DNA of 40,109 bases from Gemmatimonadota bacterium (lineage in GTDB: Bacteria; Gemmatimonadota; Gemmatimonadetes; Longimicrobiales; Gaopeijiaceae), in assembly GCA_003248075.1 (NCBI GenBank), contig QJYK01000054.1, positions 1-40,109 on the forward strand, read 5' to 3'. The notes below the pieces were generated by a model, which was not told the origin of the DNA, ran no database searches, and saw only the letters and a list, made by a program, of their open reading frames with translations. A program made the translations under genes and the position numbers. How positions within the stretch are numbered: position 1 is the first letter of the stretch; each line of letters starts with the position of its first letter. Of this stretch, positions 1-40,109 are shown in pieces.

Positions 1-35
1 TCCGTCGCCTCCGGGTCGGACCACCGTCAGCGTGA
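1..35 (+). CDS. possible 3' end of an upstream gene (partial)
   Basis: One frame is open from the window edge and closes with TGA at 33-35, encoding a tail ending RRLRVGPPSA. The stop overlaps the GTG start of glcD in the same GTGA arrangement used at the next two junctions of this operon (1447-1450 and 2682-2685). That makes it plausible that an upstream gene is translationally coupled to glcD. Ten codons cannot identify a protein, and the other two frames are also open here, so this rests on overlap geometry only. Confidence 0.3.
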   Translation, partial: RRLRVGPPSA

Positions 36-1450
36 CTCCACGACTCCCCCAGGCCCTCGAGCGCCGGCTCGGCGAGCTGGTCGGGATCGGCCACGTCATC
101 ACCGACCCCGACCGACTCATCGTGTACGAGTCCGACGGGCTCACGGCGTATCGCTGGCCCCCGCGGGCGGTCGTGCTTCCCGCGAGCACCGAGCAGGTCG
201 CGGCCGTTCTCGAGCTCCTGCATGCGGAGGGGATCCCGATCGTGCCCAGAGGCGCGGGCACGGGGCTGTCCGGAGGGGCGCTCGCACCGGAGCTCGCCGT
301 GATCGTGGGCACGGCCCGAATGTCCCGGATCCTCTCCGTCGATCCCGAGAACCGGCTCGCACGCCTCCAGCCGGGCGTTGTCAACGCACGGCTGAGCGAA
401 GCGGCGCGCCCCTACGGCCTCTACTACGCACCCGACCCGTCGTCCCAGACGGCCTGCACGATCGGCGGGAACGTGGCCGAGAATTCCGGCGGCCCCCACT
501 GCCTGAAGTACGGGGTCACGTCGCGCTACGTCACGGGCCTGACCGTGGTGCTCGCGGACGGACGCGTGGTCGAGCTCGGAGGGGCTGCCCGGGAGCCGTG
601 CGGAAGCCTCGATCTGGTGGGGCTCTTCGTCGGCTCCGAAGGGTGCTTCGGAATCGCCACGGAGATCGAGGTGAGGCTGCTCCCCCTTCCAGAGGCGGTG
701 CGTACCCTGCTGGTTATCTTCGACGACCTCGAGGACGCCGGCCGGGCGGTGACCGCCATCGTCGGAGCCGGCCTGCTTCCCGCCGCGCTGGAGATCATGG
801 ACCAGGCGTGCATCGAGGCCGTCGAGGCATCGGCCTTTCCCGCCGGGTTGCCGACCGACGCGGGGGCTGCCCTGGTCATCGAGTTCGACGGCACAGAGGT
901 CGGCCTCGACGGCGACGCAGCGCGTGCCGAGGCCCTCTGTCTGGCTGCCGGGGCGCGGGAGGTGAGGAGCGCGTCCGACACCCGGGAGCGCGAGGCGCTC
1001 TGGAAGGGGCGCAAGAAGGCGTTCGGCGCCTTCGGGCGGCTGGCTCCGGACCTGGTGGTGCAGGACGCCACCGTGCCCCGCACGAAGCTGCCCGAAGTGC
1101 TGCGGCGGATCCGCGAGATCGGGGAGCGCCGAGGCCTGACCGTGGCGAACGTGTTTCACGCCGGGGATGGCAACCTGCACCCGAACCTCCTGTTCGATCG
1201 CAAGGACCCCGAACTGCTCGCGCGGGTGGAGGCAGCGTCGGAGGAGATCATGGCTGCCTGCGTCGCCGTCGGCGGAACGATCACCGGCGAGCATGGTGTC
1301 GGGGTGGACAAGCGGAAGTACATGCACCTCGTCCACGGCCCGGACGAGCTGGCGGCCATGGCTGCCGCCAAACGCGCCTTCGACCCGCAGGGCCTCCTGA
1401 ATCCGGGAAAGGTCCTGCCGGACGTGGAGCCGGAAGGGGAGACAGCGTGA
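32..1450 (+). CDS. glcD: glycolate oxidase / D-2-hydroxyacid dehydrogenase FAD subunit GlcD
   Basis: This is the FAD-binding catalytic subunit that oxidises glycolate or another D-2-hydroxy acid to the 2-oxo acid. It has 472 aa, close to the roughly 500 of E. coli GlcD. The N-terminal half is a PCMH-type FAD domain, with VPRGAGTGLSGGA around residue 77 and CTIGGNVAENSGGPHCLKYG around residue 143. The C-terminal half is an FAD-oxidase C domain with NVFHAGDGNLHPN and the typical GGTITGEHGVGVDKRKYM near residue 410-430. The GTG at 32 is chosen because it overlaps the preceding TGA and gives a normal N-terminus. glcE follows with a GTGA overlap, and glcF lies two genes on, so the three-subunit enzyme is complete. 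The exact substrate (glycolate, D-lactate or other) cannot be read from the sequence. Confidence 0.93.
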   Translation: MTPRLPQALERRLGELVGIGHVITDPDRLIVYESDGLTAYRWPPRAVVLPASTEQVAAVLELLHAEGIPIVPRGAGTGLSGGALAPELAVIVGTARMSRILSVDPENRLARLQPGVVNARLSEAARPYGLYYAPDPSSQTACTIGGNVAENSGGPHCLKYGVTSRYVTGLTVVLADGRVVELGGAAREPCGSLDLVGLFVGSEGCFGIATEIEVRLLPLPEAVRTLLVIFDDLEDAGRAVTAIVGAGLLPAALEIMDQACIEAVEASAFPAGLPTDAGAALVIEFDGTEVGLDGDAARAEALCLAAGAREVRSASDTREREALWKGRKKAFGAFGRLAPDLVVQDATVPRTKLPEVLRRIREIGERRGLTVANVFHAGDGNLHPNLLFDRKDPELLARVEAASEEIMAACVAVGGTITGEHGVGVDKRKYMHLVHGPDELAAMAAAKRAFDPQGLLNPGKVLPDVEPEGETA

Positions 1451-2685
1451 GCGACGCCGGCGCCTTGTCGTCGTCGTTGCGGGACGCCGGCATCGCCCTA
1501 AGGGAGGACGTTCGCGGCGTCGCGGTCGGAGACGCGGCACCCGATTGCGTGGCCCTCCCGGGGTCGATCCAGGAGGTCGTGACCGTTCTGGCGCTGGCCC
1601 GCGCGTCGCGACGGGCGGTGCTTCCCCTGGGAAACGGCACCGAGGCGGCGTGCGAACCGCCGGTCCATCCCTTCGTCGTCCTGGGCACGGGACTCCTCAG
1701 GGGCATCGAGGCCTACGAGCCTGCCGACCTGACGCTGACCGCCCGAGCCGGGACCTCGATTCCGGAGCTGGCCTCGGCCACCGCGGACCACGGGCAGTGG
1801 CTCCCGTTCGACCCCCCGCGGCTGGCGCACCGGACCTTCGGAGGCCTGGTGGCGGCGGGCACGTCGGGCCCCCTGTCCACCGCGTTCGGCGCGGTGAGGG
1901 ATCACGTGCTCGGCCTAACCCTGGTCACGGGTGACGGACGAACCCTCCGCCTGGGCGGACGGGTGATGAAGAACGTGGCGGGCTTCGACCTGGTGCGAGC
2001 GGTCGTCGGGAGCCGGGGCAAGCTGGGGGTCATCGTCTCGGCCACCGTGCGGGTGTTTCCGAGACCGGAGCTGGATCGGGTCACGACGGTCGGGGCGGCG
2101 TCGGCGTCGGAGCTCATGCCACTGGCGCGGCGGGTCGCAACGGCGAGCGTCGTGCCGGCCGGCGCCATCGTCATCGAGCGCCCGGGTCCGGGGGGACGCT
2201 CCGCCGAATTGCTGGTCCGGGTGCTCGGGGCGGCGGCGGCCGTCGAGGTGGAGGAGCGGAAGCTCCTGGGCGATGAGCTCGGCTCCGCCCGGAGCGTTTC
2301 CGGCCCGGAGGCCGAGTCCCTCCTGGCCGCCGCCGGGGAGGCGCCGATGAGCGGGGACATCGTTTTGCGCGCGTCGGCGTTGCCCTCACGGCTGCCGGAG
2401 GCCGTGGAGGAGCTCCGTCAGGCCCTGCCTGACCCCACTCTGGTGGCCGACGCGCTGACGGGGCGCGTGTTGGCCGGGGCGACGGGATCCGTGGACGTTC
2501 CGGCCCTGTCCGCGTTGCGCCGACGCCTCCTCGACTGGGGGGGCGGCCTCGCGGTGGCCCGGGCACCGGCAGGGGTGGAGAGAGGGCTCGGTCCGCCCCC
2601 GACCACCGCGGCGGGTAGCATCGAGCTCGCGTTGCGCTCGAGCTTCGACCCCTTCGGGACCCTGGACCCCGGGAGCCCGGTGTGA
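1447..2685 (+). CDS. glcE: glycolate oxidase subunit GlcE (FAD-binding)
   Basis: This is the second FAD-binding subunit of the GlcDEF complex. It has 412 aa, somewhat longer than E. coli GlcE (about 350). It carries a single PCMH-type FAD domain: LPGSIQEVVTVLALA near residue 38, VLPLGNGTEAA near 58, then FGGLVAAGTSGPLSTAFGAV, and GRVMKNVAGFDLVRAVVGS around residue 175. This last stretch is highly characteristic of GlcE. The C-terminal part is divergent and has no GlcD-type oxidase domain. The GTG start at 1447 overlaps the glcD stop, and the gene's own TGA overlaps the GTG of the aldehyde dehydrogenase, which implies translational coupling on both sides. In known systems GlcE is needed for activity with GlcD and GlcF. 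Confidence 0.9.
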   Translation: MSDAGALSSSLRDAGIALREDVRGVAVGDAAPDCVALPGSIQEVVTVLALARASRRAVLPLGNGTEAACEPPVHPFVVLGTGLLRGIEAYEPADLTLTARAGTSIPELASATADHGQWLPFDPPRLAHRTFGGLVAAGTSGPLSTAFGAVRDHVLGLTLVTGDGRTLRLGGRVMKNVAGFDLVRAVVGSRGKLGVIVSATVRVFPRPELDRVTTVGAASASELMPLARRVATASVVPAGAIVIERPGPGGRSAELLVRVLGAAAAVEVEERKLLGDELGSARSVSGPEAESLLAAAGEAPMSGDIVLRASALPSRLPEAVEELRQALPDPTLVADALTGRVLAGATGSVDVPALSALRRRLLDWGGGLAVARAPAGVERGLGPPPTTAAGSIELALRSSFDPFGTLDPGSPV

Positions 2686-4196
2686 GCCTGAGCGAGTCTC
2701 CGACCTCCGTCGCGCCCAGGGCTTCGCGGGCGCAAGCAGGGGACCCGGAGGGTATCCGCACGGCCGTCGACGCTGCTCGGGCGGCTCAGGAGTCTTGGGC
2801 CGCGCGGAGTGTCCGCGAGCGTGTCCGGATCATGGGTAGGCTGGCACGCGTGCTCCACGCTCACTCTGACCGGATCGAACGAACGATCCGTGCGGAGACC
2901 GGCAAGCCCCGCCCGGAGGCTCTGGCCGAAATCCTGGTCTCGGTGGACCTGATTCGCTTCCATGGGCGCGTCGCAGGGCGGGTGCTCCGCGGACGCAGAG
3001 CCGGGGCGGGTTGGATGCTCGGTAAGTCTGCATGGGTGTTGCGAGAGCCCTGGGGGGTGGTCGGCTCCGTGACCGCGTGGAACTATCCGTTCATCCTGCC
3101 GATGGACACGGTGACGCCTGCGCTGCTGGCGGGGAACGGCGTGGTGCTGAAGCCCTCGGAGCTCACGCCGGCTTCCGCCGAGCTGATCCCCCAGCTCTGC
3201 TGCGAGGCGGGACTCACCGAGGGATTGGTGCAGGTCGTGACCGGAGGGGCCTCGACCGGGCGCGCGCTCGTGCGCTCCTCTGTGGATCGCCTCGTTTTCA
3301 CCGGGGGCAGCGACACTGGGCGCGCAGTCATGCGCGACGCCGCGGAGGGGCCGACGCCACTCACGCTCGAGCTGGGTGGAAAGGACGCCGCCATCGTGCT
3401 CGAAGACGCTGACCTGGAGCGCGCCGCACGCGGGATCGTCTTCGGCGGCTTCTTCAATGCCGGCCAGACGTGCCTGTCGGTCGAGCGTGTTTACGTAGAC
3501 GAGCACGTGTATGATGCGTTCGTCGCGAAGGTCACGAGCCTGGTGTCCGAGCTGCGGGCGGGGGAGACCGAGAGCGCGGATGTGGGTCGCCTGATCTCCG
3601 AAGAGCAGTTGCACGTCCTGCAGCGACACGTGGACGAGGCCTTGGAGCGGGGAGCTCGTGCTCTCACCGGGGGCTCGGCCTCTTCCACCCGACCGGACGT
3701 CTGGCTGCCTACCGTCTTGGTCGATGTGGACGAGTCCATGGCCGTGGTCACCGAGGAGTCGTTCGGTCCGCTCCTGCCGATCATGCGGGTGACCGGCGAG
3801 GAGGAGGCGATCCGTCGCACGAACGCCACGCCGTACGGATTGTTCGCGAGCGTGTGGACCCGGGATCACAGACGTGGCGAGCGTGTGGCACGTCGCGTTC
3901 GGGCTGGAGGGGTCTCTGTGAACGATGTGCTGAGCCACTACGGGGCGCCGGGCCTACCGGTCGGTGGCGTGGGCTCGAGCGGGTTCGGCAGGCGCCGCGG
4001 CATCGAGGCGCTCGAGGAGATGACCCGCACCAAGACCGTCTTCGTGAGCCGGCTTCATCCGACCGCCGAGCCATGGTGGTTTCCGTATACGGCCCGCACC
4101 GAGCGCCTGTTCGAGGTCGCGATCGCCTGGCGAGCCCACGGGGGGCTGAAGGGGCTGGCAGCCGGCGCGCGGGCGCTATTGGCGCGAGGAAGTTGA
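2682..4196 (+). CDS. NAD(P)-dependent aldehyde dehydrogenase
   Basis: This is an aldehyde dehydrogenase superfamily enzyme of 504 aa, which oxidises an aldehyde to the acid with NAD(P)+. Visible signatures are the nucleotide-binding WNYPFILPMDTVTPALLAGN region near residue 130, FTGGSDTGRAV near 206, the general base in LELGGKD (Glu230), the catalytic cysteine in NAGQTCLSVERV (Cys264), and the ESFGPLLPIMRV block near 359. The last 50 or so residues form an unusual basic, aromatic tail (WWFPYTARTERLFEVAIAWR). It resembles class-3 or membrane-associated enzymes, so membrane association is possible. The gene sits between glcE and glcF, starting with GTG inside the glcE stop. That suggests it supplies or drains the same acid pool, for example glycolaldehyde or lactaldehyde to the hydroxy acid. 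The substrate is an inference from context only. Confidence 0.9.
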   Translation: MSLSESPTSVAPRASRAQAGDPEGIRTAVDAARAAQESWAARSVRERVRIMGRLARVLHAHSDRIERTIRAETGKPRPEALAEILVSVDLIRFHGRVAGRVLRGRRAGAGWMLGKSAWVLREPWGVVGSVTAWNYPFILPMDTVTPALLAGNGVVLKPSELTPASAELIPQLCCEAGLTEGLVQVVTGGASTGRALVRSSVDRLVFTGGSDTGRAVMRDAAEGPTPLTLELGGKDAAIVLEDADLERAARGIVFGGFFNAGQTCLSVERVYVDEHVYDAFVAKVTSLVSELRAGETESADVGRLISEEQLHVLQRHVDEALERGARALTGGSASSTRPDVWLPTVLVDVDESMAVVTEESFGPLLPIMRVTGEEEAIRRTNATPYGLFASVWTRDHRRGERVARRVRAGGVSVNDVLSHYGAPGLPVGGVGSSGFGRRRGIEALEEMTRTKTVFVSRLHPTAEPWWFPYTARTERLFEVAIAWRAHGGLKGLAAGARALLARGS

Positions 4197-4197
4197 G

Positions 4198-5517
4198 ATG
4201 GAGGCGAATCGAGCGGCGCGGCTCGAGTTCCAGGATGCGCTGGAGCGACAGAGGGAGGGACTGGCCCACTGCGTGCACTGTGGCTTCTGTCTGCCGGCCT
4301 GTCCGACATACAACCGTCTGGGGGACGAGAGCGACTCGCCTCGGGGGCGCCTGTACCTCATGCGTGCGGTCGTGGATGAACGGCTGGATCCCGCCACGTC
4401 TGCGTTCCAGGTGCACATCGATCGCTGCCTGGGGTGCCGAGCTTGCGAGCCGGTCTGCCCATCCGGTGTGGAGTACGGATCTCTCGTGGAGCTCGCGCGC
4501 GAGGTGTCGGCGAGCGCGCGGCCGCGCGCCCTGGTCCCGCGCGTGCTGCTCGGGGTGTTCGGATCGCAGCCGCTGCGCAGTGCCTTCTTCCTTGGCGGGA
4601 GAGCGCTCCGAGCCACCGGGATCGCCCGCGTCGTCGCGCGCCTGCCCCTCAGGCGCGGCCTCCTGGGTAGCGCCCGCCTCGGCCTCGCCATGCTGGCTGC
4701 CACGGCGCCGTGGCGTGCGCTGAGGCGCCTGGGCGGCGCCAGGTCGGCCGAGGGGATCGGACGGCCGGAGCCCCGCGGTAGGGTGGCCGTCCTGGAAGGC
4801 TGTGTCCAACAAGGGCTCTACGACCGGGTCAACGCGGCGACGGTACGTGTGCTCCAGGCCAATGGCTTCGAGGTCGTGGAGGTGTCCGGTCAATCATGCT
4901 GCGGCGCCCTGCACGCCCACGGGGGCGCCCTCGACCGGGCACGCGCCATGGCCCGCGCGAACATCGCGGCCTTCGAGCGGGTCCACGCCGAAGCCGTGGT
5001 GGTCAACGCAGCCGGCTGTGGGGCATCGATGAAGGAGTACGGGCACCTGCTCTCGCACGACGCGGACTGGGCGGAGCGCGCTGGTCGTTTTTCGGACAAG
5101 GTGCGCGATGTCTCGGAGCTCCTTGCGGCAGTAGGGCCACGTCGGGGGGCCGAGATCGCCTGCTCCGTGGCTGTGGACCACCCCTGCCACCTCCTTCATG
5201 CCCAGCGGATCGAACGGGCGCCGCTCGACGTCCTCGGTGCGGTGCCGGGCCTGGAGGTACGGGTCGTCTCGGGGGCCGCCGAGTGCTGCGGTGGGGCGGG
5301 GATCTACGGTATCACCCATCCGGAGCTGGGGGGCAGGATCGGGGCGGACAAGGTTGCAGCGGTGCGGGCGGCGAGGGCCGACGCCGTCGCGACGCCGAAC
5401 CCCGGCTGCATGATGCAGATCGGCGCTGGCCTGCTGACGGAGGGCGCGGAGGAGGGGGTCGTGCACCCGGTGGAGCTCCTGGACGAGAGCTACCGGCGGG
5501 CGGGGTACTACGGTTGA
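4198..5517 (+). CDS. glcF: glycolate oxidase iron-sulfur subunit GlcF
   Basis: This is the iron-sulfur electron-transfer subunit of GlcDEF, with 439 aa (E. coli about 407). Two ferredoxin-type 4Fe-4S motifs lie near the N-terminus: CVHCGFCLPACP (Cys25, 28, 31, 35) and CLGCRACEPVCP (Cys77, 80, 83, 87). Two cysteine-rich CCG domains follow, with GQSCCGALHAHGG near residue 233 and AECCGGAGIYG near residue 361. NPGCMMQI near the end completes the second site. It would pass electrons from the flavin subunits to the membrane quinone pool. It begins one base after the aldehyde dehydrogenase stop and ends in a TTGA overlap with the M20 gene, so it belongs to the same operon although separated from glcE. 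Confidence 0.93.
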   Translation: MEANRAARLEFQDALERQREGLAHCVHCGFCLPACPTYNRLGDESDSPRGRLYLMRAVVDERLDPATSAFQVHIDRCLGCRACEPVCPSGVEYGSLVELAREVSASARPRALVPRVLLGVFGSQPLRSAFFLGGRALRATGIARVVARLPLRRGLLGSARLGLAMLAATAPWRALRRLGGARSAEGIGRPEPRGRVAVLEGCVQQGLYDRVNAATVRVLQANGFEVVEVSGQSCCGALHAHGGALDRARAMARANIAAFERVHAEAVVVNAAGCGASMKEYGHLLSHDADWAERAGRFSDKVRDVSELLAAVGPRRGAEIACSVAVDHPCHLLHAQRIERAPLDVLGAVPGLEVRVVSGAAECCGGAGIYGITHPELGGRIGADKVAAVRAARADAVATPNPGCMMQIGAGLLTEGAEEGVVHPVELLDESYRRAGYYG

Positions 5518-6698
5518 CGCGCGCCCACGATTGGCCGCCGACCGACCTGGCACGGCGCATATCCAGCCACGTCCGATCCCTGCGCGGAGAGCTGCTCGAC
5601 CTAGTGGAGAGGCTGGCCGGGGTCGAGTCGCCCACCGACGCGCCCGAGACCCAGAGGGAGGTCCAGGCGATCTTGGAGGATGCCCTGGACCAGGAGGGAT
5701 TCCGCACGCGCCGCACCGTCGGGCGCGCCGTCGGTGGGTGCCTTCTCGCGGTGCCGCGCGAGCGGAGGCGAGCGCGGCCTCTGCAGGTGATCCTGGGGCA
5801 CGGCGATACGGTGTGGCCGACGGGGACCCTCGAATCCATGCCGATCCGTCGCGAGGACGGCAGGCTCTATGGCCCGGGAACGTTCGACATGAAGGCGGGA
5901 CTCGCCAACGCAGTGTTCGCGCTGCGCACGCTCCGCGAGCTGGGGTTGGATCCTCCGGCGGTGCCCGTCGTGTTCGTGAACTCCGACGAGGAGATCGGCA
6001 GTCCCGGGTCGCGACACCTCGTGGCGATGCTGGCCCGACGCGCTCGAAGGGTCTTCGTGTTGGAGCCGTCTTTCGGGCCCAGGGGCCTCCTCAAGACCGC
6101 GCGGAAAGGAGTCGGAGGCTACGAGATCGCGATTCGCGGCAAAGCCGCTCACGCGGGGCTCGACCCTCGCTCGGGGGCCAGCGCGATCCTGGAGCTGGGG
6201 AGGGTCATCGAGGCGCTCCACGCCCTCAACGACGACGCCAGGGGGACGACGGTGAACGTGGGGGTCGTGTCGGGTGGAACGCGATCCAACGTCGTCGCGG
6301 CCGAGGCGAGGGCGCAGGTGGATGTGCGCGTGCTCACGAGCGTAGACGCTGAGCGGATCGATGCGTCCATCCGAGGCCTCCGCGCCACGGTCCCCGGTGT
6401 GAGCGTCAGTGTACGTGCGGATCGTCGCGTCCCGCCCATGGAGCGCACTGCCCGCAACATTCACCTGTGGCGGCAGGCTGCGCAGGCGGCTGCGGCGCTC
6501 GGCATCGATCTGGGAGAGACCGCCGTGGGCGGAGGATCGGACGGAAACACCACGAGCCTGTTCACCGCGACGCTGGACGGACTCGGCGCCGTGGGAGACG
6601 GCGCGCACGCGGTGGACGAGCATGTGCTGATCGACGACACCGTCGACCGATGCGCGCTGCTCACGCTGCTCCTGATGGCACCCCTCGACGAGGCATAG
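5514..6698 (+). CDS. M20-family metallohydrolase (putative N-acyl/N-succinyl-amino-acid deacylase)
   Basis: This is a zinc-dependent M20 hydrolase of 394 aa, resembling carboxypeptidase G2 and ArgE/DapE deacylases. The metal and catalytic residues appear in order: HGDTV (His96, Asp98), FDMKAG (Asp125), NSDEEIGSPGS (catalytic Glu159, metal Glu160), a dimerisation-domain IRGKAAHAGLDP, and a C-terminal GAHAVDEHV (His365). The only start that fits is TTG at 5514, overlapping the glcF stop as TTGA. No later ATG or GTG precedes the conserved N-terminus. Its neighbours are a GNAT acyltransferase and an N-acylamino-acid-racemase-like enolase. In the Geobacillus D- to L-amino-acid pathway the M20 enzyme removes succinate from N-succinyl-L-amino acids, and I infer that role here. 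A generic peptidase or amidase is the alternative. Confidence 0.85.
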   Translation: MTRAHDWPPTDLARRISSHVRSLRGELLDLVERLAGVESPTDAPETQREVQAILEDALDQEGFRTRRTVGRAVGGCLLAVPRERRRARPLQVILGHGDTVWPTGTLESMPIRREDGRLYGPGTFDMKAGLANAVFALRTLRELGLDPPAVPVVFVNSDEEIGSPGSRHLVAMLARRARRVFVLEPSFGPRGLLKTARKGVGGYEIAIRGKAAHAGLDPRSGASAILELGRVIEALHALNDDARGTTVNVGVVSGGTRSNVVAAEARAQVDVRVLTSVDAERIDASIRGLRATVPGVSVSVRADRRVPPMERTARNIHLWRQAAQAAAALGIDLGETAVGGGSDGNTTSLFTATLDGLGAVGDGAHAVDEHVLIDDTVDRCALLTLLLMAPLDEA

Positions 6699-6701
6699 CT
6701 C

Positions 6702-7544
6702 GTGACGGACTACCGGATCCGGCCGTTCGAGACGGTCGGGGAGCTCAAGGAGTGCGTGCGGCTACAAGAGGAGACCTGGGGGCTGGGTTTCTCCGAGCGC
6801 GTGCCGCCCGCCATCCTCAAGGTGAGCCAGATCCTCGGTGGCGTCGCAGCCGGCGCGTACTCAGCCGACGGGACGCTGACCGGGTTCGTGTTCGGCATGA
6901 CCGGCCTGCGGGACGGCGAAGTCGTGCACTGGTCGGACATGCTGGCAGTCAGGGCGGAAGCTCGCGACGCCGGCCTCGGGGCGCGGCTCAAGGCGTATCA
7001 GCGCGAGGCCGTGCTCGGGCGCGGCGTCACGAAGATGCACTGGACGTTCGACCCGCTACAGTCGCGCAATGCCTACCTGAACTTCGCCAAGCTGGGCATC
7101 GTGGTGCGCGAGTACGTCCGCGACATGTACGGCGAGACGGACTCCCCGCTCCACCGAGGTATCGGCACCGACCGCTTCATCGCGCTCTGGCTTCTCGACC
7201 ACGAGCGGGTGATCGGTCGACTGCGGGGCGACGACGGGTCGCCGCTGCCCGGGCCGGCGCTCGAGGCCCCGTCCGCGCTGGGGGTGACCGACTCCGGCGG
7301 GTCGCATCCGGCCCCCGGCCCGCCGCGAGGGGATCTGGACACGCCCTGGGTTCGCGTCGCCATTCCGGCCGACGTCTCGGCGATCATGAACGCCTCGATG
7401 GACCTGGCGCTGGATTGGCGTCTCGCGACCCGTGAGGTGCTCACACGCTATCTGGACCGAGGCTACGAGGTGCGCGAGCTTCTGCGCGGTGACCGGGTCT
7501 CCCATTACCTCCTCCACTCCGACAGGCTGAACGCCGCGACATGA
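6702..7544 (+). CDS. GNAT-family N-acyltransferase (putative D-amino-acid N-succinyltransferase)
   Basis: This is a predicted GNAT acyltransferase (the COG3375 type) of 280 aa. The acyl-CoA fold is visible as HWSDMLAVRAEARDAGLG (beta-4 and the CoA pyrophosphate loop, with ARDAGLGARLKAYQR near residues 85-105), followed by MHWTFDPLQSRNAYLNFAKL and GIVVREYV. The C-terminal 100 residues are less conserved and Pro/Gly-rich. GTG at 6702 is three bases after the M20 stop. Its own stop shares ATGA with the racemase gene. Members of this family often neighbour OSBS/NSAR genes. In Geobacillus kaustophilus the equivalent protein succinylates D-amino acids. The acyl donor here is inferred, not seen. Confidence 0.8.
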   Translation: MTDYRIRPFETVGELKECVRLQEETWGLGFSERVPPAILKVSQILGGVAAGAYSADGTLTGFVFGMTGLRDGEVVHWSDMLAVRAEARDAGLGARLKAYQREAVLGRGVTKMHWTFDPLQSRNAYLNFAKLGIVVREYVRDMYGETDSPLHRGIGTDRFIALWLLDHERVIGRLRGDDGSPLPGPALEAPSALGVTDSGGSHPAPGPPRGDLDTPWVRVAIPADVSAIMNASMDLALDWRLATREVLTRYLDRGYEVRELLRGDRVSHYLLHSDRLNAAT

Positions 7545-8653
7545 GAATCGAACGTGCCGAGCTGCGCGAGATGCCACTTCGTCTGCGGGAGTACTTCGAG
7601 ATCAGCAGCGGGGGGAAGCAGGACCGCCGGATCCTGCTCTTGACGTTGACGGGCGATGGGATGGAAGGGTGGGGAGAGTGTGTGGTGGGCGAGGACCCCG
7701 GCTACTCGTCCGAGACTACCGAGACCGCCTGGCATGTGCTGACGGACTTCATCCTGCCCCGCATCGTCGGCCGCGATGCGGTGGGGCCCGAGGACGTCCT
7801 CACACCTGTATCCTGGATTCGTGGCCACCGCATGGCGAAGGCGTGTGTGGAGATGGCATCGTGGGACCTGGCAGCCCGCATGGACGGAGTCTCTCTGGCC
7901 CAGAAGCTCGGCGGCACGCGGACGCGGGTCCCGGTGGGGGTGAGCGTGGGCCTCCAGAAGAGCGACGCGCTGTTGCACGAGCAGGTCGCCCGCTACGTCG
8001 ACGCCGGCTACTCCAGGGTGAAGATCAAGATCAAGCCCGGGCGGGACGTGGAGATGCTCGCGGGCCTGCGAGAGCACTTCCCGGACGTTCCCCTCATGGC
8101 CGACGCGAACTCCGCGTACAGCCTTGCCGACGCGGATCGCCTGGAGAAGCTCGACGCGCTCGACCTCATGATGATCGAACAGCCGCTCTCCTACGACGAC
8201 TTTCTGGAGCACGCGCGTCTCCAGGATCGTCTTCGAACTCCGATCTGCCTCGACGAGTCCATCGAGTCGGTCGGCGACCTCCAGCTCGCGTTGGAGCTCG
8301 GCAGCTGTCGGATCGTGAACATCAAGCCAGGGCGGGTCGGCGGCCACGGAACGTCGCGGCGCCTCCACGACCTCATGAAGGATCGAGAACTGCCGGTATG
8401 GTGCGGAGGAATGCTCGAGTCCGGGATCGGACGGGCTCACAACGTGGCGCTCGCCTCGCTGGAGGGCTTCGTTCTTCCGGGGGACATTTCGGCGTCCCGC
8501 CGGTACTGGGAACGCGACGTGGTGAGTCCCGAGTTCGAGGTCGAGGACGGGCACATGTGCGTACCGGACGGCGTCGGGATCGGCGTGGAGCCGGATCTGG
8601 AGCGGATCGAGTCCCTTACCGTGCGACGAGCGCGCTTCGACGGCGGCGCCTGA
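7541..8653 (+). CDS. enolase-superfamily N-acylamino-acid racemase / o-succinylbenzoate synthase-like
   Basis: This is a mandelate-racemase/muconate-lactonising-type enzyme of 370 aa, in the NSAR/OSBS (NAAAR, MenC2) group. All active-site positions are present. The KxK acid/base is in RVKIKIKPG (Lys163). The metal ligands are Asp188 (MADANSAY), Glu213 (MIEQPL) and Asp238 (CLDESI). The second base is Lys262 (VNIKPGRVGG). WCGGMLESGIGRAHNVALAS and LPGDISAS also match the NAAAR pattern. No other menaquinone gene is in the window. The partners are an acyltransferase (ATGA overlap) and an M20 deacylase, so racemisation of N-succinyl-amino acids is the better call than OSBS. These enzymes are often promiscuous, so a menaquinone role cannot be excluded. 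Confidence 0.88.
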   Translation: MRIERAELREMPLRLREYFEISSGGKQDRRILLLTLTGDGMEGWGECVVGEDPGYSSETTETAWHVLTDFILPRIVGRDAVGPEDVLTPVSWIRGHRMAKACVEMASWDLAARMDGVSLAQKLGGTRTRVPVGVSVGLQKSDALLHEQVARYVDAGYSRVKIKIKPGRDVEMLAGLREHFPDVPLMADANSAYSLADADRLEKLDALDLMMIEQPLSYDDFLEHARLQDRLRTPICLDESIESVGDLQLALELGSCRIVNIKPGRVGGHGTSRRLHDLMKDRELPVWCGGMLESGIGRAHNVALASLEGFVLPGDISASRRYWERDVVSPEFEVEDGHMCVPDGVGIGVEPDLERIESLTVRRARFDGGA

Positions 8654-8678
8654 GCTGCCGAACCTCGAAGGGGCTCAG
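8650..8678. terminator. weak inverted repeat between convergent genes
   Basis: A 6-bp inverted repeat, CTGAGC at 8650-8655 and GCTCAG at 8673-8678, spans the 21-base gap between the racemase gene (+) and the DUF4390 gene (-). Each arm contains the stop codon of one gene. A bidirectional terminator would be sensible here. However, the 17-base loop and the lack of a T-run make it weak. Confidence 0.22.
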
Positions 8679-9346
8679 CGGGGCCGGGGATCGAAGACCT
8701 CGAAGGACTCCGTGCGGACCCTGAAGCGCCGCGCCGGGAGGCCGAGCATACGGACGAGGGCTCGCCGCACCCCCCTCCCGACGGCGGACTCCACGGGTCG
8801 CTCGCCTGCCACGGCCGGAGCCAGGTCCCCTCGGAGCCAGCGCTGAAGCTCCTCCAGGTCCGAAAGTGACAGGGTCTCCACCTCGACCTGACCCAGGTAG
8901 TAGTAGCGCCCGGCCTCGGCGGGGCTCAGGGGCATCGAGAATCGCTCACGGAGCGCGAGGCGCACGTCGGCGAGCGAATCCGCGATCATCTCGGTCACGG
9001 CGGAAGCGCCGGTGGACACCCGGTAACGAGCCTCCAAGGGGTCGTACACCACGCTCGCTCGCCACTCCGCCCTGCCCTTCTCGCTGTCGAAGAAGCCGTC
9101 CTTCCAGAGCTCGGCAACGATGCGGATACGCAGCGGGAGCCCCGAGTGCAGAGCTCGGGTCAACCCGGGCTCGTCGAAGAGATCCCCGATACGGATCTGC
9201 AACTCGCCGGACTCCGGTGCGGCGGACAACAGAAGCGGCGCCTCGCCCTGCCCGTGCAGAGCCGCGGGAGCGAGCAACGCAAGGCAGGGCCACAGCACCG
9301 CGATGGGGCGGGTCCTTCTCCGCGTGGGCGCCCTGTGCAGGCTCAC
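8675..9346 (-). CDS. DUF4390-family exported protein
   Basis: This 223-aa protein has a basic N-terminus and a hydrophobic signal segment (AVLWPCLALLAPAALHGQ, about residues 16-33), so it is exported. The rest fits the DUF4390 family, whose function is unknown. It contains alternating beta-strand segments such as LQIRIGDLFDEPGLTRALHSG, LPLRIRIVAELW and RASVVYDPLEARY. The start is GTG at 9346, just 16 bases after the stop of the upstream barrel protein, so the two are surely co-transcribed. DUF4390 genes often lie next to NtrY-like kinases and their regulators, and that is the case here two genes upstream. A periplasmic role linked to the outer-membrane protein is an inference. Confidence 0.8.
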   Translation of the reverse strand: MSLHRAPTRRRTRPIAVLWPCLALLAPAALHGQGEAPLLLSAAPESGELQIRIGDLFDEPGLTRALHSGLPLRIRIVAELWKDGFFDSEKGRAEWRASVVYDPLEARYRVSTGASAVTEMIADSLADVRLALRERFSMPLSPAEAGRYYYLGQVEVETLSLSDLEELQRWLRGDLAPAVAGERPVESAVGRGVRRALVRMLGLPARRFRVRTESFEVFDPRPR

Positions 9347-9362
9347 GGGTTCCGACGCGCTC

Positions 9363-11081
9363 TCAGAAGCGATGATCGATGCGGAGGAAGAAATTCACAC
9401 CACGGTTGTCCCCGTTCAGCGGCTTCGCCCAGTAGAGGCCGAGGTCGCCGAAGTTCAGCCCGAGCCCCACATCCATGAACGTGCCCGTGTCGGACCGGGG
9501 GGAGCCCGGCTCGGAATCGGCCAGGGACCAGCCGCGCCCGGCGTCGAAGAACACCAGCCAGCGTGGGGTCAGGTCGATGACCGGGTACCAGTCCCAGCTG
9601 CTGTCCCACTCGTCGTCGGGTCCCAAGCCGAGGTCGAAGGCCAGGTCACCCCGGTACTCCGCCTGGAACAGGGCGATGCGGTCGCAACCGTAGGCGGCAT
9701 AGGTCGGCACCCGCGTGGGTGGGTCGTCGGCGCCCCGGAATACGGAAAAGCCGCTCGAGCGCGCGCCGCAGTCGATCGAGAGAGGACGGTACCCCGGGAG
9801 GGATCCCTCACCCCCCAGGGCGTGCTGGAATTGCGGGGGCAGCGGCTCACCGTCCAACGAGCCGCCGAGGATGCCCCGCAGGTGCAGATCGGACCCGGGA
9901 CCCAGGCGGGTGTGTCGGCGGAGGTCCACGAAGCCGCTCCGGAACCCGTTGCCGAGCTCCACCGCATCCGCTTCGACGGTCGCCGGCTCCCCCACCGGCG
10001 CGCTGTAGCCTGGCAGTGTCAGGTTTCCGCCCACACCGAGTCGCGATCGCATCTCCAGGTACCAACCGTCCGAGGGATCGTCGCGATCGTTGCGCCCGTC
10101 CAGCACGAGCTCGGTCGTGACGCTACGCAGGCGCCCCTCTCCGACGAGCGGCTGAGCCCTCCAGGGCTGCTCATTGCGCTTGAGCGTCCAGGGACTGCCC
10201 ACGGGTGCGAAGCTGTGTTCCTCGTCCTCGTAGGCGAGGCCGACCCTCACGCCGCCCTCCGGGTCGTCCCAGCGCACGAAGGCGGTGAAGCCTCGGCGGT
10301 CGTAGTAGTCCCGGTAGTCCCGGTGGAAGAGGAACGATGCGAGCGAGGCCTCGATGTCCCGGAGGCCCCAACGCTCCACGGGCTCCACGAGGGAATGGGC
10401 GGTCGCTCCGACGGAGAGGCGCCCATCGCCGAGGTACTGCTCGGCGCGGATGAAGTAGCCGGTCGCGTCCTCGCTGACCCGCAGCCCCGACTCGGAACGC
10501 CAGACGGCCAGGGCGTCGGCTCGGAACTGGTTCGGACCCTCACCTCGGAAGATCGGGCCGAGCATCACCGGAAGGCCTTCGACCCGGTTGTAGTTGCCCT
10601 CGCTTCTCAGAGTCAGTTGGACGCCCCGGCCTCCACCTCGCCGTCGACTCCAGCCGCGCTCGTCCACCTCGATGTCGTCCCCACGCCGGCGATAGGTGAG
10701 CGGCTCGCCGAACACGACGAGCTGTCCGTCGATGGTCCCCGTGTCGGTTCGCGCGCGTCCTCCCACCACGAGGACATCGCCCGTGACCCGTCCCGTTACC
10801 GTCAGGGTGAGGTCACCGTTCACGACCATCAGATCGCCCTCCAGGACGCCCGCCACCCGGAACGAGCCCCCCAGCACCGCCACGTTGCCCACGATGCGGC
10901 TTCCGCTCGGCACCTCCCCGCGACCATTGAATCGGAGGGTGCCCGGGTCGTTGAAGTATGCGACGATCTCGTCCGCGACGTCTCGCGGGAGATCCGCCTC
11001 TTCGATCCGGCGCTCCTGTGCCCCCAGGGGCACCGCGGCGAGGCCCGCCGCCAGCATCAGCCAACCCGTCGTCAACCGCAT
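9363..11081 (-). CDS. bactofilin-like beta-helix / Omp85-type outer-membrane barrel fusion protein
   Basis: This 572-aa exported protein starts at ATG 11081, with a strong GGAGGGAG ribosome site 6 bases upstream. A more distal in-frame start at 11156 lacks that support. A signal peptide ends LAAVPLGAQ (about residue 22). Residues of about 45-130 are short repeated beta-strand turns (GSRIVGNVAVLGGSFRVAG, GDLMVVNGDLTLTVTG, GDVLVVGGRA), as in bactofilin-like polymer-forming domains. From about residue 165 to the end the sequence is a beta-barrel with alternating aromatic strands, a surface-antigen (BamA/Omp85-like) pattern including GGEGSLPGYRPLS, and a C-terminal Phe (NFFLRIDHRF) suited to Bam insertion. 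It is followed by a DUF4390 gene and preceded by a two-component system. Its role is unknown. Export or anchoring at the outer membrane is my inference. Confidence 0.75.
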   Translation of the reverse strand: MRLTTGWLMLAAGLAAVPLGAQERRIEEADLPRDVADEIVAYFNDPGTLRFNGRGEVPSGSRIVGNVAVLGGSFRVAGVLEGDLMVVNGDLTLTVTGRVTGDVLVVGGRARTDTGTIDGQLVVFGEPLTYRRRGDDIEVDERGWSRRRGGGRGVQLTLRSEGNYNRVEGLPVMLGPIFRGEGPNQFRADALAVWRSESGLRVSEDATGYFIRAEQYLGDGRLSVGATAHSLVEPVERWGLRDIEASLASFLFHRDYRDYYDRRGFTAFVRWDDPEGGVRVGLAYEDEEHSFAPVGSPWTLKRNEQPWRAQPLVGEGRLRSVTTELVLDGRNDRDDPSDGWYLEMRSRLGVGGNLTLPGYSAPVGEPATVEADAVELGNGFRSGFVDLRRHTRLGPGSDLHLRGILGGSLDGEPLPPQFQHALGGEGSLPGYRPLSIDCGARSSGFSVFRGADDPPTRVPTYAAYGCDRIALFQAEYRGDLAFDLGLGPDDEWDSSWDWYPVIDLTPRWLVFFDAGRGWSLADSEPGSPRSDTGTFMDVGLGLNFGDLGLYWAKPLNGDNRGVNFFLRIDHRF

Positions 11082-11178
11082 GATCGTGCTCCCTCCGTTG
11101 GAGTCGCGAATCCTGGATGGTCGCGGAGGGGGCAGGGAACGTACCATGGGAAGCATCGCTAGTTATCTCCCAGTCGTA

Positions 11179-11197
11179 CTTTCACTTACGCTTTCAC
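11179..11197. repeat. CTTTCAC direct repeat, 12-bp period
   Basis: CTTTCAC occurs at 11179-11185 and again at 11191-11197 (GTGAAAG on the minus strand), about 100 bases upstream of the barrel-protein start. The one-turn spacing would suit a dimeric regulator. It could be chance. Confidence 0.3.
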
Positions 11198-11213
11198 GAC
11201 GGCCGGGCGGGAC

Positions 11214-11241
11214 AAGCGTACGAGCGTCCATTCGTACGTTT
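11214..11241. promoter_or_regulatory. inverted repeat upstream of the outer-membrane protein gene
   Basis: AAGCGTACGA (11214-11223) and TCGTACGTTT (11232-11241) are inverted copies matching at 9 of 10 positions, separated by 8 bases. They lie in the 205-base gap between the response-regulator gene and the barrel-protein gene, the largest gap in the window. The geometry suits a dimeric operator or an activator site about 130 bases upstream of the ATG. An NtrC-type regulator is encoded immediately upstream, so it is a natural candidate to bind here. No convincing -24/-12 promoter was found next to it, so this is a candidate only. Confidence 0.4.
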
Positions 11242-11286
11242 GGCCGTTGCGTTTGGACACGTGCGCAGATCCTGGACCCCGGGGGC

Positions 11287-12645
11287 TCATTCGCGAATCC
11301 CCAGTCTCTTCATGCGCCGGTAGAGGTTGGCGCGGTCCGTCTGGAGCCTGCGGCCGGCTTCCGCGACGTTACCACCCGCCGAATGGAGGGCCCCGGCGAT
11401 CAGCTCGCGCTCGTAGTCGTCGAGCCGCTTCCTCAGGTCACGGGCATCGTCGTCCGCGTACACGGGGGTGGCATCGGGTGGAGCGGGTCGGCGCGGCAGG
11501 ACCGAGGCCACGTCTCCCGGCTGTACCTCCGGCCCGGGCATCAGGATCGCCAGGCGCTCCACGATGTTCATCAGCTCACGCACGTTGCCGGGCCAGACGT
11601 ATCGCTGGAGGACATCCATGGCCTCCCTGGAGAACCGGGGCGGTCGAAGCCCCTGTCGCCGGCGCAGACGCCGGGCAGCGTGGTCGACGAGCAGGGGGAC
11701 GTCCTCGAGCCGCTCCCGGAGCGGGGGCATGCGGATCGGCACCACGTCGAGTCGGAAGAGCAGATCCTCCCTGAATCGACCCGCGTGCACCTCGTCGCGT
11801 AGGTCTCGGTTGGTCGCGGCGATCACGCGCACGTCCACCGGGATCGTGCCGCTTCCGCCCACACGCTCGACCTCGCCCGACTCGAGCGCCCGAAGCAGCT
11901 TCGCCTGGGCCTCCGAGCCCAGGTCCGCCACCTCGTCGAGGAAGAGTGTGCCCCCGTCGGCCAACTCGAATCGCCCACGTCTCCGCTCGGTCGCTCCGGT
12001 GAAGGCGCCCTTCTCGTGGCCGAACATCTCGCTTTCGACCAGGTCTTTGGGGATCGCCGCCGAGTTCACCCGGATGAACGGCGCGGCCTTCCTGGCCGAG
12101 AGGCCGTGAATGGCTGCGGCCACCAACTCCTTGCCCGTGCCGCTCTCACCGGTGATGAGCACGCGCGCGTCGCTGGGCGCGACCCGCCGGACCATCTCCC
12201 GGACACGGTTCATCGCGGCGGTCGCGCCGACCAGGTCGCCCTCGGGCCCGATCTCCTCGGTGAGCGTCCGGGTGAGGTCCCTGGCACGGCTGACCTCCAG
12301 AGCGCCCCGGAGGGTGACCAGGACCGTCTCGGGAGTGAGCGGCTTCTCGATGAAGTGGAAGGCGCCGCGTCGTGTGGCCTCCACGGCGTCCGAGAGGGTC
12401 GCCCGGCCGCTCATCATGACCACGGGCACTCCCGGGATCAGGTCATCGAGCGCCGGAAGCGCATCCAGGCCGCTCATTCCGGGAAGCATTAGATCGAGGA
12501 GCACGACCTCCGGCGGTGCCCTGCCCGCCTCCAGGATCCCCTCTTCGGCCGAGCCGGCCTCGCGCACCGAGTAGCCCTCCGCCTCCAGCAGGGCCCGCAG
12601 CATCCTGCGGATGTTGCCTTCGTCGTCGATGATCAGGACGTTCAT
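11287..12645 (-). CDS. NtrC-family sigma-54-dependent response regulator
   Basis: This is a three-domain transcription activator of 452 aa. The N-terminal receiver has the acidic pocket (Asp7, Asp8), phosphoacceptor Asp51 in VVLLDLMLPG, and the conserved Lys in FIEKPL. The central AAA+ domain has Walker A GESGTGKE (Lys172), the sigma-54-contacting loop GAFTGA, Walker B GGTLFLDEV and the arginine-rich WPGNVREL. The last 40 or so residues are a Fis-type helix-turn-helix (SAGGNVAEAGRRLQTDRANL). The ATG at 12645 has a GGGGGGAG ribosome site. It lies 69 bases downstream of the histidine-kinase gene, its probable cognate kinase. It should activate sigma-54 promoters. The adjacent barrel-protein operon is a plausible target. 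Confidence 0.95.
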   Translation of the reverse strand: MNVLIIDDEGNIRRMLRALLEAEGYSVREAGSAEEGILEAGRAPPEVVLLDLMLPGMSGLDALPALDDLIPGVPVVMMSGRATLSDAVEATRRGAFHFIEKPLTPETVLVTLRGALEVSRARDLTRTLTEEIGPEGDLVGATAAMNRVREMVRRVAPSDARVLITGESGTGKELVAAAIHGLSARKAAPFIRVNSAAIPKDLVESEMFGHEKGAFTGATERRRGRFELADGGTLFLDEVADLGSEAQAKLLRALESGEVERVGGSGTIPVDVRVIAATNRDLRDEVHAGRFREDLLFRLDVVPIRMPPLRERLEDVPLLVDHAARRLRRRQGLRPPRFSREAMDVLQRYVWPGNVRELMNIVERLAILMPGPEVQPGDVASVLPRRPAPPDATPVYADDDARDLRKRLDDYERELIAGALHSAGGNVAEAGRRLQTDRANLYRRMKRLGIRE

Positions 12646-12714
12646 GCCCGCTCCCCCCGAAGCCTGCCCCGCGCGAACGTGACGGTGTGTCGAAATGGCG
12701 CGCCTGGGAAGGGC

Positions 12715-13953
12715 CTACGCAAGAGAGCCGGCAGCGGTGTCGGACTCCGAAGGAACGTGGGCCGGAAGCCTGAACTCGAAGACCGCACCTCCGCGGCTCC
12801 GGTTCCGTGCCGACACGCTGCCGTCGTGGTGGAGGATCGTCTGGCGCACGATCGCGAGGCCGAGGCCGGTCCCGTGGTGCTTGGTCGTCACGTCGGGATT
12901 CCAGATGGTTTCGAGGAGTTCCTCCGGGATTCCAGGCCCCTCGTCCTCGACGCGGACCACGACCTCGTGTCCCGATCGCGACACGTGCACGTCCACCGAC
13001 CCCCCCGACTCCCCCTGGGCCTCGACCGCGTTCACGACGAGGTTGCGCAGCGCGCGCTCCAGGGCGTCGTAGTGGGCCATCACCGACGCCTCGCCGTCGG
13101 CGTGGACCGTGCACGGGACCGACTCGGACGCGTGCTGCCGCGCCAGCGACGTAGCCAGCTCGGCCACGTCGACCTGGGAGCGTGGTCCTTCGGGCATCCT
13201 TCCATATCGAGAGAAGGTCCGCGCCATTTCGTCGAGACGGCTGATCTCCTCACGGAGGATCTTCACGGCCTCGGCCTCGCCACCCCGGCTCTCCCGTGCG
13301 AGCGTAGCCGCCGCCATCCCCATCGCGGTGAGCGGGTTCTTGATCTCGTGAGCCACGCGACGCGCGAGCTCGGTCCACGAACGCATGCGCGCGTTCTCGA
13401 CCGCGCGTCGCCGCCCCTCCTCGATCTGATCTGCCATGACGCGGAGCGCGTCACGCAGCTTGGCCAGCTCCTCCACCGTATCCCTGCCGCGATCCGGAGG
13501 CAGTGGCTCCTCCCTCGCGATGCGCTCGGTCCATTCGGCGAGCTCGGCAACGGGCTCACCGAACCCGCGTGACAGCCGTCGCGCCGAGAGGAGCGCCAGT
13601 GCAGCGACCAGGACCCCCACGGCGATCGCGGCCAGCGGAAGCGCGCGCACGACGCGTTCCGCCACGAACGCGTACAGTCGCGACAGCCGCACCGAGCCGG
13701 ACAGGGCGTCGCGATGGCGCTCGGCGGCGCGCCGGATCTCGGGATCGTCGCGCCCGACGTCCTGGATCGCGTCGAGCAGCTCGATACCGGTCTCCGCCAC
13801 CGCGTCCCAGGCACCGAGCGTGCCCGAGCGCGTCCCGATCGCCCGAAGCGTCAGGACTCCCCCGGCAACGGCGATCGCCGCGGGAATCAGGACCACGGCG
13901 AGGATCGCGAGGAAGATGCGCCCCTGAAAGGTGCGGACGCGTGGGAGGAACAT
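12715..13953 (-). CDS. sensor histidine kinase (NtrY-like)
   Basis: This is a membrane-bound sensor kinase of 412 aa. Transmembrane segments lie at about 12-36 (FLAILAVVLIPAAIAVAGGV) and 105-124 (LPLAAIAVGVLVAALALL), enclosing a periplasmic region of about 70 residues. A HAMP-like linker follows (ARRLSRGFGEPVAELAEWTERI). The H-box is RRVAHEIKNPLTAMG with phosphorylatable His202. The ATPase domain shows NLVVNAVEA (N-box), DEGPGIPEEL (G1), HHGTGLGLAIVRQ and GGAVFEFRLP. The short sensor and the HEIKNPLTA box resemble NtrY. No PAS domain is obvious. It is encoded just before the NtrC-type regulator, and the two form a two-component pair. The signal it senses cannot be deduced. Confidence 0.92.
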   Translation of the reverse strand: MFLPRVRTFQGRIFLAILAVVLIPAAIAVAGGVLTLRAIGTRSGTLGAWDAVAETGIELLDAIQDVGRDDPEIRRAAERHRDALSGSVRLSRLYAFVAERVVRALPLAAIAVGVLVAALALLSARRLSRGFGEPVAELAEWTERIAREEPLPPDRGRDTVEELAKLRDALRVMADQIEEGRRRAVENARMRSWTELARRVAHEIKNPLTAMGMAAATLARESRGGEAEAVKILREEISRLDEMARTFSRYGRMPEGPRSQVDVAELATSLARQHASESVPCTVHADGEASVMAHYDALERALRNLVVNAVEAQGESGGSVDVHVSRSGHEVVVRVEDEGPGIPEELLETIWNPDVTTKHHGTGLGLAIVRQTILHHDGSVSARNRSRGGAVFEFRLPAHVPSESDTAAGSLA

Positions 13954-14032
13954 TGCGCGGAGATCCGGTCGTCGACGGATTTCGGGGCCGCTGGAAGGTA
14001 CCCGGAGGTCGAACGCGGGGGCAACGCCCGCC

Positions 14033-15790
14033 TCAGGCGCTCACCGGACGGACGCATGACGGGCAGAAGCGCCACCCGCGCTCCAACGGTTCTCCGCAGA
14101 CGCAGGGGCGCTTTCGAGCGCGCCCACAGTGGGGGCAGGCGTTGGCCCCCACGGGCACGTTCCCCTGGCAGCTCCTGCAGGAGACGGATGCGCCCGGATC
14201 GGCGTGGAGGACCCGAGCGATCTCGTGGGGTGTGGTCAGCCCCTCCGCGACCGCGCGCCGGGCGTCCTCGGAGAGTCGCCCCATTCCGGCTTCCCGCACG
14301 AGCGCTCGAATGCGCGAGGCGCCTCCGCCCTGGGCGATCGCGTCGCGCATCGCATCGGTGACGGTGAGGACCTGGAAGACCCCCGTGCGGCCGCGGTATC
14401 CGTCAACACACCCCTCACAGCCGGCTCCCCGGCACTTGCGGCAGACGCGCCGCACCAGCCGCTGCGCGACCACGCCGGTGAGCCCTCCGGCGACCAGGAA
14501 GGGTGGAACGCCCATGTCGAGGAGGCGCGTCACCGCCCCCGGCGCGTCGGTGGTATGGATCGAAGACAGGACCAGGTGGCCGGTCACGGCCGCCGCCATC
14601 GCGATCTCCGCCGTCTCGCGGTCTCGGATCTCACCGACCATCACCACGTCCGGATCCTGACGCAGGACTGCGCGAAGCGCCTCGGCGAAGCCGAGCCCGG
14701 CACGAGCGTCCACCTGGACCTGGTTCGCCCCCATGAGGCGATATTCCACGGGATCCTCGAGGGTGACGACATTGCGCGTGTCCCGGTCGATCTCGGAGAG
14801 CGCGGCGAAAAGGCTGGTGCTCTTGCCGCTGCCCGTGGGGCCCGCCGCCAGGATCACCCCCTCGTGCGAAGCCATCAGTCGGCGAATCGCCTGAAGGTCC
14901 GAGGAGGCCATCCCCAGCGCCTCGAGGCTCTTGGGCGCCGCGTCGTGGTCCAGAAGCCGCACGACGGCCTTCTCGCCCCCGTTCACCGGAAGGGTCGACA
15001 CGCGCAGGGTAAGCGAGCGCTGACCGTGTCGCAGGGGAATTCGGCCGTCCTGGGGTCGTCGGCGCACCGAGATATCCATCCCGGCCATCACCTTGATCCG
15101 GGAAAGAAGCGCGCGGCGGGCTGCCGCGGGGATGTCGACCGCCTGCCGCAGGACGCCGTCGATACGGTAGCGTACACGCACATCCTGGCCGGTCTCCTCC
15201 ACGTGGACATCGCTGGCCCCGAGCTCCACGGCGTCGTGGATCAGACCGTCCACCAAACGCACTACGGGGGCGGCACGCGTCGCGCGCTCCAGCTCTTCGG
15301 CAGGCGTGGGCGCCGGCGCGCGCAGCTCGGCCGGGAGGGACGCGACGAGCTCCTCGATAGCGCCGCCGTACACACGGTCGAGTGCGTCGGCTACGGCGCC
15401 GGGCTCGGCGACCCGGACCTCCACGCGGCGCCCGGTCTGGAACTGGAGGTCGTCGACGGCGGGAAGATCCAGTGGGTCGGCCATGGCCACCGTGACGGTG
15501 CGTTGCGTCGCGGTCAGGGGCACCAGCATCCTGCCGCGGGCGAGCCGCTCGGTGACGCAGCGCACGGCTTCGGGCTCGGGGTGCAGGGGAGCCGGCTCGA
15601 AGCGGAGCCCGGTCTGTGCTGCGAGGGCCTGCCATACCGCCGGGGCATCCGCCAGCCCGTGCCGCACGAGGACCTCCCCCACGCGGCCGCCCTCCCTCTG
15701 CTGCCGGTCCAGGGCCCCAGCGAGCTGCTCCTGAGTGAGGGCACCGGCCTCCAGCAGCAGTTGGCCCAGGATCTTGGGTCGGCTCTTCAC
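14033..15790 (-). CDS. GspE/PilB-type secretion ATPase with C-terminal double zinc ribbon
   Basis: This is a 585-aa AAA-type assembly ATPase of type II secretion or type IV pili. The N-terminal MshEN-like domain begins KSRPKILGQLLLEAGALT. The motor has RYRIDGVLRQ, Walker A GPTGSGKST (Lys323), an Asp box region (LFAALSEIDRDTRNVVTLED), Walker B VVMVGEIRDRETAE and the usual CRKCRGAGCEGC zinc site. Beyond the normal end, about 45 residues add CRSCQGN...CPHC and CVCGEP...CPSC, a double zinc ribbon that I do not expect in this family. GTG at 15790 is the only fitting start, and it lacks a good ribosome site. It follows the metalloenzyme gene by 38 bases. No pilin, GspD, GspF or prepilin peptidase gene is in the window, so it is an orphan here. 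Confidence 0.88.
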   Translation of the reverse strand: MKSRPKILGQLLLEAGALTQEQLAGALDRQQREGGRVGEVLVRHGLADAPAVWQALAAQTGLRFEPAPLHPEPEAVRCVTERLARGRMLVPLTATQRTVTVAMADPLDLPAVDDLQFQTGRRVEVRVAEPGAVADALDRVYGGAIEELVASLPAELRAPAPTPAEELERATRAAPVVRLVDGLIHDAVELGASDVHVEETGQDVRVRYRIDGVLRQAVDIPAAARRALLSRIKVMAGMDISVRRRPQDGRIPLRHGQRSLTLRVSTLPVNGGEKAVVRLLDHDAAPKSLEALGMASSDLQAIRRLMASHEGVILAAGPTGSGKSTSLFAALSEIDRDTRNVVTLEDPVEYRLMGANQVQVDARAGLGFAEALRAVLRQDPDVVMVGEIRDRETAEIAMAAAVTGHLVLSSIHTTDAPGAVTRLLDMGVPPFLVAGGLTGVVAQRLVRRVCRKCRGAGCEGCVDGYRGRTGVFQVLTVTDAMRDAIAQGGGASRIRALVREAGMGRLSEDARRAVAEGLTTPHEIARVLHADPGASVSCRSCQGNVPVGANACPHCGRARKRPCVCGEPLERGWRFCPSCVRPVSA

Positions 15791-15828
15791 GGAAGGAGGC
15801 TCGTCGAGGACGCGGGCCCCCCGAATGC

Positions 15829-16752
15829 CTAGGCGGGACTCTCCAGCACCTCGAGCCACCCGAGAACGGCGGGGACGACATCGGTGAGCGAGCGCATGGT
15901 GCGGGGAAGCGCGCTGGCCGCCGGTCCCGTCACCATCCCGAGGGCGGGATTGAGCGTATGCTGCGAGGTGACGTCCTCCAGGTTGCCGTGATCGCTGACG
16001 ACGACCATGGATATGCCCGGATCCAGCGCGTCGACCAGGCCCCCGATGAAGCGGTCGACGCGCTCGAGCACGCGGACGGCTCCCTCCATCCCACCACGGT
16101 GGCCCGCCGTGTCCGTGGCGTAATAGGCATACAGCGTGAGCTCGACGCCGGATGCGACTCTCGCGAGGTTGGCCCCAGCCTCCCGCTCGGTGATCACCGG
16201 CAGCCAGTCGTGTCCCAGGTGCGTCCGCCAGCCGTCGTTGACGATCTCGCTCGCGACCGCACGGCCCTCCGCCAGCGCCTCCTCGTGCCGATCCAGGACG
16301 CCGGCGGCCTTCGCGGCCAGCGGAGGAGCCGAAACGCGCCGGCCGCCTCCGGGACCCGGCCACCCTTTGGGATACGCATTTGCGAAGGCCACCGAACGAC
16401 CTGCCCGGGCGGCTCGCACCAGGAGGTTCCGTTCCTCGACGAGCGGTCTCAAACCCACGGGCGTCCACGGGCCGAAGTGGGACCCATGGATGCGAGCGGC
16501 GTTCTCTCCGGTCAGGAGGGCGGCTTGGCCTGTGCCGCTCTGCGGGATGCCGGCCACACCGAGGGTCGCGTCCAGGGGCACGGTGACCGCGTTGCCACCC
16601 CCGACGGAGGGCTCTTCGAGGGTGGGCGTGTGCCCGCCCAGGAGGCCGGTCAGAACCGGCAGCTCGGCCCTCAGGAACGGATTGCTCTCAGGGTCTGCCG
16701 GGCCGATCCCCACCCCGTCCAGGAACACGAGGAGGACGGGGGCGCTGCTCAT
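15829..16752 (-). CDS. alkaline-phosphatase-superfamily metalloenzyme (phosphoglycerate-mutase-like)
   Basis: This 307-aa protein has the Metalloenzyme (PF01676-type) core found in cofactor-independent phosphoglycerate mutases, phosphopentomutases and related phosphatases. Seen here are the first metal Asp in LLVFLDGVGIG (residue about 12), a nucleophile-type segment GIPQSGTGQAALLTGENA, DTAGHRGG (metal Asp/His), and VVVSDHGNLEDV (Asp-His). It is much shorter than a canonical iPGM (about 510 aa) and lacks the large inserted phosphotransferase domain, so it is probably a phosphatase or another hydrolase of the superfamily. It sits directly upstream of the GspE-like gene. Its substrate is unknown. 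Confidence 0.8.
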   Translation of the reverse strand: MSSAPVLLVFLDGVGIGPADPESNPFLRAELPVLTGLLGGHTPTLEEPSVGGGNAVTVPLDATLGVAGIPQSGTGQAALLTGENAARIHGSHFGPWTPVGLRPLVEERNLLVRAARAGRSVAFANAYPKGWPGPGGGRRVSAPPLAAKAAGVLDRHEEALAEGRAVASEIVNDGWRTHLGHDWLPVITEREAGANLARVASGVELTLYAYYATDTAGHRGGMEGAVRVLERVDRFIGGLVDALDPGISMVVVSDHGNLEDVTSQHTLNPALGMVTGPAASALPRTMRSLTDVVPAVLGWLEVLESPA

Positions 16753-16811
16753 CCGAGGGCCGAGGAGGGAGGGTTCCGGAAGCCGGGTCCCCCGGCCCCG
16801 GAGTGGTCAGA

Positions 16812-17372
16812 TCACTCCGCGGGGCGGAGGTCGACCGTGACCTGGACCTGCACGTGCCCCATGTCCGCCCGCTCCCGCAGGGCGTCCCGGATGCGCGGCT
16901 CGATCTTCTGATAGGCCGACAGGACGCCCTTGTGCAGCTCCCTGCGCAGCACCTTGAGCGCGTTCACGTCGGCGCGGCTCGTCTTCGTCTCCCTCTTGGC
17001 CTCCGCGATCTCGTACGCGCGGATCTCGAACGGAGACATGGCCACGTCGTCGTGGCGCTCGTGGTCCAGGTACTGGATGGAGACGCTCACGTCACCGCGG
17101 GCGTGGTGGTGGTGGATGTCGCCGACCGACTGGAAGCGCGCCGCGAGGCGCCCCAGCTCGGCACGCTGCGCCGCCTTCACGTAGGCGCGCTCGACGGTGC
17201 GGAAGATGCGCTTGGCGCGCTCCGGGTTCGTTGCGTCCAGATCCGGCACCTGACTGTCCAGGTCACGACCCATCGCCTGTCGGTCGAGGTTGAAGCGGGC
17301 ACTCTCCGCGTCGCGATTCCGCGCCCGGTCGATGTTGTCGAGGATTCGGTCTGGGTTGGTCCGATAGCTCAT
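16812..17372 (-). CDS. conserved-looking hypothetical protein, 186 aa
   Basis: I do not recognise this family. The ATG at 17372 gives a 186-aa, highly charged, helix-rich protein with no signal peptide or membrane segment. It begins SYRTNPDRILDNIDRARNRD. Mid-protein it has a run of four His (GDIHHHHARGDVSVSIQ, residues about 97-113), then a Lys/Arg/Glu-rich helical half and a beta-like end (GHVQVQVTVDLRPAE). An in-frame TTG at 17423 would add 17 residues, but nothing supports it, and it would start very close to the likely promoter at 17436-17464. Codon use matches its neighbours. The metalloenzyme gene follows 59 bases downstream. Cytosolic location is inferred from composition. Confidence 0.72.
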   Translation of the reverse strand: MSYRTNPDRILDNIDRARNRDAESARFNLDRQAMGRDLDSQVPDLDATNPERAKRIFRTVERAYVKAAQRAELGRLAARFQSVGDIHHHHARGDVSVSIQYLDHERHDDVAMSPFEIRAYEIAEAKRETKTSRADVNALKVLRRELHKGVLSAYQKIEPRIRDALRERADMGHVQVQVTVDLRPAE

Positions 17373-17435
17373 GCTGATTCCAGCGGGCGAAGGCTTCTCC
17401 AGTTTTCCAAGGGGGCTTCCCAACCGGAGCCCCTG

Positions 17436-17464
17436 AGCATATCAGCGTGGGCGGGGGTGGCCAA
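17436..17464 (-). promoter_or_regulatory. putative sigma-70 promoter for the 186-aa protein gene
   Basis: On the minus strand TTGGCC (17464-17459, 4 of 6 to the -35 consensus) and TATGCT (17441-17436, 4 of 6 to the -10) are separated by exactly 17 bases. Transcription would begin near 17430, leaving a leader of about 55 bases before the ATG at 17372. It lies just beyond the stop of the amidohydrolase gene. Confidence 0.4.
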
Positions 17465-17470
17465 GTGTGG

Positions 17471-20400
17471 TCACCTTCCCACGCCCGGCAGGTCGTCCGG
17501 GGGCTCCGCGGTCCACCACCACAGCGGAGCCAGCTCCCTCCGCCGCGGCCAGACCTCGTTGAGGGTGTCGCCCTCGTACAGTCTACCGTTCTTCATGACG
17601 CGCGAGATGCGGTTCGTGTTGTGCAAGTCGCGCAGCGGGTCGGCGTCCAGCACCACCAGATCCGCCAGCTTGCCGGGCTCGACGCTGCCCAGGTCGCCGT
17701 CGAGGCCGAGGGCCTGCGCGCCGAATAGCGTCGCCACGCGGAGCGCATCGTGGTTGGAGAGGCCCCCGGAGGCGACCGACCATAGCTCCCACTGGTACCC
17801 GAGTCCCTGCAGCTGTCCGTGGCTGCCGACGCCCACCTTGCCTCCGGCGGCCACGAGGTCTGCGACGAAGCGTCCGTGGTCGTCGTGCACGTATTGCTCG
17901 CGGCGGAACCACTGCGGTCGGCGGAGCGTCATGCCGTCGATCTCGCTGTGGGGCGTGAAGCGTCGCAGCTTGGCGTCGTCGTGCACCTCCTCGGTCTCGA
18001 ACCAGAGATTCTCGGTCCAGGGTCCGCCATACGCGACCAGCAACGTGGGGGTGTACGTGCGCCCGGAGGCTGCGAAGAGCCGAACCACGTCGTCGTAGAG
18101 CGGATAGATCGGGAGTGAGTGCTCGAGGCCGGGATATCCGTCGATCGTCTCGGTGAGGTCCTGCTTGACGTTGAGCGAGCCCTCCGTCGTCGGCATCAGC
18201 CGCAGCTCGCGTGCGGCCTCGATGATCCACTGGCGCTGCTGACGGTTCCCGGCGACGTACATCTTGATCGTCTTGGTGTCGAAATAGTCGCTGTAGCGCC
18301 GCAGCACCTTACGCGCGTGCCCGAGGCTCTCGATGCCCTCCTGCCAGAAGACCCCTGGCCCGGTCGAGTAGATGCGGGGGCCCAGGATCTCGCCGGCCTC
18401 CACCATGTCCCCATAGGTGAGAACGTCGGTCGTAGACGTCTGCGGGTCGCGGGTCGTGGTCACGCCATAAGCCAGGTTCGCCAGGTAGATCCACGGCTGC
18501 TTCTTGTGCACGCCCCAAGCCGGCCACATGTGCGCATGCGTATCCACGAACCCGGGAACGATGGTCTTGCCGGAGACGTCGACGACCTCGGCGCCTTCGG
18601 GCACCGCCACCGAGCCGGACGCCCCGACCGCGGAGATTCGGTTGTCGCGGACCACGACGTCCGCGTTCTCGATGACCTCGTCTCCGCGCATGGTGATGAC
18701 CCGCGCGCCACGCAGCACCAGTGCACCGCGCGGGATGTCGCGGGGAACCGAAACGCGCATGCGCACCTCGGACGCGCGATAGCCGGCCTCGTCGTCCTCT
18801 CCGCTTCGGCGGGTGCCGGCGCTGTCGGCGGGTGCCGCATCCACGGAGTCCGCGTATGCCTGCGCCGCGTCCAGGTCGTAGGTGAACCACGCGTTGCCCA
18901 GCGCGAAGTGCACGCTGCGGCCGTCGGCGCTCCACGACGGGAACTCGCCGCCCATGTCCGTGACCTCGCGTGCCGGGAACTGGGCGTTGTCCGGATTCGC
19001 GACCGAGATGGTCGGCGTATCCCCGCCGACGAGCGGGACGGTGACGACGAAGAGGTCGTGCTCGATCTGCGCCAGGGCACGATCACCGGTCGGGGCCATG
19101 AGGATCGTCGAAGCGTTGAGGGCCTGCGGGAAGCCCGCCGGCGTCTCTCCGGTGACCTTGACGTGATGCTTGACGTCGGTTCCGTCCCAGCGGACCGAGG
19201 CGAGCCCGTCGCTCCCGTCGTGCCAGTAGATGCGGTTCGGATCGGACGTGAAGTGCGGCCGGGGGTCCCCCCGCACGGGCATGATCGAGGTGGCTTCCCC
19301 GCCGGCCGCTGGGATCCACACCATCTCGTCCGCGACCGAGGTGCCGCGGGGGCTGGTGTTGTCCCTGAACGCCTCCGCGGTGCCGCGCAGCGTGACGATG
19401 CGATCACCCGCAGGGGACCACGCGGGCGTGACGTACACCGCCGCACGTGCGGAAAGGCGCTGGGGCGTGGCGTTTCCGGTGGAGCGAATCCTGTACAGAT
19501 GTCCCTCGTCGCCCTCCCAGGTCACGTAGGCGATCCACGTGCCGTCCGGGGACCACGTCGGGAAATGCTCGGACTCGTTCCGGTCGGTGAGGCGGCGCAC
19601 GCCGGTACCGTCGCCGTTCGCCACGTAGAGGCGGTCCAGCGCCGTGAATGCCACACGTCGGCCGTCGGGTGACGGGACCGGGTCGCGGATTTGGCGGACC
19701 GTGAACTCCTGATCGTCCGAGACGGGGTAGTCGAAGTCGACGCGGGGGCCGATCGTGAGGTCGAAGCGGACCCGGAAGGGGATCTCGACAGCTGGGCCAC
19801 CGGCCACGGGGACCCGCCAGATCTTTCCGTCCCAGCTCGCCAGCAGGCTCTCGGAGTCCGGAGTGAAGCTCATGCCCGGGAGCACGTCTCGCGAACCCCT
19901 CGACTCCTGGTCGTCGTGTTGGATCGGATACGCCAGCCATCGTTCCGCGCCCGTGGTCAGGTCACGGATCACCAGACCCGTCGACGCCTCGTGCCGCGTC
20001 CCGTACACGAGCCACCTCCCGTTCGGGGACAGCGTCGGGCGGATGCCCGAGCCGTAGCGACTGGTACGCGTGTAGCTCTCGCCCGACTCCCGGTCGTAGG
20101 CGGCCAGCTGGTACTGCGGGAACTGTGCGTTGTACTGCCAATCGCTGTTACGCCGAGCGTACCAGATCCAGCGGCCGTCGGCCCCGAAGGCGGCGCCGAT
20201 CGTCTTCAGGTTGTCCGGCTCCTTGATGAGCTGGACACCCCCACCACCCTCGCGGTGGTACAGCCACAGCTTCGGCAGGCCGGATCGGAAGCCGCCCTTC
20301 GAGACGACGAGATAGTCCCCGTCGGGCGTCCATTCGGGCGACTCGATCCGGTTCGCCTTGCCCGTAGTCACCTGGACCGTGTCCGAGCCGTCCACCGTCA

Positions 20401-20791
20401 TCAGGTAGAGGTTCTCACCACCGTCGCGATCCGATTGGAAGGCGATCCAACGACCGTCCGGGGAATAGCGGGGCTGCGCATCGAACCCCATCCCCGACGT
20501 GATCTGCGTCGCATCGCCACCGGCGATGGGCAGCGTGAAAAGGTCGCCCAGGTAGTCGAACACGATCGTCGAGCCGTCCGGGCTCACGTCCAGGCTGATC
20601 CAGGAGCCCTCCGTCAGGTCGATCGGGACCGTGCGGTTCTCGTCCCAACCCTCCAGGGGAAGCGGCTGAGCGCTCCGGTCCTTCGCGACCGTCGTGTCCT
20701 GCTGTTGCGTAAGCACGCGCGCGGTAGCGCCTTCGGGGATGATCAGGGCCAGGAGGAACGGTGCGGCTGCCCGCAGCTTCGTCGTCGTCAT
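17471..20791 (-). CDS. secreted TolB-type beta-propeller / amidohydrolase fusion protein
   Basis: This 1106-aa exported protein starts at ATG 20791 with a GAGGGA ribosome site. A signal peptide covers about residues 5-28. Residues of about 60-700 are repeated WD40-like/TolB (PD40) blades: SPDGSTIVFDYLGDLF, SPDGRWIAFQSDRDGGENLY, TPDGDYLVVSKGG, SPNGRWLVYGTRH and SPDGTWIAYVTWEGDEGHLY. The C-terminal amidohydrolase (imidazolonepropionase-like) domain runs from about 700 to 1090. It has GARVITMRGDEVIENADVVV, the metal motif DTHAHMW (His752, His754), KMYVAGN with a conserved Lys, GVGSHGQLQGLGYQWEL and EPGKLADLVVLDADPL. Propeller plus amidohydrolase proteins are common in environmental Gemmatimonadota and are presumed peptidases or amidases. 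The substrate is unknown. Confidence 0.9.
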   Translation of the reverse strand: MTTTKLRAAAPFLLALIIPEGATARVLTQQQDTTVAKDRSAQPLPLEGWDENRTVPIDLTEGSWISLDVSPDGSTIVFDYLGDLFTLPIAGGDATQITSGMGFDAQPRYSPDGRWIAFQSDRDGGENLYLMTVDGSDTVQVTTGKANRIESPEWTPDGDYLVVSKGGFRSGLPKLWLYHREGGGGVQLIKEPDNLKTIGAAFGADGRWIWYARRNSDWQYNAQFPQYQLAAYDRESGESYTRTSRYGSGIRPTLSPNGRWLVYGTRHEASTGLVIRDLTTGAERWLAYPIQHDDQESRGSRDVLPGMSFTPDSESLLASWDGKIWRVPVAGGPAVEIPFRVRFDLTIGPRVDFDYPVSDDQEFTVRQIRDPVPSPDGRRVAFTALDRLYVANGDGTGVRRLTDRNESEHFPTWSPDGTWIAYVTWEGDEGHLYRIRSTGNATPQRLSARAAVYVTPAWSPAGDRIVTLRGTAEAFRDNTSPRGTSVADEMVWIPAAGGEATSIMPVRGDPRPHFTSDPNRIYWHDGSDGLASVRWDGTDVKHHVKVTGETPAGFPQALNASTILMAPTGDRALAQIEHDLFVVTVPLVGGDTPTISVANPDNAQFPAREVTDMGGEFPSWSADGRSVHFALGNAWFTYDLDAAQAYADSVDAAPADSAGTRRSGEDDEAGYRASEVRMRVSVPRDIPRGALVLRGARVITMRGDEVIENADVVVRDNRISAVGASGSVAVPEGAEVVDVSGKTIVPGFVDTHAHMWPAWGVHKKQPWIYLANLAYGVTTTRDPQTSTTDVLTYGDMVEAGEILGPRIYSTGPGVFWQEGIESLGHARKVLRRYSDYFDTKTIKMYVAGNRQQRQWIIEAARELRLMPTTEGSLNVKQDLTETIDGYPGLEHSLPIYPLYDDVVRLFAASGRTYTPTLLVAYGGPWTENLWFETEEVHDDAKLRRFTPHSEIDGMTLRRPQWFRREQYVHDDHGRFVADLVAAGGKVGVGSHGQLQGLGYQWELWSVASGGLSNHDALRVATLFGAQALGLDGDLGSVEPGKLADLVVLDADPLRDLHNTNRISRVMKNGRLYEGDTLNEVWPRRRELAPLWWWTAEPPDDLPGVGR

Positions 20792-20888
20792 CTCGTCCCT
20801 CGCGAACGGGGGGATCGGGCCGTATGCTCCGGCTCGGCCGGGACACGCAATATCCGGTGCGTGCGTGCCGGAGGCAAAGCGAGATCGA

Positions 20889-20917
20889 GAGCGCGGGGAT
20901 CGAGGTCCCGCGCGCTC
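20889..20917. promoter_or_regulatory. strong stem-loop in the leader of the Yip1-family gene
   Basis: GAGCGCGGGGA (20889-20899) pairs with TCCC-G-CGCGCTC (20906-20917), giving 11 base pairs with one bulged G and a 6-base loop. It ends 20 bases before the ATG at 20938. It lies in the 146-base gap between divergent genes. It could be an operator, an mRNA structure affecting translation, or a terminator of antisense transcription. No T-run follows on either strand. Confidence 0.35.
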
Positions 20918-20937
20918 CAACCGCGGAGAGCGTTACG

Positions 20938-21654
20938 ATGGGAAGCACGCCCGACGAAGCGACTCCGGAGTCGACGGCAACGACCTCGGCACCGTCGTTT
21001 CCGACGCGAGTCGGTTGGACCTTATTCGCGCCAGGGCGCCTCGGTGAGGCGCTGGCGAGCCACCCGGTGTGGGCGATGGCGCTGGTTGCAGGCGCGGTGC
21101 TGGTGTTCCTCCAGACCTACCTCATCCCCGGGGAGGTCTGGGACGCCTTCATGAGGGCACAGGCGCTACAGGCGGGGCGGCAGCTTCCGGAGGGCTTCTC
21201 GATGGGCGGGGTGACCCGGGCCTTCACCCTCGGGATCGGAACGCTCTTCTTCGCCGCGCTCCAGTTCGTCTTCGCGGGTCTGGTCACCTTCGCGTTCGCG
21301 TTCGTGTTCGGGGACGAAGGGAGCTACAAGCAATACCTGTCCGTCACCACCCACGCCTGGCTGATCCCGGCGCTGGTCGGCCTCTGCCTGGTGCCGCTGC
21401 GCATCAGCCAGGAGAACCCGCAGTTCTCGCTCAACATGTCGAGCTTCTTCTTCTTCCTGCCCGAAGGCTATCCGCTGCGCGTCCTCACCATGCTCGACCT
21501 TTCCCAGCTCTGGGCATGGGTCGTGGTCGCCCAGGGCGCGCACGCAATCGATCGTCGGCGTTCCGTGGGAAGCGCGGTGGCGGCATTGCTCGTCATGAGT
21601 CTGGTTCTCGCGATGCTCTTCGCGCTCTTGCCGGGGGCGGGAGGTGGAAGGTGA
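20938..21654 (+). CDS. Yip1-family integral membrane protein
   Basis: This is a 238-aa membrane protein. The ATG at 20938 follows GGAGAG with a 7-base spacing. An acidic, Ser/Thr-rich N-terminus of about 35 residues precedes five or six hydrophobic segments. These include MALVAGAVLVFLQTYLI, the long Phe-rich FTLGIGTLFFAALQFVFAGL, WLIPALVGLCLVPLRI, LSQLWAWVVVAQGAHAI and SAVAALLVMSLVLAMLFALL. The layout (F-L-x-P, YKQYLSVTTHAW, then LLxLxW) fits the bacterial Yip1/YIF1-like domain. The function of bacterial members is unknown. It is the first gene of a run with csaA and the TRAP transporter, so a link to transport or membrane organisation is possible. Confidence 0.78.
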   Translation: MGSTPDEATPESTATTSAPSFPTRVGWTLFAPGRLGEALASHPVWAMALVAGAVLVFLQTYLIPGEVWDAFMRAQALQAGRQLPEGFSMGGVTRAFTLGIGTLFFAALQFVFAGLVTFAFAFVFGDEGSYKQYLSVTTHAWLIPALVGLCLVPLRISQENPQFSLNMSSFFFFLPEGYPLRVLTMLDLSQLWAWVVVAQGAHAIDRRRSVGSAVAALLVMSLVLAMLFALLPGAGGGR

Positions 21655-21679
21655 TGCGGGTCATGCGGGCCGTGCGCGC

Positions 21680-22036
21680 GTGAGCGCCCGCAAGGACGCG
21701 ATCTCCTTCGACGAATTCCTCCGCCTGGAGATCCTTGTCGGCACCGTCTTGTCCGCGGAGCCGTTTCCGGAAGCGAGGAAGCCGGCATTCAAGCTGGAGC
21801 TCGATTTCGGGGAGCCGGTCGGGGTGCTGCGGTCGTCGGCGCAGCTCACACGCCGCTACACCGCCGAAGGCCTCGTGGGAACGCGCGTCCTGGCGGTCGT
21901 GAACTTCCCGAAGAAGCGGATCGCGGGGTTCGCCAGCGAGTGCCTCGTGCTCGGGGTCGTGAACCCCGACGACCCGGCGGACATCGTGCTCGTTCGGCCG
22001 GATCACGCCGAGAGCGTCGGGTGGGAGCTCGGATGA
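21680..22036 (+). CDS. csaA: CsaA-type tRNA-binding-domain chaperone
   Basis: This 118-aa protein matches the CsaA family, a dimeric OB-fold (EMAP/tRNA-binding-like) protein described as an export-related chaperone in Bacillus. Characteristic segments are LRLEILVGTVLSAEPFPEAR, KLELDFGEPVGVLRSSAQLT, RRYTAEGLVG and VVNFPKKRIAGFASECLVLG, nearly the full length of the roughly 110-aa family. GTG at 21680 gives the family's normal N-terminus. An in-frame GTG at 21644 overlapping the Yip1 stop is possible. The stop shares ATGA with the TRAP permease gene, so the two are translationally coupled. Confidence 0.93.
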   Translation: MSARKDAISFDEFLRLEILVGTVLSAEPFPEARKPAFKLELDFGEPVGVLRSSAQLTRRYTAEGLVGTRVLAVVNFPKKRIAGFASECLVLGVVNPDDPADIVLVRPDHAESVGWELG

Positions 22037-23928
22037 AGGAGCGCCATCGCGTGGTGATCGCCGCCGTGGCCATCGCGGCGGCGCTCTTCCACCTGTTCTC
22101 GGCGGGGGTGTCCCCCTTCACGGCGCTCGTGCAGCGGCCCGTCCACCTCGCGTTCATGGCCGTGCTCGGCTTCCTGGGCGTACGCTCGGCCAGGGCCGCC
22201 GACGACGCGGGGCCGGAGTACGTGGCTCCCACTGCTCGAGGGGGGACGACCGAGCCCGACGCCGCGCCGGAGCAGCCGGACCGCGCGGAGCGGGGCCCCG
22301 GTCCGCTGGCGTGGATCCTGGCGAGCGTGTCCGTGGCGGTCTGTCTGTACCTCGCGGCACAGAACCAGGAGCTCGTGCGACGGTCCGGCTCCCCGACGAG
22401 CGTGGATCTGATTGCCGGCGCCCTCGCCGTGGCCGTTGTTCTCGAGCTGGCGCGGAGGGCGACCGGGTGGGGGCTCGTCGCCGTCTGCGGGCTCGCGCTC
22501 GCATACGCGATGGCCGGGCCGTATCTCCCCGGAGTGCTGGCCCATCGTGGGTATGGCCCCGAGCGCCTCATCGAGCACCTCTACCTGTCCACAGAGGGTA
22601 TCTGGGGCGTGCCCCTGGGTGTGTCGGCCGACTTCGTCTACCTGTTCGTGCTCTTCGGCGCCGTGCTGGAGGCGGCCGGGGGCGGGGCGCTCCTCATCGC
22701 GCTGGCGGATCGGGTCGCAGGAGGCACCCGGGGGGGGCCCGCCAAGACCGCCGCTGTCGCAAGCGCGTTCATGGGCTCGCTGTCGGGTAGCGCGGTCGCG
22801 AACGTCGTCACCACCGGGACCTTCACGATCCCACTCATGAAGCGCGCGGGCTTCCGGCCGTTCTTCGCCGGGGCCATCGAGGCCGCCGCCAGCACCGGGG
22901 GCCAGCTCATGCCTCCCATCATGGGCGCCGGGGCCTTCATCCTCGCCACTTGGACCAACATTCCCTATGTGAGGGTGGCGACCGCGGCCGTCATTCCCGC
23001 CCTTCTGTACTACGCCGCGCTGTTGGCGGCCATCCACTTCCGCGCTGGGAGGATGGGGATCGAGCCGGGGAAGCACGCCAGCAAGGAGCCGGTGGCGCGC
23101 CGGCTGCATCTGCTCCTGCCGGTTCTGTTGATCGTCGCGTTCCTGGCCGCTGGCCGTTCTCCGATGCGGGCAGCCTTCTGGGGGGTGATCTCCGCGTTCG
23201 GCCTCGCGCTCGCGGCCCGTGCCACACGGCCGTCCCTTGCCGAGGTGCGTGGAATGCTCGAGGCCGCGGGACGGGGCGCCGTACAGGTCGCCGCGGCATG
23301 CGCCGCTGCAGGGATCGTCGTCGGGGTCGCGTCGCTGACCGGCATCGGTCTGCGCATGAGCGAGCTCATCGTCACCCTTTCCCACGGCAACCTGCTCGCG
23401 GCTCTCGTGCTTACCGCAATGGGATCGATCGTGCTGGGCATGGGCCTCCCAACGACTGCTGCGTACGTCGTGCTCGCCGCACTGGGTGCCCCCGCGCTGG
23501 TGGACCTCGGCGTGCCGCTCCTGGGCGCCCACCTCTTCATCTTCTATTTCGGCTGCATCTCCAACGTGACGCCACCTGTCTCCCTGGCTGCGTTCGCAGC
23601 GGCGGGCATCGCCGGTGCGCCGCCCGTCCGTACCGCCATGGCCGCGGCCGTGCTCGCCGCAGCTGGATTCCTGGTGCCCTTCATGTTCATATACGGGCCC
23701 CCGCTCCTCCTCGAAGGGCCGGTGACCGAGATCGCGCTGGTCACGATCACGGCGCTCGCCGGGGTGACCGGTCTAGCGGCGGCGGCGATGGGCTTCGCCC
23801 GAAGGCCCCTGGGCGGCTGGGAACGGTTCGTGCTGGGCGCAGGCGCTTTGTGCCTCGTCTTCCCCGGGCTGATCACGGACGGTGTCGGGATCCTGGCCCT
23901 GGGACTCGTCTTCGCCAGGGACCGCTAA
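22033..23928 (+). CDS. TRAP transporter fused permease (DctQ-DctM type)
   Basis: This is a 631-aa inner-membrane permease in which the small 4-helix (DctQ-like) and large 12-helix (DctM-like) TRAP subunits are one polypeptide, as is typical for TAXI systems. The first 200 or so residues carry four hydrophobic segments with a soluble Pro/Glu-rich insert (about 57-90). The DctM part shows SGSAVANVVTTGTFTIPLM (from about residue 251), GGQLMPPIMGAGAF, LGMGLPTTAAYVVLAALG (about 468) and FIFYFGCISNVTPPVSLAAF. It imports a small organic solute using a Na+ or H+ gradient. Its binding protein is encoded 46 bases downstream. The ATG lies inside the csaA stop. Confidence 0.94.
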   Translation: MKERHRVVIAAVAIAAALFHLFSAGVSPFTALVQRPVHLAFMAVLGFLGVRSARAADDAGPEYVAPTARGGTTEPDAAPEQPDRAERGPGPLAWILASVSVAVCLYLAAQNQELVRRSGSPTSVDLIAGALAVAVVLELARRATGWGLVAVCGLALAYAMAGPYLPGVLAHRGYGPERLIEHLYLSTEGIWGVPLGVSADFVYLFVLFGAVLEAAGGGALLIALADRVAGGTRGGPAKTAAVASAFMGSLSGSAVANVVTTGTFTIPLMKRAGFRPFFAGAIEAAASTGGQLMPPIMGAGAFILATWTNIPYVRVATAAVIPALLYYAALLAAIHFRAGRMGIEPGKHASKEPVARRLHLLLPVLLIVAFLAAGRSPMRAAFWGVISAFGLALAARATRPSLAEVRGMLEAAGRGAVQVAAACAAAGIVVGVASLTGIGLRMSELIVTLSHGNLLAALVLTAMGSIVLGMGLPTTAAYVVLAALGAPALVDLGVPLLGAHLFIFYFGCISNVTPPVSLAAFAAAGIAGAPPVRTAMAAAVLAAAGFLVPFMFIYGPPLLLEGPVTEIALVTITALAGVTGLAAAAMGFARRPLGGWERFVLGAGALCLVFPGLITDGVGILALGLVFARDR

Positions 23929-23974
23929 TCGAACGAGCCACGGCCCGGGTGGGCCGGGGCGACGGGAGCGCGAT

Positions 23975-24928
23975 ATGCCGAAGGTCGCGGGAGTGCGAGT
24001 GATCGTGGCGTCGACCCTGTGGACGACGGTCCTCGCGTGTGGGGGCAACGAGGGTGGGCCCCGCCGCTTCCTGTCCATCGGGACAGGTGGAACGGGTGGG
24101 GTCTACTACCCTCTCGGCGGTGCCCTGGCGAGCCGCCTTTCCATCGCCGACTCGAGCCGCCAGTACACCGCGGAGGTCACGGGCGGCTCCGTCGAGAACG
24201 TGAATCGAATCGCGGCGGGACAGATCGACCTCGGTTTCGTCCTGTCGGTGACCGCGTTCGAGGCATTCAACGGGGGCGCGGACTTCGGCATCCCGCAGTC
24301 GCACCTGCGTGTGGTTGCTCCGCTATATGCGAACCTCACCCACGTACTCGTGTCCGCGGGCTCACAGGTGCGCTCGGTGGCGGACCTCGCGGGAAGGCGG
24401 GTGTCGGTCGGCTCCGCCGGCAGCGGCACGGAGCAGGTCTCGCGTCAGACCCTCGAGGTCTACGGGCTGTCCTACGACGACATCGATCCGCGGTACCTGT
24501 CCTTCACCGAGTCCTCCGCAGCGCTCCGCGACGGGGCCATCGACGCGGCCATCTTTTCGGTGGGCATCCCGGCCGCCGCGGTGCTCGAGGTCACGACGAC
24601 CGCGGCCGTCCGCCTGTTGCCCATCGGCGGCGAGGCCATGGACGAGCTGCGCCGACGCTATCCGTACTACTCGGCCGGGGAGATCCCGGCCGACGCCTAC
24701 CCGGGGATGAGCGGCTCGGTCCCCACGGCCGCGATGATGAACTGGATCGTGGCCACGGAGGATCTCGAGGACGAAGTGGTCGTGGCGCTCCTGAACATTC
24801 TTGGCCCAGACCGTGTCTCCTTGGAGCAGGTGCACGAGATGGCCCGTCAGATCGACCTCGCTCGGCTGTCCGATGCGCCGATCCCGCTGCACCCCGCGAC
24901 CGAGGCCTATCTCCGCCGGAGCCAGTGA
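23975..24928 (+). CDS. TAXI-family TRAP transporter solute-binding lipoprotein
   Basis: This is a 317-aa periplasmic solute receptor for the preceding permease. ATG 23975 gives a signal peptide ending in a lipobox, VLAC, with Cys22 the probable lipidated residue, so it is membrane-tethered. The TAXI hallmark FLSIGTGGTGGVYYPLGG follows at about residue 31. Next come TGGSVENVNRIAAGQIDLGF, RVSVGSAGSGTEQVSRQTL and IDAAIFSVGIPAAAVLEV, as in other TAXI proteins. TAXI receptors with known ligands bind acidic amino acids or 2-oxo acids. The ligand here is not determinable. Confidence 0.93.
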   Translation: MPKVAGVRVIVASTLWTTVLACGGNEGGPRRFLSIGTGGTGGVYYPLGGALASRLSIADSSRQYTAEVTGGSVENVNRIAAGQIDLGFVLSVTAFEAFNGGADFGIPQSHLRVVAPLYANLTHVLVSAGSQVRSVADLAGRRVSVGSAGSGTEQVSRQTLEVYGLSYDDIDPRYLSFTESSAALRDGAIDAAIFSVGIPAAAVLEVTTTAAVRLLPIGGEAMDELRRRYPYYSAGEIPADAYPGMSGSVPTAAMMNWIVATEDLEDEVVVALLNILGPDRVSLEQVHEMARQIDLARLSDAPIPLHPATEAYLRRSQ

Positions 24929-24938
24929 GCCGGATCCC

Positions 24939-27710
24939 ATGAGTCGCCCCTCGTTCCTCCGTCCGTTCGTGTCCATGGTGGCCACGTTGGTCATGACCGC
25001 GGGACTCGCGCTGTGGGCGCCACCGTTGGCGGGGCAGCAGAGCGACTCGGACGTGACGGCCGGCCGGCGAGGGGAACGGGCCGCCCCCACCCACACGGCC
25101 CAGCCGAGGGTCGGCGACATCATCCTGGACGGCGTGCTGGACGATCCCGCCTGGGCGGGTGCTCCCGCCATGTCGGGCTTCGTTCAGCAGCAGCCGGTGG
25201 AGGGCGAGCCGGCGAAGCACGACACCGAGGTGCGTGTCCTGTTCGACGAGGATGCCGTGTGGGTGGCACTGCGGATGCACGACACCGAACCCGACCGGAT
25301 CGCACGCCAGCTCTACAGGCGAGACGACCGGGGTCAAGCGGACTACGTGGAGATCGGCTTCGACCCGAACCTGGATCGCCGCACGGCCTACGTCTTCGCC
25401 GTCAGTGCCTCGAACGTCCAAGCCGACAAGTACCTCTACGACGACGAGCGCGAAGACCAGGCGTGGGACGCAGTGTGGGCGTCGGCGGTCTCGGTGGACG
25501 ACGGAGGTTGGTCGGCCGAGCTGCGCATCCCGCTCTCGCAGATCCGGTACGAGGCTTCAGAAGGCATCCAACGGTGGGGCTTCGATGTCCACCGTTCCCG
25601 GGTCGCGACGAAGGAAGAGACGTTTCTCGCCCTGATCTCCCGGCTTCGTCAGGGGAAGGTCAGCCAATTCGCGGTTCTCGAGGGGATTCGAGCCCCCCGC
25701 GCCTCCAGGAGAATCGAAGCGCTCCCGTACGTCGTGAGCAGCGTGCACAACGGCCCGGCGGAGGCGGGGGACCCGTTCTTCGACGGCACCTCGGCGTCGT
25801 CGCGGGTGGGCGTCGACCTGAGCTACGGGGTCGGTGCGGCCTTCACGCTGGATGCGACCATCAACCCCGACTTCGGCCAGGTCGAAGCCGATCCGGCGGT
25901 GATCAACCTCTCCGCGTTCGAGACGTTCTTCCAGGAGCGCCGCCCGTTCTTCGTGGAGGATGCGCGCGTCTTCGACTTCAACCTGTCGGGGGGACGCAAC
26001 CAGCTGTTCTACAGCCGCCGTGTGGGAAGACCGCCGCACGGCGGTGCCCCCGATGGTGCGCTCTTCTCCGACGCGCCCGACAACGCGACGATCCTGGGGG
26101 CGGCCAAGCTCGCCGGCCGCACGTCGTCCGGGCTGTCCATAGGCGTGTTGGCTGCGGTGACGGGGTCTGAGCACGGCAGGGCCGTCTTCGACGACGGTGG
26201 CGAGATCGGCACGTTCCTGGTCGAGCCCCGCACGGAGTACGGGGTCGTGTCGCTCCAACAGGACTTCAGGGACGGTGCGACCACCGTGGGGGGGATCGTC
26301 ACCGCGTTGCGGCGGGACCTGCCCGGCGACGGCACGTTCGACGACCTTGCCTCGAAGGCGTTCAACGGCGGCGTGCGCTTCGAGCACCAGTGGAACGATC
26401 GGGAATGGGCCCTGTGGGGCTTCCTGGCGGGCAGCCACGTGCGCGGCTCGCAGTCGGCGATCGCAGACATCCAGGAGGCGAGCAACCACTACTTCCAGCG
26501 GCCGGACGCAACGCGCTTCCGCCTCGACCCCACCAGAACGGCGATCTCCGGTGTCGAGTGGCGCGTGCAGTTCGAGCGCCGTAGCGGCCTGCATTGGACG
26601 GGCTCGGTCTGGCTGGCCGAGGTGACGAAGGGGTTCGAGATCAACGATCTCGGCTTCTCGCCGAGCGCCGAGCGCCTGGACGGGGGCTTCCGTTTCGGCT
26701 ACCGGGAGATCAATCCGGGGTCGGTGTTCCGCAACTACAACGTCTCCTTCACCAACTTCCACAACGTCAGCCACGAGGCGCTCGACGAGCCCGGCTCATG
26801 GGATTCGTGGCGAAGTGCGTACTTGCGGGGGTCTTTCAGCCTGAACGCCGAGGGTCAGCTCCTGAACTATTGGAACGGGCACCTCACCCTCTCGTACAAT
26901 CCCGACGGTTGGAGCCGCTCCGGCACCCGCGGTGGACCGATCATGAAGGATCCCGGGTCGGCAGGCCTGAACGGCCGCTTCAACACCGACCGTCGCCAGC
27001 GGGTGAGCCTGGGCGGTGGCGTCGAGTGGCGGGCGCAAAACGACGGTGCCGGCGGCCAGCTCCAGCTCAGCGGGGACGTGCGCGTCCGCCCTTCCTCGAG
27101 GCTGGAGATCACGGTCCAGCCCCGCGTGGAGTGGCAGGACGTAGGGGATCAGTACGTGACTTCCAGCGACGCGCTACCCTACGATCCCACCTTTGGCAGG
27201 CGTTACCTGTTCGCGGACCTGGAACGCACGACGGTGTCCATGGAGACGCGGCTGGACTGGACGTTCTCTCCCACGCTCACGCTCCAGCTCTTCGCGCAGC
27301 CGTTGCTGTCCTCGGGTGACTTCGTGGCCTACAAGCAGCTCGCGCGTGCCCGAAGCTTCGAGTTCCGGGCCTTCCAGCCGGGTACCGTTGCGCAGGGACC
27401 CGACGGCGTCGGGTGCGGCGGCGGCGACATCTGCCGGCTCGGCGACGACCAACATGTGGACTTCGACCAGGACGGTGTGGCCGACTTTTCGTTTTCTGAG
27501 CGCGACTTCAACGTTCGCTCGCTCGTCGGCAACGCGGTGCTGCGCTGGGAGTACCGGCCAGGCTCCACGGTATTCGTGGTCTGGCAACGCCGGCAGACGG
27601 CCCGTGTGCTGCTCGGGGACTTCGACCTGAGCCGGGACATCGGGGCACTGTGGGGCGCTCCGTCGGACGACCGACTCATCGTGAAGGTCAATTACTGGCT
27701 CGGGCTCTGA
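24939..27710 (+). CDS. CBM9-like/DUF5916 outer-membrane protein
   Basis: This 923-aa exported protein starts at ATG 24939, ten bases after the TAXI gene. The signal peptide ends WAPPLAGQ (about residue 28). Residues of about 45-220 form a carbohydrate-binding-module-9-like beta sandwich (IILDGVLDDPAWAGA, VRVLFDEDAVWVALRMHD, GWSAELRIPLSQIRY). The remaining 650 or so residues match the DUF5916 pattern, with TLDATINPDFGQVEADPAVI, FETFFQERRPFFVEDARVF and LFYSRRVGR. Many amphipathic strands suggest a barrel. The C-terminus is IVKVNYWLGL. Such proteins are abundant in Gemmatimonadota and Bacteroidota. The function is unproven. Substrate capture at the outer membrane is a reasonable inference. Confidence 0.9.
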   Translation: MSRPSFLRPFVSMVATLVMTAGLALWAPPLAGQQSDSDVTAGRRGERAAPTHTAQPRVGDIILDGVLDDPAWAGAPAMSGFVQQQPVEGEPAKHDTEVRVLFDEDAVWVALRMHDTEPDRIARQLYRRDDRGQADYVEIGFDPNLDRRTAYVFAVSASNVQADKYLYDDEREDQAWDAVWASAVSVDDGGWSAELRIPLSQIRYEASEGIQRWGFDVHRSRVATKEETFLALISRLRQGKVSQFAVLEGIRAPRASRRIEALPYVVSSVHNGPAEAGDPFFDGTSASSRVGVDLSYGVGAAFTLDATINPDFGQVEADPAVINLSAFETFFQERRPFFVEDARVFDFNLSGGRNQLFYSRRVGRPPHGGAPDGALFSDAPDNATILGAAKLAGRTSSGLSIGVLAAVTGSEHGRAVFDDGGEIGTFLVEPRTEYGVVSLQQDFRDGATTVGGIVTALRRDLPGDGTFDDLASKAFNGGVRFEHQWNDREWALWGFLAGSHVRGSQSAIADIQEASNHYFQRPDATRFRLDPTRTAISGVEWRVQFERRSGLHWTGSVWLAEVTKGFEINDLGFSPSAERLDGGFRFGYREINPGSVFRNYNVSFTNFHNVSHEALDEPGSWDSWRSAYLRGSFSLNAEGQLLNYWNGHLTLSYNPDGWSRSGTRGGPIMKDPGSAGLNGRFNTDRRQRVSLGGGVEWRAQNDGAGGQLQLSGDVRVRPSSRLEITVQPRVEWQDVGDQYVTSSDALPYDPTFGRRYLFADLERTTVSMETRLDWTFSPTLTLQLFAQPLLSSGDFVAYKQLARARSFEFRAFQPGTVAQGPDGVGCGGGDICRLGDDQHVDFDQDGVADFSFSERDFNVRSLVGNAVLRWEYRPGSTVFVVWQRRQTARVLLGDFDLSRDIGALWGAPSDDRLIVKVNYWLGL

Positions 27711-27726
27711 CGCCCTGTCGCCGGAT

Positions 27727-27748
27727 CGAGCCTGACACGCGGGGCTCG
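27727..27748 (+). terminator. weak stem-loop after the DUF5916 gene
   Basis: CGAGCC (27727-27732) and GGCTCG (27743-27748) form a 6-bp stem with a 10-base loop, 17 bases after the DUF5916 stop. It has no T-run. It may be a weak terminator or chance in GC-rich DNA. Confidence 0.2.
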
Positions 27749-27804
27749 GGACGTCCACTTGCGACGGCGTTCCGGGATCAGCATCTAGGTCGGGTGCCAT
27801 CAAC

Positions 27805-27815
27805 GGAGGTGATCC
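27805..27815 (+). promoter_or_regulatory. near-perfect Shine-Dalgarno sequence
   Basis: GGAGGTGATCC is an 11-base complement to the usual 3' end of 16S rRNA. Its GGAGG core is 8 bases from the ATG at 27818. It fixes the start of the serine hydrolase and implies strong translation, unlike most starts in the window, which have weak or no such site. Confidence 0.85.
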
Positions 27816-27817
27816 GC

Positions 27818-29809
27818 ATGTCCCGAACCGGCCTTCTCCTCGCCTTCCTCGTATTCGCTTCGAGCGCCGCGGCTCAAGACACGCCGCTTCGCCCGGGCGC
27901 GACCGCCTCCGGCTCGCTCTCGGCCGGCGACACCGTCACGTACGCGGTAGAGGCGGGAGCCGACTTCTTCGTCATGGGTTTCGTCGACCAGAGGACCGTC
28001 GACGTGGTGGTGCGCGTTCTCGATCCGAACGGCCGGCAGATCCGGAGGGTGGACGGACCCGATCGTGGTCCGGAGCGCTTCACGTTCGAGACCGACGAGG
28101 CCGGGCTGTATCGGATCCAGGTCCTCCCGTTCGAGGAGGGGGCGGGGGACTATGCCATCACCCTGGAGCGCCTGGAGCGGCTGGCGACCGATCCGGGGAA
28201 GCTGGTCGACCAGCTCATGTCCCCCTATGACAGGAAAGACTCGCCGGGCGCGGCGGTGGCCGTTTGGCGCAACGGGCGCACCCTCTTTTCGAAGGCGTAC
28301 GGAATGGCCGACCTCGGCCAGGAGATCCCATTCGCGGTCGAAACGCGCACGAACATCGGCTCGACCTCGAAGCAGTTCACGGCCTTCGCGATCATGCTTC
28401 AGGCACAGCAGGGAAAGCTTTCGCTGGACGACGACATCCGGACGCACATCCCCGAGCTACCGGACTTTGGCGAGACCGTCACGATCCGGCACATCATCAC
28501 ACACACGTCCGGCCTGCGTGAGTTCCTGAATCTCCTTCTGATGACCGGGCGGCGCATGGACCATGGCGACTATATCGACCGCCACGAGCTCATCGAGGTG
28601 GTCAAGCGCCAGCCGGCCCTGCAGAACAGCCCAGGCGCCGAGTGGAACTACAACAACACGGCCTTCGGCCTGGCCGCGCTCATCGTCGAGCGAACCTCTG
28701 GGCAGACCTTCCCGGACTTCATGGCCGAGAACGTGTTCCGGCCGCTCGGAATGGCCCACACGATGGTGCGTCCCAGCCCGGAGCACATCGTGCCCCACGC
28801 GTCGCAGGGCTATGTGACCACCGGCGACGGCTACCTGGAGGCCAAAGACCTGGGAGGCGCGGTGGGTGCCGGCGGGATCTACACCACCATCGGGGACCTG
28901 GAGCGTTGGGTCGAGAACATGGACTCGCCGAGCCCGAAGGTCGGCACGCCCGAGATCTTCAGGGAGATGCAGACGCCGTACGTGCTCACCAGCGGCGACA
29001 CGACCGGGTACGGCTACGGGCTCAGCATCGACGAGCAGCGAGGCCTCAAGCGGATCCAGCACGGGGGGGCCGACGTGGCGCATCGGTCGATGCTCGCCTA
29101 CTACCCGGAGATCCACGCCGGAGTCACCGCTCAGAGCAACCATGGGGGCTTCAACAGCGGCGTGGCTTTCCGCATCGCCGAAGCGTTCTTCGAAGACGAG
29201 ATGGAGCCGAAGAAGGCTCCGGCGGCGGAGGGCGCACCATTCGATCCGTCGTCCTACGAGCCGGAGGACTTCGACGCATTCGTCGGCCGATACGCCCTCG
29301 ACGCCCAATCGAGCTTCGTTCTCACCTTCACGCGCGAGGACGACAAGCTCTACACGCAGGCCACCGGTCAGTCGCGCATCGAGATCGTGCCCACCTCGGA
29401 CTCCACGTTCGCGCTCACGGTCGTCGATGCCTCGGTGACCTTCCACCGCAACGATGACGGCACGGTCGAAGGACTGACGCTGCATCAGGGTGGACAGGAG
29501 CCGCACGCGACGCGCCTCGCCGAAGACGACAGCGAGCCGTGGGAGCCGAGCGGAGCGGATCTGACGGCATTCGAGGGACGCTATTTCAGTGAGGAGATCG
29601 AAACCTTCTACACCCTCTCGGTAGACGAGGGCAAGCTTACCGTCCGCCAGCGGCGCATGGAGGAGATACGGGCGACCCCGGGTGAACAGGACACGTTCAC
29701 CGGCTCAGGGTTGACCTTCGCGTTCGAGCGCGATCGGAATGGCCGTGTGATCGGCTTCTACCTCGCGAACGGGCGCACCCGGGACGTGCGCTTCGCGCGG
29801 ATCCGCTGA
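27818..29809 (+). CDS. secreted serine hydrolase: PPC domain plus class-C beta-lactamase-like domain
   Basis: This 663-aa exported protein has a signal peptide ending SSAAAQ (about residue 20). Residues of about 22-120 form a pre-peptidase C-terminal (PPC)-like beta sandwich, unusually placed at the N-terminus (GSLSAGDTVTYAVEAGADFF, GLYRIQVLPFEEGAGDYAI). Residues of about 130-450 are a class-C beta-lactamase/penicillin-binding-protein-like serine hydrolase. The nucleophile motif is STSK (Ser182, Lys185), the YxN motif is YNN (Tyr278), and HGGADVAHRS replaces the KTG box. The last 200 residues look like two beta-barrel modules of the DUF3471 sort (FVGRYALDAQSSFVLTF and FEGRYFSEEIETFYTLSVDE). 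A D-aminopeptidase, esterase or peptidase role is likelier than antibiotic resistance. Confidence 0.88.
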   Translation: MSRTGLLLAFLVFASSAAAQDTPLRPGATASGSLSAGDTVTYAVEAGADFFVMGFVDQRTVDVVVRVLDPNGRQIRRVDGPDRGPERFTFETDEAGLYRIQVLPFEEGAGDYAITLERLERLATDPGKLVDQLMSPYDRKDSPGAAVAVWRNGRTLFSKAYGMADLGQEIPFAVETRTNIGSTSKQFTAFAIMLQAQQGKLSLDDDIRTHIPELPDFGETVTIRHIITHTSGLREFLNLLLMTGRRMDHGDYIDRHELIEVVKRQPALQNSPGAEWNYNNTAFGLAALIVERTSGQTFPDFMAENVFRPLGMAHTMVRPSPEHIVPHASQGYVTTGDGYLEAKDLGGAVGAGGIYTTIGDLERWVENMDSPSPKVGTPEIFREMQTPYVLTSGDTTGYGYGLSIDEQRGLKRIQHGGADVAHRSMLAYYPEIHAGVTAQSNHGGFNSGVAFRIAEAFFEDEMEPKKAPAAEGAPFDPSSYEPEDFDAFVGRYALDAQSSFVLTFTREDDKLYTQATGQSRIEIVPTSDSTFALTVVDASVTFHRNDDGTVEGLTLHQGGQEPHATRLAEDDSEPWEPSGADLTAFEGRYFSEEIETFYTLSVDEGKLTVRQRRMEEIRATPGEQDTFTGSGLTFAFERDRNGRVIGFYLANGRTRDVRFARIR

Positions 29810-29814
29810 GCGAG

Positions 29815-31458
29815 ATGCCCTTGAACGTGCGTCGCGCCGCGTCTGCATCGATGGCGATCGCGCTCCTGGCGGCGACGCCGGGCGACCCATACCCCCGTCG
29901 CGTCGGCATCGACGTGGAGGCATACCGCTTCGAGCTGGAGCTGAGCGACGACTCGAACGAGATCCGGGGGCGGGCGACGGTCACCGTGCGGTTCACAGGC
30001 TCCGGAGTCGAAGAGCTGCCATTGGACCTGGTGGGCCACGGGTCCGACGGGCGGGGCATGGTGGTCCGCTCGGTGACCTCGGCCGGAGCGTCCCTTCCCT
30101 TCACGCACGAGGCGGGCGTCCTCACCGTCCATCTCCCCGCCCCGGGCGCCATCGGTGACCGCGCGTCGGTGACCATCGGATACGGCGGCATCCCCGCGGC
30201 GGGGCTTCGCATCGGGCCGAACAAGCACGGCGAGCGGACCTTCTTCAGCGACAACTGGCCGGATCGCGCACGCAACTGGCTGCCCACCGTGGACCATGTC
30301 GGCGACAAGGCAACGAGCGAGTTCGTGGTGACCGCGCCCGCACACTATCAGGTCGTGTCCAACGGGCTGTTGGTCGAGGAGACGGACCTGCCGGGCGGCG
30401 TGCGCCGAACCCATTGGCGTCAGTCGGTGCCGACGTCCCCGTGGCTCTACGTGTTGGGCGTGGCGCGCTTCGCGGTCCAGCGCGTCGACGACTTCCGTGG
30501 GCGGGCGATCCAGACCTGGGTCTACGCCCAGGATCGCGACGCGGGCTTCTACGACTTCGCGGTCCCCACGAAGCAGGTCCTCGAGTTCTACGACGAGCAC
30601 GTGGGGCCCTTCGCCTACGAAAAGCTCGCCAACATCACCTCGCCGGCGAGCGGCGGCGGCATGGAGGCGGCAAGCGCCATCATGTACTCGGAAAGCGCGG
30701 TGACGGGCACGCGCAGCACGCGCTGGCGCAATGTGGTCATCCACGAGATCGCGCATCAGTGGTTCGGCAACGCGGTGACCGAGTCCGACTGGGACGACGT
30801 CTGGCTCAGCGAGGGCTTCGCCACCTATTTCACGCTGCTGTATCGGGAGCATGCCTACGGTCGGGACGACTTCGTCGCGGGGCTCGCCGAGGCCGCGGAG
30901 CGCATTTGGACGTGGTATGAGGAGCATCCGGACTACCGCATCGTTCACGACGATCTCGACGACATGGCCCGCGTGACCAGCATCGCGACGTACCAGAAGG
31001 GCGCCTGGGTGCTCCACATGCTGCGCAAGCGCGTCGGGGACGAAACGTTCTGGGCCGGCATCCGCGACTATTACGCGAGATACATGAACGCTACCGCGTC
31101 CACGGACGACTTCATGCACGCCATGGAGAACGCCGCGGGCGAGGATCTGGAGGGATTCTTCGACCAATGGCTGCGGCAGGGTGGGAACCCGGAGCTGAGG
31201 GGGACCTGGCGCTACGACCCCTCCGACGGGGCGGTCCACGTCGAGCTGGAGCAGATGCAGAGGGTCGGCAGGTTTCTCCTGCCTCTCGAGATCGGCGTCT
31301 ACTTCGAGGATGGCCGGACCCCGACTGTGCTCGAGTCCGTGGACCTCGCCGGTGGCCTTCAGCGGTTCGTCATCCCCGTCACGGAGGAGCCCACTGAAGT
31401 CCGGCTCGACCCGAACCGCTGGGCGCTGTTCCGCGCCGACTTCGCCCGGTCCGGTTAG
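29815..31458 (+). CDS. M1-family (aminopeptidase N-like) zinc metallopeptidase
   Basis: This is a 547-aa gluzincin. A short hydrophobic N-terminus (SASMAIALLAATPG) suggests export. The N-terminal beta domain is followed by the catalytic domain. The exopeptidase GxMEN-type motif appears as GGGMEAAS. The zinc site is HEIAHQW (His310, Glu311, His314), with the third ligand Glu333 in WLSEGFATYF. The catalytic-Tyr region (YQKGAWVLHMLR) is present, and the end has a short beta domain (LEIGVYFEDGRTPTVL). It lacks the long helical C-terminal domain of E. coli PepN, as bacterial short M1 enzymes do. ATG 29815 is five bases after the serine-hydrolase stop, so the two are co-transcribed. It should trim N-terminal residues from peptides in the periplasm or outside. 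Confidence 0.93.
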   Translation: MPLNVRRAASASMAIALLAATPGDPYPRRVGIDVEAYRFELELSDDSNEIRGRATVTVRFTGSGVEELPLDLVGHGSDGRGMVVRSVTSAGASLPFTHEAGVLTVHLPAPGAIGDRASVTIGYGGIPAAGLRIGPNKHGERTFFSDNWPDRARNWLPTVDHVGDKATSEFVVTAPAHYQVVSNGLLVEETDLPGGVRRTHWRQSVPTSPWLYVLGVARFAVQRVDDFRGRAIQTWVYAQDRDAGFYDFAVPTKQVLEFYDEHVGPFAYEKLANITSPASGGGMEAASAIMYSESAVTGTRSTRWRNVVIHEIAHQWFGNAVTESDWDDVWLSEGFATYFTLLYREHAYGRDDFVAGLAEAAERIWTWYEEHPDYRIVHDDLDDMARVTSIATYQKGAWVLHMLRKRVGDETFWAGIRDYYARYMNATASTDDFMHAMENAAGEDLEGFFDQWLRQGGNPELRGTWRYDPSDGAVHVELEQMQRVGRFLLPLEIGVYFEDGRTPTVLESVDLAGGLQRFVIPVTEEPTEVRLDPNRWALFRADFARSG

Positions 31459-31461
31459 GGG

Positions 31462-31503
31462 CGGGCTCGCGCGGCCGTACGGAGTACTGCGGTCCCGAGC
31501 CCG
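31462..31503. terminator. 8-bp inverted repeat after the M1 peptidase gene
   Basis: CGGGCTCG (31462-31469) and CGAGCCCG (31496-31503) are perfect inverted copies starting four bases after the peptidase stop. The 26-base interior contains a further small GTAC/GTAC pairing. There is no T-run. The position at the end of a run of co-directional genes suggests termination or 3' mRNA protection. Confidence 0.35.
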
Positions 31504-31582
31504 AGGCACGCAGCTCCGGCGTGCAGCCCGTCGGTGCTCGGTATCCCGACGCGGCGCCCGCGGATCGCTATGTTTGAACGCC

Positions 31583-32386
31583 GTGTTCAGTCCCACCCCT
31601 CTCCGTCCCCGAGAGCATGGCGCCTACGCCATGCTCGTCTTCCCCGTCGCTTCGGGTCTGGCCCTCGGTGGGGTCTCGTGGCCCGGGATGGCATTCGCCG
31701 TCCTGGTGGGCAGCGGCTTCCTGGCGCACGAGTCCATCTCGGTCATGCAGGGTAACCGCGGTGAGCGGCTCCGCTCCAGGCACGCGGACCAGGCCCGGCG
31801 TCGACTGGCCGGACTCGGAGGGGCTGCCCTCGCTAGCGGGATCGTCTTCACGGCCACCGCCTGGCCCACCGTCTGGGTGCCCACGCTCCTCACGCTTCTC
31901 TTCGCGGCCGGGGTCGCCTGGTTGCTCTTCCTGGGTAGGACGAAGTCCCTGGGCGGCGAGCTCCTCGTGGGTGCGACCTTCGCCTCCGTGCACGCGGTGG
32001 TCGCATCGGCGGCAGGAGCACCGACGGACAGACTGTACGTGCCGGTGGCCGCGTGGACCGTATCCTTCTCCTTATCCACCCTCGCAGTCCACGGGCTCAA
32101 ACGTCGCTTCAAGGGCAGAGGACCCGCCGCCTGGACGGTCACCGGGGCTCCGACTCTGGCCGGAGGCGTCCTGCTCCTGGCAGTGGCGGCCTGGATGACA
32201 GGAAGCGACCAAGTCTTGTTGGCGATCGCGCCCGCACCGAAGGCGCTGGTGGTCCTGGTCACGGTGGTCCTTGCGGTCCACCCACGTCACCTGATGCGCG
32301 TGGGGTGGAGCTTCGTCGTGGCCGACACGGCGACATTGGTCCTCATGGCCGCCGCCTTTTCACCCAGCCTGACCTTTGTGGGCTAG
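31583..32386 (+). CDS. YwiC-like integral membrane protein
   Basis: This is a 267-aa membrane protein of the YwiC-like family, recognised by the N-terminal PREHGAYAMLVFPVASGL, equivalent to the family's HGAWAML signature. About eight hydrophobic segments follow, including ASGIVFTATAWPTVWVPTLL, TLLFAAGVAWLLFLG, TLAGGVLLLAVAAWM and PKALVVLVTVVLAV. The function of the family is unknown. The start is GTG 31583. TTG 31574 is an alternative, and neither has a good ribosome site. Its TAG stop shares CTAG with the TAG stop of the gene on the other strand. Confidence 0.8.
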   Translation: MFSPTPLRPREHGAYAMLVFPVASGLALGGVSWPGMAFAVLVGSGFLAHESISVMQGNRGERLRSRHADQARRRLAGLGGAALASGIVFTATAWPTVWVPTLLTLLFAAGVAWLLFLGRTKSLGGELLVGATFASVHAVVASAAGAPTDRLYVPVAAWTVSFSLSTLAVHGLKRRFKGRGPAAWTVTGAPTLAGGVLLLAVAAWMTGSDQVLLAIAPAPKALVVLVTVVLAVHPRHLMRVGWSFVVADTATLVLMAAAFSPSLTFVG

Positions 32387-33558
32387 CCCGGCGGGCGATT
32401 ATCGGATCGCGGTGGCGAGCCCAGCCGCAGCTCCCGATCGAACACGTCCAACTCTCGCGCCGACGCCGACTCCGGAGAGTCGGCGGTGTCGAATACGGTC
32501 TCGCCCGACACTGTGCGTCCCAGCGCGAGCTGTCTGCGGAGGAGATGGCTCGCCAAGAACTGCCGCTTCACGTTACGGAAGCCGAAGAAGATGTCCCCGC
32601 CTTCGGCCGTGATCGGAGCGTCGAAGTCGGCTGCGAGTTGGCGAAGTGCGGCTTCGACGCCCGCGCGTGAGACGGGCTGGGGCCCCGCACGCCCCTGGAT
32701 GAAGCGGAGCGTGCGATCCAGGGACACGACGCCCTTCCCCGCCAGGGCGGTTTCCACGACATAGCCCAGGGCATAGCGTCGTAGCGTGTCCCGCTGACGG
32801 AAGCGGAAGCGTCGGTGGTGTCGAAGTACCGCGCGCGCACCCGTGGCCAGGAGCGCACCGCCGGCCGCAGCGACACCCAGCGCGACCGCACCGGCCACCG
32901 GGGCACCGACGAGGAGCGGGACGCTCGCCATCGTGAACGCACCGGTCGCCGCGAGGGCCGTGCCGAGGCGAGCGCGTCGGTCCCGGATGCGCGCATGGTC
33001 CATGGGGTCCTCACCCCGCACCCACGCAGGACGAGGCTCCCTCGCATGGAAGCGGCCATGGACGCTGGACATCAGCTCGGGGAACGCATGGACGGTGTGG
33101 CCGTCCAGCCCGACGTGCGGCTCGCCGCTCCAGCTGTCTGCGAGGCGGCGCATTTCGCGTTCGGCATCCCGCATCGGCAGCCCCGTCTGCTCGACGAGCT
33201 CGGCGAGGCTGAGCACGCCATCGCGCGCCCGGATCAGGCGCAGCGTCTTCCGGTCGAAGATGGTCCGTCGGGCCAGGGCGATCGCCGACGCCCGTCTGGG
33301 TCGGGAGATCTCGCCCGGAGCCCGGCCCGCCTCGGCCGGCACGCCGTCGCGGTCCGGTTCGAGGTGGTAGGTGAGGTCACCACGATCGAGGACCCGCGCG
33401 TGCCCGCGACCCCGCGCCATCAGGATCTCGAGGGCACGCTCCGTCTCGGCACGCGAGATGCCGGTGACCGCGACGAGGTCCCCGAGCGTGGCCTCCCCTC
33501 CGAGCGCACGCAGCGCCCACAGGACCTGGTCAGCCGACTCGTCGTTCGAACGGGACAA
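32383..33558 (-). CDS. hypothetical protein: winged-helix-like N-terminus plus two transmembrane helices
   Basis: This 391-aa protein is of no family I can name. The N-terminus (residues of about 6-55) reads like a winged helix (QVLWALRALGGEATLGDLVAVTGISRAETERALEIL), and a second similar block lies around 105-145 (RDGVLSLAELVEQTGLPMRDAEREMRRL). Two Gly/Ala-rich membrane helices lie near 197-217 and 219-242. A third helical repeat follows (GKGVVSLDRTLRFIQGR), ending in a charged C-terminus. The start is TTG 33558, supported by GGGGAG eight bases upstream. It could be a membrane-attached regulator. Equally, the helix-turn-helix-like blocks may be protein-interaction modules. It is convergent with, and four bases overlapping, the YwiC-like gene. 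Confidence 0.72.
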   Translation of the reverse strand: MSRSNDESADQVLWALRALGGEATLGDLVAVTGISRAETERALEILMARGRGHARVLDRGDLTYHLEPDRDGVPAEAGRAPGEISRPRRASAIALARRTIFDRKTLRLIRARDGVLSLAELVEQTGLPMRDAEREMRRLADSWSGEPHVGLDGHTVHAFPELMSSVHGRFHAREPRPAWVRGEDPMDHARIRDRRARLGTALAATGAFTMASVPLLVGAPVAGAVALGVAAAGGALLATGARAVLRHHRRFRFRQRDTLRRYALGYVVETALAGKGVVSLDRTLRFIQGRAGPQPVSRAGVEAALRQLAADFDAPITAEGGDIFFGFRNVKRQFLASHLLRRQLALGRTVSGETVFDTADSPESASARELDVFDRELRLGSPPRSDNRPPG

Positions 33559-33623
33559 CTCGATCTCCCCGCAGGGTCGGGGCCATTGGAGGGTCTCAGG
33601 CGGTACTCACGAGCTACACGCCC

Positions 33624-34556
33624 TCAGCCGATCGGCTCGATCCGCACTTCGTCCGCGTTGAAAAGCGGAATCAGCACGCGCTTCCGGTTGGCGTCGTACC
33701 CGATGTCGGCCGGCGCGTCGACCCCCTCGACGACGCATTCCATGGATCCATCCCGGGATACCGCGTAGACGCACGAGCTGCCCCAGCTTGCGGCGAGGAG
33801 CCGTCCGTCGGGCAGCGCCACCACTCCGTCCAGCTGCAGCTGGCTCGGCCCGGTGACCGCCGTGCGGCCTCCATCGGCGCCCAGGCGATAGATCTCGCCG
33901 GACATGAAGCTGACGACCACGATGTCGTCTCCTGCCATGGTGACGCCGTTCGGTGCTCCCAGGTCGGCGCCGGCGGCGATCGGCGTGGCCGTGCCCTCGT
34001 GCAGCCGGTACACCGCGTCGGCCCCCGTTGGGGCGAACGACGCGTCCAGGCCGCTGTCGGTGAAGAGCACATCGCCACCTGGCGCGGGCGTCACGTCGTT
34101 GAGGAACGTCGCGCCGTCGACGCACGCCTCGCCGGCCGGGGCGCCCGTGCCACGGTCGAACATGCGCACGCAGTCGATGTCCGCCACGTAGAGCAGGCCC
34201 CCCTGAATGGCCATTCCCTTGGGGGCGTTCAGCGTGACGTCATCGTCGGCGCCATCGATCCATTTCAGCTCGAGCACCTCTCCGCTCGGCGAGAGCCGCG
34301 AGATGAAGCCGTTGTCGTCCGGGTCGACCGGAGCGCCGTTGACGTTGGAGACGAGATAGACGTCGGCGGTCGCGTCGTGGATCACGGACTCCGGGGTTGC
34401 CAGACCGACCCCGGTCACGACGATGGCGCTGGGCTCCGGTGCGGTCGTCTTCTGTTCGGGCGTGGCCTCGGAATTCTCACCACCTGCGCACGCGGCCAGG
34501 AACAGGAGCGTAAGGGCGATTTCTGCCGGTCGAGCGTCGCGAAGCGATCGATACAT
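33624..34556 (-). CDS. beta-propeller lipoprotein (SMP-30/NHL-like)
   Basis: This is a 310-aa exported lipoprotein. ATG 34556 follows a GAGGAGG ribosome site. The lipobox is LAAC, with Cys23 the likely lipidated residue, followed by an acidic, Pro-rich linker. From about residue 50 it has six repeated blades of the SMP-30/gluconolactonase or NHL kind: ESVIHDATADVYLVSNVNG, NAPKGMAIQGGLLYVADID, NDVTPAPGGDVLFTDSG, NGVTMAGDDIVVVSFMSG, DGVVALPDGRLLAASWG and ADIGYDANRKRVLIPLF. These proteins bind small molecules or metals, and some are lactonases. No catalytic assignment is possible. It is divergent from the PP2C gene. Confidence 0.83.
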   Translation of the reverse strand: MYRSLRDARPAEIALTLLFLAACAGGENSEATPEQKTTAPEPSAIVVTGVGLATPESVIHDATADVYLVSNVNGAPVDPDDNGFISRLSPSGEVLELKWIDGADDDVTLNAPKGMAIQGGLLYVADIDCVRMFDRGTGAPAGEACVDGATFLNDVTPAPGGDVLFTDSGLDASFAPTGADAVYRLHEGTATPIAAGADLGAPNGVTMAGDDIVVVSFMSGEIYRLGADGGRTAVTGPSQLQLDGVVALPDGRLLAASWGSSCVYAVSRDGSMECVVEGVDAPADIGYDANRKRVLIPLFNADEVRIEPIG

Positions 34557-34680
34557 GGTGGAAGACCTCCTCACACGAGTTCCCTCGGAAATGTCCGCCG
34601 CGGTGGGGGACTCGCAAGACCCGGGCCGGGGTCACGACGACGGGGGTCTGAGCGAGTCGCTGGCCAGCGGGGAGTCATCG

Positions 34681-35616
34681 GTGCATCTTGACCTCGCCAT
34701 GTCCGACGTACGCACCCACCCGACCACGCCCTCGACGCTCCCGCCCCCCGGGGAGCGCCCGCACTTTTCGGACATCGACGCCTGGGGAGTCACCCATCAG
34801 GGTAACGTCCGCTCCGACAACCAGGATCATTTCTTCATCGGGGCCTTGGCCCGCGGCGTGACCGTGGACGCAACCAGCCTTCGGCACGAGGGGAGGATCA
34901 TGTTCCCGGAGCGGCTCGCCTCCGTGGCGGTCGTGGCCGATGGGGTGGGGAGCCGAGGCGGCGGGGGAGAGGCGGCACGAACGGCAGTGGACGGGCTGGT
35001 CCGTGTCGTCTCCCGGTCGTTCCATCAGGCCGAGCTGGCGGACGCACAGGGGCCGGAGGCTTTTTCGCGCCTGCTGCACGACGGGGCCCTCGCGTGCCAC
35101 GAGGCCCTGCTCGAGCGAGGCGAGCGGGAGGGCGGCGGGCGAGGCTTCGCGACCACCATGACCTTCTTCCTCGGCCTGTGGCCACATGCGTATCTGCTCC
35201 AGGTGGGGGACTCCCGCTGCTACGTCTTCCGCGACGGAGATCTCACGCAGATCAGCCGGGACCAGACGCTGGCGCAGGACCTCGTGGACCAGGGCATCAT
35301 GACGCGCACGGTTGCCGAGAAGAGCCGGTGGGCCAACGTCCTGTCCAGCGCGATCGGCGGGGGTGCGGCGGAGCCTGTGGTGACCCGTGTGGTCCGGGAC
35401 TGGGGGACCGTGGTGCTGCTGTGCAGCGACGGCCTCACCAAGCATGTTCCCGATTCGCTGATCCAGGAGCGCCTCTCGACCATGACCAGCGCACGCCAAG
35501 TCGCGGAGCGCCTGCTCCAGGACGCGCTGGATGACGGCGGATCCGACAACGTGACGATCGTCGTGGGTCGGACGCTCTCCCCGGACATGCGACGAAACCG
35601 GGGTTCGGGGTCGTAG
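34681..35616 (+). CDS. PP2C-family serine/threonine protein phosphatase
   Basis: This is a 311-aa metal-dependent protein phosphatase. It shows the PPM motifs: THQGNVRSDNQDHFFIG (motif 1, the metal-binding Asp in SDNQD), VAVVADGVGSRGGGGEAA (motif 2, the second metal Asp), QVGDSRCYVFRDGDLTQIS, LLCSDGLTKHV, and the final GGSDNVTIVV. The GTG at 34681 is favoured over ATG 34699 because GGGGAG lies six bases upstream of it and nothing precedes the ATG. Residues 1-35 are Pro/Thr-rich. It would reverse Ser/Thr phosphorylation by Hanks-type kinases. No such kinase is encoded in this window. Confidence 0.92.
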   Translation: MHLDLAMSDVRTHPTTPSTLPPPGERPHFSDIDAWGVTHQGNVRSDNQDHFFIGALARGVTVDATSLRHEGRIMFPERLASVAVVADGVGSRGGGGEAARTAVDGLVRVVSRSFHQAELADAQGPEAFSRLLHDGALACHEALLERGEREGGGRGFATTMTFFLGLWPHAYLLQVGDSRCYVFRDGDLTQISRDQTLAQDLVDQGIMTRTVAEKSRWANVLSSAIGGGAAEPVVTRVVRDWGTVVLLCSDGLTKHVPDSLIQERLSTMTSARQVAERLLQDALDDGGSDNVTIVVGRTLSPDMRRNRGSGS

Positions 35617-35652
35617 GCCCCTCGCCCTCTGTCGACCCCGAGCTTCCCCGTC

Positions 35653-35754
35653 ATGAGCCTGTTCGAGATCGTGGGACTGGTCATCGTCGGTGTCGGATTC
35701 CTGGGCCTCATCGCGTATGTCGCACGCCACGCGCGCCAGTGGGACGACGAATGA
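35653..35754 (+). CDS. 33-aa single-pass membrane microprotein
   Basis: This short open frame encodes 33 residues: MSLFEIVGLVIVGVGFLGL (one hydrophobic helix, about residues 4-22), then IAYVARHARQWDDE. The layout is like many real small membrane proteins: a hydrophobic N-terminal helix, a basic cytoplasmic edge, then an acidic end. Its TGA overlaps the ATG of the aminotransferase gene as ATGA, the junction type used for several coupled genes here. No strong ribosome site precedes it (only weak purines). It may be a genuine microprotein or simply a leader peptide coupling translation. Confidence 0.5.
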   Translation: MSLFEIVGLVIVGVGFLGLIAYVARHARQWDDE

Positions 35755-36935
35755 CCGCGACCGCAGACGTACATACGGAGTTGGCCTGTCAGCGGTCGGC
35801 CTTCTCCCTTCCCCACGGTCTCCACTACCTGAACTGCGCCTACATGGCACCGCTCCCGGTGGTCGCCGAGCAGGCGGGAGTAGAGGGCGTTCGCAGGAAG
35901 AGGGACCCGACGTCGATCTCGGCGCGCGACTTCTACGAGAGCGGCTTGGAGGCGCGACGCCGGTTCGCCGCACTCGTGAACGCGGAGGGGGCCGAACGCA
36001 TCGCTCTGCTCCCGGGCGCCGCCTATGGTGTGGCCATTGCTGCGCGTAACCTGTCGGCATCGGTTGGGCAGAACCTGGTTGTCACGCACGAGCAGTTTCC
36101 GGGCAACGTGTACGCATGGCGCCGGGTTGCCGCCGAAAGCGGCGCGCAGGTCCGCGTGGTGGCGCCGCCCCCGGGAGGGCCGGGTCGAGGCCGGGCATGG
36201 AACGAGCGCCTCCTGGACGCCATCGACGCGTCCACCGCGGTCGTTGCAGTGCCCCACGTCCACTGGACCGATGGTACACGCTTCGACCTCGTCGAGATCG
36301 GCGTGAGGTGCCGTGAGGTCGGCGCGGCGCTGGTGGTCGACGCGACCCAGTCGGTCGGCGCTCTTCCTTTCGACGTGCGCCGGATCCAGCCCGACGCGTT
36401 GATCGTGGCCACGTACAAGTGGCTGCTCGGTCCGTACTCGTACGGCCTGGGCTATTTCTCATCGCGCTTCGACGGGGGCACCCCGCTCGAGGAGACCTGG
36501 ATCGGGCGCGAGGACAGCGAGGACTTCCAGCATCTGGTGGACTATCGGGATTCCTACCAGCCCGGCGCATGGCGTTACGACGTGAGCGAGTACTCCAACT
36601 TCGCCCTCCTCCCCATGGTGGTGGCGTCGTTGGAGTTGTTGGAGGAGTGGCGCCCGGAGCGAATCCAGGCGTATTGCGCGGCGCTCGTCGAAGCGCCGCT
36701 CCACGAGGCCGCTGACCTGGGCTTCACGGTGGAGGAACCGGAGTGGCGAGGCGCGCATCTGTTCGGCCTGCGCATGCCGCCGGGGCTTGATCTGGTGGGG
36801 CTCCGCAACGCTCTGGGACGTCGCAACGTCGTGGCCTCTCTCCGGGGCTCCGCCCTGAGGCTCTCTCCCAACGTCTACAACGACGCTGCGGACCTCGAGG
36901 CGCTCCTGGAGGGTCTGCGCGAAGCCCTGAAGTAG
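35751..36935 (+). CDS. class-V aminotransferase-fold PLP enzyme (cysteine-desulfurase-like)
   Basis: This is a 394-aa fold-type I PLP enzyme of the aminotransferase class V group. The PLP-binding Asp/Gln region is VVDATQSVGALPFDV and the Schiff-base lysine is Lys223 in IVATYKWLLGPYSYG. Also present are LNCAYMAPLP near the N-terminus, ALLPGAAYGVAIAARNL (phosphate-binding turn), and a C-terminal RGSALRLSPNVYND that fits the small domain. It lacks the long cysteine-bearing loop of IscS/NifS, and resembles isopenicillin-N-epimerase-like or kynureninase-like members. The substrate is unknown. It is coupled to the preceding microprotein and followed four bases later by an AraC-type regulator. Confidence 0.88.
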   Translation: MTATADVHTELACQRSAFSLPHGLHYLNCAYMAPLPVVAEQAGVEGVRRKRDPTSISARDFYESGLEARRRFAALVNAEGAERIALLPGAAYGVAIAARNLSASVGQNLVVTHEQFPGNVYAWRRVAAESGAQVRVVAPPPGGPGRGRAWNERLLDAIDASTAVVAVPHVHWTDGTRFDLVEIGVRCREVGAALVVDATQSVGALPFDVRRIQPDALIVATYKWLLGPYSYGLGYFSSRFDGGTPLEETWIGREDSEDFQHLVDYRDSYQPGAWRYDVSEYSNFALLPMVVASLELLEEWRPERIQAYCAALVEAPLHEAADLGFTVEEPEWRGAHLFGLRMPPGLDLVGLRNALGRRNVVASLRGSALRLSPNVYNDAADLEALLEGLREALK

Positions 36936-36939
36936 AGAC

Positions 36940-37785
36940 GTGGTCACACTCGATCAGGGTGGTCTGGGAACGCGCCTGGGCCAACGCTGGGGACGCCTGC
37001 CGTCGAGTCCGCACGGCATCGAGGGCGCCTGGGCGTTCGTGAGCCCTGGCCCGATCGCGTACGGTGGATGGCGGATCGTGCCCGATACGCACCCCCACGC
37101 CATCGTGCACCGGCTGGCTTCGGGCCGTGTCCGCGCCGGGTTGGTGGGAACCCGCTCCCGCTGGGTGGACGTCGACCAGGTGGAACGCTCGTGGACGGTC
37201 GGGGTGCGTCTCAGCCCCGGGGCGCCGACCGCGCTCACGGGCGAGCCGGCCAACGCGTTCCTCGATTCCAGAGTGGCCCTCGACGAGGTCTTCGGCGTGC
37301 CGGGTCGAGCCCTGTACGCTCGGCTGGAGGCTGTGACGGAACCCGAGCAAGCTCTGGCGCTTCTGCTCGACTTCCTGGCACGCAGGGTGCGGGAAGGCCG
37401 ACAGGTCGACTGGCGCGTGAGAGGACTCTTCGAGGGCGGCGACCGTACGGAAGGTCCGGACGCCGCGGCACGTCGGCTCGGGGTCTCCGGCCGGGCGCTA
37501 CGCCAGGTGTGCGCGACGTGGCTCGGAATCTCTCCCAAGGCCGCTCAGCGCATCTCAAGACTCCACCGTGCGCTCGGACTCCTGGTCCGGGACGGTCCGA
37601 TCACGGGTGCGGCAGCAGCCGCGGCCGTCGGCTACACGGATCAATCCCACTTCATCCGCGACTGCCGGGTCCTCCTCGGCGAGACTCCAGAGGCCTTCCG
37701 CGTTCGGGGCCGTGCCGAAACGTCCAAGACCGGCGCCCAAGGGCGACGTAACCTCTCGTCGAGGCGCCACGCGAGTTGGCGCTGA
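36940..37785 (+). CDS. AraC-family transcriptional regulator
   Basis: This is a 281-aa regulator starting at GTG 36940. The N-terminal 120 or so residues have the layout of the DUF6597 sensor domain (GIEGAWAFVSPGPIAYGGWR, IVPDTHPHAIVHRLASGRV, VGVRLSPGAPTALTGEPANAF). Residues of about 160-255 form the double helix-turn-helix of AraC proteins (AARRLGVSGRALRQVCATWL and AAAAVGYTDQSHFIRDCRVL, then GETPEAFR). The last 25 residues are basic. As it lies four bases downstream of the PLP enzyme gene, it may regulate that operon or itself. The effector is unknown. Confidence 0.9.
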   Translation: MVTLDQGGLGTRLGQRWGRLPSSPHGIEGAWAFVSPGPIAYGGWRIVPDTHPHAIVHRLASGRVRAGLVGTRSRWVDVDQVERSWTVGVRLSPGAPTALTGEPANAFLDSRVALDEVFGVPGRALYARLEAVTEPEQALALLLDFLARRVREGRQVDWRVRGLFEGGDRTEGPDAAARRLGVSGRALRQVCATWLGISPKAAQRISRLHRALGLLVRDGPITGAAAAAAVGYTDQSHFIRDCRVLLGETPEAFRVRGRAETSKTGAQGRRNLSSRRHASWR

Positions 37786-37822
37786 GCCGGCGGGATGTGA
37801 ATGGGCGAAGGGGGATAGTCGG

Positions 37823-38818
37823 ATGCCGTGGGCCATGATCGTGGTCGTGATGCTGTTGGGCGCGGGTTCCTCCCGGACGAAACAGGCGAGCAGCGACATG
37901 GTGCTCCGCACCGAGCGCTTCTCCTTCCACTCGGACCCCTGGGTCAACCTCCACCATTTCCTGTACCAGTGGGCCCGCGCCGAGGCCGGGCTGGGAACGG
38001 GTCGCGAGGCGGTGCAGGTACCGGAGCGGGGCGACCTCGAACGACTCGGCGATACCGAGCGGGCGGATTGGAACGAGGCGGTCGCCTTCTACCGTCGTGA
38101 GCTCGCCGAGCGATCGTACCTCTTCGACGACCTGATGCTGGCGCTGCAGGTCGAACTCATGCGCCTCGGCGGCGATCCCACGGCGATGCCACCCGACCGG
38201 CCGACCGGACTGAGGCGATCCCTGGCCGCGGCCATGCCGATCTATACGGCGCACTGGTGGACCGAGCACGACCGGGCCAATCGGGCCTGGGTCGAGGCAC
38301 AACGCTCCCTGGTGATGCGACACGAGGAGTCGTACGTAGCCGACGTGGAACGGGCATACGGGGGTGCCTGGTCCGGCGTGCTGAGGGTGGACGTATCCGG
38401 ATACGCGAACTGGGCCGGCGGGTACACGAGCAACGGTCCCGACCACACGGTCATCTGGTCCCGCGACGACGGAACGCAGGGGCTGTACGGTCTTGAGATC
38501 CTGTTTCACGAGGCCGGACATCAGCGCGCTCTTGAGAGCTCCCTGGTTCGGGACCTCGATCGGGCTTTCGAGGCCTCCGGCCGCGATCAGCCGGGTAACC
38601 TCTGGCACGCGGTCCTGTTCTATACGGCGGGATGGGTCACCCAGCGGGTGGCCCGTGAAGAGGGGCTCCCCGAGCACGAACCCTATGCCGTGCACGAGGG
38701 GCTGGTGAACTTCCGCGGGTGGCGAGGCCTTTGGCCCGCGCTCGAGGAAACCTGGGGGCCCTTCCTCGAGGGTCGCTCATCGAGAGAGGAGGCCTTGAGG
38801 GCTCTTTCGGGGGGTTGA
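37823..38818 (+). CDS. secreted putative zinc metallopeptidase with HEAGH motif
   Basis: This 331-aa protein is of no family I can name. ATG 37823 has a GGGGGA site, and a hydrophobic N-terminus (AMIVVVMLLGAG) suggests export. The mature part is rich in Trp and His (SFHSDPWVNLHHFLYQW, YTAHWWTEHDRANRAWVEAQ). ILFHEAGHQRALE (His229, Glu230, His233) is a canonical HExxH zinc-peptidase motif. A C-terminal third ligand is not certain, but the conserved-looking LWHAVLFYTAGWVTQRVAREE lies about 45 residues on. It follows the AraC gene by 37 bases. The catalytic assignment comes from the motif only. Confidence 0.68.
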   Translation: MPWAMIVVVMLLGAGSSRTKQASSDMVLRTERFSFHSDPWVNLHHFLYQWARAEAGLGTGREAVQVPERGDLERLGDTERADWNEAVAFYRRELAERSYLFDDLMLALQVELMRLGGDPTAMPPDRPTGLRRSLAAAMPIYTAHWWTEHDRANRAWVEAQRSLVMRHEESYVADVERAYGGAWSGVLRVDVSGYANWAGGYTSNGPDHTVIWSRDDGTQGLYGLEILFHEAGHQRALESSLVRDLDRAFEASGRDQPGNLWHAVLFYTAGWVTQRVAREEGLPEHEPYAVHEGLVNFRGWRGLWPALEETWGPFLEGRSSREEALRALSGG

Positions 38819-38840
38819 CGAGCGACTCGGACCGGGGGTG

Positions 38841-39365
38841 TCAGGACCCGAAGATCACCTCCGGTTTCACGCCGGTCCCGACCCGATGCGCCGCGAACCA
38901 GCCCTGGGGCACCTCGAGCGCGAACATCGCGGGCGCCCGACTCTCATGCGGATCGGTCGTCTGGGGCTCCATCTGCTGGATGTCCACGACAGTGAAGGAC
39001 GCGTCCAGGAACGCGATGTCCAGGGGCACGTACGTGTTCTGCATCCAGAACGAGCGTATGGCGACGTCCTGGAACACGAAGAGCATCCCGGTGCCCTCCG
39101 GCAGGGACTCCCGGTACATCAGCCCCTCGGCGCGCTGATCTGGCGTACGCGCCACCTCGGCAATCACGGTGTCGGAGCCGAAGATCACCCATGCACGGCC
39201 GGGAGGCGGCCGGCGCACCTGAGCCTGGGCGGGCGGGGCACCGGAATCGGGAGGTGGCGAGCCCTCGGTTTCGGCGCAGGCGCCTGCGGCCAGTGCCACG
39301 AGCGCCACGAGTGCGGCGGTCCGGGGCCTGCGAAGGGCCGCGTGGCGGATCTCGTTGCGTTTCAT
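38841..39365 (-). CDS. DUF192-family lipoprotein
   Basis: This 174-aa protein starts at ATG 39365 behind GGGAG. The hydrophobic segment ends AAGAC, with Cys30 a possible lipidation site (Ala rather than Leu at -3, so the lipobox is imperfect). A Pro/Ala linker follows. The DUF192 domain begins about residue 62 with AWVIFGSDTVIAEVARTPDQ and contains RAEGLMYRESLPEGTGMLFV, RSFWMQNTYVPLDIAFLD and AMFALEVPQGWFAAHRVGTG, all typical. The domain's function is unknown. It is convergent with the HEAGH gene (22-base gap) and divergent from the Trm112-like gene. Confidence 0.9.
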   Translation of the reverse strand: MKRNEIRHAALRRPRTAALVALVALAAGACAETEGSPPPDSGAPPAQAQVRRPPPGRAWVIFGSDTVIAEVARTPDQRAEGLMYRESLPEGTGMLFVFQDVAIRSFWMQNTYVPLDIAFLDASFTVVDIQQMEPQTTDPHESRAPAMFALEVPQGWFAAHRVGTGVKPEVIFGS

Positions 39366-39523
39366 TCGACGACTCCCGAATCTGAGCGGACCCTGATAAG
39401 TTACGCGGCTCTGCGTCTGTTCCCAGGGGCAGGGCACGGGCTGGCCCCCGGGGACGGACCGGGGCGGGGGGACTGGAAGAACGGGTGCACGGAGACTCTG
39501 GAGGCAAGGAGCATCAGGCACGG

Positions 39524-39796
39524 ATGGTCGACCGGGAACTGCTGGACCTCCTCGTCTGTCCGGAAACCAGGCAACCCCTCCATGTCGCCGAGGCGGCGCT
39601 CCTCCAGCGTCTGAACGCCGCCATCTCGGCCGGCCGTGTCTCGAATCGTGGCGGCCGGTCGATCACGGACCCGATCGCCGAGGGTCTGGTTCGAGAGGAC
39701 GGCCTCCTGCTATATCCGGTCCGCGACGACATCCCGATCATGCTGATCGACGAGGCCCTGGATCTGGAAGGGATTGCCACCCAGCCCCGTCAGTGA
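39524..39796 (+). CDS. Trm112/UPF0434-like small protein
   Basis: This 90-aa protein begins with VDRELLDLLVCPETRQPLHV, the family's LLDxLxCPxTxxxL signature, and ends with GLLLYPVRDDIPIMLIDEAL, the standard YPVRDGIPxMLxxEA block. Between them is an insert of about 35 residues, helical at first. Only one Cys is present, so the classical four-Cys zinc ribbon is absent. ATG 39524 matches the family start. An in-frame GTG at 39485 would add 13 residues. Eukaryotic and archaeal Trm112 activates methyltransferases, and the bacterial role is not settled. Confidence 0.85.
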   Translation: MVDRELLDLLVCPETRQPLHVAEAALLQRLNAAISAGRVSNRGGRSITDPIAEGLVREDGLLLYPVRDDIPIMLIDEALDLEGIATQPRQ

Positions 39797-39824
39797 CGAC
39801 AAACCCAGAAGCAGTCAGGTACGG

Positions 39825-40109
39825 ATGATGCCATCACTTCGGAGCTCCGCGGTTTCGACCGGGCTCTGCCTCGCGGCCGTTCTCGGCGCCTGCAACCGAG
39901 CGCCGCCGACCCCCGGACTGGCCCGTGGAGAAGCGCTGTTCGACACCTGTGTTCCGTGTCATGGGGCACAGGGCCATGGGAACCGTGAGCTGGGCGCTCC
40001 AAACATCGCGGGTCTTCCCCAGTGGTACGTCGAGGCCCAGCTCCGGAAGTTCCAGCTGGGGCATCGGGGCGCCAATCCCTTCGACACCGTCGGCATCCGG
40101 ATGAAGTCC
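39825..40109 (+). CDS. cytochrome c lipoprotein (partial, runs off the window)
   Basis: This frame is open from ATG 39825 (or 39828) to the window end, giving 95 residues so far. A signal peptide ends in a good lipobox, LGAC (Cys23). The haem motif CVPCH (Cys42, Cys45, His46) follows in GEALFDTCVPCHGAQGHG, then PNIAGLPQWYVEAQLRKFQLGHRG. This layout matches class I cytochrome c domains such as c4/c553 types. A later Met ligand may be the Met near the end (IRMKS), but the domain is cut off. It would be periplasmic and membrane-tethered. Confidence 0.88.
   Translation, partial: MMPSLRSSAVSTGLCLAAVLGACNRAPPTPGLARGEALFDTCVPCHGAQGHGNRELGAPNIAGLPQWYVEAQLRKFQLGHRGANPFDTVGIRMKS

Follow-up and report, generated by a model that had tools for sequence, protein, structure and literature searches.

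The window, a stretch of 40,109 nucleotides from a Gemmatimonadota genome of the family Gaopeijiaceae, opens with seven plus-strand genes in the order glcD, glcE, aldehyde dehydrogenase (ALDH), glcF, M20 hydrolase, GNAT-fold N-acyltransferase and an enolase-superfamily enzyme of the N-succinylamino-acid racemase (NSAR)/OSBS subfamily. The ORF coordinates place four-base overlaps at the glcD/glcE and glcE/ALDH junctions (GTGA in both), at glcF/M20 (TTGA) and at GNAT/NSAR (ATGA), with a gap of one base between the ALDH gene and glcF and of three bases between the M20 and GNAT genes; the seven genes and six junctions described in the first-pass annotation are thus exact to the base. The gene families were confirmed by Pfam, NCBIfam and PDB matches, except for the GNAT, which was assigned from an AlphaFold model and its homologues. 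Such packing suggests that the seven genes form one transcription unit. Because the contig starts at base 1 of the window, with the glcD frame still open there, the window shows neither where the operon begins upstream nor exactly where glcD starts; in a relative of the same genus, genes for an M42 peptidase, a GAF protein and a metallo-beta-lactamase (MBL) precede glcD.

The GlcDEF trio carries the expected domains and is tightly packed; in the window, the ALDH gene separates glcE from glcF. The glcD-like gene (32..1450, + strand, start uncertain) encodes an FAD-linked 2-hydroxyacid dehydrogenase subunit with PF01565 and PF02913, the glcE-like gene (1447..2685, +, GTG start) an FAD-binding subunit with PF01565, and the glcF-like gene (4198..5517, +, ATG start) an iron-sulfur subunit with CCG and Fer4 domains. 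All three subunits of the known glycolate/D-lactate dehydrogenase are therefore present, but none reaches the NCBIfam glycolate oxidase equivalog cut-off: GlcD scores 474 bits against TIGR00387 (cut-off 568), GlcE 175 bits against PRK11282 (284) and GlcF 307 bits against PRK11274 (333). The ALDH (2682..4196, +, GTG start; PF00171, 450 bits) likewise falls below the cut-off of its best NCBIfam match, PRK09407 (443 against 521 bits), and it is accessory, being found in the window and in seven related loci. The genome encodes MurQ, which can yield D-lactate from MurNAc, and its only PF02913 protein, hence its one GlcD-type oxidase, is the window GlcD; a search of the same genome for malate synthase found none. 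D-Lactate is for these reasons a plausible substrate of GlcDEF.

The M20 metallohydrolase (5514..6698, +, TTG start; PF01546 and PF07687) is of the carboxypeptidase G2 type, with carboxypeptidase G2 as its best solved relative (E 5e-31) and PRK06133 as its best NCBIfam match. Its residues H96, D98, D125, E159, E160, E184, H213 and H365 are invariant in 47 homologues. The GNAT (6702..7544, +, GTG start), which has a C-terminal extension, gave no Pfam, NCBIfam or significant PDB match by sequence alone; its AlphaFold model (pLDDT 94.5) matches solved GNATs in Foldseek (2j8m, E 2e-8), and PF00583 is found in 26 of 35 homologues. The first-pass annotation had read the last three genes as the known Geobacillus set that inverts D-amino acids. 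The adjacent GNAT and NSAR-type genes are indeed homologous to the Bacillota pair (28-34% and about 50% identity, respectively), but the third member does not fit, since the Bacillota operon, like the GNAT-NSAR operons of a sister family, carries an M20D desuccinylase of the TIGR01891 type and the window M20 is not of that type. The window operon differs further in carrying glcDEF and the ALDH gene, and its genome uses the o-succinylbenzoate (OSB) route to menaquinone.

The last gene (7541..8653, +, ATG start) scores 341.8 bits against TIGR01928, above the cut-off of 200.65, and matches Thermus NAAAR (2zc8) with an E value of 4e-108. In an alignment of 16 NSARs, K161-x-K163, K262 and the metal ligands D188, E213 and D238 are invariant; the motifs were also surveyed across 81 sequences, and the window protein carries the KPGR motif. 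In these features it is a regular member of the subfamily, but it sits in a glcDEF operon rather than in a men operon or beside a TIGR01891 hydrolase. R266 of the Amycolatopsis enzyme is associated with NSAR activity. The residue that we take to be its equivalent, R265, is present in the window protein and invariant in all the aligned NSARs, so that it cannot separate OSBS from NSAR roles and was set aside as a discriminator. Dual OSBS/NSAR activity is already known in this subfamily, and the first "N-acylamino acid racemase" turned out to be an OSBS (PMC4215206, PMC4511580).

The genome holds a menF-D-B-A-E cluster for the OSB route that lacks menC, and menC is absent from all the men clusters checked, its own and those of nine relatives. 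The futalosine route was ruled out for this genome, in which mqnC was not found. PF13378 matches two of its proteins, the NSAR-type enzyme and enolase, which dismisses a second enolase-superfamily protein as MenC, and TIGR01927 matches the NSAR-type gene alone; it is the sole MenC candidate in the genome. The same pattern appears in three single-contig genomes (G017, G069 and G070), each with one strong PF13378 match and one weak match of enolase length. Across the family, menD exceeds its cut-off in 31 of 38 genomes and mqnC is found in one, and menD-bearing lineages lacking GNAT (G034, G132 and G258) retain the NSAR-type gene. As the window gene is the only OSBS candidate where one is needed, a role in menaquinone synthesis accounts for the gene being kept no less well than D-amino-acid inversion does. 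Against a MenC role stands the lack of linkage, with the men cluster and the NSAR-type gene on separate contigs (C113 and C7).

Within the family, glcF lies upstream of the NSAR-type gene on the same strand in 45 of 52 loci, representing 16 of 18 genera, and 40 of these 45 loci have the full glcDEF, mostly with four-base overlaps. These overlaps recur at glcD/glcE (28/41), glcE/glcF (29/36) and glcF/M20 (23/36), as counted by a script that favours a -4 start wherever one exists. The recurrence of the same gene order and overlaps across the family indicates linkage beyond chance. The association of glcDEF with acyl-amino-acid genes, for which the first-pass annotation had proposed a survey, is thus common inside the family, but glcF was found upstream of NSAR at 0 of 17 loci in the rest of the phylum, and the 65 loci from other phyla gave two loose neighbours and no tight glcDEF-NSAR linkage. 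Two Acidobacteriota loci (L158 and L171) were rejected as independent operons because a rhomboid-like gene on the opposite strand intervenes.

Taken together, these data favour a reading, to which we give a probability of roughly 0.62, in which the last gene is the MenC of this lineage, sharing a transcript with a 2-hydroxyacid dehydrogenase linked to quinone and with a variant module for acyl-amino acids. GlcDEF would be a membrane-linked dehydrogenase with FAD and Fe-S cofactors that delivers electrons to menaquinone from a 2-hydroxyacid, D-lactate most probably or else glycolate, and the NSAR/OSBS enzyme would fill the MenC step lacking in the distant men cluster. The enzyme is probably bifunctional, also racemising N-acylamino acids produced by the GNAT, from which the carboxypeptidase-G2-like M20 would then free the L-amino acid. 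A tentative extension, less likely than not, is that the bifunctional enzyme serves both pathways in an operon that ties them to the quinone-reducing GlcDEF, so that one transcript would coordinate the consumption of D-configured products of the cell wall with the making of the quinone to which their electrons pass.

Much less likely is the joint salvage of D-compounds from cell-wall turnover proposed in the first-pass annotation, in which D-amino acids are succinylated by the GNAT, inverted by NSAR and released in the L-form by M20, while GlcDEF oxidises D-lactate and any OSBS activity is incidental. A conserved single operon and a plausible D-lactate substrate survive from that proposal; MurQ without malate synthase and the intact M20 catalytic residues suit it, as does the GNAT-NSAR pair, kept in 12 of 18 family genera and across the class. 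One family genome in which futalosine replaces menD (G263) still pairs GNAT with NSAR, though its NSAR copy belongs to another clade. However, menD-bearing genomes have no other MenC, the M20 differs from the type found in GNAT-NSAR operons, and the GNAT is absent or unlinked in genera g2, g3 and g14 and in genome G258, where glcDEF or M20 and NSAR are nevertheless kept. The GNAT is thus dispensable in the operon of this family and D-amino-acid succinylation is not its constant theme; with a racemase-like last gene that is also the sole menC candidate, the operon does not read simply as a D-amino-acid salvage route. Loss of the GNAT as the cause of what we label g2X, in genus g2, was rejected, as it lies elsewhere in the genome in all three g2 genomes searched. 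In two incomplete drafts (G260 and G261), glcDEF-M20-NSAR is present although neither menD nor GNAT was detected, a pattern that neither the MenC nor the D-amino-acid role explains.

Inherited synteny and operon packing of co-transcribed housekeeping genes that share no pathway is improbable as an explanation: it is favoured by a conserved order that continues upstream to M42-GAF-MBL and in many loci downstream to DUF4390-BamA-sigma54, by genera that retain only glcF-GNAT-FAD-NSAR (g5) or move or lack glcDEF at the locus (g6), and by the lack of tight linkage in other phyla, but the four-base overlaps cluster in the glcD-to-NSAR stretch rather than at M42/GAF or GAF/MBL, and the linkage survives across the 16 genera despite gains and losses of accessory genes inside it. 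Since the synteny does reach beyond the seven genes, part of the conservation may still be plain chromosomal inertia.

The MenC enzymes of Bacillus subtilis and Amycolatopsis, of the same subfamily, were formerly annotated as N-acylamino acid racemases and illustrate the same annotation trap (PMC4215206, PMC4511580); B. subtilis menC was identified through its men-gene neighbourhood, whereas the window gene lies far from the men cluster. The DgcN-DgcA D-glutamate pathway shares the principle of N-acylation followed by an enolase-superfamily racemase, but the window NSAR scores 99 bits against the DgcA equivalog cut-off of 400 and the operon has no DgcN-like gene. Some relatives' clusters carry a DUF1611-like P-loop gene whose DUF1611 match is below cut-off. 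With weak Pfam matches in 4 of 6 members, it was rejected as DgcN and retained as a lead only; its model (pLDDT 71, moderate) resembles SIMIBI P-loop NTPases (HypB, FtsY, dethiobiotin synthetase).

A literature search found, among the papers it covered, none joining Gemmatimonadota, menaquinone and glycolate. Our reading would locate, within a hydroxyacid-dehydrogenase operon, the menC that appeared to be missing from a Gemmatimonadota lineage able to make menaquinone, and it warns that neighbourhood alone is insufficient for naming such genes racemases. In the sister family, which carries the classic trio of GNAT, NSAR and M20D, menD occurs in 0 of 13 genomes and mqnC in 13 of 13, and the NSARs fall in a clade of their own, in keeping with the MenC reading; counting against it, four genomes of the window's own family (G141, G249, G255 and G257) have menD and an NSAR of the other clade only. 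One phylum thus offers a natural experiment, a futalosine family with a dedicated GNAT-NSAR-M20D set against an OSB family in which the homologue has to serve as MenC, and this contrast makes the order in which OSBS and NSAR activities were gained or lost directly testable.

The seven genes lie on the forward strand at 32-8653 of the window, which is the start of contig C7 in a draft genome of 5.6 Mb and 96% completeness, and encode GlcD, GlcE, an aldehyde dehydrogenase, GlcF, an M20 hydrolase, a GNAT-fold protein and an enolase-superfamily enzyme of the N-succinylamino-acid racemase/o-succinylbenzoate synthase (NSAR/OSBS) subfamily. The junctions described in the first-pass annotation, four 4-base overlaps and gaps of 1 and 3 bases, were borne out by the ORF coordinates. 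The GNAT matched no Pfam or NCBIfam model; its AlphaFold model (pLDDT 94.5) matches solved GNATs (E 2e-8), and 26/35 of its homologues match PF00583. A convergent block (8675-16468: DUF4390 protein, outer-membrane-like protein, sigma-54-type response regulator, histidine kinase and type II/IV secretion ATPase) is partly conserved beside the operon in relatives. Further along lie a TRAP DctM transporter (21940-23928) and a DUF3471-bearing protein of the serine beta-lactamase fold with an M1 peptidase after it (27650-31458).

Relatives matching TIGR01928, the NSAR/OSBS model, were found in 248/249 genomes of the phylum, 171 of them above cut-off. We fetched 80 NSAR loci and mapped their neighbours using the window's own proteins as queries; 52 loci of the window's family, draft genomes among their sources, had at least 7 kb upstream. 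At these, glcF is on the same strand as NSAR in 45 (16/18 genera), glcD and glcE are present in 40, M20 in 41 and GNAT in 27, whereas none of the three glc genes was near NSAR at the 17 loci of the phylum's other families with comparable flanks (Fisher p = 6e-11; the loci counted lack phylogenetic independence). In its complete form the cluster runs M42 peptidase, GAF protein, metallo-beta-lactamase, glcD, glcE, aldehyde dehydrogenase, glcF, flavin reductase-like protein, M20, P-loop protein, GNAT, FAD protein and NSAR, of which the aldehyde dehydrogenase, flavin reductase-like, P-loop, GNAT and FAD genes are variable; 4-base overlaps predominate in the stretch that starts with glcD and ends with NSAR, but not at the junctions ahead of glcD. 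The window's order recurs in a same-genus genome, where a contig ends within GNAT and divides the order between L146 and L147. The arrangement is confirmed and family-wide.

A scan of named genomes gave 80 NSAR loci, with glcDEF at 8 of the 15 from Gemmatimonadota and glc genes within ~4 kb at 2 of the 65 from other phyla, both Acidobacteriota and both with an opposite-strand gene separating them from NSAR. Given these loose neighbours and the 0/17 within the phylum, the tight pairing of NSAR with GlcDEF is, as far as searched, a trait of the window's family; the co-occurrence expected by the first-pass annotation is frequent inside the family but not outside it. In a Blastocatellia locus (Acidobacteriota, L186:3727-6023), the gene right after NSAR encodes a carboxypeptidase-G2-like M20 (41% identity); the NSAR-M20 pairing there is independent.

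Several loci of the family carry other genes. The P-loop protein (L034:7705-8736; equivalents in L033, L036, L045, L049 and L056), which several genera carry between M20 and GNAT, weakly matches DUF1611 (the DgcN family), and its model resembles SIMIBI NTPases; it is possibly a second N-acylation gene. An FAD/NAD-binding oxidoreductase of ~415 aa (L034:9721-10974 and 16 other loci) comes after GNAT and in most cases shares 4 bases with NSAR, the next gene. In genera g2, g7 and g17 (L067-L091, e.g. L070:10375-10818), GNAT's usual position is taken by a lysine/arginine-rich protein of ~150 aa with no Pfam match, and GNAT is located elsewhere in 3/3 g2 genomes searched. In genus g5 (L037, L039, L041, L044, L050), glcF adjoins GNAT-FAD-NSAR and is an orphan iron-sulfur subunit, glcD and glcE being missing at the locus.

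The genomes of the family mostly follow the o-succinylbenzoate route to menaquinone, its marker menD being above cut-off in 31/38 genomes, the window's own included, and the futalosine marker mqnC in 1/38. menC is missing from the own genome's men cluster, which reads menF-D-B-A-E, and the corresponding clusters in nine relatives likewise showed no gene of the NSAR/OSBS type. PF13378 matches only the window's NSAR-type gene and enolase in that genome, and TIGR01927 the NSAR-type gene alone. Three single-contig genomes (G017, G069, G070) each have one strong PF13378 match, the TIGR01928 gene, and one weak match of enolase length; the TIGR01928 gene sits in the glcDEF cluster in G017 and G070, and with M20 and GNAT in G069, where glcDEF is not at the locus. 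Judged from this gene content, the window's NSAR-type gene must supply o-succinylbenzoate unless an unrelated OSBS exists. This fits the history of the first 'N-acylamino acid racemase', which later proved an OSBS, some members catalysing both reactions (PMC4215206; for the B. subtilis gene, PMC4511580).

The sister family, which carries the classic GNAT-NSAR-M20D trio, was sampled with 13 genomes (90-100% complete, picked for a single TIGR01928 match): menD was above cut-off in none, and mqnC was found in all (12/13 above cut-off), so that genomes with the classic trio have no need of an OSBS. In the NSAR tree, clade A (64 rows, support 92) is entirely from the window's family and mostly glc-linked; clade B (28 rows, support 100) is of the GNAT-NSAR-M20D type, class-wide and including some members of the window's family. 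Where an OSBS is needed, the NSAR/OSBS gene mostly sits with glcDEF. Exceptions are G141, G249, G255 and G257, with menD yet only clade B.

The first-pass annotation had read the operon as joint salvage of D-configured compounds, with M20, GNAT and NSAR as the known Geobacillus set. The hydrolase does not belong to that set: M20D-GNAT-NSAR occurs at many Bacillota loci, and the hydrolases beside GNAT-NSAR there (e.g. in Cytobacillus firmus DS1) and in the sister family are TIGR01891, whereas the window's M20 is of another kind: its nearest relatives are glutamate carboxypeptidase/carboxypeptidase G2, and every catalytic and metal position is preserved across 47 homologues. Because of this kinship, an N-acyl-L-glutamate-like substrate is plausible. 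GlcDEF is the only PF02913-type oxidase in the own genome; its three subunits all score below the glycolate-oxidase equivalog cut-offs, so its substrate is not fixed as glycolate, and the presence of MurQ, with malate synthase looked for and not found in that genome, weakly favours D-lactate over growth on glycolate.

GNAT is absent from menD-positive G034, G132 and G258 and unlinked to NSAR in genus g2; G262 and G263, without menD, retain the GNAT-NSAR pair, within a full glcDEF cluster in G262 and as clade B in G263. A promiscuous or bifunctional enzyme would leave a mixture of this sort, the menD genomes with only clade B included. Two draft genomes, G261 (L129) and G260 (L133), are explained by neither a MenC nor a D-amino-acid role: they retain glcDEF-M20-NSAR, with neither menD nor GNAT detected. 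Salvage of D-compounds is at best half of the story: on the genomic evidence, the last gene appears more constrained in its MenC role, while inverting D-amino acids, with a non-canonical hydrolase, is a plausible second role.
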